Shown here: positions 1 to 64,000 of the stretch, one piece after another | Layout: every line of letters begins with the position of its first letter | How positions within the stretch are numbered: position 1 is the first letter of the stretch | NCBI RefSeq assembly: GCF_902168435.1 | Contig: NZ_LR656172.1 | Coordinates: 159,825-223,824, forward strand | Length of the DNA: 64,000 nucleotides | From: Bacillus marasmi | GTDB taxonomy: Bacteria; Bacillota; Bacilli; Bacillales; Cytobacillaceae | Direction of reading: 5' to 3' | Program-made: the position numbers and the translations under genes | Notes under the pieces: model-generated | The model's database searches: none | Told to the model about the DNA's origin: nothing | Seen by the model: the letters and a program-made list of their open reading frames with translations, nothing else

Positions 1-2
1 AT

Positions 3-1061
3 GTAAGCATTCGCAAGATGGCGTCCGGCTCGGCGATTGGAACAATCGTTGCTGTACCAGTGAGCTTGTTATTGGCGAGCGCCTTAATTCCCGTCGCTGA
101 TGTGATCAAAGAATACGCTAATCCATTGTTTCTATTTGGGGCAATTTTTCTAGCACTTATGTCAAAAAATAGATGGCTGGCCCTGACGACGATCATACCG
201 TTTGCGCTCTTAATACAAGGCCTGCGTCATTTGTACTGGGGAGTTGGAGCTGTCGCCGAAGGGACGAATGTGTTTGTATCGTTTTTCTTATGGATTACCA
301 TCGGTCCAGTCATTTTGAAATTATTTGAACTTTTAAATAAGGAAAAAAGAGATCAGTTAGAACGATTTGATGTGAAAACGATTCATCTAAATAAAACAAC
401 ACACACAAATGGAATCCCGAATCCGTTCAATATTTTAACCAAACAGGAGCTGGGGATGAGTGCACTTGCTTCACTCATTGGCTCTGTGACCTTTATTATG
501 AGTCCGGTGGGGATGACGATTTTCTTAGGGGAGGTTTTTTCGAGCAAAGTCAAAGATCCGGTCAAGAAAGCAAGCTTGTCCATCGCTTGTATGGAGGCAT
601 TAGCGAATGCGACGTATATCGCTGGAACGTTAATCCCGTTAATTGCTTTAGGAATCCCGCTGTCACCAATGGCGATAGGTCCAGCGAATGCCCTCTTTAA
701 TGCTCCGCCGGTCTTTACTTTGGAGCATAATATGCATCATATTCTCACAAACGCAGGCTTTGTTTGGGCTACGCTCATCGGCGCCGTGATTGCCTTAACA
801 ATGACGTATTTTGTAACAATCAAGTACTCCCAGCAAATATGTGCATTTGTATTTAGACGAATTCCCCATGAGGCAATCCTAGGCTTGTTCTTTAGTTTAG
901 TGCTATTGCTTTCTTATATGGATGCCGGCTGGATTAATGTTGGCGGGGTTCTGTTAATTGGACTTGTCGCTGGCGTGCTTCATCGTTTGGGGGTAAATTA
1001 CGGCGTTCAATTCATGGTTCTTTATTCTGCACCTTGGATTATTGAAAAATTAGTCGGTTAA
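3..1061 (+). CDS. TctA-like membrane permease, 5' end cut by window
   Basis: The reading frame is already open at the window edge, so the N-terminus is missing and 352 residues remain. The protein is strongly hydrophobic with about eight to ten membrane segments. A late segment carries ANATYIAGTLIPLIALGIP, which matches the conserved second signature of the TctA/DUF112 permease family (ANNA...G.LIPLLTLGIPG). Family members are the large membrane subunit of tripartite tricarboxylate transporters and work with a small TctB and a binding protein TctC, neither of which is visible here. The stop codon is only 41 bp before the ribosome-site-supported start of mevalonate kinase, so the permease very probably shares its operon. 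Substrate is unknown; mevalonate or another small organic acid is an inference from position only. Confidence 0.7.
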   Translation, partial: VSIRKMASGSAIGTIVAVPVSLLLASALIPVADVIKEYANPLFLFGAIFLALMSKNRWLALTTIIPFALLIQGLRHLYWGVGAVAEGTNVFVSFFLWITIGPVILKLFELLNKEKRDQLERFDVKTIHLNKTTHTNGIPNPFNILTKQELGMSALASLIGSVTFIMSPVGMTIFLGEVFSSKVKDPVKKASLSIACMEALANATYIAGTLIPLIALGIPLSPMAIGPANALFNAPPVFTLEHNMHHILTNAGFVWATLIGAVIALTMTYFVTIKYSQQICAFVFRRIPHEAILGLFFSLVLLLSYMDAGWINVGGVLLIGLVAGVLHRLGVNYGVQFMVLYSAPWIIEKLVG

Positions 1062-1102
1062 TGTGGGACAAATCATTCCGTTTAAGTAGGAGATGTAAGG
1101 TA

Positions 1103-2110
1103 ATGATCCAGTTAGCTCAAACATGCTCAATGGGCAGCGCGCACGGGAAGTTGATTTTGTTGGGGGAGCATTCAGTTGTCTATGGTATGCCGGCGATTGC
1201 TATTCCGTTCACATCGCTTAAAGTGTGGGCAACGGTAGAGGTGATACGAGGCCCATTAACGTTTAGTTGTGATTATTTTCAGGGACCGCTAGCCGATGTC
1301 TCGATGAAAATGCGTGGCATCGCAACTTGCATCACTGAAGCGTTAACCATGCTTAACCAACAACAATCTGGTTTATTGATTACGATTCATTCCTCAATTC
1401 CAATTGGGCGAGGCCTGGGTTCAAGTGCTGCGATTGCGCTGGCGATTGTCAAAAGCTTATTTGCTTTTTATAAAATAAATCTTGATCATCATACGCTCAT
1501 GTCGCTTGTCCATATCGCTGAAACATACGCGCATGGGAACCCTAGTGGCATCGATATGTATACAGCTTCAAGTGCTAAACCTCTTTGGTTTCAAAAAGGA
1601 AAGCCGATGGAGGCGCTGCATATAGCTCGTCCACTCTATATAGTAGTTGCCGACACTGGAAGGTTTGGAGATACCCATTTGGCCGTATCAAATGTTAAGA
1701 AGGCTTTAATAAACCATCCGAAAAAAACAAAAGAATCCTTGGCGCAGTTGGAAATGCTTACGCATGAGGTGAGGTTTGCCTTGGCACAGGGTGAGCGAAA
1801 GCGCTTAGGAAGATTATTAGATTTTGCTCAAGCGGAGCTGACGGCAATCGGTGTAAGTGATGCTGGCATTAATCATCTGATTGACGCGGCTCGAAATGCT
1901 GGTGCACTTGGCGCAAAGCTTACTGGAGGAGGTCTCGGTGGTTGTGTGCTGGCGCTTGCCGAGAGCTCAACGCACGCAAAGGCGCTGGCAAATAGGTTGC
2001 TGACTGCCGGGGCGAGTAATACTTGGTATTTTAAATTAGATGCAGGAAATGAAGGTGAGATCATTGATGAAGGCAACCGCACGAGCTTATACAAATATTG
2101 CACTCATTAA
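1103..2110 (+). CDS. mvaK1: Mevalonate kinase
   Basis: GHMP-family kinase that phosphorylates mevalonate with ATP, the first step of the lower mevalonate route to isopentenyl diphosphate. The N-terminus has GKLILLGEHSVVYG, the ATP-loop GRGLGSSAA lies near residues 102-110, and the C-terminal GHMP motif TGGGLGGC lies near 272-280. Length (335 aa) fits the family. An ATG at 1061 overlaps the permease stop, but the ATG at 1103 is preferred because AGGAGA sits 9 bases upstream and the family begins close to this point. The 3' end overlaps mvaD by 44 bases, so the genes are translationally coupled. The mevalonate route is not the usual isoprenoid route of Bacillus, which uses the MEP pathway. Confidence 0.95.
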   Translation: MIQLAQTCSMGSAHGKLILLGEHSVVYGMPAIAIPFTSLKVWATVEVIRGPLTFSCDYFQGPLADVSMKMRGIATCITEALTMLNQQQSGLLITIHSSIPIGRGLGSSAAIALAIVKSLFAFYKINLDHHTLMSLVHIAETYAHGNPSGIDMYTASSAKPLWFQKGKPMEALHIARPLYIVVADTGRFGDTHLAVSNVKKALINHPKKTKESLAQLEMLTHEVRFALAQGERKRLGRLLDFAQAELTAIGVSDAGINHLIDAARNAGALGAKLTGGGLGGCVLALAESSTHAKALANRLLTAGASNTWYFKLDAGNEGEIIDEGNRTSLYKYCTH

Positions 2111-3083
2111 GTATTGGGGGAAGCGGGATGAATCTTTATTTTTACCAATGAACAGCAGCCTTTCGATTACGCTTGATAAGTTCTATACAACGACGACTGT
2201 TGAATTCTGTTCATGTCTCTCCGTGGACGTGTTTGTCTTAAATAATCAACTTGCAAGCGAACATGATTTAGCTAAAATTACCCGGTTTCTGGACCGAATT
2301 AGACAACTGTCAGGAAAAGGATATCGTGCCGTCGTGAATTCGACCAACAATGTGCCAACAGCGGCCGGCTTTGCTTCTTCGGCATCTGGCTTTGCGGCGT
2401 TAACAGCGGCGGCTTCAAAGGCGCTTGGACTTAACTTAGAAGGTGAAAACTTGTCAAAATTGGCCCGCCAAGGTTCTGGTTCTGCTTGTCGCTCCATCCA
2501 TGGTGGATTCGTAGAATGGCAAAAAGGCGAAAAGCCAGATGGAACAGATTCATTTGCGAAGCCGATTATTAGTGAAAAGGATTGGGATTTGAGCATTCTA
2601 TCCGTGCAACTTACATCCAAACCAAAAGCGATCACCAGTCGAGACGGAATGAAGCGGACCGTCATGACCTCCTCGTTTTATTCGGGGTGGCTGACGACCG
2701 TTGAACAAGATTTTCAAACAGCCAAGGAAGCGATTAAGGACCGAGATTTCGAAAAGCTTGGCACGGTCGCCGAGGCCAACGCCCTGAAAATGCATGCGAC
2801 GACACTAGCTGCCAACCCGCCGTTTTCATATTGGACTAGCGCGACATTTGAAGTCATTCAAGAAGTGTATACGCTGCGGTCTATGGGGATTCAAGCCTAC
2901 TTTACGATTGATGCTGGACCGAATGTGAAGATTCTTTGCCAGCCAAAGGATGAGCAGGCTGTGTTTGACGCCCTGATCAAAGTACCAATTGTTCATGAGG
3001 TTCATATATGCCATCCTGGCCAAGGGGTCGAGTACTTATCTAATGTAAAACATTCAAAAACTTGTAGGGGTGAAACGCAATGA
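2067..3083 (+). CDS. mvaD: Diphosphomevalonate decarboxylase
   Basis: Converts mevalonate diphosphate plus ATP to isopentenyl diphosphate, CO2 and phosphate. The sequence carries the family marks ALIKYWGKRD (residues about 11-21), PTAAGFASSASG (about 97-108) and the SGSACRSIHGGFVEW block that follows. The start at 2067 follows GGTGAG with 7 bases spacing; upstream in-frame ATGs at 2040 and 2049 lack a good site. The last bases overlap mvaK2 as ATGA. Length (338 aa) is normal. All catalytic blocks look intact, so I expect an active enzyme. Confidence 0.95.
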   Translation: MKATARAYTNIALIKYWGKRDESLFLPMNSSLSITLDKFYTTTTVEFCSCLSVDVFVLNNQLASEHDLAKITRFLDRIRQLSGKGYRAVVNSTNNVPTAAGFASSASGFAALTAAASKALGLNLEGENLSKLARQGSGSACRSIHGGFVEWQKGEKPDGTDSFAKPIISEKDWDLSILSVQLTSKPKAITSRDGMKRTVMTSSFYSGWLTTVEQDFQTAKEAIKDRDFEKLGTVAEANALKMHATTLAANPPFSYWTSATFEVIQEVYTLRSMGIQAYFTIDAGPNVKILCQPKDEQAVFDALIKVPIVHEVHICHPGQGVEYLSNVKHSKTCRGETQ

Positions 3084-4228
3084 CATATTCAAGTTATCGG
3101 GTAAAAGTTCCAGGTAAACTATTAATTGCTGGTGAATACTCTGTCCTTGAACCTAAGCAACAGGCAATTGTCGCTGCTGTCAATCGCTATCTCTCCGCTT
3201 ATATCGAGCCAAGTAAGCAGAATCAGGTTTCGCTGCCGCAGTTGGGACTTCATTCTGTTTCTTGGAAAATCAAGAATCGGGTTGTTCAGTTTAACCGAGG
3301 GGACGCCCGTTTGAAATATATTCAAAACGCCATCGAGGTGGCTCATCAATACTTAAAGGAACTTGGAATTTCAGTTCGGCCGTTTCATTTAACGATTAAA
3401 AGTGACCTGAATGACCCAACTACCGGGAAGAAATACGGATTAGGCTCGAGCGCGGCGGTGACAGTAGCAGTTATTTCAGCGATGCTCGTTTTATATTGTC
3501 CTAGAAACTCACAACCGACACTCGAACAAATCTTTAAGCTAGCAGCTCTTGCCCATTTACGGACGCAAAAAAATGGCTCGGGAGTAGATATTGCTGCCTC
3601 AACATACGGCGGTTGGATTTGTTACACCGCTTATCAACCTAAATGGGTTTTAGCACAAGCGCTAGAAGTCGATAAACTAAGTGATTTAATTAATAAAACT
3701 TGGCCTGGTTTATCAATTAACCCGTTACAGCCACCAGCCCAATTAAGCCTATGCGTTGGTTGGACAGCAGAAGCGGCGTCTACTGCTCCGTTAATAAACG
3801 AGTTTAAAAAGTTTCAAGTTTGGAATAAAGCTGCATATGCTCGCTTTCTAGCAGAAAGCACGCAGGCCGTGACCCGCTTGATTCATAGTTTCAAAGAAGG
3901 AGATGGTCTTGGAGCAATTTCAAGCTTAACGCAAAATCGTAAAGCGTTGTCGATTGTTAGCGAGGAAGCCGGAATATCAATTGAAACGCCAAAACTAAAA
4001 GCTTTATGCCAGATGGCTGAGGTGACTGGCAGCGGGAAATCGTCTGGTGCTGGCGCTGGTGATTGCGGCATAGCATTTGTGCTGGGTGAAGAAGACCAAG
4101 TTGACGAGCTCCACCGCTTATGGAAAACTGCCGGAATCGTACCCTTGAAAATAACAGTATCACCAGAAGGAGCAACAGCAACCGAATACAACTGCGAAGC
4201 CTCACTCAAACAATACCTAAGCTCCTAA
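3080..4228 (+). CDS. mvaK2: Phosphomevalonate kinase
   Basis: GHMP kinase that makes mevalonate diphosphate from mevalonate phosphate. It has VPGKLLIAGEYSVLEP at the N-terminus, YGLGSSAAVTVAV near residues 118-130 and the glycine-rich GSGKSSGAGAGDC near 316-328. It starts inside the mvaD stop codon (ATGA) with GGGGTG upstream. In Gram-positive cocci the order mvaK1-mvaD-mvaK2 is normally followed by the type 2 isopentenyl diphosphate isomerase gene; here that gene is absent and a repeat pair and a flavodoxin follow. HMG-CoA synthase and reductase are also not in view. Confidence 0.95.
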   Translation: MTYSSYRVKVPGKLLIAGEYSVLEPKQQAIVAAVNRYLSAYIEPSKQNQVSLPQLGLHSVSWKIKNRVVQFNRGDARLKYIQNAIEVAHQYLKELGISVRPFHLTIKSDLNDPTTGKKYGLGSSAAVTVAVISAMLVLYCPRNSQPTLEQIFKLAALAHLRTQKNGSGVDIAASTYGGWICYTAYQPKWVLAQALEVDKLSDLINKTWPGLSINPLQPPAQLSLCVGWTAEAASTAPLINEFKKFQVWNKAAYARFLAESTQAVTRLIHSFKEGDGLGAISSLTQNRKALSIVSEEAGISIETPKLKALCQMAEVTGSGKSSGAGAGDCGIAFVLGEEDQVDELHRLWKTAGIVPLKITVSPEGATATEYNCEASLKQYLSS

Positions 4229-4245
4229 AACGGCGCCACCAAAAC

Positions 4246-4313
4246 GGTGCCTGTCACCACCCGAATTTTGTCGAATCAAACTCGGTGCCTGTCACCGCCC
4301 GAATTTTGTCGAA
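4246..4313 (+). repeat. Two copies of the dispersed GGTGCCTGTCACC repeat
   Basis: Copies at 4246-4275 and 4284-4313. Each has the small palindrome GGTGCCTGTCACC, then ACCC or GCCC, then GAATTTTGTCGAA. The upstream GGCGCCACC makes an extra inverted match with GGTGCC. The pair separates mvaK2 from the flavodoxin gene. Confidence 0.9.
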
Positions 4314-4344
4314 AATAAAAGATTTGTAGGGAGTGAGAAAATGA

Positions 4345-4800
4345 ATGAATATCATCATTATTTATACCAGTATGACCGGTACTACGGAACAAATGGCCAA
4401 TACCATTGCCGCGGAATTCATGAAGGCTGGCAAGAACGTGGTTATAAAAGATTCAATCGAAGCCCAAGCGGCGGAATTGATTTCTTACGACATGATCCTA
4501 ATCGGCAGTTATACGTGGGGAGATGGAGAGTTACCTGACGAGTTGGTCGATTTTTATGATGAATTGCGTAGTACAGATTTAACTGGAAAAATTGTTGCGA
4601 TATTTGGTGCTGGCGACTCAACCTATCCTCACTTTGCCACGGCAGTTGATATTCTGGAGGAAACGGCAAAAGGACAAGGCGGTCGAATCCTCATCGACGG
4701 TTTAAAAACGGATCGGGAATCAGAAGACATTCTCACAAGCAGTTGTCGCCTGTATAGTAAAAAACTAATCGAGGCGCTGGAGCTTGCGTGGATACATTGA
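4345..4800 (+). CDS. Flavodoxin
   Basis: Small FMN electron-transfer protein of 151 residues. The FMN phosphate loop TSMTGTTEQMA is at residues 8-18, and the later blocks IGSYTWGDGELPDE and AIFGAGDSTYPHF match the two flavin-ring loops of bacterial flavodoxins (YkuN/YkuP type). An overlapping ATG at 4341 opens another frame; the ATG at 4345 gives the flavodoxin and follows GGGAGTGAG. It lies downstream of the mevalonate genes but two dispersed repeats intervene, so co-transcription is possible and not proven. Confidence 0.93.
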   Translation: MNIIIIYTSMTGTTEQMANTIAAEFMKAGKNVVIKDSIEAQAAELISYDMILIGSYTWGDGELPDELVDFYDELRSTDLTGKIVAIFGAGDSTYPHFATAVDILEETAKGQGGRILIDGLKTDRESEDILTSSCRLYSKKLIEALELAWIH

Positions 4801-5210
4801 AAACGCTGGATGATTCGTGATTTTTCCAAAATGTTACCAAATTTTATGGGTTAAGTGAATTGAAAATTGTGCAGAAAGAGAGGAGCGGTATCACTGCCTG
4901 TCCAATATTATCCATTGTATATTGTGAATTTGGTTTATTACTATAATCATTGAAAGTTTATTAAGAATAATTTATATAAAGGGAGAGCAGCATCCTCAAT
5001 ATGAAGGTGCTGCTTTCAAGTTGTACAAGGTTTATCGAAAGCCAGGAGTATGTGTGGATGGAATTATTGAGGTGTCGAGAGAATCTCCCTTCTTGTTTCC
5101 CCATGCTAAGGAATCTAGAATGCTTACCCAACTTCGAAGGCAAAAATTGTCCAATCATTTATCTTGATATTCCATATTATGTAAGGTCAAATATGTTTTG
5201 GGGTGAGTTT
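4801..5210. other. Intergenic region with a weak hairpin
   Basis: No convincing gene. A nine-pair stem, AGCAGCATC at 4986-4994 with GGTGCTGCT at 5006-5014 (one G-U pair), precedes a short T-rich stretch and may end transcription from upstream. A CATATTAT element at 5173-5180 resembles the -10 of sporulation sigma-K promoters (CATAnnnT), but no clear -35 is seen. The frame of the collagen gene is open back to 5001, but no ribosome site supports an earlier start. Confidence 0.4.
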
Positions 5211-7778
5211 ATGAACAGGGAAAATCATAACCTTAAAGGAAAGGATCAACAGGATTCTAAAGCAAAGAAACTCAAAAAAAAACTAATTAAACCAGCTTGC
5301 ATAACAGGAGCAACAGGCGAGCAAGGTCCCCAAGGAATACAAGGCCCAACAGGAGCAACAGGCGAACAAGGTCCCCAAGGAATACAAGGCCCAACAGGAG
5401 CGACAGGCGAGCAAGGTCCCCAAGGAATACAAGGTCCAACAGGCCCAACAGGAGCGACAGGCGAGCAAGGTCCCCAAGGAATACAAGGTCCAACAGGCCC
5501 AACAGGAGCAACAGGCGAGCAAGGTCCCCAAGGAATACAAGGCCCAACAGGAGTAACAGGCGAGCAAGGTCCCCAAGGAATACAAGGCCCAACAGGAGCG
5601 ACAGGCGAACAAGGTCCCCAAGGAATACAAGGTCCAACAGGAGCAACAGGCGAACAAGGTCCCCAAGGAATACAAGGCCCAACAGGAGCGACAGGCGAAC
5701 AAGGTCCCCAAGGAATACAAGGCCCAACAGGAGCAACAGGCGAGCAAGGTCCCCAAGGAATACAAGGTCCAACAGGCCCAACAGGCGAACAAGGTCCCCA
5801 AGGAATACAAGGCCCAACAGGAGCGACAGGCGAACAAGGTCCCCAAGGAATACAAGGCCCAACAGGAGCGACAGGCGAGCAAGGTCCCCAAGGAATACAA
5901 GGCCCAACAGGAGCGACAGGCGAACAAGGTCCCCAAGGAATACAAGGCCCAACAGGAGCGACAGGCGAGCAAGGTCCCCAAGGAATACAAGGCCCAACAG
6001 GAGCAACAGGCGAACAAGGTCCCCAAGGAATACAAGGCCCAACAGGAGCGACAGGCGAACAAGGTCCCCAAGGAATACAAGGCCCAACAGGAGCGACAGG
6101 CGAGCAAGGTCCCCAAGGAATACAAGGTCCAACAGGAGCAACAGGCGAACAAGGTCCCCAAGGAATACAAGGTCCAACAGGCCCAACAGGAGCGACAGGC
6201 GAACAAGGTCCCCAAGGAATACAAGGCCCAACAGGAGCGACAGGCGAGCAAGGTCCCCAAGGAATACAAGGTCCAACAGGCCCAACAGGAGCAACAGGCG
6301 AGCAAGGTCCCCAAGGAGGAGGGGTAAGCTTATTTTCAGACCAATCAAATGATAGCGAATCGCTGCTTCCGGCTAATACAACAATAACACTTGAACTTCC
6401 ACCAATATCAACACTTGACGGAGAAAGCATTAAACTTGATGCCTTTGCAAGAATCTTTTTCGAAACCACAGATTCTACTAATCACTCCTTGGAAATATCT
6501 ATTGTATTACAAAGATTGGGTGACGCACCGACAACGCTAACCTCAGCACAAATTAATCGTAGCAGACAATTTAGCACATCTACTATAACGAGTGATACCT
6601 ATACCCCGTCACTTACCTGGATAGATAAGCCTCCATCAGGGACTCATTTTTATAAAATAGAAATTACTGCATTAACAGCCATAAATATACTAACCTTAGA
6701 TATTATTAATCGTTCATTAAATTCAGTCGCTCAGATCAGTTCTGATCCATTCAACATTTTCGTTCAGTCTGGGGCAGTAGGAGGAAATGGCACACTGAAT
6801 CATCCGTTTGGAACAATTGAAGAGGGGATGAACGCAGTTGCGGATGGTGGTACTGTTCATATTTTAGAAGGAATTTACAACATCGCTTCACAGCTTAACA
6901 TTACAAAATCGATGATACTTGATGGTTCGCAAGCAATATCGATGCCACAACTCATATTTGATCCGATAGTGAATTTAGATGGTTTAGTCATTGAGTCTGA
7001 CGATGTGACAATTAGCAATTTACACCTAATAAGCAACAGAACTCTGACAGGTTCAAACGCAGTTGTTAAAGTGGAATTAAGAACACTCGCAAACCTTTAT
7101 CATAATATCAATATCAGTTCGAATATCATTGAAGGCACAGTTCGTAGCGGGTACTTCTGGGCGGAAGATTTAACAATTGAGGATAATATCTTTAATCATA
7201 ATGCGACAAATTCACAAAGCCTACGGTTTCAAATGGTTAGAGGCACTACTAATATATTAAATAATACATTTAATGGTAATAGCACCAGTGTTGGAGCTGT
7301 TATATTCGAACCTAACCTTGTATCGTATACGATGTCTGGAACCATTCATATAAATGGAAATACGATGAGTAGCTTTAATCAATTCGTAAATTTCTTCGGA
7401 ATCCTTGAAGGTCCAACTAGTTTATATATTGAGGGCAACAACATTAACCATGGAAGCAATTCTGGAAGTAGTATCATTTTAACCACACGTATAGACTATA
7501 GTTTAATGAATGACCTCTTAATCCAAAATAACTATTTTGAAAATAACGACAATGAACGCCTAGCCGTTTATTTTGCTAGTGGAGGAGGAGGCACCAGTAT
7601 ACCATCGAACAATCAAATTCAGGTGTATTCTAATGATGCGTTTTTTCCAAATGGGTATGGTCAGCGTCCTGGCGATACAGCAGACCCAAATTTCCCGGTA
7701 GGATATAACAACACGGCTGGTGGATTGGGGATGACCCTAAGCGCATTCGACTTACAAGGAAACCAACTCATCATCTAG
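5211..7778 (+). CDS. Collagen-like surface protein with beta-helix C-terminal domain
   Basis: Probably a spore-surface filament protein. A short basic, lysine-rich N-terminus (residues 1-32) leads into a G-x-y collagen stretch at about 33-370, made of 22 units of [15 protein letters not shown], four of which carry an extra GPT. Residues about 371-510 form a beta-rich domain, and about 515-855 look like a right-handed parallel beta-helix ([17 protein letters not shown] followed by many N-rich turns). BclA-type exosporium proteins share the collagen part but usually end in a small trimeric jelly-roll domain, so this tail is different. I chose ATG 5211 because GGGGTGAG ends 3 bases before it; ATG 5193 is an alternative. 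No signal peptide or LPXTG motif is seen. A perfect terminator hairpin follows. Confidence 0.85.
5307..6320 (+). repeat. 45-bp in-frame tandem repeat (collagen region)
   Basis: Twenty-two units, 45 bp each except four of 54 bp and a shortened last one. They differ only at a few silent positions (gcg/gca, gag/gaa, ggt/ggc). Such near-identity implies recent expansion and length variation by slippage. The repeats make long open frames on both strands that are not genes. Confidence 0.97.
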
Positions 7779-7812
7779 AAAAGCAGCATCCGTTATTGTG
7801 ATGCTGCTTTTC
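7778..7812 (+). terminator. Terminator after the collagen-like gene
   Basis: Perfect 13-bp stem, GAAAAGCAGCATC with GATGCTGCTTTTC, 9-base loop, beginning at the last base of the stop codon. The stem core AGCAGCATC also occurs in the hairpin upstream of the gene at 4986. Confidence 0.85.
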
Positions 7813-7823
7813 CTATTAGCAAA

Positions 7824-7927
7824 GGTGCCTGTCACCACCCGAAATTTGTCGAACGCATAAGGTGCCTGTCACCACCCGAAATTTGTCGAACGCATAAGGT
7901 GCCTGTCACCACCCGAATTTTGTCGAA
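7824..7927 (+). repeat. Three tandem copies of the dispersed repeat
   Basis: Copies begin at 7824, 7861 and 7898, an exact 37-bp period. The first two have GAAATTTGTCGAA and share the spacer CGCATAA; the third has GAATTTTGTCGAA. This is the only true tandem cluster of this repeat in the window. Confidence 0.95.
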
Positions 7928-7957
7928 AAGATTACTATGTTGATTTCCCCAGGAGGA

Positions 7958-8008
7958 TTGAGGTTTTGGGGGAAGTGGTGTATAGTACATTACATCAGTA
8001 ATGCACTA
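7958..8008 (+). promoter_or_regulatory. Sigma-A promoter and GntR operator
   Basis: TTGAGG at 7958-7963 and TATAGT at 7981-7986 are 17 bases apart. Overlapping the -10, TAGTACATTAC (7983-7993) and GTAATGCACTA (7998-8008) form an 11-4-11 inverted repeat with one mismatch, a good candidate for the site bound by the GntR protein encoded next, giving autoregulation. Confidence 0.7.
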
Positions 8009-8030
8009 ACTTAGAGAGGAGGTAAAGCGG

Positions 8031-8411
8031 TTGATTCCAAATTTTAATGGAGCGAAGCCCATCTATCTACAAATCTCAGAATGGTTAGAGACGGAAATTT
8101 TAAACGACCATTTTCAAAGTGACGAAAAAATCTACTCACAATATCAGCTTGCGGAAATGTTTAACATTAACCCGGCAACGGCAGCAAAGGGTTTAAATTT
8201 ATTAGCCGACGAACAAATCTTATATAAAAGGCGGGGATTGGGGATGTACGTAACAGCAAACGCCAAAGAAATGATCACAAATAAGCGCAAAAACCAAACG
8301 CTAAAGCAGTTAATCATAGAAGTCGTTCAAGAAGCACAACGGTTAAACGTGACGAAGGAAGAACTAATCAAAATGATTAACAATACCGAACCAGGGGAGG
8401 GTGGAAAATGA
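8031..8411 (+). CDS. GntR-family regulator, YtrA type
   Basis: Short DNA-binding repressor of 126 residues. The N-terminal winged helix-turn-helix (about residues 8-75; ILNDHFQSDEKIYSQYQLAE then NPATAAKGLNLLADE) is followed by only about 45 helical residues, the small dimerisation tail typical of the YtrA subfamily that controls ABC exporters in Bacillus. It starts at TTG, 8 bases after a strong GAGAGGAGG site. The stop overlaps the ABC ATPase start (ATGA). By analogy with YtrA it would repress this operon and respond to cell-envelope stress; the inducing signal is unknown. Confidence 0.9.
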   Translation: MIPNFNGAKPIYLQISEWLETEILNDHFQSDEKIYSQYQLAEMFNINPATAAKGLNLLADEQILYKRRGLGMYVTANAKEMITNKRKNQTLKQLIIEVVQEAQRLNVTKEELIKMINNTEPGEGGK

Positions 8412-9310
8412 GCGTGATAGAATGCAACGGACTGATCAAAGTCTATCAAAACAATCGGGCGCTAAATGGGATTTCTTTTACCATTGAAGATAATAAAATC
8501 ACGGGTCTCATCGGGCGAAATGGTGCAGGGAAAACAACACTCCTAAGCATCATCGCCGGGTTATTAACGCCCTCAGCTGGTGATGTAAAAGTATTTTCAG
8601 AGACTCCGTTCAATAATCTATTCGTGTCGGCAAACACGATTTTTATTCATGACCAAATGAGCCTCCCAGCTTCACTGTCACTAACGGAAATCCTGCAGGT
8701 TGCTGGTGGATTTTACCAAAACTGGGACGCAAAGCTTGCCCAAGGCTTGTTTCAATATTTCTCGTTTAAACCGAATGACTCATATACCTCATTATCGAAA
8801 GGGCGAAAAAGCACATTTAACGCTATTTTAGGCTTAGCCGCGCATTGCCAGCTCACGATTTTTGATGAGCCAACAACAGGGATGGATGCGACAGCCCGTC
8901 AAGATTTTTACAGAGCGCTCCTAAAAGACTATCTTGCCTTTCCGCGTACCATCATCGTTTCGACCCATCATTTAAATGAGATGGAAGATTTGCTGGAGGA
9001 TATTCTCCTAATCAACAATGGCCGCGAGCTACTTCACATGCCAGCGGCGGAATTAAAGGAATATGCGATTGGTTTGCAAGGACCGGCGGCACTTGTCGGG
9101 AAGTGGACAGAAGCGAAAGAGGTCTTATACACGAAAACGCTTGGATTCGACTCTGCCTATACCGTGGTTAAAAACGATTTTACCGAGGCACAATTCGAAC
9201 GCTTGGCGACTGAAGGCCTCAGCATATCACCCGTACCATTGAATGATTTATGTATTTACTTGACCGGTAGCACAAAGGGGGGAATTGACGATGTCTTTAA
9301 TCAAGCCTAG
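8408..9310 (+). CDS. ABC transporter ATP-binding protein
   Basis: ATPase subunit of an ABC-2 type transporter, 300 residues. Walker A GRNGAGKTT is near residues 36-44, a modified signature LSKGRKS near 127, Walker B LTIFDEPTTG near 149-158 and the switch histidine in STHH near 187. The signature departs from LSGGQ as in other YtrB-like proteins (LSKGxxxR). It overlaps the regulator gene by four bases and the permease gene by 20, so the four genes 8031-10729 form one operon. Confidence 0.93.
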   Translation: MSVIECNGLIKVYQNNRALNGISFTIEDNKITGLIGRNGAGKTTLLSIIAGLLTPSAGDVKVFSETPFNNLFVSANTIFIHDQMSLPASLSLTEILQVAGGFYQNWDAKLAQGLFQYFSFKPNDSYTSLSKGRKSTFNAILGLAAHCQLTIFDEPTTGMDATARQDFYRALLKDYLAFPRTIIVSTHHLNEMEDLLEDILLINNGRELLHMPAAELKEYAIGLQGPAALVGKWTEAKEVLYTKTLGFDSAYTVVKNDFTEAQFERLATEGLSISPVPLNDLCIYLTGSTKGGIDDVFNQA

Positions 9311-10040
9311 CTTGACCGAAATCGTAAGAAAACAGTTTCTTTATAAAATGAAGGCCTATTTGCCGGCGTTTCTGACGATGGTGGTATTACAGGTTATCGC
9401 CATCGCACTTTCCTTTAATGGAACAGGGATGTCAGGGTCCGGCAGTGACACCCTCGATATGACCGTCCACTTTTATTCTGGGGACTTTGTCGTGACGTTT
9501 ACAATGCTTTGGGCATTCGTGATTGGCTTTAATTTAACGACAAAAGCGAACCGCAACGATGACTTTACCTTTGTGACAAATCGATTCAGCAGCAATTTGT
9601 CCAATGCGGCATTCTTATTTGCGGCAAGCGTCATTGGCGGCATCACAGCATTATTAGCCTCAAATTTGTTAATGGTTTTTGTATATTATTTTTCAAATAA
9701 GGTTCTTCTGCATAGCTTTAATGTGATGAATCATCCGTTGGAGCTGCTGACCGGGATGACTGCAGCCAGTTTGTACGTGTTTTTAATTGGTGTGTTGGGG
9801 TATATTTGCGGGACGATCATCGGGATTTCTCGGATTTTTATTTTGCTCCTGCCAGCGGTGGCCTTCGCAACGTTTATTGTCGGCGCCGGACTTGGTGAGA
9901 ATGGTGTGATCATTTCTATATTTTTCTTTTTTACGAGAGAGACTTCGCTCCTATTATTTATTATTAAAGTGGTTGTTACAGTATTTATTCTATTGGCCGG
10001 CTCGTTTGCCTTGTCAAATCGAATGGAGGTAAGACCATGA
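9291..10040 (+). CDS. ABC-2 type transporter permease
   Basis: Membrane partner of the preceding ATPase, 249 residues with six predicted membrane helices, a length and layout usual for ABC-2 permeases of YtrA-controlled exporters. ATG 9291 is chosen over TTG 9285 because GGGGGG lies just upstream. Stop overlaps the next gene as ATGA. Confidence 0.85.
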   Translation: MSLIKPSLTEIVRKQFLYKMKAYLPAFLTMVVLQVIAIALSFNGTGMSGSGSDTLDMTVHFYSGDFVVTFTMLWAFVIGFNLTTKANRNDDFTFVTNRFSSNLSNAAFLFAASVIGGITALLASNLLMVFVYYFSNKVLLHSFNVMNHPLELLTGMTAASLYVFLIGVLGYICGTIIGISRIFILLLPAVAFATFIVGAGLGENGVIISIFFFFTRETSLLLFIIKVVVTVFILLAGSFALSNRMEVRP

Positions 10041-10729
10041 CCTTTATCTTACCGATTTTGATTATTTTATTCCTTGTTGGCGTTCCGATGGCGATTATGA
10101 AGCTGTTTTCTCGAAATTCCTTTTTTAAACAGTGGTTTCGAATCATGTTAGCGGGATACTTAGCAATTTTACTAGTAGGAACAGTCCTAGTGTTTACTTT
10201 GCCGATGGAGTCTAATATTTCTGGAAAAATTGTTCAGTCTGAGCGCCCTGAAATGGAATATGTAGATTTATATGAAGTGGCGTTGCAAGGAAAGCTTGAC
10301 GACGAGAAATATGCGTTGAAACAGAAGGAATGGAGCTTCGATTTCAAGGGCGATGCGCTCGAACTTAAAGCGGAAGTCGAGGGGCAATTTTTTACTAGCA
10401 TTGTTGTGGAAAAAACAGATGCGGCTGATGGGAAAATAAACGCTATTTTCTATAAGGGAAAAACATACATGAATAATTGGGACGTAACAGCGGCTACAAA
10501 ACCGGCTCGATTAATATTAGACGGTAACACATTGATGCTAGGAAATCCTGAACATGTTCAACTAGAATTCTCAGACTTTAGAAATGCATTTCCAGTAGCG
10601 CAATTTACTAAAGAGCGCTCGATTATGCAAGGAGGCAACTTCTTCTCCAACCAAGACTTGCTCTACCTAAAAATACCAAAAAGCACAAAAATCACCAACC
10701 TAACCCAACTCTACATCCAATACAAATAG
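10037..10729 (+). CDS. Membrane protein of the GntR/ABC operon, function unknown
   Basis: 230 residues with two N-terminal membrane helices (about 4-22 and 35-55) and a C-terminal part of about 170 residues, rich in beta-strand-like and charged sequence, that probably lies outside the membrane. I do not recognise the family. Its ATGA overlap with the permease suggests an accessory or sensor subunit of the exporter. The downstream flank is the dispersed repeat; I see no good terminator. Confidence 0.75.
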   Translation: MTFILPILIILFLVGVPMAIMKLFSRNSFFKQWFRIMLAGYLAILLVGTVLVFTLPMESNISGKIVQSERPEMEYVDLYEVALQGKLDDEKYALKQKEWSFDFKGDALELKAEVEGQFFTSIVVEKTDAADGKINAIFYKGKTYMNNWDVTAATKPARLILDGNTLMLGNPEHVQLEFSDFRNAFPVAQFTKERSIMQGGNFFSNQDLLYLKIPKSTKITNLTQLYIQYK

Positions 10730-10730
10730 C

Positions 10731-10760
10731 GGTGCCTGTCACCGCCCGAATTTTGTCGAA
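10731..10760 (+). repeat. Dispersed GGTGCCTGTCACC repeat
   Basis: One full copy, GAATTTTGTCGAA type, two bases after the upstream stop codon. Confidence 0.9.
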
Positions 10761-10877
10761 AAAACTCAATTGTCATTAGTTTAGAAAAACGTTTACAAAT
10801 GTTAACAATATTTCGTTATTTCGGCATAATTTGTATGATACACTTAACGGTATAATGAGGGTTGGGATGGATGCTAT

Positions 10878-11564
10878 ATGGAGTACAGGGGCAGGGCGTT
10901 TTCCACCATATTTGTAATGATGATTTATGTAGTGATGTGGTCTAGTGGTAGTCTGACATTCAATTATTTTCATTTAATAACCTTGATTTTCTTTTGCTTA
11001 ATCGGTTGGTGGATGGGGAACCAGTATGACAAGGTAAAATTCCACTCCGAAAAAGACCAACTAACTAATTTATACAATCGAAGATTCGTCCAGATCATTG
11101 CTCCTAAGTTATTGGCATTAGCTCTTCGAAAAAGTAAAAAATTATGCATCTCGTTTGTAGACGTTGATAATTTCAAACCAATTAATGACAATTACGGTCA
11201 TGAAGTTGGGGATAAAATACTCCATGATATTGCCTCAGTCATTACAAAGGTGACAAGAGAGAATGATATTGTTGCCCGTTGGGGAGGCGATGAAATTCTA
11301 ATCATTTCACCTTTGTTAACAGCTAAAAAGCCCAAAGATTTGAATCAACGTATTCAGGAAAAATTAACCGAAGTTTCGCAGCGCAACAGAATAAACGTTT
11401 CCGTATCGATTGGCACAGCGATTTTTCCCGATGATGGTATCAGTTTTAGTGAATTAGTCAAAAAGGCTGACAGAAATATGTATTTATATAAAGCAGCAAA
11501 AAAAGAGAAACATGAGGATGGATCCAAGTTTTCCCGAAAATTCCCCAATGTAGCTAAATATTAA
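10878..11564 (+). CDS. Membrane-anchored diguanylate cyclase
   Basis: Makes cyclic di-GMP. Two short membrane helices (about residues 8-25 and 30-47) are followed by a complete GGDEF domain. The active-site loop reads RWGGDEI near 133-139, and RxxD (REND) lies five residues before it, the product-inhibition I-site, so the enzyme should be active and feedback-limited. D-x-D-x-F (DVDNF) metal and substrate residues are present. There is no input domain beyond the membrane part. The ribosome site (GGGATGG) is modest. Together with the PAS-GGDEF-EAL-PilZ protein at 45.7 kb it shows that this organism uses c-di-GMP. Confidence 0.93.
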   Translation: MEYRGRAFSTIFVMMIYVVMWSSGSLTFNYFHLITLIFFCLIGWWMGNQYDKVKFHSEKDQLTNLYNRRFVQIIAPKLLALALRKSKKLCISFVDVDNFKPINDNYGHEVGDKILHDIASVITKVTRENDIVARWGGDEILIISPLLTAKKPKDLNQRIQEKLTEVSQRNRINVSVSIGTAIFPDDGISFSELVKKADRNMYLYKAAKKEKHEDGSKFSRKFPNVAKY

Positions 11565-11579
11565 TCATATGTAATAATT

Positions 11580-11612
11580 GAGCATTGCCCTTTTGGGGTA
11601 ATGCTCTTTTGT
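11580..11612 (+). terminator. Terminator after the diguanylate cyclase gene
   Basis: GAGCATT and AATGCTC pair around an inner CCC/GGG, followed by TTTT. Confidence 0.8.
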
Positions 11613-11631
11613 TGTAGAAATTGGGCATAAA

Positions 11632-11677
11632 GGTGCCTGTCACCGCCCGAAAAATCTTGTTTCACGGAGTGTTTCAC
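11632..11677 (+). repeat. Dispersed repeat, variant type 2
   Basis: Same GGTGCCTGTCACC head, but the tail is GAAAAATCTTGTTTCACGG followed by a second TGTTTCAC. Two more of this variant are at 12979 and 62851. Confidence 0.85.
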
Positions 11678-11700
11678 AAATCATTATTTCGTGGAAAGGT

Positions 11701-12165
11701 TCAATATAGTTTTGATTCGGAAAAGTTTTGGAATGTACCCCAAACTTCTCTCCTAGCAATCTGAGGGTAAGTAGACATAAAGTTCACTATAATTGGAGCT
11801 TGATCTAGATTAGGGTAGGCGTCGAATAAAAACCGATCACCGTACCGGATAGCTGTTAATGCAAGTGGTAATTCGCACTTAAATATTTCATTACGTTTTG
11901 AAGATTCACCCGCGGTATACTCGCCTTGATCAATATATAAATAAACATGATAGGAAAAGGAATTGCCGCTTAGGTTCCATTCACCTAAAACTTCATCTCT
12001 ATTAGGGTTTATTTTATTCCAGGCATAATGAGTTCCAATTGTTAAAAATAGATTTCCCGTTAAATCGGAATGAGTTAATGTGTGTCGTCTTGGGATAACA
12101 GGTCCTGTTGCAGTAACACCATCCATGTATTCCACGGATAGTTTATATGGATTGAATTTGCTCAA
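11701..12165 (-). CDS. STAYGREEN (SGR) family protein
   Basis: 154 residues. The block PRRHTLTHSDLTGNLFLTIG near residues 25-44 is the hallmark of the STAYGREEN family, and the remaining length is what bacterial members have. Plant SGR removes magnesium from chlorophyll a, and bacterial homologues, some from non-photosynthetic Firmicutes, are reported to have the same dechelatase activity in vitro. Their natural role in such bacteria is not settled. The start is TTG at 12165, with AAGGGG about 9 bases upstream; the nearby ATGs are out of frame. It stands alone, flanked by a type 2 repeat and a strong terminator hairpin, with no tetrapyrrole genes beside it. Confidence 0.85.
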   Translation of the reverse strand: MSKFNPYKLSVEYMDGVTATGPVIPRRHTLTHSDLTGNLFLTIGTHYAWNKINPNRDEVLGEWNLSGNSFSYHVYLYIDQGEYTAGESSKRNEIFKCELPLALTAIRYGDRFLFDAYPNLDQAPIIVNFMSTYPQIARREVWGTFQNFSESKLY

Positions 12166-12344
12166 GTCATCATCCCCTTGACGTTTTTTTTATCATTATG
12201 CTGATTATTAAATGTTAATTCGTAAAAACCAACGAATTAGAAAAAATGGTAATTATACCCTAATGGCGCAGTTCCATATTTATTAAAAAATCTTTTTACT
12301 CCCAGCGAGCGGTGAGGAGAAGGTTGCTTGCTTATCGAATAATA

Positions 12345-12386
12345 ATAAATGCCCAATTAGCTGGTGGAGGCTAATTGGGCATTTAT
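12345..12386. terminator. Strong perfect hairpin, bidirectional terminator
   Basis: A 17-bp perfect stem, ATAAATGCCCAATTAGC at 12345-12361 with its complement at 12370-12386, 8-base loop. The rest of 12166-12481 holds nothing I can identify. It can end the minus-strand transcript of the 12482-12871 gene. Confidence 0.85.
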
Positions 12387-12481
12387 TTTATCTTATGTGA
12401 AAATGGAGATGGAGGTACTTCAAATTTGCATGAGCCAGTCGATGATTTGCGGGTGAGTCTTAGTTATCTTTATTTTTCCAG

Positions 12482-12871
12482 TTAAGCTTCAAATCTGTTA
12501 AACACATAAATAAAGCTCTGTAACCCGTTTTCATCAATACCATTTCGGTAAATTGAAATCAATTCCATGCCGAGGGCCTTGCGGATTGCGCTTGGGAAGG
12601 CATGTCCGGAAAAGCAGCAACCAAAACTAGCATTACATACGGTCTCAAGAATGTTAGTTGTTGTTTCATTGCAAACTCCGAGATGATCTTCCTTTTCAGC
12701 TAAGACAATAATCCACTGCAACGACAGCAATTCACATCTTGTAAAATCAGCTTCATATTCATCAATCCACATTGCGATATGCCGATGAAACTCATCCTTT
12801 GTCCCAAACTGGGATAAATCCTCCAAAATTTCATTCTTCGAGAATTGATTAATAAGTTGCTCTGTAATCAT
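12482..12871 (-). CDS. Hypothetical protein
   Basis: 129 residues, mostly helical and acidic in its first half, with a cysteine pair in ASFGCCFSGH near residue 90. No family recognised. AAAGGAC lies about 12 bases before the ATG. It is followed by the strong hairpin at 12345 and so appears to be a single-gene transcript. Confidence 0.6.
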   Translation of the reverse strand: MITEQLINQFSKNEILEDLSQFGTKDEFHRHIAMWIDEYEADFTRCELLSLQWIIVLAEKEDHLGVCNETTTNILETVCNASFGCCFSGHAFPSAIRKALGMELISIYRNGIDENGLQSFIYVFNRFEA

Positions 12872-12978
12872 AAATTTTCGACCGTCCTTTCAATGTGTAT
12901 CAAACTCGCTTGCTTTCACCCTCTATATAGGGAGCAAAGAGCAAAAAGGACAGGGTGAAATAGTCGTTTGTGTGACGG

Positions 12979-13023
12979 GGTGCCTGTCACCGCCCGAAAA
13001 ATCTTGTTTCACGGATGTTTCAC
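12979..13023 (+). repeat. Dispersed repeat, variant type 2
   Basis: GGTGCCTGTCACC head with the TCTTGTTTCACGG tail and a second TGTTTCAC. A short CAGA run (four units) follows near 13063-13080. Confidence 0.85.
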
Positions 13024-13116
13024 AGGCGTGTTTTGTGTGTCATTCAAAGCCCAAGTAAATGCTCCAGACAGACAGACAGACAAAGCAAAAGTTCTCCCCC
13101 TTACTTTCCGAACGGT

Positions 13117-13704
13117 TCAATGCTGATTTTTTATGAAAGGTAATTCATATAAACCGGCCAAGACATCTTTTACTTCGAGAAATATCCCTTCGAAATCGTT
13201 TTGATCATCTGTTATTTCTAACTCCCAGTAATGCGTAGCCTTAATTGCAGAAATATATGTATCGCCATTTTTGTTTGCTGTTACTTTCCAGTGAATTGTT
13301 GGTATATTTTCATGCTCCATTATTTTATTAAAAAAAGAGAATAACTCATTGGATAAATGACTTGTGTCCTTTTTTAAGTCTTCATGAATTTCAATGTTAT
13401 AACTAATTTCTAATTCTATTGAAGCTTCCAAATTAGATTCATCATGTGGACAATCTACAAAATCATCATGGTATAACGCGCAAGAATCTCCGTAGATTGA
13501 AGTAGCAGAAAGGAGGGAATCCCAACCAAAGTTGATTTGAGCGCTGATTAAATGTGGAGCATTTGCACTATCGACCCCACAGTTACAATTAAACTCTTTA
13601 TATAAACTCCTCAATTCAATGTTTTCTCTAATATTATATGGTTCTAAACCAACATCTTTCATCGATCCTAACAATTCGTCTACTATTTCCTCATACGTCC
13701 TCAT
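13117..13704 (-). CDS. Hypothetical protein
   Basis: 195 residues, soluble and acidic. A cysteine/histidine-containing middle (CNCGV near 39, then SCALYH and DCPHDE near 75-90) could bind metal. GGTGAT lies 5 bases before the ATG. No family recognised; its soluble, stand-alone, strain-variable look resembles immunity or SMI1-like proteins but no motif proves this. Confidence 0.6.
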   Translation of the reverse strand: MRTYEEIVDELLGSMKDVGLEPYNIRENIELRSLYKEFNCNCGVDSANAPHLISAQINFGWDSLLSATSIYGDSCALYHDDFVDCPHDESNLEASIELEISYNIEIHEDLKKDTSHLSNELFSFFNKIMEHENIPTIHWKVTANKNGDTYISAIKATHYWELEITDDQNDFEGIFLEVKDVLAGLYELPFIKNQH

Positions 13705-13738
13705 TTAAAATCACCTCAGCAATAGTATATCCAGAAAG

Positions 13739-13768
13739 GGTGCCTGTCACCGCCCGAAATTTGTCGAA
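13739..13768 (+). repeat. Dispersed GGTGCCTGTCACC repeat
   Basis: One copy with GAAATTTGTCGAA. Confidence 0.9.
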
Positions 13769-13801
13769 TAATAAAGGGACCACGGGGACCTGAGACAAAG
13801 T

Positions 13802-13833
13802 AAAGAAACACGGGGCGCTGCTCGTGTTTCTTT
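13802..13833 (-). terminator. Terminator of the DUF3231 gene
   Basis: AAAGAAACACG and CGTGTTTCTTT form an 11-bp perfect stem; the stem begins one base into the stop codon of the minus-strand gene. Confidence 0.8.
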
Positions 13834-14834
13834 TACTTATACAGATCCTTTCTGTTTATCGGTTGGGGCGGTTGTTCCATCCATCCGCGGTTGATCATTA
13901 GATTTAGACCATCACTTCCGTATTTTAAAATTTCAGCTATAAGTAATGAACACCTAGAAACTAAATCCTGACGCAGTGAATTAGCAATGGTATAAGCAAT
14001 TAAATAAATTCCTGTTGTAGTCGTTGACGATATCAAGAAAAGGATTAATCGTTCAGAATATGGTGAGACGGTTGAGCCTGTTACCTCAACATTTATTGGG
14101 ATGTTACCAAGGTGCTCTTCATCTTTTAGGATTTTATTGAAGATTTCAATCTGCTTTTCGGACAGCTTTTTCCCATTTATGAGATGTTCTTTTAACTCTT
14201 TATCTTTTGTCACCTGAATAAAACCCATTAAAAGGATAATTCCTATATAATTCCGTTCAATTGCGTAAAAGATTTCACCTAATTCGGCTGCATTTAGCGG
14301 AGGTTTTTCACCGAAAAATAATCCTAATAGTGATTGTTGTTTTTCCATATATTCAATTTTATTAGGATATGGTATTTTTGGCGGACGATCATAGATACCT
14401 TTTGATAGCATTAATTTTAATGATTTTTGATACAGCTCGGTTGAAGATTTTAAACATTCATCAAAAAATTGGACAACGTCCGACCTAGCAACTTTAGTAA
14501 GCACTGTACCGTAATTTGGAACGCTTACCTGCCCCATTCGGTACACAATACTTAGGGCAAACAAATCTGAAAACAATGGAGGCGCAGATAAATCAACATC
14601 TTTATCAGAAAAGCCTTCAGGAATAGGAAAATCTTCCACTGTAAAGATGGCTTCGATTTTTCTAATGTTGTCTTTTTGTAACAGCATCATCTCTTCAACA
14701 ATAGGCTTAATCTCCAAATCTTTAAGATGTTGATGAAAAGGCTGTAAAAAATAAAAGGTTGCACTGCTTTGCATGTATGTACTCCACAATGCAGCTATTT
14801 CCGGTGTCGTTAATTGAAAACTATTTTCCTTCAT
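13833..14834 (-). CDS. DUF3231 family protein
   Basis: 333 residues made of two similar halves, each an all-helical, ferritin-like bundle. The opening LTTPEIAALWSTYMQSSATFYFLQPF and the later LNAAELGEIFYAIERNYIGIILLMGF show the repeat and match the DUF3231 family, common in multiple copies in Bacillus. Function is unknown; spore or stress roles have been suggested from distribution only. GAGGAG lies 7 bases before the ATG. It stands alone between two terminators. Confidence 0.85.
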   Translation of the reverse strand: MKENSFQLTTPEIAALWSTYMQSSATFYFLQPFHQHLKDLEIKPIVEEMMLLQKDNIRKIEAIFTVEDFPIPEGFSDKDVDLSAPPLFSDLFALSIVYRMGQVSVPNYGTVLTKVARSDVVQFFDECLKSSTELYQKSLKLMLSKGIYDRPPKIPYPNKIEYMEKQQSLLGLFFGEKPPLNAAELGEIFYAIERNYIGIILLMGFIQVTKDKELKEHLINGKKLSEKQIEIFNKILKDEEHLGNIPINVEVTGSTVSPYSERLILFLISSTTTTGIYLIAYTIANSLRQDLVSRCSLLIAEILKYGSDGLNLMINRGWMEQPPQPINRKDLYK

Positions 14835-14989
14835 TTGTTAACTCCTCATAGCAAATGTTGTTATAACTATCATTTGTAAAAATCAGAAATATTATCCTCA
14901 CAAAATACCAAATGTAAGCTAAAACTCTTGAAATATTAGAGGAATAGTTATAAGTCGGATTGGTTAAATTCCCTAGCAAAATATAAAGA

Positions 14990-15023
14990 AAAGGAGAGTT
15001 GCACAATCTCGCAGCTCTCCTTT
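14990..15023. terminator. Bidirectional terminator hairpin
   Basis: AAAGGAGAGTTGC pairs with GCAGCTCTCCTTT with one mismatch. It lies downstream of the minus-strand acetyltransferase gene. Confidence 0.75.
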
Positions 15024-15054
15024 CCAAATTTCAACTATTTATAATCATTTGTAA

Positions 15055-15522
15055 TTATAACTTCAAGCAATAAATGGCCTCAGACTCATTGCCGAATTCT
15101 ACTGAACGTCCCGTATCTGTAAATCCAATGCTAGTATATATTTTTTTAGCTTTAACGTTAGTTGGAACAAAGCTCGTATAAATTTCCCCGCAGACAGATT
15201 TTCTCATCTGTTTAATAATTTCAAGTACCGATAGCCGTCCGTACCCATTACCTTGGAATCGGTAATCAATCATTAGTCTAGAAATAAAAAATACATTTAA
15301 AATAGGAGAAAGTCCGTACATGGCAAATCCAACCAGTTGGTCTTCTTCATTATAAATGGCTTTTGTTTCCCATTCAGGCTCGACTTTTGATTGGGCAATC
15401 GAAAAAGCGTTTGAAGCCACATTTTCCTCAAATAGAGTATGTTGATCCGATTCTTCAGATTTTAATAGGATGCACTGATAAAAATTTTTGTTATCTATAT
15501 CCTTCAAGGCAACTGATTTCAT
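15055..15522 (-). CDS. GNAT-family N-acetyltransferase
   Basis: 155 residues with the acetyl-CoA loop in DYRFQGNGYGR near residue 90 and the C-terminal VKAKKIYTSIGFTDTG block of the GNAT fold. VGFAMYGL and the overall layout resemble the BltD/spermine-spermidine acetyltransferase group of Bacillus, so a polyamine or similar amine substrate is plausible but unproven. AAGGAGA precedes the ATG. Single gene. Confidence 0.85.
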   Translation of the reverse strand: MKSVALKDIDNKNFYQCILLKSEESDQHTLFEENVASNAFSIAQSKVEPEWETKAIYNEEDQLVGFAMYGLSPILNVFFISRLMIDYRFQGNGYGRLSVLEIIKQMRKSVCGEIYTSFVPTNVKAKKIYTSIGFTDTGRSVEFGNESEAIYCLKL

Positions 15523-15594
15523 GTTGTTGTCTCCTTTTTTATTTTCATAATTTTTAATTATATCAGAAAAAAAGGAGAGTTATAAGATGCTTGA

Positions 15595-15624
15595 GGTGCC
15601 TGTCACCACCCGAATTTTGTCGAA
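15595..15624 (+). repeat. Dispersed GGTGCCTGTCACC repeat
   Basis: One copy, GAATTTTGTCGAA type. Confidence 0.9.
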
Positions 15625-15645
15625 TGATTTGGTCATTTTATTTAG

Positions 15646-17070
15646 TTATTTATATACAGAAGTTGGAACAAATATTGCTGGGTGTCCATCAGCATAAGAG
15701 GCAACCTCGTACTCTTGGAAAATTAAAAATATACCGTCGTCCCCGTATGAGAATTGTGTATTTTCGTTAATGGTAAAGTCAGCTTTATTTGTTACAAAAC
15801 TTGAGTATGGTCTATTAGTGCTCAAATAATTAAATGCATATTCTGTTACTTTTGAGAAAGCATCAGGAGTCTTTAGCATATCGCTGATTTGGTATTGTTT
15901 CCCTGTCTTGATATCAAAATTGTAAACAGACACAACTCCGTTTCCGTGAGCCCCACCAGTGTAAGTGTAATCGTAGAATGAAATACTCAGTTTTCCATCG
16001 GCATTATATTTCACTTCGTAACTCAAATCATAGGCAAAGTGACATGAATCTGGCATTTCCTTACAATAATCTTCGTTTTGAATTTCCTCTTGTTCTTTCA
16101 TCAGATTCAGGTAAGCATCATAAGCCTTCTTGGCTGCTCCAGTTAGCGCTGCATTAATGCTTTCTTGTGACGATTTGCTACTAACACCTGAAACCTGGGG
16201 ATAGGTGATAAAATCTTTATCATTATAATGATTCTTTGACAAGGTTATCTTAGATGTAAAAGCATTTTCCTTATTTTCCTTAGGTTTCGAGTTACTCTCT
16301 TCTGTCTGAGTAGCCTGTGTTTTTGTTTCTGTTTCTACGTGTTCCTGATAGTCATATAACAATTGAGTATCCTTTGAACTTATCGCCATTAGCATTTCGC
16401 TGTTCTGGTCTGCAATTTTAAATAGAAATGCCTTTCTGGCACCATCTTTTGATTCATACTCTTTAATAAACTCGGGTTTACTAGAATAACGGGATAGTAA
16501 TTTTCGAGCTTCCTCTTTTGTTAATTTAAGATCCTTCCCTTGTAAAGATTGAGTTTCCCATTTTGCCAATTTCCAAGTTTCATTTTCTTTTATTAACTGA
16601 AACTCCCATTGAAAACCCATGTTCGTCATTTCCGTTGCCGGCTCTATCGCAGAGATATTTAGTTTGTTATCCTCCTGTTCAACAATGAAACGAACATCAT
16701 ACTGAATTTGAGGGTAAATGAAAGAATCACAATCACAGTAATAGTTTTCAGCGAATTCTTTTAAACTAGTGTCAGCAAATTCCTCGGTTGCAAATGGTAA
16801 TACTTCAGGCCGTATGATATTAAAATCGGGACGAAGATTAGGCCCCCATTGGTGTTGATCTCCTAATGTATTAAAGGTATTTAATATGGAATCTAGATTG
16901 GATTCTAAAATCTTCTGAACCTCATCTACTTTCAAGTCATCGCTTGTTTCTTTTTGATTTTGTGGCTTCGTTGTTTCTTCTGATTTATGTAGTACAATCT
17001 CTTGATAGCCGAAATATCCACCCACACCAATAATGGCAGTGGCAGCAATAGCAATAATCATTTTTAGCAT
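15646..17070 (-). CDS. Membrane-anchored protein with DUF4163/DUF3298-like C-terminus
   Basis: 474 residues. A single N-terminal membrane helix (about 4-22) anchors an extracytoplasmic protein. The middle part (about 55-250) is unknown and carries a YYCDCDS cysteine cluster. The last 190 residues (ITLSKNHYNDKDFITYP, then DYTYTGGAHGNG, then FQEYEVASYADGHPAIFVP) match the paired DUF4163-DUF3298 module seen in RsiV and PdaC, where it binds cell-wall material or lysozyme. The ATG at 17070 follows AGAGGTGAAAAC; an in-frame ATG at 17103 has no site. No sigma factor is beside it, so a free-standing envelope role is likely. Confidence 0.8.
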   Translation of the reverse strand: MLKMIIAIAATAIIGVGGYFGYQEIVLHKSEETTKPQNQKETSDDLKVDEVQKILESNLDSILNTFNTLGDQHQWGPNLRPDFNIIRPEVLPFATEEFADTSLKEFAENYYCDCDSFIYPQIQYDVRFIVEQEDNKLNISAIEPATEMTNMGFQWEFQLIKENETWKLAKWETQSLQGKDLKLTKEEARKLLSRYSSKPEFIKEYESKDGARKAFLFKIADQNSEMLMAISSKDTQLLYDYQEHVETETKTQATQTEESNSKPKENKENAFTSKITLSKNHYNDKDFITYPQVSGVSSKSSQESINAALTGAAKKAYDAYLNLMKEQEEIQNEDYCKEMPDSCHFAYDLSYEVKYNADGKLSISFYDYTYTGGAHGNGVVSVYNFDIKTGKQYQISDMLKTPDAFSKVTEYAFNYLSTNRPYSSFVTNKADFTINENTQFSYGDDGIFLIFQEYEVASYADGHPAIFVPTSVYK

Positions 17071-17191
17071 GTTTTCACCTCTGTTAATAATGTTAACCCC
17101 CAATAGTCCTTAATAATAATACAACATATCAGGTGGATAATTAACAGGAAATATAAAAAATGGAATTTAATTGAAGTTGCAAAGAGGTAGA

Positions 17192-17221
17192 GGTGCCTGT
17201 CACCACCCGAATTTTGTCGAA
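17192..17221 (+). repeat. Dispersed GGTGCCTGTCACC repeat
   Basis: One copy, GAATTTTGTCGAA type. Confidence 0.9.
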
Positions 17222-17293
17222 TGGGTGATGCCATCTAATCTGGATGTTGTTATTCAAACGTTTGATTAATTGCGGATTCAGGCTAACATAATT

Positions 17294-17476
17294 AGCGGAC
17301 ATACAATCCTCTATTTGTGCAAAAAACAGTTTTTCCGAGGTGGAAGCGGACATAGAATCCCTTATTTGCCCAAAAAACTATCAAACTATAAAGAATTTCA
17401 TTAAATAAGGGATCTGATGTCCGCAAACCATTTGAATTTAGGGCTTTTAAAGAAAATAAGGTACTCAGTGTCCGCT
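17294..17476. repeat. Four GCGGACAT elements, two in each direction
   Basis: Two direct copies (AGCGGACAT followed by A-AATCC-CTATTTG and CAAAAAAC, at 17294 and 17345) face two inverted copies (AAATAAGGGATCTGATGTCCGC at 17403 in two parts, and one at 17453 ending in GTGTCCGCT). The pairs could fold into nested stems. Confidence 0.75.
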
Positions 17477-17514
17477 ATAATCAGAAAAATAATAGGAACG
17501 AACTTCTAATCTGT

Positions 17515-17883
17515 TTATATTGCCTTGGACAATTTATCGATTGCTTCAGTTTCTGATGATACGAAAAATATGCTGTTGCCTTTGTTGCATTCGTAAATGA
17601 AATCTTTAAGTGGTTTACTAGTGTAAGTTGAAAAATCGCCAATGATGGCAAACTTAATATTGTAGTTAGCGAATTTTTGTAGGATGGCTCCTGCAAGTTT
17701 TGTACTAAGGTTAAAGAAATCCTCTGAAATGGATTCCTTGTTAAGTGCGATTCGATTACAACCAGTTTCAAAACTTATTGACATAATTACATCTAAAGCG
17801 CTTTGCTCATCTTTTAGAATGATAGAATCCGCCTGTGCAGTGGCGATGATATGGCCGTTCGCTTCTGTCTTTTTAATGTTCAT
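17515..17883 (-). CDS. DUF4180 family protein
   Basis: 119-122 residues. The block LAGAILQKFANYNIKFAIIG followed by DFSTYTSKPLKDFIYECN and an FFVSSETEAIDKL ending matches DUF4180, a small soluble family of unknown function related by fold to STAS-like proteins. I chose ATG 17883 (GGAGG about 12 bases upstream); earlier in-frame ATGs at 17913 and 17946 have poorer sites. Confidence 0.8.
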   Translation of the reverse strand: MNIKKTEANGHIIATAQADSIILKDEQSALDVIMSISFETGCNRIALNKESISEDFFNLSTKLAGAILQKFANYNIKFAIIGDFSTYTSKPLKDFIYECNKGNSIFFVSSETEAIDKLSKAI

Positions 17884-17981
17884 CGTTAATTTAAACCTCC
17901 ATTCAACTTTCATTATATATTGTTCTTTTCGTAATAATGGACGCATTTGCTACAGAAATGCGTCCACTAGCTGCACTCATA

Positions 17982-18896
17982 TTATCCCTTATATGCCTCT
18001 TGCAGTTTCGCAAGATCAAATTTCTTCATTTTTAGGAAGGCTTTCGTTACGCGAGCAAGCTGCTCTGGTGTACCTTGACTCATCATCTTGTCCATTTCAG
18101 TAGGTGAAATCTGCCAGGAGATGCCAAACTTATCCTTAAGCCAGCCACATTGCTCGGCGGAAGGAACAGCAGAGAGCTTTTCCCAGTAATAATCAATTTC
18201 CGCTTGTGTGTCGCAATTCACTAAGAATGAGATGGCTTCGTTAAAATTAAAATGGTGCTCGTGCGCGCTATCCATTGCGGTAAACCACTGATTCTCTATG
18301 CAAAAATCGGAAAACATAATCGTACCTTCTTTATCAGGCTCCATGCCCTTAGGGTAGCGAGCGAGTTGACCCGGCTTTGAATCGTTAAAAACAGATAAAT
18401 AAAAATTCATAGCTTCCTCCGCGCTACCGCAACGATCGCCGACAAACAAAAGGGAAGGGACAATTGGTGGTCGCACCTCACCCTCGGGATTAGTCAGTAT
18501 TAATTGCCAGGACAATCCATATTTATCCTGAATCCAGCCATACTTTTCGCTGAACGGATATTTTTCAAATGGCATCAACACTGTTCCGCCATCAGAGAGT
18601 TTATTCCAAACCTCTTGGATTTTTTCCTCAGCGTCTTTATCTCTTGAAGGGTCAAAATTAACCATGAATGACACCGATGGATTGAGCTTGAAGTATGGAC
18701 CTGCACTGATAGCCATGAACTTATGCCCATATAGCTCAAAAGAGACTAAATCTGAGTCGCCTGATGGCGTGTCATGGATGGTTGTTATATTCGTAATTTT
18801 CGAGTTCGGGAAAACGGAAACGTAAAATTCGGCAGCTTCCTTTGCTTCCTTGTCATACCATAAATGTGGAACGATTTTTTGATTTGGATTCGACAT
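17982..18896 (-). CDS. VOC/PhnB-like protein with two tandem domains
   Basis: 304 residues made of two PhnB-type vicinal-oxygen-chelate domains (about 5-140 and 145-285). Each has the pattern PxLWYD..A.EAAEFYVSVF or PSLLFVG....AEEAMNFYLSVF and ends in YGWIQDKYGLSWQL or CGWLKDKFGISWQI. Members are often annotated as 3-demethylubiquinone methyltransferase-like but have no proven methyltransferase activity. GGAGG lies 7 bases before the ATG. Single gene. Confidence 0.88.
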   Translation of the reverse strand: MSNPNQKIVPHLWYDKEAKEAAEFYVSVFPNSKITNITTIHDTPSGDSDLVSFELYGHKFMAISAGPYFKLNPSVSFMVNFDPSRDKDAEEKIQEVWNKLSDGGTVLMPFEKYPFSEKYGWIQDKYGLSWQLILTNPEGEVRPPIVPSLLFVGDRCGSAEEAMNFYLSVFNDSKPGQLARYPKGMEPDKEGTIMFSDFCIENQWFTAMDSAHEHHFNFNEAISFLVNCDTQAEIDYYWEKLSAVPSAEQCGWLKDKFGISWQISPTEMDKMMSQGTPEQLARVTKAFLKMKKFDLAKLQEAYKG

Positions 18897-19110
18897 AGTG
18901 GTGCCTCCTTAATTTGTATTGAACCAGATTGGGAGTAAATATCCAGCATGGCACAAGATGATGTATTAACTAACCGAAAAAACAACCTTTGATGTGAGGG
19001 ATTATATGTATTCCAATTCTTTACTCAAGTCTACCCAAAGTAAACCTTGTTTTTTGAAATATAACACTAATTTCATACTTTTTTCACAAATGTGTTATAC
19101 AATGGTTCTA

Positions 19111-19130
19111 TATACCGTACGGGGTATAAT
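19111..19130 (+). promoter_or_regulatory. CsoR/CstR-like palindrome over a TATAAT box
   Basis: ATACCGTACGGGGTAT (19112-19127) resembles the ATACCCC-N-GGGGTAT operators of the CsoR/CstR repressor family, with one weak half. TATAAT at 19125-19130 overlaps its right end; no clear -35 is seen. It lies 17 bases before the start of a small membrane protein gene. Confidence 0.45.
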
Positions 19131-19146
19131 AATAGGAGGTTTAAAA

Positions 19147-19365
19147 ATGAAAAATATCGTGTTGAACTTTAGGAAAATACATAGGATCCTAACAATTCCA
19201 ATTGTAATATTGATGATTTTGAAGTTTGTATTAAATGATTCAGATTATGGAGTGATTGTAACAAAGGTTGTTTCGATGGGTATGATGTTTATGGCAGTTT
19301 CAGGACTGTTTATGTACACCTATACAAATATGATGAAGAAGAAAAAACAACTACATCATAATTAA
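19147..19365 (+). CDS. Small membrane protein
   Basis: 72 residues with two membrane helices (about 14-28 and 38-58) and a lysine-rich tail ending in HHN. AGGAGG lies 10 bases before the ATG. Not recognised. The CsoR-like site in the promoter hints at control by a metal- or persulfide-sensing repressor, which is inference. Confidence 0.7.
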   Translation: MKNIVLNFRKIHRILTIPIVILMILKFVLNDSDYGVIVTKVVSMGMMFMAVSGLFMYTYTNMMKKKKQLHHN

Positions 19366-19507
19366 GCCAACCTGTACCAGTGCCTGGCACCGACTGAGTG
19401 GTGCCAACCTGTAATCACACTTAATATGCTGGCGTTGATGGTAACTCCCACTGAAAATAACAGAAACAGCGTTCTCGAAGATGGCGGTGAATGCCAATCG
19501 AAGGGGG

Positions 19508-19556
19508 GCTCTATGAGCATTTTTCTAGGAAAAGCAACGAAAGTGTCTCATAGAGC
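19508..19556. repeat. Single hairpin element related to the 52-bp array
   Basis: GCTCTATGAG at 19508-19517 and CTCATAGAGC at 19547-19556 pair perfectly across about 29 bases. The right arm begins with GTGTCTCATAGAG, the same string found in every family A unit of the array at 51.7 kb, and the spacing between arms is the same type as between array hairpins. It lies in the 3' flank between the convergent genes 19147 and 20135. Confidence 0.7.
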
Positions 19557-19628
19557 ATGCTTGTTTCTTTATTTTTACCACAAAATAGAACTACTTGAGC
19601 AGCCTTCAAGAAACCGCCTCTTTTTTCA

Positions 19629-20135
19629 TTACATTTTCTCTATTAGCTTTGAAGCGAGGTCATTCTGTTTAATTAAAACCGCGATTTGTTCTTGGATATT
19701 TCTTTGTATTTCTATTAAACGGTCAATGGTTTCATTTTTGTGCTTCAAATTTTCTTTTAAATCATGAATTTCTTCGTGCATTGACTTCGCTAGTTCATGA
19801 TAAGCTTTTCCATTCTCGTGTGCTTCGTGAAGGTATTCCTCTAATGTTTCTATTTTTTCCAATAAATCTGATAGAGTTACTTCAGGGAGAGGTGGTTTGG
19901 TTTCTACTGATTTAATTTTACCCGTGGCTTTTTCATATTTCCAAATAGAAGCGGAGATATTTACTTCCTTATTGGTTTCAATTTGACCTGTTGCGACCCA
20001 TTGAATTTTGAGATAAACAACCCCATCTTTACCGAGAAATCGATCAAGTATTTGAAATCTTCCTGAAGCATTTTCGTGAAAAGTTCCGTTGGCATATTTT
20101 TTGGAAGGCTTAATTCCTTCTTGTTTTTCAACCAT
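19629..20135 (-). CDS. Hypothetical protein with C-terminal coiled coil
   Basis: 168 residues. An N-terminal beta-rich part (about 10-70: KYANGTFHENASGRFQILDR, then VVYLKIQWVATGQIETNKEV) is followed from about 85 by a long coiled coil. GGAGGGG lies 9 bases before the ATG. Function unknown. It lies downstream of the KAP-like NTPase on the same strand, but a terminator and a small ORF separate them. Confidence 0.65.
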   Translation of the reverse strand: MVEKQEGIKPSKKYANGTFHENASGRFQILDRFLGKDGVVYLKIQWVATGQIETNKEVNISASIWKYEKATGKIKSVETKPPLPEVTLSDLLEKIETLEEYLHEAHENGKAYHELAKSMHEEIHDLKENLKHKNETIDRLIEIQRNIQEQIAVLIKQNDLASKLIEKM

Positions 20136-20164
20136 ATATGTAACCCCTCCGTAAGTTGTTTTGA

Positions 20165-20344
20165 TTACGATGAAGAGCCCTCATTATGAATGTTTAGGAG
20201 CTTTATTATTTTTCCCTTAACCCGTTTTTTCCATTCTGTAACTGCTGCAACGGATAACCAAAATTCCTCTTTTTGGAACTGAGAGCGTTCTTCAACCTTA
20301 CACTGCTTTGTTAATTTTGCTAAAAATAACCCTAAGTTAATCAT
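20165..20344 (-). CDS. Possible 59-residue protein
   Basis: An open frame with a protein-like composition: MINLGLFLAKLTKQ at the start, then a charged middle with EEFWLSVAAVTEWKKR, ending in NIHNEGSSS. No good ribosome site precedes the ATG, and no homologue is recognised. It could be a fragment of a helix-turn-helix-like or phage-type small protein. It fills most of the gap between the NTPase gene and the coiled-coil gene. Confidence 0.35.
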   Translation of the reverse strand: MINLGLFLAKLTKQCKVEERSQFQKEEFWLSVAAVTEWKKRVKGKIIKLLNIHNEGSSS

Positions 20345-20427
20345 TGCAATCTTGTTAAAAATACTACGAAACTGGTTTTTTTAGTTTTGAGGCGGAAAAC
20401 ATCTATTTTTAGTGTGAAAAATAAGAA

Positions 20428-20451
20428 AAAAGCACCCAAAAGGGTACTTTT
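20428..20451 (-). terminator. Terminator of the KAP-like NTPase gene
   Basis: AAAAG-C-ACCC pairs with GGGT-A-CTTTT with one mismatch; T-rich on the minus strand downstream. Confidence 0.6.
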
Positions 20452-20468
20452 GTAAAAAATAGGAAAAG

Positions 20469-22766
20469 TTATTCCTTATCGATTTTATTAAAAATTTCAA
20501 GCAAGTAATCTCTCAGTGGTTTGTCCTTATCCCGATAAATGTTGGGGGATATGATTTCTAGGGACACCTTTGGTGAGAGACCAAGGGTGAAGAACGTATC
20601 TTCCGTTAATGATTGAACCTTGTTATCAGTAGAAGAATGGTAAAATATTAAGATTAATTTAATCGGCTTTTCTAAAACGTCTAGTTTACTAAGGATTTCT
20701 TCAATCTGGGTTCTAACCTTTTTTAGTCTTGAAGCTGCATTTTCCATTAATTTAATCTCTACGATTATGTCTGGAACGTTGTGGTCCGGTGCCTTAGTGA
20801 TAATATAGTCCGGGACATGAACATTCCTTTGGCCTGCTTCGGAAAAGGCTTTAGCCCATTTTACGCCATCGGAAGCTAAGTATTTTTCCTTGTTCAGCGT
20901 ATTTTCGATAATGTGATAGGTGAAGCGTTCAAGAATCGAAATGGTGAATATCTTGATCTCTCGCTCCAAATTCCTAATTTTTCCAATTTCTATATCTTCA
21001 TTATTTTTCACAGTAAGTAATTCTTGTTTCTGAGCAATTATATTACTGATTTTATAAAAATTGCGCTCGTTCATAATCCCCGCTGAATGTAGTTCTTTGA
21101 GGATGTTGTATAATGCACCACCGTTGCTAGCGAATACCTCTTTGTAAATTCCTTTGAGAAAAAGTTCAAACCGTTCTGCTTCCTTAAGGAATTGCTTGGC
21201 TGTTAGCTCAAGCGTATTTTCCTCCTGGATTAATTCTGTGAATGAATAGGAGGATGCCTCCTCGCTATAATCAAGGATTTTTCTGTTGTCCATTTCTTCA
21301 AGGAATGCTTGTAAAACGGTATCAAGCGCTTCGCGATGCCCAGTTGGCCATTTATCTTTAATATCCTGATCGATTTTATTTATATCCTCGATTTGAAAGG
21401 AAGCCGCTCCCATTGATTTGATTTTATCAGCGTAGAGGTGCAGCCTGCTGATTAGAAAATCAATAAGAGGGGGATCAGGATTTTTGGTGGTTTCGTGATA
21501 TTTTGTTATGACACTACTAATGCAGCGCAGTATTTCAGTATCTCTTTCATAGATTTTGAGATTCTCTTTAGAGATTTCAATATATGGTTTTGGTGGGATT
21601 GAGGTATTATCCCATTTTGAATCTTTTCTAATAATATTAAAAAATTTCCTCGGTACTCTAGTTGATCTTAAAATGGCTGAGTGGAGATAGTGTTGATAAT
21701 GATTATTTTTTTCACTATAATTGGTGAGCTTTTCAAAAACCTTATCAAAGCTGGCTTTGTCAGGTAAAGGGACATGGATTGTATCAGAAATAATGCTTGG
21801 AAGAATTGCGTCATCCTCCATAAAGGCCTTTTCGAAGCTCTTCGATAGGACTTGGCCCGTAACTAACAAAAATGAAGCCTTGCCATTAATTAAAATCGGT
21901 TTAAGTTCACCTAAAAATTTATCTAAATCCACGTCATTTTTAAATTTATCTAATTCATCTAAAATGAAAATGATTTTTATTTTAAGCTTTGCTAGATTAT
22001 GTATGCACTCTTGCAAGCGGACCTCGGCAATCTCATCATCGTAGAGGGTTTTTACTTCCTTTTCATCCACCTCTTTATTTTCATAGCCCTTTCCGATTAG
22101 GAGGGAGGCAATCGAAAACAAGCCAAGAATCGCCGTTCCAGCTGGAATATATTTGGGGTTATCTTTGATAAGCTCGTAAAAGTCACTCACTTCTTGCCGA
22201 AAAGATAGAGAAATATTGCTGAAAAAAATGATGACCATAAGTACTAAAGGGATGATTAAACTTAACGAAACGCCCCAGTTAAACTTATTTTCAATCGTGC
22301 GTTTTTGGTTATCAACAACGGAATAAAAGGTTCGGTTATATAGTAATGATAGTTCTTGTTCAATGTCAGGATTTTTTTCTAATTTTTGTGGAAGATGTTC
22401 TTTTGTTGCGGATACCAATTGTCTAATTAATTTTCGTAAAATATTTTCCTTTGTATCTCCCTGAACAAAATTGCAATTCACAAATAAGATATCCTCGAAT
22501 TCATCGTCTTCGGATGAGTGAGTATTTTTTCGTTTAAGGTCTTCGTGTATTCGATTCTTTAATAATTCTATAAAACTCGTTTTTCCTACGCCTCTGTAGC
22601 CCGTAATAACATAACACGATGGGGGGCCGTACAGGATTTTTTCTTTGAAGCGCAACAGTTCGGATTCTGGATTAATCTCAAGATTCGGTTCGGTAGAACT
22701 TAACAGCTTCGCATCTAATTTTATTGTTTTGTGAGTATCCTCTTGATTAACGATTGTATTGTTCAT
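20469..22766 (-). CDS. KAP-like P-loop NTPase with membrane insertion
   Basis: 765 residues. Walker A GYRGVGKTS is near residues 56-64. Two membrane helices (about 168-190 and 207-227) lie between it and Walker B, IKIIFILDELDKF near 265-277. This membrane pair inside the ATPase is the mark of the KAP family, which includes the phage-exclusion protein PifA and animal Kidins220. The last 120 residues contain PDYII and DIIVEIKL (E about 670), which could be a PD-(D/E)xK-like nuclease core, though not certain. GGAGG lies 6 bases before the ATG. The gene is single, long and flanked by repeats and unknown genes, a setting common for accessory defence genes. Function is inference. Confidence 0.75.
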   Translation of the reverse strand: MNNTIVNQEDTHKTIKLDAKLLSSTEPNLEINPESELLRFKEKILYGPPSCYVITGYRGVGKTSFIELLKNRIHEDLKRKNTHSSEDDEFEDILFVNCNFVQGDTKENILRKLIRQLVSATKEHLPQKLEKNPDIEQELSLLYNRTFYSVVDNQKRTIENKFNWGVSLSLIIPLVLMVIIFFSNISLSFRQEVSDFYELIKDNPKYIPAGTAILGLFSIASLLIGKGYENKEVDEKEVKTLYDDEIAEVRLQECIHNLAKLKIKIIFILDELDKFKNDVDLDKFLGELKPILINGKASFLLVTGQVLSKSFEKAFMEDDAILPSIISDTIHVPLPDKASFDKVFEKLTNYSEKNNHYQHYLHSAILRSTRVPRKFFNIIRKDSKWDNTSIPPKPYIEISKENLKIYERDTEILRCISSVITKYHETTKNPDPPLIDFLISRLHLYADKIKSMGAASFQIEDINKIDQDIKDKWPTGHREALDTVLQAFLEEMDNRKILDYSEEASSYSFTELIQEENTLELTAKQFLKEAERFELFLKGIYKEVFASNGGALYNILKELHSAGIMNERNFYKISNIIAQKQELLTVKNNEDIEIGKIRNLEREIKIFTISILERFTYHIIENTLNKEKYLASDGVKWAKAFSEAGQRNVHVPDYIITKAPDHNVPDIIVEIKLMENAASRLKKVRTQIEEILSKLDVLEKPIKLILIFYHSSTDNKVQSLTEDTFFTLGLSPKVSLEIISPNIYRDKDKPLRDYLLEIFNKIDKE

Positions 22767-22871
22767 TGCTTCCTCCAGTGGTGTCGTTTCGTAACAAAAG
22801 ATTCTAGTTAGGATGAAAAATTCAGATTTATTTTACAATAATTTTCAAGGTAAAGGATATAAAAAAGCTTA

Positions 22872-22904
22872 AGCTGCCGCCGCGGTTCCTCCGCTGCGGC
22901 AGCT
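22872..22904. other. GC-rich hairpin
   Basis: AGCTGCCGC and GCGGCAGCT form a perfect 9-bp stem. The surrounding 50 bases are far richer in G and C than the flanks and run into a dispersed repeat, like the GC-rich stretch at 62715-62850. Confidence 0.6.
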
Positions 22905-22917
22905 GCGGTGCAGCTGT

Positions 22918-22989
22918 GGTGCCTGTCACCGCCCGAATATTGTCGAACAGATTAAACGAGGTGCCTGTCACCACCCGAATTTTGTCGAA
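22918..22989 (+). repeat. Two dispersed repeats
   Basis: Copies at 22918-22947 (GAATATTGTCGAA) and 22960-22989 (GAATTTTGTCGAA). Confidence 0.9.
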
Positions 22990-23024
22990 AAAAAGCAAAG
23001 GCTGGGTGCCTTTGCTTTTTTTTT
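22988..23024. terminator. Terminator of tagH, bidirectional
   Basis: AAAAGCAAAGG and CCTTTGCTTTT form an 11-bp stem with T runs on both strands. Confidence 0.85.
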
Positions 23025-23043
23025 TGATAGTTTTGATTGGTTG

Positions 23044-25161
23044 TTACTCTGCTGTTGGTTTTTCACCTGGGTCTGCCGGTGGATCTGTTGGTTTATCATC
23101 TCCTGGTGGTTCTGGGTCAGGAGTGGTTGAACCGCCATCGCCATCACCTGGTGGTGTAACTGGATCTGGATCTGGCTTTGGATCATCCGGTTTTGTCGGC
23201 GGTGGTGTAGGAGTGTTGTTATCCTTCGGTGGTTGAGTAGGCTCAGGGTTAGGTTTACTTGTTCCACCAGGTGAAGGAGTAGTACCTCCTGTTGATGTAC
23301 TTGGTGCTGTTGTGCCGTTCTTACCAGATGTTTTTGATGACGATGTAACTTTTTTGGTCTTTTTACTTGGGATAATAACCTCAGTGTCATCCTCATTTGC
23401 GGGTAAGTCTGGCTCAATAACAGGAATGTTTTCCACTGGTGTTTCCACAATAGTATTTGATTTGTCTTCAGTCTGCATCGGATTAAGCGCAGGTCGGATG
23501 GTTATTTTATTAAAAAACTTCCCGCCATTTTTATAAACGATGAAATCGAAATTTTGCCCGTGATATAAATAGGCGTTATCACCTAATTGATAACTTGGTT
23601 TTCCAACGAGCTCTATCATTTGCAGCGGAGTGGTTGGAATAATGTCGAGTGTAATTCCGTCCACGACATCCCTTGAATTAAAGAAGACCTTTTCATGCAT
23701 TAACTCGGAGGTTTTTATCGCGTCTAACTCTTTTTTTGATTTTCCAATTAATGAAGTAGCCTGTTGTAGACTCTTAGCTGAAATGAATTTTTTAGAAGCA
23801 GCTACAAATCGACTCTCATCAATGCTAGGTTTTTCAGACAAGCTTGCAGTTGCAAAGCTTTCATCCGGATTTATTTTTCCATCAAAGGCTAAAACGCTCT
23901 CAACACCATCGCCATAATAAAATTTCCAACGAATCAAACTCTCGAGTGGAGTTTTTTCCGAAAACGCAACGCTCTTTGTATCGCTGACGTCCGATACGTT
24001 GTGGGCAGAAGCAGGCTTGTCAGTTGAAGCCTTGCCAATTAGGTTGTCCCAGTTAAGATAGGCCATAATACCGCCAACAGAAACTGCAATCACAATACCG
24101 GAAGCAACGAGCAACTTTCTTCCGGATTTTATCGAATTGCTTAATAGCAGTGGGAGGTTACGGCGCGACTTGTGAGCTTGCTCATCGCTGGTCAGCCCCT
24201 TAGAAGCCTCGATTTTCTCCATAATCTGTTGAACTTCATTTTGATTTTCCGCAAGCGGTTTAGTCGCCTCTTCGGATGCCTTGGCTACTGTTGCTGAATT
24301 TTTCTCAACATCAGCCACAATCAACTGATCTTGTTTGTCCCCTTTTGCAGTGTTAGCAGGCTGTTCATTGAGCGGCTGGCTTCTTCTATCCATAACCTGC
24401 TGCTTGTATTGCTTCTGCTGCTCAGGGGTCATTTTTTTATAGTCTTGAATGAATTTTTCGTATTGTGGAAGAACCTCTTGAATCGTTCCATATGCCTTGA
24501 TTTCACCGGCTTCTAACCAGAGTGCTTTTTGGCAAAACTCCTTAATTTGCCCGATTGAGTGGCTGACGAAGAAAATCGTCTTTCCTTTTAATTTGAACTC
24601 GTTCATCTTCACTTGGCACTTCTGGGCAAAGGTTTTATCCCCAACGGATAACGCCTCGTCAATTACTAGCACATCTGGGTCAACATTAACGGAGATGGCA
24701 AAGCCTAATCTCGACTTCATCCCGCTCGAGTATCGTTTTACTGGCTGGTCGATGAACTGGCCGATATCGGCAAATTCAATGATTGCCGGCTCAAGCTCCT
24801 GGATCTGCTGCTTTGAAAAACCAAGCATGAGAAGCTTCAGCTCGATGTTTTCCCGTCCTGACAACTGCGTGTTAAGGCCAGAGGCAATCGAGATAAGGGA
24901 GGCTTCACCATTCACCTTAATCGAGCCATGAGATGGGGGAATGATGCCAGTAATCAAATTGGAAAACGTAGATTTACCAGCTCCATTTACACCGATTACG
25001 GCGATACTATCGCCCTTCTCTGCGGTGAAACTGATATTACGCAGCGCATAAAAATCCTGTCCATAGCCCATCGGCAACGCTAAGTCTAGTAATTTATCAG
25101 AAGTCTTTTGATACAATTTATATTTCTTTGATACATTTTTAAAAACAACAGAGGTGTTCAT
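23044..25161 (-). CDS. tagH: Teichoic acid exporter ATP-binding protein TagH with large outer domain
   Basis: 705 residues. The N-terminal ATPase (about 1-245) has Walker A GVNGAGKST, signature YSSGMKSR and Walker B VLVIDEALSVGD, the TagH/polysaccharide-exporter type. A linker rich in Q, K and E leads to one membrane helix (about 350-372). Outside lies a domain of about 190 residues (FYYGDG..., ATSLIGKSKKEL, NAYLYHGQNFDFIVY) and then a proline/threonine/aspartate-rich tail of about 110 residues. It powers export of wall teichoic acid with TagG, whose gene is 12 kb away at 37.6 kb. AAGGAG precedes the ATG. The outer domain is repeated as a separate protein at 41.2 kb. Confidence 0.92.
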   Translation of the reverse strand: MNTSVVFKNVSKKYKLYQKTSDKLLDLALPMGYGQDFYALRNISFTAEKGDSIAVIGVNGAGKSTFSNLITGIIPPSHGSIKVNGEASLISIASGLNTQLSGRENIELKLLMLGFSKQQIQELEPAIIEFADIGQFIDQPVKRYSSGMKSRLGFAISVNVDPDVLVIDEALSVGDKTFAQKCQVKMNEFKLKGKTIFFVSHSIGQIKEFCQKALWLEAGEIKAYGTIQEVLPQYEKFIQDYKKMTPEQQKQYKQQVMDRRSQPLNEQPANTAKGDKQDQLIVADVEKNSATVAKASEEATKPLAENQNEVQQIMEKIEASKGLTSDEQAHKSRRNLPLLLSNSIKSGRKLLVASGIVIAVSVGGIMAYLNWDNLIGKASTDKPASAHNVSDVSDTKSVAFSEKTPLESLIRWKFYYGDGVESVLAFDGKINPDESFATASLSEKPSIDESRFVAASKKFISAKSLQQATSLIGKSKKELDAIKTSELMHEKVFFNSRDVVDGITLDIIPTTPLQMIELVGKPSYQLGDNAYLYHGQNFDFIVYKNGGKFFNKITIRPALNPMQTEDKSNTIVETPVENIPVIEPDLPANEDDTEVIIPSKKTKKVTSSSKTSGKNGTTAPSTSTGGTTPSPGGTSKPNPEPTQPPKDNNTPTPPPTKPDDPKPDPDPVTPPGDGDGGSTTPDPEPPGDDKPTDPPADPGEKPTAE

Positions 25162-25248
25162 GAGTACTCCTTAACTTAAAATCCTATTTGGTGTTGCGGC
25201 TTTTTTCTTAAATTGGCAAAACCTTACTATTAAAATTGCCACCATAAA

Positions 25249-25288
25249 ATAATAGCACAAATTGCCTAATTATTTGGAAAAAAATAAT
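25249..25288 (-). promoter_or_regulatory. Probable tagH promoter, shared with the 41.2-kb paralogue
   Basis: Read on the minus strand, TTTGTGCTATTAT gives an extended -10 (TG-n-TATTAT, 25249-25257). The same block with its flanks (T-rich, then AATTATT or AATAAGT) occurs upstream of the free-standing TagH-like gene near 42318-42345, so the two promoters look related. Confidence 0.5.
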
Positions 25289-25400
25289 TTTTTAGTTTTT
25301 TTAATCAGGCGAAAAAGCCCGATATATCGCAAAAAACTCGTAATAAATTGTAAGAAAATGTAGTTTGTAAATAGATACAATTATTTACATTTTATCCAAT

Positions 25401-25428
25401 TTGTCATAAAATTGTAACATTGTATAAT
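25401..25428 (+). promoter_or_regulatory. Sigma-A promoter of gtaB
   Basis: TTGTCA at 25401-25406 and TATAAT at 25423-25428, spacing 16. The transcript would have a leader of about 70 bases. The rest of the 25162-25502 gap holds only the divergent tagH promoter. Confidence 0.75.
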
Positions 25429-25502
25429 ATTATGAAAATACGTGCGGACTATGAACCAAAAATCAATAGTGCAAAAGTATAGTTTTAGGGGTTGTGAATG
25501 AT

Positions 25503-26387
25503 TTGAAGAAAGTAAGAAAAGCGATAATTCCTGCAGCAGGATTAGGTACACGTTTCCTGCCAGCAACAAAGGCAATGCCTAAGGAAATGCTACCAATCGT
25601 TGATAAGCCAACGATTCAGTACATAGTTGAGGAAGCAATCGAATCAGGAATCGAAGATATTATCATCGTGACGGGAAAATCAAAGCGGGCAATCGAGGAC
25701 CACTTTGATTTCAACTATGAATTGGAACAAAACCTTTTAGAAAAGGAAAAGTTCAGCCTTTTGGAAAAAATCAATCATGCTTCCAATTTGGCAGATATTC
25801 ATTACATCAGACAAAAAGAACCAAGAGGACTTGGTCACGCAGTTTGGTGTGCAAGAAAATTTATCGGAAACGAACCATTTGCTGTTCTTTTGGGTGACGA
25901 CATTGTCCAAAGTGACACTCCATGCTTAAAGCAGCTCATTAATCAGTACGAAGAAACGCATTCATCTGTAATTGGTGTGCAGCAGGTTCCGGACAGTGAA
26001 ACCAACCGTTATGGAATCATTGATCCCGAGAGTCAAGCTGGCCGTCGTTACCAGGTTAAAAACTTCGTTGAAAAACCAAAGCAAGGCACAGCACCATCCA
26101 ACTTAGCCATCATGGGAAGATACATACTTACTCCAGAAATCTTCACATTCTTGGACCGCCAAGAAACAGGAGCGGGCGGAGAAATTCAACTAACAGATGC
26201 CATCCAAAATCTAAACACCATCCAACGCGTATTTGCCTACAATTTTGAAGGTCAGCGCTACGACGTCGGCGAAAAAATCGGCTTCATCAAAACAACCATC
26301 GAATTCGCCATGAAAGACCCCGAACTTCGTGGGGAAGTGTTGGAGTATTTAGATGCGATAATTGAAAAGGAGAAAGTGATACTATAA
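25503..26387 (+). CDS. gtaB: UTP-glucose-1-phosphate uridylyltransferase
   Basis: Makes UDP-glucose, used for glucosylation of teichoic acid and for glycolipid anchors. [20 protein letters not shown] with the GxGTRxxPxTK nucleotide loop, and VEKP with GRYI further on, are nearly identical to Bacillus GtaB. I chose TTG 25503 because it gives the same N-terminus as GtaB; GTG 25494 is also in frame but sits only two bases after the AGGGG site. 294 residues, normal length. A terminator follows. Confidence 0.95.
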
Positions 26388-26429
26388 AAAGTTTAGAAAT
26401 TAGACAGTATTTTATAGTTTGAGTATTAC

Positions 26430-26468
26430 ACCTCTATTTCTTTATTAGTATTGAGATAGAGGTTTTTT
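26430..26468 (+). terminator. Terminator of gtaB
   Basis: ACCTCTAT and ATAGAGGT with an 18-base loop, followed by TTTTT. Confidence 0.75.
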
Positions 26469-26553
26469 GAAATTACCCCACATTAAAGCTAAATAATATA
26501 TAAAAATAGATAAACTTGGATTATTGTACTTCAATAAAGGAGAGGCTTTGTAA

Positions 26554-29500
26554 GTGAATAAAAAGATTTTAAAAAGGAAAATCGATTTTATTAAAACGCC
26601 ATTTTCAAATTATTTACATAAAAATAATCATCGTAGAGTAAATCAGTATGCAAAGTATTACGATAAGTTGCAAATTAAGAAAAATACAATTTTATACGAA
26701 AGTCGCGATGGAAATAGCATGACTGATAGCCCATACGCAATGTTTAAATATATGCTAGAAAATCCTGAATACAGGGATTTTCAACATGTTTGGTCTATAG
26801 TTGATTACGAAAAAATTGGGCCATCCTATCAAAAATATAAAGACCATCCTAAAGTGAAGTTTGTAATTAGAAATTCCAAACAGTACTTAAAATGTCTTGC
26901 ATCATGTGAATTCTTAATTAATAATTCAACTTTCCAATCTTTTTATATACCAAAAAAAGATCAAAAATACATTAACACATGGCATGGAACACCACTAAAA
27001 AGCATGGGTTTTGATATTCCTGGCAATCCATCTTCATCTCAAAATGTTGTCCGGAATTTTTTGAGTGCTGATTTTATTTTGAGCCCTAATGCACATACTA
27101 CAAAGATTTTTACTGATAGTTATAAATTAAATGGTGTATATGAAGGTACTATTATCGAAGAAGGATATCCAAGAATTGATTTAACCTTGAATACAAATCC
27201 AGATGAGTTTAAGGATTGTTTAACAGAATTAGATTTAAGAATAGATGAAAATAAGGAAAGTATCCTTTATGCCCCCACTTGGAAGGGCACTAATGTATTA
27301 AAAGCGAATAATGACGTACTACAAATATTAGCCGATATTAATTACTTAGAAAGTCAAGTCGGCCACAAATATAATATTTTCATTAAAGTTCACCCATTCC
27401 TTTATGCGGAAGCAGCAAAGAATCATAATCTCAAAAGTAGATTAATCCCTGATTTTGTAGATACAAATGAATTACTATCTATGATTGATTTACTTATAAC
27501 CGATTATTCAAGTATTTTCTTTGATTTTCTTGTGACCAATAAACCGATTATTTTTTATACATGGGATTTAGATGTATATAGTGAGCAAAGGGGTCAATAT
27601 ATTGATAACAAAGACCTACCAGGCCCAATACTTTATAATTCATTCGAACTAGCTGAATCAATAATAAATATTGATAGTATTAAAGAAGAGTATAAGTCCA
27701 AATATAAAAAAATGCAGAATAAATTTACAAACTTTGAAGATGGAAGAGTAACTGAAAGAGTTGTAAATTATGTTTTTGGCAATGGTGAGAAAACGCTTAA
27801 TATAATTTCGAATTTAAGCACTAATAAGGAAAAAATCCTCATTTATCCTGGCGGAATGATGAACAATGGTATTACATCATCTTTCATCAATCTAATGAAT
27901 AACATCGATTATCAAAAGTATGATGTGAGCTGTTTTACAGCAACCCCACATGCCAAGGAAGTACTGAATAACTTGGATAAAGTAAACAAGAACGTCCGAT
28001 TTTTATTTAAACCTGGACTGCCGGTTTATAAATTATCTGAAGTGTATAGAGATAAATTTATTCATAACAGGGGTAAGAGAGGTTTCCTAAGTGGACTTAT
28101 TTTTCCAGAGAAGGCTTATATTAGAGAGCATACTCGTTTATTTGGCAATTCCAAATTTGATTACGTAATAGATTTTAGTGGTTATAGTCTATTTTGGGCA
28201 AAATATCTTATCGTAGCTGATGCAAAAAAGAAAATATGTTTTATGCATAATGACCTCCTTTCTGATAGCGAAAGAACAATTAATGGAAAGAGGCCACATA
28301 GAATTAATTTAAGAGGTTTATTTTCAATCTATAATCTGTTTGACAAACTCGTTAGTGTTTCAAAAGGAACGATGGAATTAAATCGTAAGAATCTAATAGA
28401 GTATGCAGATTATGAGAAATTTGATTATGTTATGAACTCAATCAATCCTGAAAAAATCCTCGGGTTAACAAATAATGAAATGGACTCGTTTGGATTAGAT
28501 ATTCAAAAAACTGAACATTTGAAATCTAGAGCAAAACTAGTAATTGTAGATAAGTATCCTGTATGGAGTGCTTTACCGGACCAAATGGGTTCAACAAAGT
28601 TCGGCCTAGATAAGAAATTAAAAGATACAGAAATTTTGATATTTAGGAAAGCGAATTATAATAATGATACTTTTTTTAAATTTAGTGTGAATTATCAAGT
28701 ATACGGATGGATTAATAGCAAGGCTGTAAAACTTATTCCGGACAGTATCATTGAAGAAAAGAAAATAAATACAATTGCAGAGTTGGTAAAACCAAGGGGC
28801 AACCATATTTGGACAAAGCCTTACAAAGTGGCAGGAATAAAAAAGGTATCTAATAGCTTGGATTACAAAAACATCATTTTTGATATTGATAAAGAAGTAC
28901 AAACACAACATGGAACTTATAGCAGAATATCGATAAATAATGTAGTTATAGGTTGGATAGATAAATCGGCCTTGAAAATACTTGAACATTGTACGATTAA
29001 TGAATCAACAAGTATAAGCGACCAAAGCAAGATTAATACAATCAGAGAAAAAATAAAATTAAAAAATTATCAAGAGAACGCCAACATAATTGAAAATATT
29101 GAAAACAGAATATTGGAAGAGAAAAATATTGGCTACCGAATGTATGCCAGAATTAACTTGCCAGAAAACCATTCTGTTTGGACTAAACCATATCCAAATT
29201 TTGAAGCTAAAAAGGTAGATAGCGCAAAAACATTTGAAGGACAAATTGTAAATATAAATACTATCTGTAAAACCAGAAAAGGAACATACTATGAGTTCTT
29301 AATCGATGATCAATCGATAGGTTGGTTGGATTGCAGAGCATTTGAGATGATTGAAGGACCTGCAGTGATAAAAGAGAGAATTGTTTCTTTGGTTGCAGAA
29401 TTATGTTTAGGAGAAAAGGATGCTATCTGGACAAAGCCATATGGATTGAACGGAGCGAAGAAAATCCTGAAAAATGCAAAGTTGAATGGTGAAATAGTGA

Positions 29501-30159
29501 CAATTGATAAAGAAGTCACTACTCAGAAAAGTACCTATATGCATATCATTAAGGACGGAGTTCCGCTGGGGTGGTTGGATAAAAAAGCATTAAAAATTAG
29601 GCAGTTGTTAGGAACGGTGGTAGAAAATAGGTTTATTCCTGATCCAGTAAATGAAAATATTAATTTTGTTAATATGGGAAGATTGAGCCCGGAGAAAGGT
29701 CAGGATAACTTAATCCGTGCATTTGCAAAGTTCCATAAAAATCATAATAAAAGTAAATTATACATTTTAGGTCAAGGGCCACTGAAGGAATATTTGCAAG
29801 AAATTATAGACGAAGTGGGCATGAATGATTCCGTTTATCTCATGGGACAACTGGAAAATCCATTTGCTTTTATGAAAAAATGTGATTGTTTTGTTCTTTC
29901 ATCACATTATGAAGGGCAACCAATGGTGCTCTTAGAAGCTATGACCCTGGGAATGAAAATCATTGCGACAGATATTGTTGCCAATAGAACTGTTTTAGAA
30001 GATGGTAAATATGGATTATTAGTCGAAAATAGCATTAACGGACTTGAAAAAGGTTTATTAACTTTAGTAAATAAAGATGATTCTTTTGAGGTCGCGCAAT
30101 TTAATTACCGGCAATATAATAACTCAGCATTAAAAAGTTTCTATAGTTGTTTAGGTTAG
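26554..30159 (+). CDS. Bifunctional CDP-glycerol glycerophosphotransferase / GT4 glycosyltransferase with four internal GW modules
   Basis: 1201 residues in a rare layout. Residues about 1-415 are a TagF/TagB-type glycerophosphotransferase (INTWHGTPLKSMGFD, YAPTWKG, then LLITDYSSIFFDF). From about 427 to 645 comes the N-terminal half of a GT-B glycosyltransferase (YPGGMMNNGITSSFINLM). Then about 360 residues hold four GW (SH3-like) modules at about 653-730, 739-811, 860-932 and 941-1018, each ending in GWI or GWLD-KAL and three with WTKPY. The GT-B C-terminal half follows at about 1036-1201 (NMGRLSPEKGQDNLIRAFAK, then SSHYEGQPMVLLEAM). GW modules in Listeria InlB and Ami bind lipoteichoic acid. 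Here they sit in a cytoplasmic enzyme, so they may hold the growing teichoic chain. AGGAG lies upstream of a GTG start. AT-rich, like the genes after it. Confidence 0.85.
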   Translation: MNKKILKRKIDFIKTPFSNYLHKNNHRRVNQYAKYYDKLQIKKNTILYESRDGNSMTDSPYAMFKYMLENPEYRDFQHVWSIVDYEKIGPSYQKYKDHPKVKFVIRNSKQYLKCLASCEFLINNSTFQSFYIPKKDQKYINTWHGTPLKSMGFDIPGNPSSSQNVVRNFLSADFILSPNAHTTKIFTDSYKLNGVYEGTIIEEGYPRIDLTLNTNPDEFKDCLTELDLRIDENKESILYAPTWKGTNVLKANNDVLQILADINYLESQVGHKYNIFIKVHPFLYAEAAKNHNLKSRLIPDFVDTNELLSMIDLLITDYSSIFFDFLVTNKPIIFYTWDLDVYSEQRGQYIDNKDLPGPILYNSFELAESIINIDSIKEEYKSKYKKMQNKFTNFEDGRVTERVVNYVFGNGEKTLNIISNLSTNKEKILIYPGGMMNNGITSSFINLMNNIDYQKYDVSCFTATPHAKEVLNNLDKVNKNVRFLFKPGLPVYKLSEVYRDKFIHNRGKRGFLSGLIFPEKAYIREHTRLFGNSKFDYVIDFSGYSLFWAKYLIVADAKKKICFMHNDLLSDSERTINGKRPHRINLRGLFSIYNLFDKLVSVSKGTMELNRKNLIEYADYEKFDYVMNSINPEKILGLTNNEMDSFGLDIQKTEHLKSRAKLVIVDKYPVWSALPDQMGSTKFGLDKKLKDTEILIFRKANYNNDTFFKFSVNYQVYGWINSKAVKLIPDSIIEEKKINTIAELVKPRGNHIWTKPYKVAGIKKVSNSLDYKNIIFDIDKEVQTQHGTYSRISINNVVIGWIDKSALKILEHCTINESTSISDQSKINTIREKIKLKNYQENANIIENIENRILEEKNIGYRMYARINLPENHSVWTKPYPNFEAKKVDSAKTFEGQIVNINTICKTRKGTYYEFLIDDQSIGWLDCRAFEMIEGPAVIKERIVSLVAELCLGEKDAIWTKPYGLNGAKKILKNAKLNGEIVTIDKEVTTQKSTYMHIIKDGVPLGWLDKKALKIRQLLGTVVENRFIPDPVNENINFVNMGRLSPEKGQDNLIRAFAKFHKNHNKSKLYILGQGPLKEYLQEIIDEVGMNDSVYLMGQLENPFAFMKKCDCFVLSSHYEGQPMVLLEAMTLGMKIIATDIVANRTVLEDGKYGLLVENSINGLEKGLLTLVNKDDSFEVAQFNYRQYNNSALKSFYSCLG

Positions 30160-30195
30160 GTTAATTCTTGAAGAAAATTAATCATAATACAAACT

Positions 30196-30235
30196 ATTGC
30201 GAATGGAGCTTTTAATCTCCATTCGCAATTTTTGA
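30196..30235 (+). terminator. Terminator after the bifunctional transferase gene
   Basis: ATTGCGAATGGAG pairs perfectly with CTCCATTCGCAAT, followed by TTTTT. Confidence 0.85.
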
Positions 30236-30265
30236 TTTAACTGATAAGAGATTATGGAGGAAATT

Positions 30266-32329
30266 ATGTTTGCAAAATTTAATTCTATTGAATTTAAAGA
30301 AGATTTAAATCAATTAATACTAAAAGGGGAATTCTCTACATCAAATGCAACAGATGAAAAACCTACAATTGTTTTACAAGAACGAATTTCTGCAGATGAT
30401 TATTTTATTCCAAAAAGAATTTTTTTAGACACAGAATGGTATAATAACAAGTTTAACGTTTCAATTAGTATTAATGAGATAACCTCAAATTTTAATGAGA
30501 GTAAAATTTGGGACTGTTATATTCTATTAGGTAATAAAGCAGAAAAGATTAAAATCAAGAATATGCAGGAATTTCAAACGAGATATTATTCAATTGAATC
30601 TACTTATTATATGGTAAGAGCCTATGTTACTAAAATAGATACTTTTGCTTTACAAGTTAAAGAAAGAGAACTTCCTATTAGTGCTGTTACTGGTAGTTTT
30701 AATGAAGATACATTAAATATAAAGTTCAGTATTTCGGATCATTTTTTTGAAAATAATCATGAAAAAAATAATCTTGTGATTAAATTTAAAAAGAGAGTTC
30801 AGTCTGACATCTTATATCATGAGGAAGTACAAGAATTTCCTGTTATATATAGTGAAAATGGTGTGTTTTCTTCAGCTATTGTTTTAAAAAAATTAATAAA
30901 CACGAATTATTCTAAATCAACTTGGGATACATACATAACGTTAAGTAATAACAATAATAATTTGGAAATCGACTACCCTTTCAGTATCGAACAAAATTTG
31001 AAATTCCTAGGAACCCAAAAAGAAATTTATAAATATTTTAATATGAAGTTTTATAGAAATTATAAAAAAGCTTTATCACTTACTGTTCAACAAAGGAAAT
31101 TACCAATAAAAGCAAACTTCTTAGAAAATGAGGGCCAGTTGATATTAGAAGGGGAAGTTAATAATTTAATTGTCGAGAATTTTATTATAAAAAAAGAATC
31201 CACATTTGAGGATGGAGAATTATCATTAGATATTAAAGAACTTCCATTTAACCAGTTTGACGCAAACTTCTTTTCTAGCTTTTTAATTCAAGATTTCTTT
31301 AGTGACTTGAACATCCAAAATAATGATAAATATAATATTTATTTGAAGACAAGAAGCTCAGAATTTGATATAACAATAAACTTCCCTGTTTATATCAATG
31401 AAAAGGAATTTAATCCGGAAAATTCAATTACTCTTAATAGTCATTTCCAACTTGAATTTACCTTATCAGAATTAAATAAGTTAACTTTGATTTGCAAGCA
31501 AAAAGAGCATAAAGCAGCACCTAATACATTAAAGATTGCAGTTTGTGGTTCTTGTTTTAGTAGATTAGCTTTTAGCTCAAATGATTTTTATAATCCAAGT
31601 TATAAAAGCAAGTATCAAATAGTTCATACTCAGTTCCATTCTTCGATTATAAGTTTAATGAGTAACCCAGTGCCTTTTCCGCAAAATAGATTTGAAGGTT
31701 TTAATGAAAGAGAAGTTAGTTATATCAAAAGTGACTACGATAAAGATTTCTTCGAACAATTAAAGAAAGCTAATCCAGACCTTTTTATTATTGATTTTTA
31801 TATCGATGGATCGAAGGATGTCTTACTCTTTGACGAAAATCATATCATCACTGTCAATTATATGTTGAGAAGGAATTTAAATTACCTTTGCGATTTAAGA
31901 GAAGATGTGAAAGTTCTTTCCCATCAAAATATTTCAGAATACTTAAACTTGTGGAAAGAATCAGTAAAGAAATTTGCTGAGAAGATTGTTCAAATTATTC
32001 CTGAAGAAAGAATTGTTTTACAAAGAGTTAGGAAAACAGAGGGTTATATTACAAGTGACGGTAAAATAGAGAATTTTGATTTTATCAGACATATTAAGAG
32101 AAGTAATTACCTATATGAATATATGGAAGATTACTTCCTAAAGCTTTTGCCAAATATCCAAACATTAAATGTATCCAATAAAAAATATTACTCGCTTTAT
32201 AATCATCCTGAGAACTGTACACCAGACCATTTAGAGCCTGAGTACTATAAAGAATTTATTTCACAGCTTGATAATATTGGTGTGAAGTACTTATTAAAGG
32301 AAACTTCAACAAACAAAGTGACAAATTAA
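30266..32329 (+). CDS. DUF6270-type SGNH-like protein with N-terminal beta-domain repeats
   Basis: 687 residues. The first 410 or so hold two or three similar beta-rich repeats (ESKIWDCYILLGN near 80 and KSTWDTYITLSN near 215), like the accessory domains seen in large teichoic glycosyltransferases. The last part (about 425-680) begins IAVCGSCFSRLAFSS, then FHSSIISLMSNPVPF and DLFIIDFYIDG, and ends in NHPENCTPDHLEPEYYKEF, the DUF6270 pattern. The GSC...S start and the D-x-x-H late block look like an SGNH hydrolase/acyltransferase fold, so wall-polymer O-modification is a fair guess. GGAGG ends 5 bases before ATG 30266. Confidence 0.75.
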   Translation: MFAKFNSIEFKEDLNQLILKGEFSTSNATDEKPTIVLQERISADDYFIPKRIFLDTEWYNNKFNVSISINEITSNFNESKIWDCYILLGNKAEKIKIKNMQEFQTRYYSIESTYYMVRAYVTKIDTFALQVKERELPISAVTGSFNEDTLNIKFSISDHFFENNHEKNNLVIKFKKRVQSDILYHEEVQEFPVIYSENGVFSSAIVLKKLINTNYSKSTWDTYITLSNNNNNLEIDYPFSIEQNLKFLGTQKEIYKYFNMKFYRNYKKALSLTVQQRKLPIKANFLENEGQLILEGEVNNLIVENFIIKKESTFEDGELSLDIKELPFNQFDANFFSSFLIQDFFSDLNIQNNDKYNIYLKTRSSEFDITINFPVYINEKEFNPENSITLNSHFQLEFTLSELNKLTLICKQKEHKAAPNTLKIAVCGSCFSRLAFSSNDFYNPSYKSKYQIVHTQFHSSIISLMSNPVPFPQNRFEGFNEREVSYIKSDYDKDFFEQLKKANPDLFIIDFYIDGSKDVLLFDENHIITVNYMLRRNLNYLCDLREDVKVLSHQNISEYLNLWKESVKKFAEKIVQIIPEERIVLQRVRKTEGYITSDGKIENFDFIRHIKRSNYLYEYMEDYFLKLLPNIQTLNVSNKKYYSLYNHPENCTPDHLEPEYYKEFISQLDNIGVKYLLKETSTNKVTN

Positions 32330-32358
32330 CTGTCTTCAACTTTGAAAGGATGAATTAA

Positions 32359-33723
32359 GTGGATAAAATAAAGGTAGCGGTTATTGGCAGCTGTGCTACT
32401 AGAGATAATTTTAACTCCCAATTTGTAAATAATTACAAAGATTATTATAAGTGTGTTGTATCACAACATCAAATGTCACTAATATCTTTAACTTCAGATC
32501 CGATTCCCTTTATAGCAACAAATGTTAGTGGTGATACCACAGAGTTTAATAAACTTCATCTAATTTCTGAGTTGGAAAAATCTATTATTTATCATTTAAA
32601 AATTAACGATCCAGATTATGTAATACTAGATTTCTATGCAGACTTATTTTTTGGAATTAGAGAACTTAATAATTCTTATATAACTGATAAGGTTTTTAAG
32701 TTTGAAAAAGTTAATATCTTTAAAGATTTAGAAGTAGGGAATTCTATTACTTTAAAAAAGAATTTTAATAACTATTTAAAAATGTGGAAGAGAAGTGCCG
32801 ATATATTTGTGGAACTTTTAAAAGAAGAACTTCCGAATTGCAAAATAGTCATTAATAAAGCTAGATTTACAAATGAATTTTTCGATCAAAAAACAAAACA
32901 AATAAAAAATGTTACTGAAGAGCTAGGTCATAATCTAAACCTAGATTTATATAATCAATGGTGGGAAGTTTTAGATCAATATTTCATTGAAAAACATGGA
33001 GTAAGATATATAGATTACGAAGATAAACATTATCTTGCTGACCCAAATCATATCTGGGATTTATTTTATGTTCATTTTACCAATGAATATTATCAAGATT
33101 TCACAAAAAAGTTTATAAAAATAATTATTGATGATCTAATAGCTGAGAAAAAGGCAATTAAAAACTTAAATAGAATAGAAGAATTGTCAACTAGAATAAA
33201 TCTTGTGAAAAATTCTACTTTTAACTTAGGGAAAAGTTTTTGGACTTATTGGCATAATGATTTTAAGATTATTTCTGAAGATAATTCCATTAACAAAGAT
33301 TCGAATATTTTGACAATAAATAAAACTGGTGAGAAAAAGGATATAAACCGGCAGCTTTGGTCTAATGCAATAGAGGTAAATGCTGATGGGGATCAAACTT
33401 ACACTATATCCTTTGAAGTTAAAATTGAAGATATTGACAAAGTTGATAGTCAACAAGCAATATTTAGTATTAGGCTTTATGATAAGCCGACTGGAATATT
33501 TCAAAATACATCAGTTCAGCATTATTATATAAAGAAAAATCAATTTAATATAAGAAATAATGAATGGGTAAAGTGTACCTATACAATTACTCCGTTTACG
33601 GGGAAATATTTAAAGGTGGGCCCATATCTGTTTAGAAATGGAAATATTTCATGGAGGAAAATAAAAGTGGAAAAGGGTGATTCTGCTACCGAGTGGTTGC
33701 CTTCCTATAAAGAGGATATTTAG
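32359..33723 (+). CDS. DUF6270-type protein with C-terminal carbohydrate-binding-like domain
   Basis: 454 residues. The first 265 are a second DUF6270 domain (VAVIGSCATRDNF, then HQMSLISLTSDPIPF, PDYVILDFYADL and ADPNHIWDLFYVHF). The last 170 (LVKNSTFNLGKSFWTYWH, then SFEVKIEDIDKVDS and FRNGNISWRKIKVEKG) form a jelly-roll of the type found in carbohydrate-binding modules. It starts at GTG with GAAAGGA about 8 bases upstream and lies 29 bases after the first DUF6270 gene, so the two are cotranscribed. The paired domains suggest related but different substrates. Confidence 0.75.
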   Translation: MDKIKVAVIGSCATRDNFNSQFVNNYKDYYKCVVSQHQMSLISLTSDPIPFIATNVSGDTTEFNKLHLISELEKSIIYHLKINDPDYVILDFYADLFFGIRELNNSYITDKVFKFEKVNIFKDLEVGNSITLKKNFNNYLKMWKRSADIFVELLKEELPNCKIVINKARFTNEFFDQKTKQIKNVTEELGHNLNLDLYNQWWEVLDQYFIEKHGVRYIDYEDKHYLADPNHIWDLFYVHFTNEYYQDFTKKFIKIIIDDLIAEKKAIKNLNRIEELSTRINLVKNSTFNLGKSFWTYWHNDFKIISEDNSINKDSNILTINKTGEKKDINRQLWSNAIEVNADGDQTYTISFEVKIEDIDKVDSQQAIFSIRLYDKPTGIFQNTSVQHYYIKKNQFNIRNNEWVKCTYTITPFTGKYLKVGPYLFRNGNISWRKIKVEKGDSATEWLPSYKEDI

Positions 33724-33791
33724 TCTTGGGCAATATGAATCTCCTAAAATGATTTTATTTATAAATAAAACAGATTAAATGAGGCGATAAT

Positions 33792-34802
33792 TTGAATAGA
33801 ATTGCAGTCATAGGAGCAGGAAGTTGGGGTACTGCTTTGGCTATGGTTTTGGCTGATAATGGCCATGAGGTTCGTTTATGGGGACACTCCCCGTTGACGA
33901 TAAATGAAATAAATAACAATAATTCAAATAAGAATTATTTGCCAAGTATAAAACTTCCTAAATCTATAAAGGGCTTTACGTCCTTACAACAGGCAATAGA
34001 TGGAGTAAATAGTATTCTAATAGTTGTGCCAACAAAAGCCATTAGAGAAATCCTAATAAAATTAAAAGAAATAATAAAAACTCCAGTAACAATAATTCAT
34101 GCTAGTAAAGGAATAGAGCCAAAGACGTTTAAACGTGTATCAGAAATCATAAATGAGATATTACCTAACGATGTATTAAAAGATATTGTTGTTTTGTCAG
34201 GACCTACTCACGCTGAGGAAGTGGCTTTAAAATATCCAACAACAATTACTGCTGCATCTAATAATAAATTTGCTTCGGAATTCACGCAGAATTTGTTTAT
34301 GAATTCTTACTTTAGAGTTTATAATAACAATGATATTCTGGGCGTAGAGTTAGGTGGAGCACTAAAAAACATAATTGCCTTAGGAGCTGGAATCTGTGAC
34401 GGTCTGGGTTATGGTGATAACGCTAAGGCTGCATTAGTTACACGCGGACTCTCCGAAATTACACGCCTTGGATGTGAAATGGGTGCAAACCCGCTAACCC
34501 TATTAGGTTTAGCGGGTGCGGGAGACCTAATTGTAACATGTAACAGTAAACATAGCCGGAATTGGCAGGCAGGATATCAAATTGGTAAAGGCAGTAACAT
34601 TGAAGATGTGCAAAATAACATAGGAATGGTAGTTGAGGGGATTCGGTCAACCGAGGCTGCTTATCATTTAGCAAAACAACTAGGTGTTGATATGCCAATT
34701 ACAAATCAAATATTTGAGATTGTTTTTTGCAGTAAAAACCCCAGAGATGCGGTTGATTTTTTGATGAATAGAGAAGGAAAAAGGGAAATTGCATATCAGT
34801 AA
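33792..34802 (+). CDS. gpsA: Glycerol-3-phosphate dehydrogenase [NAD(P)+]
   Basis: Reduces dihydroxyacetone phosphate to sn-glycerol 3-phosphate. GAGSWGTALA near residues 7-16 is the nucleotide loop, and ELGGALKNIIALGAGICDG near 185-203 holds the catalytic lysine region; 336 residues is normal. The start is TTG, with GAGGCG about 6 bases upstream. Bacillus normally keeps gpsA beside der far from tag genes, so this may be a second copy devoted to feeding TagD with glycerol phosphate. A terminator follows. Confidence 0.93.
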   Translation: MNRIAVIGAGSWGTALAMVLADNGHEVRLWGHSPLTINEINNNNSNKNYLPSIKLPKSIKGFTSLQQAIDGVNSILIVVPTKAIREILIKLKEIIKTPVTIIHASKGIEPKTFKRVSEIINEILPNDVLKDIVVLSGPTHAEEVALKYPTTITAASNNKFASEFTQNLFMNSYFRVYNNNDILGVELGGALKNIIALGAGICDGLGYGDNAKAALVTRGLSEITRLGCEMGANPLTLLGLAGAGDLIVTCNSKHSRNWQAGYQIGKGSNIEDVQNNIGMVVEGIRSTEAAYHLAKQLGVDMPITNQIFEIVFCSKNPRDAVDFLMNREGKREIAYQ

Positions 34803-34825
34803 TAGAATAAATATATGATCTTATT

Positions 34826-34864
34826 AAACCCAGAAGGCATAATCGTGTGTCATCTGGGTTTTAT
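34826..34864 (+). terminator. Terminator of gpsA
   Basis: AAACCCAGA pairs with TCTGGGTTT; T-rich downstream. Confidence 0.8.
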
Positions 34865-34911
34865 TAGTTTTAAAAGAATCATAAAATGTCTGCGCTTTCA
34901 CACTATGTATA

Positions 34912-34920
34912 TGGTATAAT
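34912..34920 (+). promoter_or_regulatory. Extended -10 promoter
   Basis: TGGTATAAT (TG-n-TATAAT). It would drive the 97-residue gene at 35101 with a long leader that contains an AATGTA-ATGA-TACATT inverted repeat near 34970. The leader is very AT-rich and shows no riboswitch I recognise. Confidence 0.5.
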
Positions 34921-35100
34921 TTAGCGTACATCACTGATTTTTTACATGATTTCACAAAAATGTAATGATACATTAATCTTATTAATGATATTTATTAACA
35001 TTACTACTTTATAATTAATAATATATAATATTGAATAAAGTGAGAACTACATACAAATTTTTGGATACATATATTATTAAATCATAGGGGTGCAACCAAA

Positions 35101-35394
35101 GTGAAATACTGGAATTATACTAATATAAGTAAAATAGTTGCAGATATTACCGAAGATGGACTACCTTCCTTTGAGAAGAAATTACAAGGCTGGAATGATA
35201 CAGTGGATCAAGCTGATATTGTTGACATTGTAGTTATTAAAGCAATTGTTGCCAACAATGGTACAGAAATAGACCTAAAATTGAGCTATTGTTCTGAAGA
35301 AGTAATGAATGATTTAGAAATTAAGAAAAAAAGTTTTGAAATGGAACAAACCTTATTAAAAGAAGTACAATTGTGGATAAACGGAAATGATTGA
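35101..35394 (+). CDS. Hypothetical small protein
   Basis: 97 residues, acidic, mixed alpha/beta, GTG start with AGGGGTG about 8 bases upstream. No family recognised. It stands alone on its own promoter between teichoic genes and has a bidirectional terminator behind it. Confidence 0.65.
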   Translation: MKYWNYTNISKIVADITEDGLPSFEKKLQGWNDTVDQADIVDIVVIKAIVANNGTEIDLKLSYCSEEVMNDLEIKKKSFEMEQTLLKEVQLWINGND

Positions 35395-35425
35395 ATGGCA
35401 TTTCGGTACCACTATATTACAAAAT

Positions 35426-35457
35426 AAAAAAGCGTAACGGTGATTACGCTCTTTTTT
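35426..35457. terminator. Bidirectional terminator between convergent genes
   Basis: AGCGTAA and TTACGCT with A and T runs on both sides. Confidence 0.8.
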
Positions 35458-35484
35458 CTAAGACTACTCATAGATAGTTTGCGA

Positions 35485-36939
35485 TTAGTCTATTTTTATC
35501 ATATTATTTATTGTTTGAATATCCGTACAAGTATCTTCTACATTAATTGGATTTTTCTGTTCATTATTTAAAGAAAATATATTATTTTTAATAGTCCCTG
35601 ATTCACAGTTATTTCCGATGAGGATTGCCATATTAGTCTTACTGTCTTGTGTTAAGAGTATATTCTCGGTTATGTTAAATGAGTTTGAATTAAGAATGGT
35701 TATACCTCCAGCACCAAAGTGATTAAATTGGTTCTTTGTAATTATTAAATCACTAATTCCAGATAGGAATATAGAGGGTCTGTTATTCAACCCTAATTGG
35801 TTATTAAATACATTATTTTCTATCTTTAAAGATTGTATTTTTGCGTGTATACCATTTTTCTCCCATCCAAATCCAACAATGTTTTCCTTTTGAGTACGTT
35901 CGAAGGTGTTTCCTGAAATAATCGTTTTTTTACTGGATTGTGGTAAGGCTGTCTGTACTCCATCAATTGTTTTGGAAGACTCTCCATTTCCATCTGGATT
36001 GGAAAGAAAAATTCCTCGTGAACAATTAATAAATTTATTGTTCTTTATGATTGTGTCATACCATTTGAAATTTCTAATACCAGCAAATGTCATACCTTGG
36101 AAGCTATTGTTGTGAATTTTTATATTTGAATTGTACTTATCGTAAACAGTATAATGGTTTCCAATCCCAACTGGCCAAGCTGTTGTTCCCTTTGTTCCGC
36201 TTTCCCCGAATATGCAGTTTTTTATTTCCACGTTTTTATTAGGTGTTCCATTGAATGTACCAAATGCATTAAAACCAAATATAGTGTGTTCGGAAATCTG
36301 AATGGCTTCTGAATAGAAACGTGACTTATTTGGGGTTGTATCTTTAAAACCCAGAAATTTGCAATTTTCAATTAAGACGTTTTCAGAGGAAGATAGATCA
36401 ATAGCATGGAAACTAGAAATATCTCTAAAGACAACATTCTTGATGGTTATATTTTTTGCTCGAGCTATGCCGATAGCATTATATGAATCAGGATAATCTA
36501 GAATATTTCCTTCCCATATACCACCCTCAATTACAATATTTCCGTTCCCGTTGTATCCATCATAAGTATCTCCGTAATCCCCATTAATCATAAAAGAATT
36601 ATTGTGGCTCCGTAGAAAAATAGAATTTTCTTCAAGGATTAAATGTGTATTTCTATATATTTTTAAAGTTTTAGTAAGTTTATAATTACCAGAAGGAATA
36701 TATACTTGTATAATTTTGTTACTCTTTTTAACTTGGTCTAATGCTTCTTGGATCGCCATTGTATCATCATTAGTTCCGTTACCTTTTGCCCCATAAGTAC
36801 GCACATTTAATGATGATATTTGTTTTTCTTCTGGAAAATCATTGTCCTTTAATAGAAATAGTAGAGGAATTAATAAGATGGGGAAAATCCAAACCAGGTT
36901 CCTTCTCCATTCCCGTAGATTAGATAACCTTGTTTTCAT
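35485..36939 (-). CDS. Membrane-anchored parallel beta-helix protein (pectate lyase 3-like)
   Basis: 484 residues. One N-terminal signal-anchor helix (about 14-31) is followed by VRTYGAKGNGTNDDTMAIQEAL, here given in two parts as VRTYGAKGNGTNDD and TMAIQEAL, the opening of the pectate-lyase-3 superfamily, and then a long right-handed beta-helix with many NITIKN and LIENC turns. Such proteins cut or modify polysaccharides, so it may trim wall polymer outside the cell. No catalytic residues can be assigned with confidence. GGGGGAT precedes the ATG. It shares the strand of tagD but a terminator lies between them. Confidence 0.75.
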   Translation of the reverse strand: MKTRLSNLREWRRNLVWIFPILLIPLLFLLKDNDFPEEKQISSLNVRTYGAKGNGTNDDTMAIQEALDQVKKSNKIIQVYIPSGNYKLTKTLKIYRNTHLILEENSIFLRSHNNSFMINGDYGDTYDGYNGNGNIVIEGGIWEGNILDYPDSYNAIGIARAKNITIKNVVFRDISSFHAIDLSSSENVLIENCKFLGFKDTTPNKSRFYSEAIQISEHTIFGFNAFGTFNGTPNKNVEIKNCIFGESGTKGTTAWPVGIGNHYTVYDKYNSNIKIHNNSFQGMTFAGIRNFKWYDTIIKNNKFINCSRGIFLSNPDGNGESSKTIDGVQTALPQSSKKTIISGNTFERTQKENIVGFGWEKNGIHAKIQSLKIENNVFNNQLGLNNRPSIFLSGISDLIITKNQFNHFGAGGITILNSNSFNITENILLTQDSKTNMAILIGNNCESGTIKNNIFSLNNEQKNPINVEDTCTDIQTINNMIKID

Positions 36940-36971
36940 AATTCATATCCCCCTTCTCCATTACATTAAGT

Positions 36972-36998
36972 AAAAAAAGTCGCTAATAAAGCGACTTT
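36972..36998 (-). terminator. Terminator of tagD
   Basis: On the minus strand AAAGTCGC and GCGACTTT pair, followed by a T run. Confidence 0.8.
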
Positions 36999-37003
36999 AT
37001 AGA

Positions 37004-37399
37004 CTATTTTGCTGTTACTAATAATTCCTTTTTGATTTTTGTTGTGGAAATCCCAACAGTACGGGGTAAATAAGTTACCTCGCAATAGTCCTTTAGAAAG
37101 TCAAATTCACCTTCCCAGTCGTCTCCCATAACAAACACATCAATATCATGGTTTTTAACATCATTAATTTTTTGTTCCCAGTTATTTTCTGGAATAACCT
37201 CATCAACGTATCGGATCGCTTCAAGAATCATTTTTCGATTTTCATAGTTGTGGTATGCTTTTTTATTCTTTATTGCATTGAATTCGTCTGTTGAAATGGC
37301 TACAACAAGATAATCTCCTAATTCTCTTGCTCTTCTCAATAAGTTTATGTGCCCCCAATGAAGTAAGTCAAAAGTGCCATATGTAAGAACCTTTTTCAC
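37004..37399 (-). CDS. tagD: Glycerol-3-phosphate cytidylyltransferase
   Basis: Makes CDP-glycerol from CTP and glycerol 3-phosphate, the donor for teichoic acid synthesis. The protein begins KKVLTYGTFDLLHWGH with the GTFDxxHxGH nucleotide site and ends with PRTVGISTTKI, both hallmarks of TagD; 131 residues. I chose GTG 37399 after GGGAGGCG because it matches the TagD N-terminus; an ATG eight codons earlier lacks a site. Confidence 0.96.
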   Translation of the reverse strand: MKKVLTYGTFDLLHWGHINLLRRARELGDYLVVAISTDEFNAIKNKKAYHNYENRKMILEAIRYVDEVIPENNWEQKINDVKNHDIDVFVMGDDWEGEFDFLKDYCEVTYLPRTVGISTTKIKKELLVTAK

Positions 37400-37591
37400 G
37401 ATAATCGCCTCCCTGTATAACAATCTTTAATATATATATAATTTTTAATTGTGAATTTAATAGGGTTTATTATTGTAAGTAATTTACTAAAATAGTAATT
37501 ACAGTAATTATTTACTATATTTTACAATGTTAGATATTATATCACGGTTTATGCTAAAACTCTACAATTTTGTGAACTTTTAATATTGCGA

Positions 37592-38398
37592 TTATAGATA
37601 ATCAACAAAGCTTCTTTTAAATTTCGCGTGAAGAACTGCTCCAATCCAGAGAAAGATTAACACTAAAGTTAGGAAATAATAGGTATATTGAGCATTTTCA
37701 ATAAAGTACCAATTTGTGCCCAATAACGCTGAACGATAACCTTCAATAATATAGTAGAAAGGATTTAGTTTTAGTGCGTTTATGACGGTTCTAGGCATAC
37801 TATCACTTGTCCATAAGATAGGAGAAAGGTATAACAATACTCTTACTACAGCTTGCACTACCATTTGAACGTCGCGTATTATTGTTGACAATGTTGATGT
37901 AATTAATGAAATTGAAAACAACAGCACTAAATTAGCAATTAAAAAATATGGAAGTTGCAATATATAAAGAGTCGGAGGGTGACCTAAAACAGCTAGGATC
38001 CCCATAACGATGATAACCAGCAAAATATGGTGATATAGCTTTGAGGTAATGACATATGCAGGAACGACACTCATGGGAAAGTTCATCTTCGAGATGACTT
38101 TAATTCTAGAATATATTGATTTTGAGCCTTGAATGATGGCGTTAGAGGTAAAAAACCAAACAGTAATACCAGAAAGCATCCAAGGGAAAAACTCTATTCC
38201 TTCAATAGGCTCCCCGCCTCTAATCCCATAACCAAAAACAAACCAATATATACCGATTAGAATCATCGGATTGATGATTTCCCACAACATACCTAAATAA
38301 TGATTTCGATTTCCACTTTTTAGTTCAAAAAGGGATAACCGAATTACTAAATGAATGCTTCTTAAATTTTCTTTTATTACAGTAAATAATGAGTTCAT
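37592..38398 (-). CDS. tagG: Teichoic acid exporter permease TagG
   Basis: 268 residues, six membrane helices, ABC-2 family. LSLFELKSGNRNHYLGMLWEI at the N-terminus, written here as LSLFELKSGNR and NHYLGMLWEI, and SPILWTSDSMP near 205 match TagG. It forms the wall teichoic acid exporter with TagH. It overlaps the upstream TagF-like gene by four bases (ATGA), so polymer synthesis and export genes are coupled. Confidence 0.93.
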   Translation of the reverse strand: MNSLFTVIKENLRSIHLVIRLSLFELKSGNRNHYLGMLWEIINPMILIGIYWFVFGYGIRGGEPIEGIEFFPWMLSGITVWFFTSNAIIQGSKSIYSRIKVISKMNFPMSVVPAYVITSKLYHHILLVIIVMGILAVLGHPPTLYILQLPYFLIANLVLLFSISLITSTLSTIIRDVQMVVQAVVRVLLYLSPILWTSDSMPRTVINALKLNPFYYIIEGYRSALLGTNWYFIENAQYTYYFLTLVLIFLWIGAVLHAKFKRSFVDYL

Positions 38399-39603
38399 TT
38401 TACTACCCTTTCCGAAAATACACTTTTTACCACCATCTCAGTTGAAACACCGTGCTCAAGCTGACAAAACTTGTTGTAATAGTTTACTAACTTTTTATTT
38501 GTAGAGGTAGAATTTTCTATTGCATAGCGTTTTATTTCATCTATTAAAGATTCTGTTGTTCTTACCAATGGACCTGGTGCATTTTTTTCAAAATCAAAGT
38601 AAAAACCTCTAAGGATATCCCTATAACTGTCTATATCATATGTATAAAAAATAATAGGGCGTTTTAGGCATAAATAGTCAAAAAATACTGAAGAATAATC
38701 TGTTATCAGTAGATCGCTGATTAAATATAAATCTCGAATATCGCCGTAACTTGAATGATCAAAGACGAAGTCCTTGTATTTGGAAACATCCAGTCTATTA
38801 GAAATTAAATAATGAAGCCGTAAAACAATAACGTATTCATCCTTTAATGTATCTTGTAGTAAGGATAAGTTCATATGTAAAGAAAACTTATATTGACCTT
38901 TGGCAAAATACTCATCGTCGCGCCATGTCGGAGCATATAAAATAACCTTTTTGCCATGAGGTATTCCCAATTTATTTTTTATCACCTGTATGTTCTCTTC
39001 GGAATTACTAACAATCAGTTCATCGTTTCGTGGATAGCCGGTCTCTAGTATCCTGCTCCTATCAACATGAAAAGCTCTCGAAAAAATCTTTGTACTATAT
39101 GGATTTGGTGATATTAGATAATCCCATTTTTGTGATTCACGAAGGAATCCTTCTCGATATTTTTCTGTTGTCGTTTCTGGCATATGAACTTCCTCAATAT
39201 CAGTGCCCAATTTCTTAAGTGGGGTACCGTGCCATGTTTGTAAGTAAATCGTGTTTTTCGGTTTTTTTATCCATTGTGGCATTCTGCTATTTATTACCCA
39301 ATATTTTGCTCTTGGGACTGTGAACAACCATTTGATTGAGAGTCGCTTAATATATTGAATGCCTTTTTCATCAAACGTTCGTACATAGCGTTTATCAACA
39401 CTCCAAATCAATCTGTATTCTGGATAATTCTCTCGAAGATATTCATAGATAGCTCGAGGATTGCAGCTGTACTGTCTACCAAGAAAACTTTCAAAAACAA
39501 CTAAATTTTTATCCTTTGGTAATACGCCTAGTAGATTGAATAGTATTTGATAGATTTTTGTAACTACTGATGTTAGCTTTAGCCGAGTTAATATATTCTT
39601 CAT
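38395..39603 (-). CDS. TagF/TagB-like CDP-glycerol glycerophosphotransferase
   Basis: 402 residues (413 from the earlier ATG at 39636). It carries the family motifs YLQTWHGTPLKKLGTD, YAPTWRDDEY, and LLITDYSSVFFDYL with the HGT-type catalytic histidine. It lacks the long N-terminal part of B. subtilis TagF, so it may act as a TarF-like primer-adding enzyme or a short polymerase. ATG 39603 has GAAGG upstream and is preferred. Membrane-associated on the inner face. First gene of a pair with tagG; tagB lies upstream on the same strand. Confidence 0.88.
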   Translation of the reverse strand: MKNILTRLKLTSVVTKIYQILFNLLGVLPKDKNLVVFESFLGRQYSCNPRAIYEYLRENYPEYRLIWSVDKRYVRTFDEKGIQYIKRLSIKWLFTVPRAKYWVINSRMPQWIKKPKNTIYLQTWHGTPLKKLGTDIEEVHMPETTTEKYREGFLRESQKWDYLISPNPYSTKIFSRAFHVDRSRILETGYPRNDELIVSNSEENIQVIKNKLGIPHGKKVILYAPTWRDDEYFAKGQYKFSLHMNLSLLQDTLKDEYVIVLRLHYLISNRLDVSKYKDFVFDHSSYGDIRDLYLISDLLITDYSSVFFDYLCLKRPIIFYTYDIDSYRDILRGFYFDFEKNAPGPLVRTTESLIDEIKRYAIENSTSTNKKLVNYYNKFCQLEHGVSTEMVVKSVFSERVVK

Positions 39604-39687
39604 TTCTTTATGACCTTCTTTAATCAGTTGCTTCATTAATATAGTGAAAAAATAAAATTAAAATTTTGTCATTTATTTATTAAATTG

Positions 39688-40881
39688 TTATGTTAGTTTG
39701 CTTCTAATATATTGTTCTAACTTTTTTGATGAGGTTCCATTTGAATAACGATTCCATTTATTTGAAAACTCATGAATTAACTTAATATCAAATTGATTTC
39801 CTTTTATTACCTCTATTATTTCACTCGTATCGAAACATTTTGGTCCTGGAATTTCTTGGAGAAAGTTAGGGATTGTTCCTCTTTCTCTTTGATAGGTTTT
39901 CAAATCAGGTAGAAAGAAAATCATAGGCTTTTTTAAGAAAGCAAATTCAAATGGTATTGATGAATAATCTGTTATTAAAAAATCAACTATAGTAAGCAGT
40001 CTGTTTATTCCTCGTAAACTAGAGAAGTCAAAAGCAAAATTAGGATACTGACTTTCTAAGTTCGTATCGATTTTCACAGTGGGATGCAGTTTTATAAGTA
40101 ATACATACTCATCATTTAATTCTTGGTACATTTCTCTGATATCAAGATGCATCTTGCAACTGTCAAATTCATAATCCCGGAATGTCGGTGCATACAAAAT
40201 AACCTTTTTTTCTTTAAATATAGGGTACTTTGAATAGAAATAAGCTTGAGCGGCCTCTATACTTTCCAGGTTATAAAAAAAATCTGTTCTAGGTATGCCG
40301 GTACGCAAAATACTTTGACGTGATACATCAAATGCGTCCATAAATATATTAGCCATTGCGTCAGAACCTACAATGACTTTATCGAATTTTTGATAGACCT
40401 TCCTAAACCTCTGTTTTGCAATTTCATTTCTGTATATTACTGAGCGATCCTTCAGGCCAAATGCTTTTAAAGCCCCAGCAGCATGCCAAAGCTGAATACA
40501 TTCGACGCCTTCCTTAAAATCTATTACAGATAAAAAGGCATAGTAATTATCAATGATGATGATTTTCGATGATGCAAGATGACGAATAGCGCGAATCCAT
40601 TGTATGGCGTTGGGAGACTCAAAGGGGATAATGGATATATTATTAAACTTCCTTTGTAAAGGCTTTATTATCTTTGGTTTACACAAAAGAACGATTTCAG
40701 CTGAAAGATTGTTCATAATCATTTCATTAATAACAAAGGTTGGATTCCCTGTAAAACCCACTACAAAGGTCACTTTGTTTTTTTTCGGGAATACCTTACA
40801 AAAATTAAAAACTACTTTAAAGAGCCATAAGTAACCATTCTTTAATAACTCCTTTAGGCCATCATTACTTAGTAAATTCAT
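39688..40881 (-). CDS. tagB: Teichoic acid glycerophosphate primase TagB
   Basis: 397 residues. CIQLWHAAGALKAFGLKDR near 125 is the TagB form of the catalytic block, and YAPTFRDYEF and LLITDYSSIPFEFA follow. TagB adds the first glycerol phosphate to the ManNAc-GlcNAc lipid. The ATG has no strong ribosome site; GGAGATATGAGGGG lies too far upstream. The 85-base gap to the TagF-like gene suggests one transcript. TagA and TagO are not in view. Confidence 0.85.
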   Translation of the reverse strand: MNLLSNDGLKELLKNGYLWLFKVVFNFCKVFPKKNKVTFVVGFTGNPTFVINEMIMNNLSAEIVLLCKPKIIKPLQRKFNNISIIPFESPNAIQWIRAIRHLASSKIIIIDNYYAFLSVIDFKEGVECIQLWHAAGALKAFGLKDRSVIYRNEIAKQRFRKVYQKFDKVIVGSDAMANIFMDAFDVSRQSILRTGIPRTDFFYNLESIEAAQAYFYSKYPIFKEKKVILYAPTFRDYEFDSCKMHLDIREMYQELNDEYVLLIKLHPTVKIDTNLESQYPNFAFDFSSLRGINRLLTIVDFLITDYSSIPFEFAFLKKPMIFFLPDLKTYQRERGTIPNFLQEIPGPKCFDTSEIIEVIKGNQFDIKLIHEFSNKWNRYSNGTSSKKLEQYIRSKLT

Positions 40882-41038
40882 AATTATTTTAAGGGAAAAG
40901 ATTATAATAAAAGTTACCCCTCATATCTCCTCATAATTCTTTTTCAAAATTCATTTTTTACAATACATAACTCTAATGTTAAATTGTAGTAATTTTTGCC
41001 TATAAAAGTCAATAAAATTTGAAAATTTTAAATAATTA

Positions 41039-41068
41039 GGTGCCTGTCACCGCCCGAATTTTGTCGAA
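41039..41068 (+). repeat. Dispersed GGTGCCTGTCACC repeat
   Basis: One copy, GAATTTTGTCGAA type. Confidence 0.9.
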
Positions 41069-41115
41069 TGGCATGGTGGGATTATAGGGAAAAAAAGAAG
41101 CTACCCTTTAGGAAA

Positions 41116-41151
41116 AAAGCCGATATTCCCAAAACAAGGAATATCGGCTTT
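41116..41151 (-). terminator. Terminator of the TagH-like outer protein gene
   Basis: AAAGCCGATATTCC pairs perfectly with GGAATATCGGCTTT. Confidence 0.85.
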
Positions 41152-41157
41152 AGTATT

Positions 41158-42144
41158 TTATTTTTGTTCTGGAGTTTCCACTGGTTCAGCTGGCTGCTCA
41201 GGCGGTTTAGTGTCGTCAGGTGGCGGCTCAGGTGTTGGTGTGTCATCTCCTGGTGTTACTGGAGGTGGTTCAGGCTTCGGATCCTCCGGTGGTGTAACTG
41301 GTTTAGGGTCTGGCTTGTTATTTCCTGGTGTAGTAGGCGCTGGAGTTGGATTTGGCGTAGGTGTATTAGTCTTTCCAGACGATTTCTGGGAAGAGCTGTC
41401 ACTGTTAGTTTTATTTTTTTGCTGCTTATCTGCATCGTTATTTTTTTTCTTTTTAACAACTTGTGAATCGTTTTCTTCTGGTTGTTCCTGGGAAACTGTT
41501 GTATCCTCTACAGTCTGAACTGGATCAAGTACTGGCAGTATGGTCATTTTATTAAACAATTTATCATCAGTAGTATAAAGGATATAATCGTATTTTTGCC
41601 CATGGTATAGGTACGCTTTATCTTCTAAATGAAATACTGGTTTCCCTGCGAACTCTTTAATTTGCTTCGAACCGGATGAAATAATATCAAGAGTTACCCC
41701 TTCGACAACGTTCTTCGAATTATAAACGACCTCGATGTGTTTTAACATGGAAGCATCAATGGCTTCTACCTCAGGTTTGGTCTTCCCAATGAGAGAGGTG
41801 GCCAAGTGTAGTTCCTCGGCGGTAATGAATTTTTCAGAAGCAGAAATGAATTGCGCTTCGTCAATTCTAGGTCTATCTGGCAAGATTGCTGCCGCACCGT
41901 TTTCTTTTTTGTCACCATAGTAAAATTTTGATAGTATGACGCTTTCGACCGGAGCAGTTTTCGTCGTACCATTGTTCATGGTTTTAAGAAGGTTATCCAC
42001 TGTTGCTTTTTGCGAAGTAGCAGCAGCACTATTTGTTGCTTTTTTGGCCGGTTCACCATTATTCACATAAGTGATGACACCGCCCACAGAAAGTACAATC
42101 AAGATACCGTATGTGATGAGTACTTTCCTATCAGGTATTAACAT
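41158..42144 (-). CDS. Free-standing TagH outer-domain protein
   Basis: 328 residues. One N-terminal membrane helix (KVLITYGILIVLSVGGVITY) is followed by a domain that aligns along its length with the outer part of the TagH at 23.0 kb: FYYGD, then LATSLIGKTKPEVEAID, VVEGVTLDII, and DKAYLYHGQKYDYILY. It ends in the same kind of proline-rich tail. The ATPase part is absent. It therefore looks like a partial duplicate of tagH that keeps only the anchor, outer domain and tail. ATG 42144 follows AAAGGAAG. The promoter also resembles that of tagH. It may assist or compete with the TagGH exporter outside the membrane. Confidence 0.85.
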   Translation of the reverse strand: MLIPDRKVLITYGILIVLSVGGVITYVNNGEPAKKATNSAAATSQKATVDNLLKTMNNGTTKTAPVESVILSKFYYGDKKENGAAAILPDRPRIDEAQFISASEKFITAEELHLATSLIGKTKPEVEAIDASMLKHIEVVYNSKNVVEGVTLDIISSGSKQIKEFAGKPVFHLEDKAYLYHGQKYDYILYTTDDKLFNKMTILPVLDPVQTVEDTTVSQEQPEENDSQVVKKKKNNDADKQQKNKTNSDSSSQKSSGKTNTPTPNPTPAPTTPGNNKPDPKPVTPPEDPKPEPPPVTPGDDTPTPEPPPDDTKPPEQPAEPVETPEQK

Positions 42145-42381
42145 AGTGTTTCTTCCTTTCAATATATTATCATTGTTAAACCGGAGGAATGGAGTTAGCG
42201 TATTTCTCCCTTCACATCATTAAATCACGTATGAACTTTAATGCTAATTACTCCGGTAACATCGTCTTTTGAAAAAATCGAGATGTCTATCTGACTACTA
42301 AATTATTCCATACATGAATAATAGCACAAAATGACGGACTTATTAGAAAAAAGTAATAAAAATGGCAAATATCACCCAAAG

Positions 42382-42411
42382 GGTGCCTGTCACCGCCCGA
42401 ATTTTGTCGAA
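42382..42411 (+). repeat. Dispersed GGTGCCTGTCACC repeat
   Basis: One copy, GAATTTTGTCGAA type. Confidence 0.9.
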
Positions 42412-42504
42412 TTTTCATTAAATTCCATTTTGTCATGAAACTATCAAATTCACAGTAGTCTGTCTTCCGTTATTTTCCTTTACAATAAAGAGAGTGGTGA
42501 TGTT

Positions 42505-42520
42505 TGTGAATATTTTCACA
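42505..42520. promoter_or_regulatory. Perfect Crp/Fnr-family site
   Basis: TGTGAATATTTTCACA fits TGTGA-N6-TCACA exactly, the Fnr consensus of Bacillus. It is centred about 46 bases before the start codon of the reductase gene. Confidence 0.7.
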
Positions 42521-42558
42521 GAAAACAGAAAAACAAGCAAGAATGGGAGGCTACATAT

Positions 42559-44535
42559 ATGAATTACCAAAACATCTTTAAACAAGGCCAAATCGGCAAT
42601 TTAACTTTGAAAAACAGAATCGTCATGCCCCCGATGGGAACGAATTTAGCTGGTCCTGAAGGTGAAGTGACGGATGAGTTAGTTGCTTATTACGAAGAAC
42701 GAGCCAAGGGTGGAACAGGGTTAATTATTACGGAATTTACTTGTATCGATTATGAATATGGAAAAGGATTCATAAGACAATTAAGGCTTGATGATGATCG
42801 CTTTATCCCTGGAATTAAGCGTATCGCCGATGCTGTTCATCAATATGGCGCCAAGGTTTTTGTGCAAATCCATCATGCAGGCAGACAGTCTAGCTCTGCC
42901 TTAATCAATGGCAAGCAAATCGTTGCCCCTAGTAGCATTGCCAGTGCTGCCGTAGGTGAAGAGCCCCGCGAATTAACGACAGCAGAGGTAAAGGAACTAG
43001 TTACTGAATTTATCCAATCTGCTGTGAGATGTAAAGAGGCTGGCATTGATGGCGTTGAAATCCACGGTGCCCACGGTTATTTGATTAACCAATTCTTAAG
43101 CCCGCAGTCAAACGTGCGAACCGATGAATATGGTGGCAGCTTCGAAACCCGGATGAGATTTATCGAAGAAATCATTGCCGGGATTAGAGAAAAGTGTGGT
43201 CCGGATTACCCAGTAACCGTTCGTCTTAGCGTTGATGAATTCGTTGAAGGTGGAATCGATTTAGAGCTCGGGAAGCAGATTAGTCGATACCTGGAAAAAA
43301 TAGGAGTAGATGGTCTCCATATTAGCTGCGGAACCTATGAATCGATGGATAGAATCATTGAATCTCCACTATTTAAACAGGGCTGGAGAGTCTACTTGGC
43401 TGAGGAAATCAAAAAAGAAGTTAACATTCCGGTTATCACGGTTGGGAACATTCGCGAGCCACAATTTGTCGAGGACATTTTAACTGAAGGAAAAGCAGAC
43501 TTTGTCGCGATAGGCAGGGGATTAATTGCAGACCCTGAGTGGGTCAACAAGACAATGGAAGGCCGCGAAGCAGAAATTAGAAAATGTATAAGCTGCCTCC
43601 ACTGTATCCATTCAGCAATGGGGGGCTCGCACGTTTTATGTTCAATCAATGCTCGAGCGGGCCGTGAGCTTGAGTTCGAAGTGCCAGAGCAAATGCAAGC
43701 GCAAGCGAGAGCGAAGGAACACCTTTCTGTTGGTAAAAATCGTCCTGTTGTGGTCGTCGGCGGTGGTCCAGGTGGAATGGAAGCAGCGCGAACTCTTGCA
43801 TTAAAAGGACACACGGTAACTCTTTTTGAAAAAGGTAATCGGCTTGGTGGCCAATTGCATCTTGTCACGGATCCTACTTATCGAGAAAAGATGACTTGGC
43901 ACATTAATTACCTTAGCAGTGAAATGAAACGGTTGAATATCGATGTTCGACTGAACACAGAAGCAACCGTTGTTGAGATAACCGCAATGGAACCACATGC
44001 TGTAATATTGGCAACAGGCGGACGACCTGCCCTCCCACAGGTTGAGGGCAATGATTTAAACCATATCTATACTTATGAAGATATGAAATTAAAGGATTTA
44101 GATTTTAAAAATAAAAAAGTGACAGTGGTCGGCAGTGGCATGATCTGTCATGGAACGAACCGACGTCTTGCCGAAGCGGGGAATGAGGTGACATTTGTTG
44201 AAATCCCTACGAAAGCAAGCAAAAGAATTGGAGCTGATACTAGACTAAGATTGCTAGATAAGCTCAAACAACTCGATGTGAACATTGTTACTGATCATAA
44301 GGTGGATAGAATCCTTCCAGACCGCATTGTTGTCGAGGAATTGGATTCTGGGAAACAGTCAGAATTTGAAACAGACTATATCATTGTCGCAATGGGTGTT
44401 GAGGCCTATAACCCATTGGAAGAAAGCTTAAGAGCGGAAATGGACCATAATATATTCGTAATCGGTGATGCAGCAGGCTACGCTTCACTCGGTGACGCAA
44501 CCCGCGACGCCTTCGAAAAAGCCTATAACCTCTAA
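42559..44535 (+). CDS. 2,4-dienoyl-CoA reductase-like old yellow enzyme
   Basis: 658 residues. A FMN-binding TIM barrel (about 1-340; IHHAGRQSS, EIHGAHGYLINQFLSP, RTDEYGGS) is followed by a 4Fe-4S cluster motif and an FAD/NAD(P)H reductase part (VVVVGGGPGGMEAARTLALKG near 393; IFVIGDAAGYASLGDA near the end). The cluster motif reads CISCLHC then C after 11 residues, so the second gap has two residues where FadH has three. Relatives reduce enoate groups, such as FadH and bile-acid or cinnamate reductases. GGGAGG lies 8 bases before the ATG. The Fnr-type site upstream fits an oxygen-limited role. Confidence 0.9.
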   Translation: MNYQNIFKQGQIGNLTLKNRIVMPPMGTNLAGPEGEVTDELVAYYEERAKGGTGLIITEFTCIDYEYGKGFIRQLRLDDDRFIPGIKRIADAVHQYGAKVFVQIHHAGRQSSSALINGKQIVAPSSIASAAVGEEPRELTTAEVKELVTEFIQSAVRCKEAGIDGVEIHGAHGYLINQFLSPQSNVRTDEYGGSFETRMRFIEEIIAGIREKCGPDYPVTVRLSVDEFVEGGIDLELGKQISRYLEKIGVDGLHISCGTYESMDRIIESPLFKQGWRVYLAEEIKKEVNIPVITVGNIREPQFVEDILTEGKADFVAIGRGLIADPEWVNKTMEGREAEIRKCISCLHCIHSAMGGSHVLCSINARAGRELEFEVPEQMQAQARAKEHLSVGKNRPVVVVGGGPGGMEAARTLALKGHTVTLFEKGNRLGGQLHLVTDPTYREKMTWHINYLSSEMKRLNIDVRLNTEATVVEITAMEPHAVILATGGRPALPQVEGNDLNHIYTYEDMKLKDLDFKNKKVTVVGSGMICHGTNRRLAEAGNEVTFVEIPTKASKRIGADTRLRLLDKLKQLDVNIVTDHKVDRILPDRIVVEELDSGKQSEFETDYIIVAMGVEAYNPLEESLRAEMDHNIFVIGDAAGYASLGDATRDAFEKAYNL

Positions 44536-44565
44536 GGTGCCTGTCACCACCCGAATTTTGTCGAA
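44536..44565 (+). repeat. Dispersed GGTGCCTGTCACC repeat
   Basis: One copy joined directly to the preceding TAA stop codon. Confidence 0.9.
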
Positions 44566-44598
44566 TTTTTTGCTTGTTTAGGTAGTGAGTGACCTTGC

Positions 44599-44650
44599 TG
44601 ACTGCCTGCAATGCTGCAAGACTGCAAGACTGCAAAGCTGCAAGACTGCA
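44599..44650. repeat. Short tandem CTGCAAGA/CTGCAA repeat
   Basis: About six imperfect 8-bp units, CTGCAAGA or CTGCAA(AG). Probably slippage DNA. Confidence 0.7.
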
Positions 44651-44664
44651 TCTCCATGTATAGT

Positions 44665-44703
44665 AAAACCCGCTTCAGAGCCAAATCTGAGAGCGGGTTT
44701 TTT
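44665..44703. terminator. Bidirectional terminator between convergent genes
   Basis: AAAACCCGCT pairs with AGCGGGTTTT, with extra pairing of CAGA and TCTG inside, followed by TTTTT. Confidence 0.85.
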
Positions 44704-44711
44704 CGCAAATT

Positions 44712-45440
44712 TTAACATGAAGCATTAGGGCAATAAGCGCATTTATCATTTCCGTCAATTTCGTAATAAAAGCAGCACGTAACTCGTTTATAGGATTGAA
44801 CGGATTCTGGGACCGTTTTTTCACCTAAGTACTTTTTGAAAGGTGAGCGCTTTTCAATTCCAATCCAAACCTCATCGCCTAAAAGAATAGACAGGTCATT
44901 TTCGACACTAGTCTGAATGCAACTTTCCTTTAATAATCCATCATACATCCATAATGTGTAGGCCCAAATGTTTTCCCACAATACTAGTTTCGATGTTTTT
45001 GTTTTTGTCGCAAGTGGATGGAGAAGGCTAGCAGCGAATTTATATAAAATCGTGCGAAAAGCTTCTTCAACATTAGCTTCTTCTACATTCAGCCAATCAT
45101 TTTTTCGAAATAAAAAGGTAGGCAGCCATTGTTTATCGTCTGGGTCATCGATAATGGAAATGTCTTGAATGTCACCTTGCCAGGCTAAACGATGCTTGCT
45201 GAGCATAAACAATTGAGCGGTGATAACGAAAGCGTATCTTCTAAATAACATCGAAACGGCGACTCGATCTCTGCCGTTGCCAATTCGATTCTTAGCATAA
45301 TGAAGCAAGGTCTCTAATGTATCATCAGCTGTATCAATATGGACTGTAGGGATTTTTTCATTTGATAGAGTAACAAGATATTTTGCTAGTTCTTTTTCTA
45401 TAGAAACGGGTAATTTATGCATGGATAACAACTCGCTCAT
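44712..45440 (-). CDS. FhuF-like ferric siderophore reductase
   Basis: 242 residues. The C-terminus has RVTCCFYYEIDGNDKCAYC, a C-C-x10-C-x2-C motif that binds the 2Fe-2S cluster in FhuF-type reductases. The N-terminal 200 residues are helical as in that family. It would release iron from imported ferric siderophores in the cytoplasm. A Fur-like box lies 65 bases upstream, in keeping with iron control. No siderophore transporter is nearby. Confidence 0.85.
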   Translation of the reverse strand: MSELLSMHKLPVSIEKELAKYLVTLSNEKIPTVHIDTADDTLETLLHYAKNRIGNGRDRVAVSMLFRRYAFVITAQLFMLSKHRLAWQGDIQDISIIDDPDDKQWLPTFLFRKNDWLNVEEANVEEAFRTILYKFAASLLHPLATKTKTSKLVLWENIWAYTLWMYDGLLKESCIQTSVENDLSILLGDEVWIGIEKRSPFKKYLGEKTVPESVQSYKRVTCCFYYEIDGNDKCAYCPNASC

Positions 45441-45504
45441 GTATCATTTTGTTTTCCCCTTTTGTATGTATCTATCAATTAAGGTGATAATACTTAAATT
45501 CTAA

Positions 45505-45519
45505 TGAAAATGATTATCA
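45505..45519. promoter_or_regulatory. Fur box
   Basis: TGAAAATGATTATCA matches the 7-1-7 Fur site TGATAATNATTATCA with one mismatch, upstream of the minus-strand FhuF-like gene. Confidence 0.75.
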
Positions 45520-45526
45520 GTGTCAA

Positions 45527-45556
45527 GGTGCCTGTCACCGCCCGAATTTTGTCGAA
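45527..45556 (+). repeat. Dispersed GGTGCCTGTCACC repeat
   Basis: One copy, GAATTTTGTCGAA type. Confidence 0.9.
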
Positions 45557-45739
45557 TTTTTATGTGGGTTAATTGTGTTTATTTTGTGAACTTTGTGTGA
45601 AAGTGATGTGTCGAAGGGGTCGTTCGGAGTAATAGTACAGGAAAAAAACGCAATTCTAATTTATTATATTAATATACTAGTGTTTTTGCAGAATAGTTGG
45701 AGAATTCTTCTGGTTCGTGGGTGATTGGGGGGGGAAGTA

Positions 45740-48259
45740 ATGTCTTACATGAGAATTTTAAGAAATATTTTTATTAATGATGGAATCGAAAAATGGGATC
45801 CCTTAGAGCAATCAGCCATTGTAATGGAAAAAGGTGGTCCGTTAATTGAAAATTTTGAGCGGAAATCCAAGTTAAATATTGAACAGATTCTTTCCATAAT
45901 GTTTAATGAAACTTTAATTTTGATTACCAACACCAAGGGCGTTATTACGTATGTGAACGAAAAATGCTGTGAAACTCTCGGGTACACATCTAACGAATTG
46001 TTGGGTAGTCATACAAGAATTTTTAATGCAGGCCAGCATTCAAGAGAGTTTTATCAAAGACTATGGAAAACACTGTTAAAGGGGAAAAGTTGGACTGGGG
46101 AGATGACCGCAAAGAGGAAAGATGGATCTTTTGGCTGGTATCATATGTCCATTTTCCCGCTGTTCGATGACGCGAAAAAACTGTATGGATTTTTAACATT
46201 AAGAACAGATATAACTGAACAAAAGAGTCAACAGAAGCATGTTCTCCTTCAGGATGCAATTACTGAAATGATATCCGATGAGTTATTCGGTTGTATTGAT
46301 GAAAATAATAATCTAGTTAGCATTAATACATCAATCAAAAAGGTATTTGGCTATAATACAAGTGATGTTATTGGAAAAAATGTAATTGATATACTCAAGG
46401 AAGAGAATGTATTAGACTATATGAATTGGTTTGAAAAGCTGAAAAGCAATCCCGGCAGTAAGGAAACTCTAGAGATTATCGTCAAAAATAAAAATGGTTC
46501 ATATAGCCCCTATGAAATTACCGCGAAAAATATGTTACACGATCCAATCATTAATGCCATAGTTTTTGTTAAAAGAAATATTACGAAGCAAAAAGACTTA
46601 AGTAATAGAATGGAAAGAATAGAGTACTTTGATTGGGTGACAGGCTTGCCAAATCGGAAATCCTTCGCTGAAATTTTAAGCAAAGAGCTGCGTTTGGCAA
46701 TGCGGGGCAATAAGGTATTTGCCATTGCTAAAATCGGAATTGATGATTTTAAATATGTGAATAATACTTTTGGATTTAATGCAGGTAATCAGCTGCTGGT
46801 TGATTTTTCAAAAAGTATTATGTCAGCTCTTAATCGAAAGGATTGTGAATTGTATAGAGCTAGCGGGGATGAATTCTTTATGATCATGCGAAATATCGAG
46901 GATCAAAAGGATATTCCTAAAAAACTAGCACTATTATATCAGCACCTTAATCGAAAGCCCTTTGAAATAAACGGAGCTGAGATTTATCTGTCAGCGAGTA
47001 TGGGCGTAAGTATTTTTCCAAGCTCAGGGGATAATGCCGATGCATTATTAAAAAATGCGGAGACAGCCTTATATGATGCGAAGAGTAAAGGGAAAAATCA
47101 ATATCAGATTTTTTCTCCTACGATGGATTTTAACAGCTACAAACAATTTACGTTAAGAAATGATTGCAAGAAGGCAGTGTTAAGAGATGAATTTCTCTTA
47201 CACTTTCAACCACGCTTTAATCCCATTACGGATGAAATGGTATCTGCCGAAGCGTTAATTCGTTGGAACCACAAAAAATTTGGGCTAGTGTCGCCTGGAG
47301 AATTTATTCATATGGCGGAAGAATCCGGTCTGATTATCCCAATTGGTGAATGGATTATCAAGAAGGTTTGTGAGCAGATTAAATTATGGGAGCATTCAAG
47401 CTTGCCGATTAAGAAGATTTCGATAAACTTATCTACCATACAGCTGCTCCAGCCCAATTTTGTCGATATGGTTGTTATGATTTTAAAAGACAAAAAGGTT
47501 GATTCACGGTGGGTCGAATTTGAGATTACAGAATCGGTGGTTATTAAAAATGAAAAACAAGTGCTAACCACATTGAATAAATTGCGGGGTATGGGCATCA
47601 CGATTGCTTTGGATGACTTTGGAACAGGTTATTCCTCGCTTCATTATTTAAAAAAGATTCCATGTGAGATTATTAAACTCGATAAATCGTTAGTCGATGA
47701 AATACATCAGGATCGTGATCATTATGAGATTATTGCCTCAACGATACAGCTATGTCATAAGCTTGGAAAATCAGTCGTTGCTGAAGGGGTTGAGACTACA
47801 GAACAGCTTTCGTTATTAAAGGCGTTAAGTTGTGATGAAATCCAAGGCTATTATTATAGTAAACCACTAGACGGTCATCATTTTAGAAAGTGGTTAACCA
47901 ACAGCAAATGGAAAAAGAAGGATGTAAAGGCAGGCGCGGTCAATTTTAATGTGAACAGAAGAAATTATGCCCGGGTTCAGTTGAATGCTCCGGTCTTAGC
48001 TGAGATGACGATTGTGAGTATTGGAAAGAGTCAATTAAAGCTCGGAAGCTCGCCAGTCTCTATTAATAATATTAGCCCGGTCGGTCTATGTTTTGACTCA
48101 TCGTTAAATTTACCTGTGAAAAGGGACATTATCCTTCAATTTAAAACGATTATCAATAAGGTAGAAGTCACCTTCAAGGGATACATTGTCTGGACCGAAG
48201 AACTATCCAGCAACTACAAACGCTACGGAGTAACCCTCCTCCAAAAAATAGAAATCTAA
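45740..48259 (+). CDS. PAS-PAS-GGDEF-EAL-PilZ cyclic di-GMP protein
   Basis: 839 residues, soluble. Two PAS domains (about 45-155 and 165-285; ITNTKGVITYVNEKCCETLG is typical) lead to a GGDEF domain with YRASGDEFFMI, an SGDEF variant that is active in some enzymes and inactive in others. The EAL domain (about 480-725) keeps AEALIRW, FEITESV, DDFGTGYSSLHYL and EGVETTEQL, so phosphodiesterase activity is expected. A PilZ domain ends the protein (about 735-835; NRRNYARVQLN). It can therefore sense a signal, break or make c-di-GMP and bind it. ATG 45740 follows GGGGGGAAG. A terminator follows, so it is probably a separate transcript from the lipoprotein gene. Confidence 0.93.
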   Translation: MSYMRILRNIFINDGIEKWDPLEQSAIVMEKGGPLIENFERKSKLNIEQILSIMFNETLILITNTKGVITYVNEKCCETLGYTSNELLGSHTRIFNAGQHSREFYQRLWKTLLKGKSWTGEMTAKRKDGSFGWYHMSIFPLFDDAKKLYGFLTLRTDITEQKSQQKHVLLQDAITEMISDELFGCIDENNNLVSINTSIKKVFGYNTSDVIGKNVIDILKEENVLDYMNWFEKLKSNPGSKETLEIIVKNKNGSYSPYEITAKNMLHDPIINAIVFVKRNITKQKDLSNRMERIEYFDWVTGLPNRKSFAEILSKELRLAMRGNKVFAIAKIGIDDFKYVNNTFGFNAGNQLLVDFSKSIMSALNRKDCELYRASGDEFFMIMRNIEDQKDIPKKLALLYQHLNRKPFEINGAEIYLSASMGVSIFPSSGDNADALLKNAETALYDAKSKGKNQYQIFSPTMDFNSYKQFTLRNDCKKAVLRDEFLLHFQPRFNPITDEMVSAEALIRWNHKKFGLVSPGEFIHMAEESGLIIPIGEWIIKKVCEQIKLWEHSSLPIKKISINLSTIQLLQPNFVDMVVMILKDKKVDSRWVEFEITESVVIKNEKQVLTTLNKLRGMGITIALDDFGTGYSSLHYLKKIPCEIIKLDKSLVDEIHQDRDHYEIIASTIQLCHKLGKSVVAEGVETTEQLSLLKALSCDEIQGYYYSKPLDGHHFRKWLTNSKWKKKDVKAGAVNFNVNRRNYARVQLNAPVLAEMTIVSIGKSQLKLGSSPVSINNISPVGLCFDSSLNLPVKRDIILQFKTIINKVEVTFKGYIVWTEELSSNYKRYGVTLLQKIEI

Positions 48260-48284
48260 GCCGCGCCACCAAGGTGCCCACCAA

Positions 48285-48314
48285 GGTGCCTGTCACCACC
48301 CGAATTTTGTCGAA
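48285..48314 (+). repeat. Dispersed GGTGCCTGTCACC repeat with a half copy before it
   Basis: Full copy preceded by GCGCCACC and a partial GGTGCC at 48273. Confidence 0.9.
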
Positions 48315-48319
48315 TTTTC

Positions 48320-48355
48320 AAGCTCGTTTCCAGCATTGTGGAAGCGGGCTTTTTG
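48320..48355 (+). terminator. Terminator after the PAS-GGDEF-EAL-PilZ gene
   Basis: AAGC-CG-TTTCC pairs with GGAA-GCGGGCTT, followed by TTTTT. Confidence 0.7.
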
Positions 48356-48375
48356 TTGTGATTAATAGATTTGTA

Positions 48376-48680
48376 AAAAAAGGTCAGACATCTGTCTGAA
48401 ATTTTAACAATTCCCTATCATTTCCTTTGGATATATTAATGCTTGAATCTGGATATTCAACTCGATGTGATTTAAGTCGCTCGAAAACCGCAGAAAATCT
48501 ACTGTCTAGTGTAATATGGAGCTAGTCTTTCTGTTGAAATGTAATTTATCTTGATTCGACAACAAAATGTAATATGTTGTAAAATAAGGCGTGGTTTCAA
48601 AGTGGAAGATATGGGGATTATTGTATATTCGGTCAGGTAACTCACTTCAATCTTAAAAGCTATTAATATTGCGCGGGATA
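48376..48680 (+). promoter_or_regulatory. Leader region, copy 1 of a duplicated 300-bp control sequence
   Basis: Colinear with 51268-51570. Shared blocks, in order: AGGTCAGACATCTGTC (48381), an Fnr-like TGTGA-N6-TCgC (48466), AAAACCGC (48484), ACTGTC-AGTGT (48500), TTCGACAA followed by AAAATGTAATATGTTGT and AAAATAAG (48554), and TATTAATATTGC (48661). TCGACA at 48556 and TAAAAT at 48580, 18 apart, are a candidate promoter, and ACAACA with TGTTGT is an inverted repeat across it. It precedes the lipoprotein gene. Confidence 0.6.
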
Positions 48681-48808
48681 AGATGCACCTGCATATTTTG
48701 AACAGCAAAGAACGATACTGTTATTACCTTCGGTCGTCCTGTTGGAAAAGAATATCAACCCGAGTATTTCCCTTTCGTTTTTTAGGAGTAATAAATATAA
48801 GGAGATAT

Positions 48809-49666
48809 ATGAAAATGCGTTTCTTAAAGTTTACAAGTTTATTAGTTTTATCGATCACATTAGTGCTAGTAGCAAGTGCTTGCTCGCAACAAACAGAACA
48901 ATCCGGTGGACAATCAAATGGCAAGCTTAATGATAATTACCAGGATGTAATCCTTCAATATCTAAAATCTAAATATAATGAAGAGTTCGGTGTTTCTACG
49001 ATGAGGAAAGAAGACGGATTTGATGGTAATGAAATAATTATTGCCGAATGCTACCCGAAAAAGTTCCAGGAAATAAAATTCGAGGTTAATTATGATAAAG
49101 AGTTTCTTAATGTCCACGATGAGAGTGAAGTTGATGAACTACTAGGGCAAGTGGATCAAAATAATAAAAGCTCATTAATAAAGTGGGAAGAAAATGTAGA
49201 ACCGTATTTAGAAGATACTTATGCAAATGTACTATTTCAAAATCAATACAGTAAGATGCTGTCAGAAAAAATCAGTCTTGAACAGGATTTTCTAGTGCAA
49301 ACGAAATTTGAAAATACGTACCATAATGCGAGCTTAAAGGAGAGTCGGGCGGATTTAGACAGCTATCTTAAATCGCTTGATATCAGCGTATATGCTTCTC
49401 ATTATGTGTTTGTAAAAGATGATGGCACTCCGCTTGAGGATCAATTACTACTCATTAATAAATTAGCTAAAGAAGTTTCGGATTCTAGAATAGGTACTCA
49501 ACAAATTTATATCTATTTCCTAAGTACATTTACCCCTACAGAGATAAAAGACAGCTATTTCGCAAACTATGAAGATCCATCAGGATATTACTCACGACTA
49601 GGAACCGTCACATCAAACGCACTAATCACAATAGAAGACGGAAAAGTAACAGACATAAATATCTAA
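48809..49666 (+). CDS. Lipoprotein of unknown function
   Basis: 285 residues. A lipoprotein signal peptide ends in LVLVASAC with the acylated cysteine near residue 24, then a Q/S/G-rich linker. The mature part is acidic and mixed alpha/beta; no family recognised. ATG 48809 follows AAGGAGA; the frame is open further upstream without a ribosome site. It is the first gene behind leader copy 1 and is followed by the FHA protein gene, so an outer-face role in the same system is likely. Confidence 0.75.
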   Translation: MKMRFLKFTSLLVLSITLVLVASACSQQTEQSGGQSNGKLNDNYQDVILQYLKSKYNEEFGVSTMRKEDGFDGNEIIIAECYPKKFQEIKFEVNYDKEFLNVHDESEVDELLGQVDQNNKSSLIKWEENVEPYLEDTYANVLFQNQYSKMLSEKISLEQDFLVQTKFENTYHNASLKESRADLDSYLKSLDISVYASHYVFVKDDGTPLEDQLLLINKLAKEVSDSRIGTQQIYIYFLSTFTPTEIKDSYFANYEDPSGYYSRLGTVTSNALITIEDGKVTDINI

Positions 49667-49707
49667 GGTGCCTCTAAGGTGCCTGTCACCACCCGAATTT
49701 TGTCGAA
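49667..49707 (+). repeat. Dispersed repeat with duplicated head
   Basis: CTAAGGTGCCT occurs twice in a row; the second continues as a full GGTGCCTGTCACC copy (49678-49707). It abuts the lipoprotein stop codon. Confidence 0.9.
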
Positions 49708-49928
49708 TGATAAAGAGGGATTTTAATGGCACATGGAAATCAGTAGCTCTATTTAATAAAATGTTAGATTCATATTGCATAAGTGAGCTGGAAAGTATTA
49801 TTGCTAACGGGATACATCAGGACTTTGAAGGGAATGGAAATGAAAAAGGGTGGCCGTAACCACTTTGGTTTGCCAAGAAGTGGTATGGGTCAGTCAATAG
49901 ATTACTATTTTAAAAGCGGGAGATAGAT

Positions 49929-51176
49929 ATGGGACGTACAACAGTGGAACAGAGTACAAACAGTTATATAGTCACAAATCGATTAGTTCAACCAGAGGCG
50001 ATTAATGAGCGCGAATTGAATTCGATTGCCGGAAAGCTTCTAGAAACTCTTATTCCAGTGAACACTGAAACGACGAAAAAGGGGATTATTTTAAAAAGCG
50101 CCATCGTCGATATGATACCATTGCAGGCTTATTTTAGCGGGATTGTTACTAAGAAAATGTTCCTGGATGTTGCCATACAGCTCATCGACATCGTTCAAGA
50201 ATGCAAAAAGAACTTAATGAATGAGAACAACTTAATGCTGGATTTTGATTATATTTTCCTTAATCCACGAACCAAAAAACTCAAATGTATTTTTTGGCCA
50301 ATTGTTGACAATCAAAACCCGCATATACCGTCAGAGTTTTTTAAGGATTTCCCTTTTCGGGTTATTTTTACAAAGCACGAAGACCATGGTTATGTTACGA
50401 ACTATTTGCAGTTTTTCCAAAACCAAGCACCTTTTTCAATTAATGGTTTTGAAAAATTAATCTTTGAACTCACGGGCAAGTCGATTGAGGATAAATCGTA
50501 TTTACCAACTGATTCAGTGAGATTGCATGGAAATAAGAATCAATCAAATAAGCTAGCTGGGGAAAAAGGGAACACCGGGGACATCGCCTATAACCTTTTT
50601 GGTCAGCAAAATCATGCAACTATGCCGGAAAAATCGAAATCGTCAGCGCCTTGTCCAAAATGCGGCGGTGTAAATGACGAAACCGCAAATTTCTGTGTGA
50701 GCTGTGGGTCACCTTTAATGGTGGGAAAAGAAAACGTGCAAGAACCTTTGGCAGCAGTGAAAATTGATCCTAGCCCTCAGACTAAAACGAAAACACAAAC
50801 ATTTAGTGAAACCACGGTGTTGGGTGCGGAGGGCTTCGATAATGGTACGACGGTGCTAGGGGCAGAAGCCTTGGAAGAACCAACCTTTCCTTATTTAATC
50901 AGAGAGAAAACTCAAGAAAAGATTCTTGTGGACAAGCCTTCTTTTCGGATTGGTAAGGAGCGGAGGTATTGTGATTATTTCGTTGCCGATAACAATGCGG
51001 TGAGTCGCAGTCATGCTGATATTCTCACAAAAGCAGGGCGCTACTATATTGTTGATAACAACTCGACCAACAAAACATATATCGATGGTCGGGTCGTTCC
51101 AGTCCAAAAAGAAGTAGAAATCTTCTCAGGCACCAAACTCAAACTCGCCAACGAAGAATTCGCCTTTTACATATAA
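49929..51176 (+). CDS. FHA-domain protein with DUF6382-like N-terminus and zinc ribbon
   Basis: 415 residues, no membrane helix. Residues 1-165 resemble the DUF6382 domain found in front of FHA domains in Firmicutes. A zinc ribbon, CPKCGG...CVSCG, is near 242-260. A linker holds SETTVLGAE and NGTTVLGAE, two T-x-V-L motifs. The FHA domain (about 325-412) has FRIGKERRYCDYFV, then NNAVSRSHADI and DNNSTNKTYIDG, with the R, S-R-x-H and N residues that read phosphothreonine. FHA domains prefer pT-x-x-L/I/V, which the linker itself and the membrane scaffold at 55.5 kb offer many times. GGGAG precedes the ATG. Confidence 0.88.
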   Translation: MGRTTVEQSTNSYIVTNRLVQPEAINERELNSIAGKLLETLIPVNTETTKKGIILKSAIVDMIPLQAYFSGIVTKKMFLDVAIQLIDIVQECKKNLMNENNLMLDFDYIFLNPRTKKLKCIFWPIVDNQNPHIPSEFFKDFPFRVIFTKHEDHGYVTNYLQFFQNQAPFSINGFEKLIFELTGKSIEDKSYLPTDSVRLHGNKNQSNKLAGEKGNTGDIAYNLFGQQNHATMPEKSKSSAPCPKCGGVNDETANFCVSCGSPLMVGKENVQEPLAAVKIDPSPQTKTKTQTFSETTVLGAEGFDNGTTVLGAEALEEPTFPYLIREKTQEKILVDKPSFRIGKERRYCDYFVADNNAVSRSHADILTKAGRYYIVDNNSTNKTYIDGRVVPVQKEVEIFSGTKLKLANEEFAFYI

Positions 51177-51240
51177 GGTGCCTGTCACCACCCGAAATTT
51201 GTCGATTTTTTTGCCCGTTTCTAATGGAGGAGCGGGTTTT
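51177..51240 (+). repeat. Dispersed repeat followed by a terminator-like hairpin
   Basis: GGTGCCTGTCACC copy (51177-51205) joined to the stop codon of the FHA gene, then CCCG...CGGG and TTTTTG, a weak terminator like the one at 48320. Confidence 0.75.
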
Positions 51241-51267
51241 TGTTTTTGTTGGTCATAATTATTGTGG

Positions 51268-51590
51268 GAAAAGAAAGGTCAGACATCTGTCCTAATTTCT
51301 AACAATTTTCTGACAATTAGGTTCGTGTGCCAAAATATTTAAATTCAGAAAAAATTTTAAGTGTGATATAAATCACTTAAAAACCGCGTCAAATCAACTG
51401 TCAAGTGTTAAATGTCGCTAAATTTCCTATAAAAATGTATTTTTACTCGATTCGACAATAAAATGTAATATGTTGTAAAATAAGACATAGTTTCTAAGTG
51501 AAAGTTTTGGGAATTATTGTATTTTACATAAAGTCTAAGCTGAAGTTAAATAATCTATTAATATTGCACAATAAAATATATACAAAACTA
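51268..51590 (+). promoter_or_regulatory. Leader region, copy 2 of the duplicated control sequence
   Basis: Paralogue of 48376-48680 with nearly constant spacing (offset about 2.9 kb). TGTGATATAAATCACT at 51362-51377 fits the Fnr site TGTGA-N6-TCACA with one mismatch, better than copy 1. The TCGACA/TAAAAT candidate promoter is kept. It leads into the hairpin array and the PP2C gene. Confidence 0.6.
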
Positions 51591-51686
51591 TAGTATGTTC
51601 CTAGATTAAGTAATCAAGTTACTAGGTCCGGTGGTGGCGGGAGTGTTCTATAAACCAAAACTCGGGTAGAAATACGTAGAAGTGTC

Positions 51687-52154
51687 TCATAGAGAGGTTC
51701 TATGAGACAAAACTCGGTTAGGAAATCGAAGAAGTGTCTCATAGAGAGGTTCTATGAGACAAAACTCGGTTAGGAAATCGAAGAAGTGTCTCATAGAGAG
51801 GTTCTATGAGACAAAACTCGGGTAGGAATTAGAAGAAGTGTCTCATAGAGAGGTTCTATGAGACAAAACTCGGTTAGGAATTAGAAGAAATGTCTCATAG
51901 AGAGGTTCTATGAGCCAAAACTCGGTTAGGAAATCGAAGAAGTGTCTCATAGAGAGGTTCTATGAGCCAAAACTCGGGTAGAAATTAGAAGAAGTGTCTC
52001 ATAGAGAGGTTCTATGAGCCAAAACTCGGTTAGGAAATCGAAGAAGTGTCTCATAGAGAGGTTCTATGAGCCAAAACTCGGGTAGAAATTAGAAGAAGTG
52101 TCTCATAGAGAGGTTCTATGAGCCAAAACTCGGGTAGAAATTAGGAGAAATGAA
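51687..52154 (+). repeat. 52-bp hairpin array, family A, nine units
   Basis: CTCATAGA starts at 51687, 51739, 51791, 51843, 51895, 51947, 51999, 52051 and 52103: nine units with an exact 52-bp period. Each has CTCATAGAGAGGTTCTATGAG in two arms (CTCATAGA and TCTATGAG), then ACAAAACTCGG or CCAAAACTCGG. A worn unit lies just before, at about 51645. No open frame runs through it. Confidence 0.97.
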
Positions 52155-52920
52155 CTCATAGAGGGTTCATGGGTTCAAAACCCCGGAGCGATGCAAGAGA
52201 AATGAACTCATAAAGGGTTCATGAGTTCAAAACACCGGAGCAATACAGGAGAAATGAACTCATAAAGGGTTCATGAGTTCAAAACACCGAAACAATTCAG
52301 GAGAAATGAACTCATAGAGGGTTCATGAGTTCAAAACCCCGGAGCGATGCAGGAGAAATGAACTCATAAAGGCTTCATGAGTTCAAAACCCCGGAGCAAT
52401 CCAGGAGAAATGAACTCATAGAGGGTTCATGAGTTCAAAACCCCGGAGCGATCCAAGAGAAATGAACTCATAGAGGGTTCATGAGTTCAAAACTCCGAAG
52501 CGATCGAAGAGAAATGAACTCATAGAGGGTTCATGAGTTCAAAACACCGAAACAATTCAGGAGAAATGAACTCATAGAGGGTTCATGAGTTCAAAACCCC
52601 GGAGCGATCCAAGAGAAATGAACTCATAGAGGGTTTATGAGTTCAAAACCCCGGAGCGATGCAGGAGAAATGAACTCATAAAGGTTTCATGAGTTCAAAA
52701 CCCCGGAGCAATCCAAGAGAAATGAACTCATAGAGGGTTCATGAGTTCAAAACCCCGGAGCGATCCAAGAGAAATGAACTCATAAAGGGTTCATGAGTTC
52801 AAAACACCGGAGCGATGCAAGAGAAATGAACTCATAGAGGGTTCATGAGTTCAAAACTCCAGAGCAATCCAGGAGAAATGAACTCATAAAGCGTCCAAGG
52901 GTTCAAAGACGAAAACTATA
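52155..52920 (+). repeat. 52-bp hairpin array, family B, fifteen units
   Basis: Fifteen units continue the same 52-bp period (one interval appears to be 51) from 52156 to 52883. Each has GAACTCAT, then AGAGGGTTC or AAAGGGTTC, then ATGAGTTC, followed by AAAACCCCGGAGC. Arms pair over 8 bp. The family differs from A in sequence but not in spacing or layout, and the last unit is worn. About 100 bases later the PP2C gene begins. Confidence 0.97.
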
Positions 52921-52988
52921 TTCGCAGAAACGGATGCGCATCGCAACTCAAATAACTGCACTATTTTTAACAAAGAAGGTTTTAAAAA

Positions 52989-53756
52989 ATGGAAGTATTA
53001 ACTGCAATTTGTACTGATGTTGGGATTAAGAAGGCGACAAATCAGGATAGTTTGTGTTTGAAGGTCGCCGAGACATCCATCGGAAAAGTCGTGCTCGCGA
53101 TTATCTGTGACGGGATGGGGGGACTTGCGAAGGGGGAGGTTGCCAGCGCTAGTGTTGTTAATGCCTTTTCGGATTGGTTTGAAAATGAGCTGCCATCTCA
53201 GCTCACGCATAATGATTTTGATGAGATTCAGTATCGCTGGGAGCGGATCATAAGAGAGCAAAATCAGCGGATTGCTGAGTATGGGCGGAACATCAGGATT
53301 CAACTTGGCACAACATTAACCGCGCTGCTGCTGATTGATACGAAATTTATGTTGATTGGTCATGTCGGTGACTCGAGGGTTTATCGGATTAACACCAAGC
53401 TCGAGGTCTTGACGGAGGACCAAACGGTGGTCGGCCGTGAAGTTAGACGAGGCGTGCTGACGCCGGAGCAAGCCAAGATTGACCCTAGACGGAATGTCCT
53501 TTTACAGTGCATCGGGGCGTCAAAACTAGTTGAGCCAGAGTTCATTCGCGGGACGCCTGAACGAGGTGATGTGTACATGCTTTGTTCGGATGGTTTTCGC
53601 CACATGATTAGCGAGGACGAGATTTATCAGGCATTTTCCCCGCAAGGATTGATGGATGAAGCTGTTATGAAAAATAAAGCAGTAGAACTGGTGGAACTAA
53701 ATAAGCAACGACAAGAACTGGATAATATTTCGGTTATGCTTATCAAAATTCTGTAA
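52989..53756 (+). CDS. PP2C-type protein phosphatase
   Basis: 255 residues. Metal-binding residues are in CDGMGGLAKGE (near 38-48), GHVGDSRVY (near 122), LCSDGFRHMI (near 198) and DNISVML at the end, as in PrpC/Stp. It removes phosphate from Ser/Thr in the cytoplasm and should oppose the kinase encoded 15 bases downstream. AAGAAGG precedes the ATG. Confidence 0.93.
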   Translation: MEVLTAICTDVGIKKATNQDSLCLKVAETSIGKVVLAIICDGMGGLAKGEVASASVVNAFSDWFENELPSQLTHNDFDEIQYRWERIIREQNQRIAEYGRNIRIQLGTTLTALLLIDTKFMLIGHVGDSRVYRINTKLEVLTEDQTVVGREVRRGVLTPEQAKIDPRRNVLLQCIGASKLVEPEFIRGTPERGDVYMLCSDGFRHMISEDEIYQAFSPQGLMDEAVMKNKAVELVELNKQRQELDNISVMLIKIL

Positions 53757-53771
53757 GGACGGGGATTAAGT

Positions 53772-55457
53772 TTGGCTCAAATTGGATCCGTAATTGACGG
53801 AAAATATGAAATATTGAAGCTGATTGGCCAAGGCGGGATGTCTAAGGTTTACCTTTCGATGGACAAGCGTCTGAACAAGCAGTGGGCCGTAAAAGAGATT
53901 GAAAAAAGGGCAAAGGATAAGAACAACGAGGTCATTATTCAAAGTGCGATTGCCGAAGCGAATATGATTAAAAGGCTTGATCATCCAGCCCTGCCGCGGA
54001 TTGTCGATATTATCGATAACGGGGATGTCATTTTCGTTATCATGGACTATATCGAGGGGGAGCCGCTGAGCAAGATTCTTGATGAGTATGGTGCCCAGCC
54101 GCAGGATGTCGTGATTGAATGGGCGAAGCAGCTTTGTGAAGTTCTCGATTATTTACATACATGCAAACCGCCGATTATTTATCGGGATATGAAGCCAGCA
54201 AATGTGATGCTGAAGCCTGATGGAAATCTGAAGCTGATAGATTTTGGGATTGCTAGAGAATATAAGGAACAAAACCTGGCCGATACGGTGAGTCTTGGAA
54301 CAAAGGGCTACGCTGCGCCAGAGCAGTTCGGCGGAAAAGGGCAAACTGATCCACGGACGGATGTGTATTGCTTAGGTGTGACGCTGTACCATTTAGTGAC
54401 AGGGCATAACCCTTGCGAGCCGCCTTATGAGCTCTATCCGATTCGCCATTGGAATCCGCAACTATCAGGGGGCCTCGAGCGGATTATTCAGAAATGTACG
54501 CAGCTCAATCCGGATGACCGCTATCAATCCTGTGCGGAGCTCTTATATGCGCTCCATCACTATGAGGAAATTGATGATGTATATCGGGCTAAGCAAGTGC
54601 GGAAGCTGCGCAATTTTAGCATGGTGGCCGGTAGTGCTTTGCTGTTCTTGCTGGTCGGAATATTCGGACAGGTGATGAATGTGCGCACGAATAATGCCGA
54701 TTACGACAGTAACATTCAGATGGCAGAGAAAGCGGCGACTGATACTACTAAAATCGACCATTATTTAACGGCAATCGATATTAAGCCGACTGTTAATGAA
54801 GCTTATCTTGGAATCATTGATGCGTTCAAAGGTGATGCGGCTTTTACGGTTGAAGAAGAGGAAGCTTTTAAGAAAAAAATCAATAACCATATCACTGAGT
54901 TTCGCGAAAATCCAGATTATGCTGAGCTCGCATTTGAAATCGGAAAGGTGTATTGGTATTACTACGATTATGGGAAGTCGGCCGATAGCGATAATCAAGT
55001 TACGAGAATGAAGAGCTCGATTCAGTGGTTCGAGGACGCAGTCCAATATGGCTCAAAGGATAGCGACTATTATGAAATGGCGACGACTTATCGGGATATC
55101 GGCAAGTTCAATCGCGATATTACCCTTCATATTGAGGAAGCGTCGGATAAAGGAAAGTATCGACCTTATTGGGAGAACATCAAAGATTTAAATCTGATGA
55201 TGGCTAAAAATCCTGATGAAAATGAGATTGTGAAACTAGAACTCTACAAATTAACGATTTATTCGATTGAAACTTATGCAAGGAAGTTTAAATTGGATGG
55301 TGTGAAGGAAAAGGATCTTCGTTCTGTATTTGAAACGGTCAAGAAAAGCACGAAAAATGTTGAGGTTACTGCAGAGAAAACCGAGCAAATCAAAAATGAT
55401 GTAATCAAGCGCTTTGAGACAACGGAAAAGGCGATTGAAAATGCATATCGGAAATAG
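53772..55457 (+). CDS. Transmembrane Ser/Thr protein kinase
   Basis: 561 residues. The kinase domain (about 11-270) has IGQGGMSKVY, AVKEI, YRDMKPANVML (HRD is YRD), LIDFGIA and GYAAPEQ, all catalytic residues present. One membrane helix (about 280-300) is followed by about 255 residues outside the cell, helical and TPR-like, not the PASTA repeats of PrkC. It starts at TTG with GGGGA 7 bases upstream. With the phosphatase before it and the T-x-V-L scaffold after it, it is likely the sensor and writer of this system. Confidence 0.93.
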   Translation: MAQIGSVIDGKYEILKLIGQGGMSKVYLSMDKRLNKQWAVKEIEKRAKDKNNEVIIQSAIAEANMIKRLDHPALPRIVDIIDNGDVIFVIMDYIEGEPLSKILDEYGAQPQDVVIEWAKQLCEVLDYLHTCKPPIIYRDMKPANVMLKPDGNLKLIDFGIAREYKEQNLADTVSLGTKGYAAPEQFGGKGQTDPRTDVYCLGVTLYHLVTGHNPCEPPYELYPIRHWNPQLSGGLERIIQKCTQLNPDDRYQSCAELLYALHHYEEIDDVYRAKQVRKLRNFSMVAGSALLFLLVGIFGQVMNVRTNNADYDSNIQMAEKAATDTTKIDHYLTAIDIKPTVNEAYLGIIDAFKGDAAFTVEEEEAFKKKINNHITEFRENPDYAELAFEIGKVYWYYYDYGKSADSDNQVTRMKSSIQWFEDAVQYGSKDSDYYEMATTYRDIGKFNRDITLHIEEASDKGKYRPYWENIKDLNLMMAKNPDENEIVKLELYKLTIYSIETYARKFKLDGVKEKDLRSVFETVKKSTKNVEVTAEKTEQIKNDVIKRFETTEKAIENAYRK

Positions 55458-55469
55458 GGAGGGATCGGA

Positions 55470-56549
55470 ATGGATGCAAATACTTGGTTCACCATTTCAA
55501 TCGTCGGCTATTCCCTTGCAGTAGTGCTTTTAATTGTGACGATTATTTTGTTTTATAAAATGAACATTAAGGCTATCATTGGCGATTTGAGTGGGAAGAC
55601 AGCAGCTAGGCAGATTCAAGAGATTCGCGAGCATAATACGAATTCGGGTCAAAAGCGGTACATGCCGAGTGCATTTAATGTTGAACGCGGAAGTTTGACC
55701 GAGCCTGTTAGTTCTTATCCTTCGCGTTCGAAGCGGCTTGGTAATTCAAACCGGCTTGGTAATAGGGGCGGAACTGGCCAAACGGTTGCGCCTATCTCAA
55801 AGCGGCTGTTTGGAAGAGGGACTACTGGCCGTACAGGTGAGCAAGTACCAAAACCTGTGCTTAATGCTAGTAAAAATAAAGAAGTTGAAGCTGTTGCAAT
55901 TCCGGAAGCGCTTATCAATGAAACGGAGGTATTAATTGATGGTACTGAGGTTCTGATTCCAATTGATAGCACTGACCATAAAGCCAAAAGCAAAGTTACT
56001 AATGATGTCCAGTTGCCTTATGCAGAAACGGTGGTCTTGGCGCCGGAAGGAGGAACTGTAGTTCTAGAGCCAGATGAAGCTAAAGTAGAACAGGTATATG
56101 GCAACGAAACGATGGTCTTGCCACCAAATGAAGGAACCGAAGTGTTGGCAACAAACGATGGCACAGAGGTATTGTTTGCGGGAAGTGAAACGATGGTCTT
56201 GCCACCAAATGAAGGAACCGAAGTGTTGGCAACAAACGATGGCACAGAGGTATTGTTTGCGGGAAGTGAAACGATGGTCTTGGCACCAAATGAAGGAACT
56301 GAAGTGTTGGCAACAAACGATGGCACAGAGGTATTGATTGTTGGAAGTGAAACGGTGGTCTTGGCACCAAATGAAGGAACTGAAGTGTTGGCAACAAACG
56401 ATGGCACCGAAGTACTTAGTGATGATGAAGGAACAACGGTCCTATATCCAACAGCGGAGCTTGACCAAGAGGATAGCGATACTAATCAGGCTATACCATT
56501 CAGAATTGTCAAAAACATCAAGATTATCCACAGTGATGAAACAGTTTAA
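55470..56549 (+). CDS. Membrane protein with 17 T-x-V-L motifs, probable phosphothreonine scaffold
   Basis: 359 residues. An N-terminal membrane helix (about 8-28) leaves the rest in the cytoplasm. After a basic part with KRLGNSNRLGN and SKRLFGRG, the chain carries 17 T-x-V-L motifs (TEVL, TMVL, TVVL, TTVL), most preceded by acidic residues or glycine. Twelve lie in four 27-residue repeats, GTEVLATNDGTEVL-(FAGS)-ETMVLPPNE, encoded by exact 81-bp DNA repeats at 56106-56429. pT-x-x-L is the form bound by FHA domains, so I infer that the kinase phosphorylates these sites and the FHA protein at 49.9 kb binds them. GGAGGG lies 6 bases before the ATG. Confidence 0.8.
   Translation: MDANTWFTISIVGYSLAVVLLIVTIILFYKMNIKAIIGDLSGKTAARQIQEIREHNTNSGQKRYMPSAFNVERGSLTEPVSSYPSRSKRLGNSNRLGNRGGTGQTVAPISKRLFGRGTTGRTGEQVPKPVLNASKNKEVEAVAIPEALINETEVLIDGTEVLIPIDSTDHKAKSKVTNDVQLPYAETVVLAPEGGTVVLEPDEAKVEQVYGNETMVLPPNEGTEVLATNDGTEVLFAGSETMVLPPNEGTEVLATNDGTEVLFAGSETMVLAPNEGTEVLATNDGTEVLIVGSETVVLAPNEGTEVLATNDGTEVLSDDEGTTVLYPTAELDQEDSDTNQAIPFRIVKNIKIIHSDETV
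56106..56429 (+). repeat. 81-bp in-frame tandem repeat
   Basis: Units begin at 56106, 56187, 56268 and 56349. The first two are identical over almost their full length; later ones differ at a few bases. Confidence 0.93.
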
Positions 56550-56615
56550 CCAAGGTTACTTTATGATTTTTCATATAGATGGGAAAGTTGAATGATTTTT
56601 CAAGGGGAGAGAGAA

Positions 56616-59600
56616 ATGCGGAGAAAGCGTAGTTACAAAAAAAGGAGCAAACGCAGCTGGCTCGCAATTGTTCTAGCCATTCTGTTGGTTGCCTACAACG
56701 TACCAATTGGTGTTTTGGGAAATGTATTTGCTGAATCAGGGGATGATCAGCAAATCGAAACGACTGAACCGGTGAATGCTGAAGAGGAGAATACCGAATC
56801 TGGAGCGGAGAACACTGAGCCTGAGGTGACGGAAGAAACTGAAGAACCAGTAGAACCAGCAGATCCAGAGGAGACAGAGGACCCAGTAGAACAAGAAGAA
56901 CCCGAAGAGCCTGTGATTGAAACTCATAAAGTCACAGTCCAAAAAAGTGGAGAAGGTTCTGGTACCGTAAGCATCAATGGAACTTCTTATTCAGGCAGCG
57001 CAATTGTTGTTCCAGAAGGTCCGGTTGAAATTGTTGTGACACCAGCAGCGAGTTCCAAGCTAAAGTCTATCAAAAAAGGACTAAATACAACTATCCCGTT
57101 TGTTGAGGATAGGGAAAACGGAAACTATAAAGCGACGATTGATTCAGTAACAAATGATGTAACAATTAGGGTCGAGTTTGAATTAAAAGAATATCAGATG
57201 ACTTTCAGTGGATATAGCCATGGTAGGGTAGTCAATCATTCCGGACAGACTGTTGGAACCAACGGAGGAACAGAGAGTATCGAGCACGGTACGGACTACA
57301 CGTTTACCGTATCTCCAAATGAGGGCTATCATCCTGTAGTGACAATTGATGGGAAAGATACCACTGAATTGGATGATGTTACTGTAACAGCCCTTTCTGG
57401 TGGTAAGTTCAAGTACACAATAAACAATGTTAAAAATGTACATTCAATTGAGGCGAAATTTGTCATTAACACGTACGTGCTAACATTTGATTATGATAGT
57501 TCACAAGGTGCGGTCGAGAAGGGCTCTGTTCAAGATGGTATTGTCGAGGAGAGTCCTACAGCAGATACAATCATTGCCAACGGTGGGACCGTTAAAGTTG
57601 AACATGGGAAAAGGCCGTCTTTTAAAGTAACCCCAATCGAAGGCTATCATATTAAAAGTATTAAATTTGGTGGCGATTATATTAGTCTACCAAATGACGT
57701 GAAGGAGAAAACACTGTCCTATGAGTTTGCAGTGCCTGAGGTGAATAGTGATAAAACGGTTACTGTAATATTTGAGATTAATACTTATCAATTACGTGTT
57801 AATGATCCTAATAACGGCGACGTTTCACTTGATAGAAGCTCAGTTGAACATGGCCAAAATGCGGTTGTAACAATCAAACCAAAAACAGACTATAAGGTAA
57901 CTAAGCTCACTGTCAATGGAACTCCTGTCGACCTGGACAACGATGCTAATTTTACGATAAATGATAGCAATAACAGTGCGAGTTTCGCAGTTAAGAATAT
58001 ACAACGTGATACTAATATTGTCGTAACTATCGAAAGAATTCAGGAAGTAACTGGTCCTTGGCAGAACTATGTTTCAATTGAAACGCTTGTAGGTACTAAA
58101 GTCGCTCAAATTGATGATAATAAATTAATCTATTCAAAAGATGCAAAGTTAAATATTAAGCCATTGGATAATGAAATAATTAGTTTTGACTTCTTAAGTC
58201 TTAGTATTACAGATATATTGAACGATTTACCAGGACCTTGGGGCACCAATCATACATTAATTGAGAATTCTATTATTGAAAGGCTCCAGTTAAAGGATCG
58301 ACAAAGGAACAACCCATTAATCGTAAAACCTGAACAGGATTTATATCTTTTATTTGACCGAAAGGAACCTGCTATTGAGAACCTAAAATTAGAGGGTGAT
58401 AACAAGGCGACCGTTGACGGAAAAGTGTGGTACAGCGGTAACGTTAAGGTTGTTTTTGATCTGAATAATCAGAAGGAAAGCTACAAGGGTATTGATTTTT
58501 CAACGGATATAGATAAGGTTTATTACAGCAAAGACGATGAAGCGGCAATTGAGCTCCCTATCGCTGCTGATTCTAGCTACAAATTCGACTTAGTGAATGG
58601 AAATTTTCAAAATAACTATAAAGTTTGGGCGCTAGATAAAGCGGGAAATAAAGCTGAAACAAAAGCAACTGATGTAAATATTGACCAAGCCGTGCCAACG
58701 CTTGACGGGGCTGTTGAGGTCAAGCAAACGGGATCAGAAATCTTGAATAACCTATTCTTTGGAATGTTCTTTAAGGAAAAAATCGAGGTTACGGTAAAAG
58801 CAATCGACGCTGCTTCTGGGATTAAAGATATTAAGCTGATTGCTAAACAAGACAATAAGGCTGATAAAATCATTTCTGGTGATATTAGGAAAAGTAACAG
58901 TGACCGGAAAGCTGACGTTACTTTCACTCTTGATGAAGAAAACTTTGATGGAAAGTTCGCCATTGAAGTGACAGACCATGTTAATAATACGAAAACGTAT
59001 GATTTAACAGCGGACAATCTCGACCCTAAAGGTAATGGAAGATTTATCATTGACCATAAGGCTCCGACGGTGGAGTTAACCGTCACTCCTGATAAGGAAA
59101 ATGAACAACCGTATGTTGTTGAGGATGAGTCAAACGATACTGTTACCGAATTCTATAGCCAAGATGTTGAATTAGGTATCAAAGTTGAGGATGAGGCATC
59201 AGGTATTCATTCTGTTAAAATCAATCATGGTGACGAGACGCTAGAAAGTTATGATTTTACTGACGGTACTAAGGAGCAATTGAAGCCAACGATTGAGCCG
59301 ATTCATACAAGCACGCTTGTAGAAAAGGGTAGACTGCACGATTTTACCATAGCGGTTAAGGATAATTCTGGTAATAAAAATAATGTGGAGCAAACGCGCA
59401 AAACGATCTATATCGATGAAAATGCGCCAACATTAGCAGGTGGTAAAAATGCTGTTACGTTTGAAGTGGAAAACGACAGCAAGTTTGCTGAAATCTTGAA
59501 TTACTTGACTTTCGGCACGTTCTTTAATAAACAAATTGCGATTACAGTCCATGGTGAGGATGACGCTGCCGGAATTAAGGAAATGAACTTGGTGGCTATA

Positions 59601-62600
59601 CCAGGTGAAGACCAAGACGAGCCGAACTTAGTCCGTGAAAGCTATGAAGAGTCCGGTTTAACGGCTGAGGCGAAATACACACTTGATGGTGATTATTTTC
59701 AAGGAACCTTCAATGTGGAAATAACCGACAATATTGGAAATAAGAGTGTGACTCTAGTTAATGCTGAGCATTCCAACATGGAAGATACAGATAGCGGAAT
59801 TGTGATGATCGAGAAAAATGAACCAGTTCCTTCTATTATTATTGAACCACAGGCTGATGTTGTTCCTTATGTGGATGAGTCAGATGTGCATTTCTATAGT
59901 GGGGATGTTCATTATACTGTAGGTGTAGAGGACGCTGATTCAGGTGTTAATGCCGTTCAGATTGATGTAAATGGCGATGTGGTCAATGTTGAAGATGATG
60001 AGGATGCTTCAGCAGCTTCTTATTATTATCATAATAAGGATCAAGCAACATTAAGTACGGATGATATTGAAGTGCTTGAATCGAATAATTTTAATATAAA
60101 TAAAGATGGTTCTTACAAGATTCGTGTTGACGCGATTGATAACGCTGGTAATGTTGGTCATGATGATAAAACGATCTTTATCGATAGAACTAGTCCGACG
60201 ATTACAGACTTTAAGTTCGCTGAACAGAATGGGAAGGATGGCCTTCAAGAAGCGATTGAAATTATGGATTACGGTTTTTATTTTAAAGAACCAATTCAAG
60301 TGACAATTGGCGCGGAAGACCCCGATGTCGTAGATGATTTTGAAGCGACAAGTAAAGTGAAGGAAATGTGGATTTACCTCCAGGATTATGAGAATGGTAA
60401 GTTCTATGGCGTTGAAAATGGTGAGCTGAAGGAAATTGCTGGAGCGAATGCTGTGAAGGCGATTCCGACCTCAGGTGAGTTGAAATTCACTGTTCCGGCT
60501 GCATTTAAAGGACAAATTTTTGCTAAAGCAACTGACTTTGTTGATAACACCGGAGAGTATGTGACTCCAGAGGGTGCAGTTATTGAAGACGAGGATAAGC
60601 ATAAGGAAGAAACACATATTGATTTTAAAAAGGCAGAAACAAGCTATAAAGATAATGGTGATGTTGAGCTTTACAACAAAAACGTTGATGTCGACCTAAC
60701 AGTTACGGATACGTATTCAGGCCTGAAGGAAATTCAGTGGTCTATAGTGGCGCCTCATGATACGGCGAACAACCAAAGCGGCATCATTAAAATTAATAAT
60801 GATAAAACCTACGGTGAAGGCAGTAATCCGGATGGCTGGCAGCAAACAAAGACTGACCGCAACTTGGTTACGGAAATGAAGAAGACGCTGACAGTTAGCA
60901 ATAACAGTAATGATATCGTTGTTAAAGTAAAAATCACGGACCGTTCTGGTAATACGTCAGAGGATGAAATCAAGTTCAGCATCGATAAAACCACACCGAC
61001 GATGAATGTTACTTACGATAACAATACGGCTGATGGGCAATTTGCTGATTTTTACAAAGAAAATCGTACAGCAACGATTGTGATTACAGAACGGAACTTC
61101 AAGCCGGAGGATGTCGTCCATGTCATTACGAATACGGATGGTGTGATTCCGAAGTTAGTTGGCTGGTCAACTAAGCCAAATGGGAATGATCCAGACAAAA
61201 CAACGCATACGGCAACTGTGCAATATACTGCTGATGGGGATTATACTTTTGATCTTAAGTACACAGATAATGCCGGAAATAATGCAGCTCCGTTTGCGCA
61301 GCATAAGTTTACTTTGGATAAAACAAAGCCTGTGATTCAGGTGACATATAATAATTCGGCGGCAGCAAATGGGAACTATTACATGAAGGCTCGTACAGCG
61401 ACAATTACAATCACTGAGCACAATTTTGAGACAAGCCGGATTAAAATCGCTGGGTCTGCAAGCGATAATGGTGCTGGGACAGCGTTCCCGGGTGCTAGCG
61501 GCTGGTCGACGAAGGGCGATGTGCACACAGCAACAATCAATTATAGCGCAGACGGTAAATACAACTTTGACATTGATTACACTGATAAAGCCGGAAATAT
61601 TGCGGCTGATTACAAGGCAGACGAGTTCATTGTTGACCAAACGGCTCCGAAGCTTGAGATTACAGGTGTTGCTGATAAGTCAGCGAATAATGGTGATGTG
61701 GCACCGGTCGTTACTTACTCTGATACAAACTTCAATAAGAGTGCGGTATCGATTAAACTAACAGGTGCGAACCACGGTCCGGTTGATTTGAAGGGTAGCG
61801 CGGGGGATGCTCCGAATGGCGGAGTCTTTACTTTTAGTAATTTTGAGAAAAAGAAAGAAAATGACGATCTCTATACATTGACTGCTAAGCTTGTTGATTT
61901 TGCCGGAAACGAAACAACGCAGACGATTCAGTTCTCGGTCAATCGTTTCGGTTCGGTGTATGTGTTTGATGATTCGTTAAAGTCTATCGATGGTAAATAC
62001 GTTCGCCAGGAAATGGATGTTATTTTAACTGAGACAAATGTAGATAGATTGAAGCATGATTCGATTCTTGTAAAAATGACGAAGAATGGAACGCCGACTG
62101 ATTTGGTTGAGGGTAAGGACTATACAGTGTCTTCAACAGGTGGTAACGGTTCATGGAGCCAGTATAAGTATGTGGTGAAAAAGGAACTATTTGCTGGTGA
62201 TGGCCGCTATACTGTGGCGCTATATTCAGAGGATTTAGCTGGAAATATTAACGAAAATATTGATGAGACGAAGAAGGCGGAGATTTCGTTTGGTGTAGAT
62301 AAGACGGCTCCAGTTATCGTGCCGATCGATATCGAAAGCGGAGCGCAGTATCCGGTTGATACGAAGTCTGTGACGTTTTCAGTCAAGGATAATCTCGTGC
62401 TCGACGGTGCGAAGGTGCTATTGAATAATGAAGAGATTGATTACAAGGTTGACGGTGAGAACTACACATTTGCGGTCCCAAGCTCAAATTCGAAGCAGGA
62501 TGTAAAGGTTATAGCGGTAGACGCAGCAGGGAACAAATTTACGAAGTCTGTTGACGATTTCCTTGTCTCAACTAATCTATTTGTTCGCTGGTACAACAAC

Positions 62601-62711
62601 ACACCATTGTTCCTAGGTTCCATCGGTGGAATCGGCGGAATCGGGGCAATCATCGCAACGGCATCAGTCGTCCTAAACAAAAAGCGCCGCAAACTAGAAG
62701 TAGAAGAATAA
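56616..62711 (+). CDS. Giant Ig-like surface protein with C-terminal membrane anchor
   Basis: 2031 residues. A basic signal peptide (MRRKRSYKKRSKRSW then a hydrophobic stretch to about 47) leads to a Glu/Pro/Thr-rich stalk (about 50-110). Residues about 110-480 hold four repeats of the Flg_new/Listeria-Bacteroides type (GSGTVSINGTSYSGSAIVVP, HGRVVNHSGQ, GAVEKGSV, NGDVSLDRSS). The rest is about twelve Ig-like modules, ten of which carry D-x-x-GN (DKAGNK, DNSGNK, DNIGNK, DNAGNV and others). The end is a glycine-rich membrane helix (about 1995-2018) and the basic tail NKKRRKLEVEE. There is no LPXTG, so it stays as a membrane protein with a short inner tail. AAGGGGAGAG precedes ATG 56616. Probably an adhesin or long sensor. 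Confidence 0.88.
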   Translation: MRRKRSYKKRSKRSWLAIVLAILLVAYNVPIGVLGNVFAESGDDQQIETTEPVNAEEENTESGAENTEPEVTEETEEPVEPADPEETEDPVEQEEPEEPVIETHKVTVQKSGEGSGTVSINGTSYSGSAIVVPEGPVEIVVTPAASSKLKSIKKGLNTTIPFVEDRENGNYKATIDSVTNDVTIRVEFELKEYQMTFSGYSHGRVVNHSGQTVGTNGGTESIEHGTDYTFTVSPNEGYHPVVTIDGKDTTELDDVTVTALSGGKFKYTINNVKNVHSIEAKFVINTYVLTFDYDSSQGAVEKGSVQDGIVEESPTADTIIANGGTVKVEHGKRPSFKVTPIEGYHIKSIKFGGDYISLPNDVKEKTLSYEFAVPEVNSDKTVTVIFEINTYQLRVNDPNNGDVSLDRSSVEHGQNAVVTIKPKTDYKVTKLTVNGTPVDLDNDANFTINDSNNSASFAVKNIQRDTNIVVTIERIQEVTGPWQNYVSIETLVGTKVAQIDDNKLIYSKDAKLNIKPLDNEIISFDFLSLSITDILNDLPGPWGTNHTLIENSIIERLQLKDRQRNNPLIVKPEQDLYLLFDRKEPAIENLKLEGDNKATVDGKVWYSGNVKVVFDLNNQKESYKGIDFSTDIDKVYYSKDDEAAIELPIAADSSYKFDLVNGNFQNNYKVWALDKAGNKAETKATDVNIDQAVPTLDGAVEVKQTGSEILNNLFFGMFFKEKIEVTVKAIDAASGIKDIKLIAKQDNKADKIISGDIRKSNSDRKADVTFTLDEENFDGKFAIEVTDHVNNTKTYDLTADNLDPKGNGRFIIDHKAPTVELTVTPDKENEQPYVVEDESNDTVTEFYSQDVELGIKVEDEASGIHSVKINHGDETLESYDFTDGTKEQLKPTIEPIHTSTLVEKGRLHDFTIAVKDNSGNKNNVEQTRKTIYIDENAPTLAGGKNAVTFEVENDSKFAEILNYLTFGTFFNKQIAITVHGEDDAAGIKEMNLVAIPGEDQDEPNLVRESYEESGLTAEAKYTLDGDYFQGTFNVEITDNIGNKSVTLVNAEHSNMEDTDSGIVMIEKNEPVPSIIIEPQADVVPYVDESDVHFYSGDVHYTVGVEDADSGVNAVQIDVNGDVVNVEDDEDASAASYYYHNKDQATLSTDDIEVLESNNFNINKDGSYKIRVDAIDNAGNVGHDDKTIFIDRTSPTITDFKFAEQNGKDGLQEAIEIMDYGFYFKEPIQVTIGAEDPDVVDDFEATSKVKEMWIYLQDYENGKFYGVENGELKEIAGANAVKAIPTSGELKFTVPAAFKGQIFAKATDFVDNTGEYVTPEGAVIEDEDKHKEETHIDFKKAETSYKDNGDVELYNKNVDVDLTVTDTYSGLKEIQWSIVAPHDTANNQSGIIKINNDKTYGEGSNPDGWQQTKTDRNLVTEMKKTLTVSNNSNDIVVKVKITDRSGNTSEDEIKFSIDKTTPTMNVTYDNNTADGQFADFYKENRTATIVITERNFKPEDVVHVITNTDGVIPKLVGWSTKPNGNDPDKTTHTATVQYTADGDYTFDLKYTDNAGNNAAPFAQHKFTLDKTKPVIQVTYNNSAAANGNYYMKARTATITITEHNFETSRIKIAGSASDNGAGTAFPGASGWSTKGDVHTATINYSADGKYNFDIDYTDKAGNIAADYKADEFIVDQTAPKLEITGVADKSANNGDVAPVVTYSDTNFNKSAVSIKLTGANHGPVDLKGSAGDAPNGGVFTFSNFEKKKENDDLYTLTAKLVDFAGNETTQTIQFSVNRFGSVYVFDDSLKSIDGKYVRQEMDVILTETNVDRLKHDSILVKMTKNGTPTDLVEGKDYTVSSTGGNGSWSQYKYVVKKELFAGDGRYTVALYSEDLAGNINENIDETKKAEISFGVDKTAPVIVPIDIESGAQYPVDTKSVTFSVKDNLVLDGAKVLLNNEEIDYKVDGENYTFAVPSSNSKQDVKVIAVDAAGNKFTKSVDDFLVSTNLFVRWYNNTPLFLGSIGGIGGIGAIIATASVVLNKKRRKLEVEE

Positions 62712-63019
62712 GTGGTGTGGCGGTGCCGCTTTGGTGCTTCGGCGGCGCTTTGGTTCCGCTTCGAAAAACCGGTCCCACTTCAGTTCCGCTTTTGCGCCAA
62801 ACCGGTGCCGCCAAACCGGTGCCACTTCGGTTCCGCTTTTGCGCCAAACCGGTGCCTGTCACCACCCGATTTTTCTTGTTTCACAAATGTTTCACGGAGC
62901 ACTGAATAAGGTGCTCGACACCATCTGTGGGAAACGTGGGGAGCGTAATATGTGGTGGAATCTCATATTCACTTACGTGTCCTTTCGCGTTTCCCCTTAG
63001 ATTGGAGGTAATAGTACAA
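62712..63019. other. GC-rich repeat region
   Basis: Two near-copies of TTCCGCTTTTGCGCC-AAACCGGTGCC (about 62783 and 62830) and related GGTGCCGC strings run into a type 2 dispersed repeat at 62851-62898. No gene supported. Confidence 0.65.
62851..62898 (+). repeat. Dispersed repeat, variant type 2
   Basis: GGTGCCTGTCACC head, then TTTTTCTTGTTTCAC and a second TGTTTCACGG. Confidence 0.85.
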
Positions 63020-63301
63020 ATGTTAAGTAGTCCAATACTATCGAATATACTGCTAATCATAGTTCTTTTGATTAATATCATTACGATGATTTTAGTCATT
63101 GCATCGATGAAAAGGAATAAGCTGACGAAGGGATTAGTGAAGGAGTATCAAGTATCTTCAGTACAGACTGCGGCTGGATTAGGCGTAGGCTCTGATCAAG
63201 GGCGAGGTTATGATGATTCTGGGGTAGTATTTTGCCGAAGCTGCGGAACACAATACGACTCCGCAAACTCAGCCTGCCCTCGCTGCAAAACATCAAGATA
63301 A
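63020..63301 (+). CDS. Small membrane protein with C-terminal zinc ribbon
   Basis: 93 residues. One membrane helix (about 7-29), a linker, and CRSCGTQYDSANSACPRC at the end, a two-CxxC zinc ribbon like that in the FHA protein. TGGAGGT lies about 11 bases before the ATG. It closes the kinase/surface-protein block and may dock on another zinc-ribbon protein; that is inference. Confidence 0.75.
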   Translation: MLSSPILSNILLIIVLLINIITMILVIASMKRNKLTKGLVKEYQVSSVQTAAGLGVGSDQGRGYDDSGVVFCRSCGTQYDSANSACPRCKTSR

Positions 63302-63308
63302 GGTGCCT
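63302..63308 (+). repeat. Broken dispersed repeat at the IS left end
   Basis: TAA of the preceding gene is followed by GGTGCCT, after which the expected GTCACC is replaced by unrelated sequence leading to the transposase gene. Confidence 0.65.
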
Positions 63309-64000
63309 AGTATAGTAAATAGGTCAAATAAATAGAAAAAGGCCACCGTTTTCATTGTAAAATGGAAGAACCTATCACAGAACTTCCGATATTACTACCC
63401 TTCCAAGGAGATGAAAACGATGGCATATTCAATATTTAACCACATACAAGGTAAAAAAGGAAGTCGATGGGCAGAGTTTGTAAGAGAGACAGGGACGGAG
63501 AATCTAATGTTAGTGGCAATCGATGCCGCAAAGTATACACAAAAAGCAATGATTTGTACTTTTTATGGAGACATTTTAGTAAAACCATTTGAATTTGATG
63601 CGTCCATGACAGGTTTCGAATATCTTAATAAGATTATTCGGTCCGAAAAGGTGAAAAATGGACTTAAAGAAGTAGTAGTGGGAATTGAAACCACTGGACA
63701 TTATTACGAGGATCTTGTTAGACGATGCCATTCTGATGGCTATCATGTGAGGACTTTGAATGCTGCGACAACTGCCCAGGAAAGACAAGCCCTATTAAAC
63801 TGGTCGAAAACCGATAATTTAGATTTAATGGCGATTGTTCAATCCATGATTCATGGGCGGGGGACATCGAATGAATTAGCTTCTGGTAATGTTCTTACTT
63901 TACAAAAGCTAACACGTGCCCGTCGTGAATTAGTAGAGGAACGAACAGAGACACAAAATTTGATTCGGATGCATATGGACCATATCTTTAGGGAATTCCA
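63309..64000 (+). mobile_element. IS110-family element, right part outside the window
   Basis: The non-coding left part (about 63309-63419) precedes an IS110-type transposase. In this family one non-coding end encodes the bridge RNA that selects donor and target; which end is used cannot be told here. The left boundary is inferred from the break in the dispersed repeat. Confidence 0.7.
63420..64000 (+). CDS. IS110-family transposase, 3' end cut by window
   Basis: 193 residues visible. The DEDD RuvC-like N-terminal domain shows LVAIDAAKYTQKAMICTFYG (first D), GIETTGHYYEDLVRRC (E) and TDNLDLMAIVQ (D), matching IS110 transposases. AAGGAGATG lies before the ATG at 63420. The C-terminal Tnp_20 domain with its catalytic serine lies beyond the window. 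Confidence 0.88.
   Translation, partial: MAYSIFNHIQGKKGSRWAEFVRETGTENLMLVAIDAAKYTQKAMICTFYGDILVKPFEFDASMTGFEYLNKIIRSEKVKNGLKEVVVGIETTGHYYEDLVRRCHSDGYHVRTLNAATTAQERQALLNWSKTDNLDLMAIVQSMIHGRGTSNELASGNVLTLQKLTRARRELVEERTETQNLIRMHMDHIFREF

Follow-up and report, generated by a model that had tools for sequence, protein, structure and literature searches.

The 64,000-nucleotide stretch of Bacillus marasmi DNA analysed here (the window) carries a set of genes that, judged by gene content and order, is the signalling and envelope/surface half of the type VII secretion subtype T7SSe, described by Garrett, Higginson and Palmer (2024; PMC11217815). The gene neighbourhoods of relatives identify the locus as TseJ-TseF-TseD-TseH-TseI-TseK (Table 1), so the view of the earlier note that no described system has this full set was mistaken. 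The cytoplasmic tail of TseH holds a conserved threonine array, which is best read, from sequence, as a membrane-anchored strip of candidate phosphothreonine docking sites with TseD as writer, TseF as eraser, and TseC and TseJ as readers. It is likely, though well short of assured, that the locus is a T7SSe half whose motor TseC, TseB, TseA1, and toxin cassette were lost, and that TseH is a phospho-strip, under the control of TseD and TseF, that serves to recruit TseC and TseJ.

Table 1. Features of the locus, with positions in the window.
Feature	Position	Strand	Remarks
Upstream element, copy 1	48466..48672	+	Before lipoprotein gene; 75% identical to copy 2 over ~208 bp
Lipoprotein ORF	48683-49666	+	Likely start ~48809 (48809..49666); ASAC near N-terminus
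Scar of small WXG100-like partner gene (P81)	49779..49847	+	23-residue remnant; tblastn 70% identity
TseJ	49929-51176	+	DUF6382 (Pfam 2e-9), zinc ribbon (CxxC at 242, 256), FHA (Pfam 6.7e-12)
Upstream element, copy 2	51362..51567	+	Between tseJ and tseF
52-bp palindromic tandem repeat array	51641-52907	.	Between tseJ and tseF
TseF, PP2C/PPM phosphatase	52989-53756	+	PP2C_2 1.2e-9; NQD, DGMGG, GDSR, SDGF, DN motifs
TseD, Ser/Thr kinase	53772-55457	+	Pkinase 2.6e-50; AVK, YRD, DFG, GT..Y motifs
TseH	55470-56549	+	Predicted N-terminal TM helix and cytoplasmic tail; 17 T-x-V-L
TseI, giant Ig-like protein	56592-62711	+	Pfam Big_13 5.1e-10, Big_3 types
TseK	62927-63301	+	Single TM and a pair of CxxC; a start codon further in is possible

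The genes reported by the earlier note are all open and all on the + strand, and its treatment of them as one system agrees with their co-occurrence, in the same order, in relatives. The PP2C and kinase genes come right after the FHA gene in 25 of 28 T7SSe-type genomes, and a TseC-type ATPase is likewise encoded by 25 of these genomes, in 22 of them within the neighbourhood that was fetched and in three on another contig. This set consists of 26 fetched neighbourhoods, from 54 genomes with a match, plus three loci taken as separate genomes (L005, L008, L009), minus G074, which was left out as showing no T7SS. In the window, TseJ has both DUF6382 and FHA, and TseF and TseD adjoin it as in T7SSe; the three genes after the kinase are phmmer homologues of those in the complete loci of relatives, in identical order. 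A second group of relatives (clade 2; G068, G038, and others) may be T7SSe or an intermediate. A Tad-pilus module, a lead suggested by DUF6382 proteins, was considered and rejected, as the TseJ relative adjoins a T7SS ATPase in 7/7 clade-2 loci. TseJ as a plasmid gene was also rejected, since 72,556 plasmid records gave a single partial match covering 27% of the query.

Other features of the locus were largely as first noticed. TseD is predicted to have one TM helix with its C-terminal part outside, and no PASTA family appeared in its Pfam output, in keeping with a kinase free of PASTA repeats. The stated length of the giant protein, 2031 residues, holds from the second in-frame ATG (2039 from the first), and its hydrophobic segments lie at residues 24 and 2010, near the two termini. 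TseK had been called a zinc-ribbon membrane protein; its single TM and two CxxC are present, but its zinc-ribbon matches are weak and below the Pfam cut-offs (DZR 0.0055). The locus genes are not one unbroken run, since tseJ and tseF are separated by 1.8 kb without a gene. A hidden gene in this gap (51.2-53.0 kb) was rejected, only the repeat array and an upstream element being there; the 52-bp repeat is dispersed across the genome and is no module-specific part.

The earlier count of 17 T-x-V-L motifs in TseH is exact. The sites span 55923-56444, and the shuffled tail gives 0.29 (2000 shuffles). Twelve of the 17 fall within an 81-bp tandem repeat of recent origin (56106-56414; 3.8 copies at 96% match), so the high count is partly due to recent duplication. 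Across 29 TseH tails, the pattern T-x-[VILM]-L, widened from T-x-V-L after clade 2 had been seen, occurs 264 times against 15.4 expected, with p <= 0.009 in each of the 29; T-x-V-L alone reaches p 0.0005 in 22/29, the remainder being clade 2 and G292. These tails (20 from clade 1, six from clade 2, and three from the distant genomes G372, G478, and G292) share ancestry and tandem duplication, so their counts are not independent events. They were kept by eye from 38 candidates; of the nine not kept, eight follow kinases without T7SSe context and the other is the beginning of a TseI. The corresponding serine pattern, S-x-[VILM]-L, is seen three times against 10.6 expected, so that 264/759 threonines but only 3/515 serines lie in the motif, whereas 838 other proteins had no such bias (482/20,303 Thr, 516/21,390 Ser). 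The array is not a product of chance and is conserved and threonine-specific, as would be expected of a strip that FHA domains read. The conserved C-terminal block of TseH, from ~56487, is without the motif, and TseH may have another role besides.

FHA domains are specific for phosphothreonine, and the exclusion of serine fits this preference. It also weighs against an explanation that we find unlikely, in which the T-x-V-L units are a structural or hydrophobic docking motif and phosphate is never needed. The spread of the repeats via tandem duplication would suit such a motif, yet the genes for a kinase, a phosphatase, and an FHA protein are adjacent. In relatives, the FHA domain of TseC has the complete canonical phosphothreonine site (Arg, Ser/His, and Asn), its core (GR, SxxH, and [ST][ST]NGT or SSNGT) being present in all 23 of the sequences having an N-terminus, 21 called by pattern and two by eye. 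In TseJ the phosphate site departs from the canonical form at a single position: clade 1, to which the window's TseJ belongs, has Lys in place of Arg, and clade 2 has Gly in place of Ser. The window's TseJ reads GK where GR is canonical and retains SRSH and STNKT. It also carries two T-x-V-L linker sites of its own, at residues 295 and 307. The closest PDB matches of the TseC FHA domain are GarA and OdhI, which are metabolic regulators. In these the FHA domain is preceded by Thr sites able to bind that same domain, a possible likeness to TseJ, which differs by its extra DUF6382 and zinc ribbon.

Taken together as phosphothreonine signalling, these parts suggest how complete systems could work. 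The membrane kinase TseD would phosphorylate the T-x-[V/L]-L repeats along the TseH cytoplasmic tail. The resulting strip would recruit the TseC motor through its FHA domain, along with TseJ, which might bind itself or form chains through the one or two sites in its own linker. The motor might in this way be gathered or activated beneath the envelope-spanning TseI, and TseF would reset it. The earlier note had proposed control of the giant protein or of an unseen partner; that partner is likely to be the TseC motor ATPase, a more probable target than the giant protein alone, and TseC was not found here. The two copies of TseJ are the only remaining candidate readers in the window's strain.

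In the window's genome (G000), a draft of 46 contigs, which bears on the absence of TseC, TseB, and TseA1, the best match to TseC was the EssC of a T7SSb system (38% identical), and TseC was likewise not found in the congener G019 (best match 36%). Searches for TseA1 and TseB gave no match in G000, G019, or G031 and found both in G116, G051, and G065. The cassette lipase had no match in G000 or G019, positive relatives being matched in the same searches, and TseA2 was not found within a 20-kb region, the extent of that search. Traces of the missing part appear to survive. The lipoprotein gene is probably what is left of a T7SSe toxin cassette: in the congener G063 a homologue (E 3.7e-45), cut short by the contig start, stands upstream of the lipoprotein-lipase cassette, and there is a profile match to relatives' cassette lipoproteins (hhalign probability 97%). 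Its role would be of the immunity type. The match to the P81 scar had an E of 3e-5, from a two-sequence database. Both upstream elements resemble the region before tseC in G063: copy 1 in a 31-bp core (84% identical), and copy 2 over 162 bp (68%) of the region ~90-250 bp upstream of tseC.

Loss of the motor raises the question of whether the six genes still serve. They could be a plain relic, useless after the motor and toxin were lost, on their way out, and open only because the loss was recent; the chance of this comes close to even without reaching it. The cassette remnants differ between G000 and G019 and are still 70-79% identical to working copies, which suggests that at least some of the loss happened separately, and probably not long ago; in G031, which likewise has no TseC, the kinase gene is split. 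On the other hand, the same six genes are kept by two genomes with every frame open, including the 6.1 kb of tseI, and the element resembling the tseC upstream region now also precedes the tseF side. The dN/dS of the module genes is low, with dS near or above 1 for most genes, limiting the estimate. It is not decisive for a motor-independent function of the module, because the differing scars leave room for separate losses of recent date.

A further proposal is that the T7SSe phospho-module has been re-wired to the T7SSb of the same genome, linked to it by the second TseJ next to the T7SSb toxin genes. Among 61 genomes, 16 have EssB and 15 a TseJ-type match (that of G027 being weak), and only G000 and G019 have both; the second TseJ has kept the FHA core and one T-x-V-L site, and in G019 it lies on one contig with the T7SSb genes. 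However, the ~28 kb between them is not close, the EssC of the window's genome does not have the canonical FHA phosphothreonine core, and the fetched T7SSb stretch has no T-x-V-L strip (at most one T-x-V-L per protein). We consider this improbable, and hold equally little expectation that the six-gene module outlived its own motor and was taken over, through the second TseJ, by the T7SSb or by a surface-sensing role. On that improbable view, in its widest form, TseH-like strips would act as multivalent switches based on phosphothreonine, the number of repeats setting the number of readers gathered. The preferred reading remains that of a T7SSe half left behind by its motor and cassette.

The main text of the 2024 description (PMC11217815) leaves open the targets of the T7SSe kinase, phosphatase, and FHA domains. 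The TseH strip is a candidate substrate with named sites and readers, which makes this a testable question, and the copies lacking a motor offer a ready-made trial of the module's activity when there is no secretion. Both the threonine array and the motorless copies in the window's genome and its congener go beyond that main text, which names no motif in TseH or TsdH.

As described there (PMC11217815), T7SSe shares with the window TseJ (DUF6382 and FHA), TseF (PPM phosphatase), TseD (membrane kinase), TseI (large Ig-like envelope protein), TseK (one TM), and TseH, one TM and a cytoplasmic tail being described for the counterpart TsdH. One T7SSe locus has a reverse lipase toxin, as do relatives here; the window's genome differs in having no detectable TseC, TseB, or TseA1. 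T7SSd of Actinomycetota shares TsdA, C, D, H, and I, with a conserved phosphothreonine site in TsdC, but is without the phosphatase, TseJ, TseK, and TseB (PMC11217815). T7SSj of Clostridium has a kinase, a phosphatase, an FHA protein, and TseI/TseK counterparts but no TseH orthologue (PMC11217815), so the strip is not required in every such system. The EssB pseudokinase of T7SSb is, like TseD, a membrane protein with a cytoplasmic kinase-like domain, a likeness of topology noted for TscD (PMC11217815), whereas TseD has its catalytic motifs; profile comparison gave no support for kinship of DUF6382 or TseD with EssB (hhalign probability <= 0.2%, against a thin set of five EssB sequences). A parallel in logic is the T6SS threonine phosphorylation pathway, in which a membrane kinase, a phosphatase, and an FHA reader (PpkA, PppA, and Fha) switch secretion, and in which, in Agrobacterium, Fha binds a single phosphothreonine, Thr 14, on the membrane component TssL (PMC3953482). 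Here the candidate is a whole array of repeats, carried by a dedicated protein with a single TM, in Gram-positive bacteria, and the machines are not homologous. If the proposed mechanism is true, T7SSe would hold a Gram-positive counterpart of that pathway, a repeat array replacing the single site.

The gene set of this locus is that of T7SSe, a type VII secretion subtype defined in 2024 (Garrett, Higginson and Palmer, PMC11217815, as laid out in the article's main text), so the statement in the earlier note that no described system has the full set did not stand. Its observations on the genes themselves proved sound: an ORF listing and Pfam searches place all of them on the forward strand, and the kinase TseD, in which catalytic motifs are present, has no Pfam match to PASTA. 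Metal-site motifs are present in the phosphatase TseF. The main text of PMC11217815 describes TseJ as DUF6382 plus FHA, TseF as a phosphatase, TseD as a kinase and TseK as having one TM helix; it also reports a conserved phosphothreonine site in the motor ATPase TseC, raises control by phosphorylation, and describes a reverse lipase at a T7SSe locus. Its Results and Discussion name no motif for TseH or TsdH, and a literature search run outside most subscription journals and bioRxiv found no second paper on the T7SSe/TseH/DUF6382 system.

Features of the locus and of related loci
Feature	Location	Remark
PAS-PAS-GGDEF-EAL-PilZ protein gene	window 45725-48259	directly upstream of locus
30-bp element (AAGGTGCCTGTCACCACCCGAATTTTGTCG type)	window 48284, 49677, 51176	at least 12 further places; also G019
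Lipoprotein gene	window 48809-49666
tseJ (FHA protein)	window 49929-51176 (+)
52-bp-unit palindromic array (CTCATAGAG..TTCATGAG type)	window 51641-52907	between tseJ and tseF
52-bp array in congener G019	contig C1 40681-41069	tseJ-tseF gap
tseF (phosphatase)	window 52989-53756 (+)
tseD (kinase)	window 53772-55457 (+)
tseH (scaffold)	window 55470-56549 (+)
TseH C-terminal block (FKIVKDIKIIHT-type)	window ~56487-56546
tseI (giant Ig-like protein)	window 56592-62711 (+)
tseK (zinc-ribbon membrane protein)	window 62927-63301 (+)
IS110-type transposase gene (3e-21)	window 63411-64000	runs past window end, which is the contig end
Second TseJ-type gene, window's genome (G000)	L039 8375-9460 (contig C36)	intact
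Second TseJ-type gene, G019	L049 11670-12755	intact
135-aa one-TM protein gene (G457)	L126 9279-9686	four Thr-x-hydrophobic-Leu sites

Absent from the earlier note is the 1.8 kb of gene-free DNA that sets tseJ apart from tseF. The 52-bp arrays found there belong to a dispersed repeat family, with 56 matches spread over nine or more contigs of the genome. The 30-bp element, which often follows a stop codon directly, likewise resembles a dispersed palindromic repeat. The gene directly upstream of the locus is a different one in G019.

Among 151 genomes from the same bacterial family, 54 have a match to TseJ; in several of these a second FHA match lies about 9 kb upstream of the first, in a protein some 1530 aa long. 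Genes called in the neighbourhood of the match in 29 genomes (26 from the 54, plus three loci from a separate search) account for this second match: they reveal a type VII secretion cluster of which tseJ, tseF, tseD, tseH, tseI and tseK make up the 3' half. In the 5' half lie genes for an EssC-type ATPase (TIGR03928, 1083 bits), a YukD-like protein and WXG100 proteins, followed by a lipoprotein, an Mbeg1-like hydrolase-domain protein and small WXG100-type partners. With G074, which shows no T7SS, left out, 28 genomes were counted. The ATPase is encoded in 25 of these (22 in the neighbourhood, three on another contig) and was not found in G000, G019 and G031. Co-occurrence in the same order, which the earlier note had named as a check, was borne out: phosphatase and kinase genes lie directly 3' of the FHA gene in 25/28 genomes, all but G020, G105 and G063 (the last at a contig end). 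Across the phylum, close matches to TseD (E <=1e-60) occur in 18 of 398 genomes, and giant-type and scaffold-type genes adjoin the kinase in four of those besides G000 (G003, G292, G372, G478).

The window's genome (100% complete, 46 contigs) has a single EssC, 38% identical, which belongs to T7SSb. Genome-wide searches for TseA1, TseB and the cassette lipase gave no match in G000, G019 or G031, while the same searches detect them in positive relatives. Between the window's lipoprotein gene and tseJ, 23 residues survive of P81, the small partner gene; the scar in G019 differs, comprising the last 28 residues of the WXG100 gene beside tseJ. A homologue of the window lipoprotein precedes the intact toxin cassette of the congener G063. 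A 200-bp element, found before the lipoprotein gene (copy 1) and before tseF (copy 2), is similar to sequence 5' of tseC in G063 (copy 2, 68% over 162 bp; copy 1, a 31-bp core); no copy turned up in the G019 stretch. Taken together, the undetected core and cassette genes, the scars, the lipoprotein homologue and the element similar to the tseC upstream region mark the window locus as a T7SSe in reduced form. Pairwise dN/dS between G000 and G019 (TseD 0.036, TseF 0.050, TseI 0.135, TseJ 0.136, TseK 0.157, TseH 0.191) resembles that of motor-bearing pairs. The two scars are not alike, so each genome may have undergone its own recent loss, and the low values may therefore mostly reflect time before loss. 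In the motorless G031, the kinase gene is split.

Among 61 genomes, EssB was found in 16 and a TseJ match in 15 (one weak), and only G000 and G019 have both. Both also carry a second TseJ-type gene, whose product has the FHA core and shares 55% identity with TseJ across residues 1-191; guaA-like and permease-like genes lie close by. In G019 this second gene shares a contig with the T7SSb genes, about 28 kb away, and with polymorphic toxin-like pieces; its G000 counterpart has the same neighbours but sits on a small contig. This co-occurrence and position make it conceivable that the T7SSe phospho-module was re-wired to T7SSb, which we consider improbable.

The reduced T7SSe retains TseH, in which the earlier count of 17 T-x-V-L sites was exact; 12 of these fall within a recent 81-bp tandem repeat. 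In 29 TseH tails, chosen by eye among 38 candidates, T-x-[VILM]-L occurs 264 times versus 15.4 in shuffled tails, and S-x-[VILM]-L three times versus an expected 10.6, totals that are not independent events because the rows share ancestry. Each tail is enriched singly (p <=0.009). In 838 further proteins encoded in those same stretches of DNA, each 100 aa or longer, threonine and serine behave alike (motif at 482/20,303 Thr and 516/21,390 Ser), and the top 23 proteins by motif density (those with three or more sites) are all TseH. A motif-free count after every threonine gave 4.4-fold enrichment of Leu at +3 and 3.5-fold of Val at +2, as against 0.9 and 0.4 after serine. The exclusion of serine is not explained by duplication alone. 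FHA domains, by their specificity, would impose threonine-only sites with a fixed +3 residue, so this is the pattern expected under an FHA reader. Clade 1, the window's type, prefers T-x-V-L and clade 2 T-x-L-L. The conserved C-terminal block of TseH, altered in clade 2, is a putative second binding site.

Two candidate readers are present in the full system. The canonical FHA set (GR, SxxH, [ST]-[ST]-N-G-T) was seen in each of the 23 TseC sequences from relatives that include the N-terminus (by pattern in 21, by eye in two), with GarA and OdhI as best PDB matches; the N-terminus of the T7SSb EssC of G000, serving as control, has none of it. TseJ keeps SRSH and STNKT. Clade 1 has Lys where Arg is canonical, and the compared copies from clade 2 keep Arg and have Gly in place of Ser. 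Two T-x-[VL]-L sites directly precede the TseJ FHA domain in 7/7 sequences of a smaller set, and some of a wider set have one only (G053, most clade-2 copies, second TseJ copies). Such linker sites would permit self-binding or chaining.

In our best reading, TseD would write phosphothreonines onto the strip of TseH, where TseC and TseJ would gather through their FHA domains, and TseF would erase the marks. The strip is not general to such systems, since T7SSj, as described in the main text of PMC11217815, has a kinase, phosphatase and FHA protein like T7SSe but lacks TseH. Density ranking also recovered the 135-aa protein of G457, a more distant member of the phylum, which adjoins a kinase, an FHA protein and a phosphatase with no T7SS motor in the 20 kb examined; the writer-strip-reader arrangement may thus extend beyond T7SSe. 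A known parallel is the Agrobacterium T6SS, in which, by the account in PMC3953482, one phosphothreonine on TssL is bound by Fha and activates secretion. Compared with this single site, TseH would be a multivalent version.
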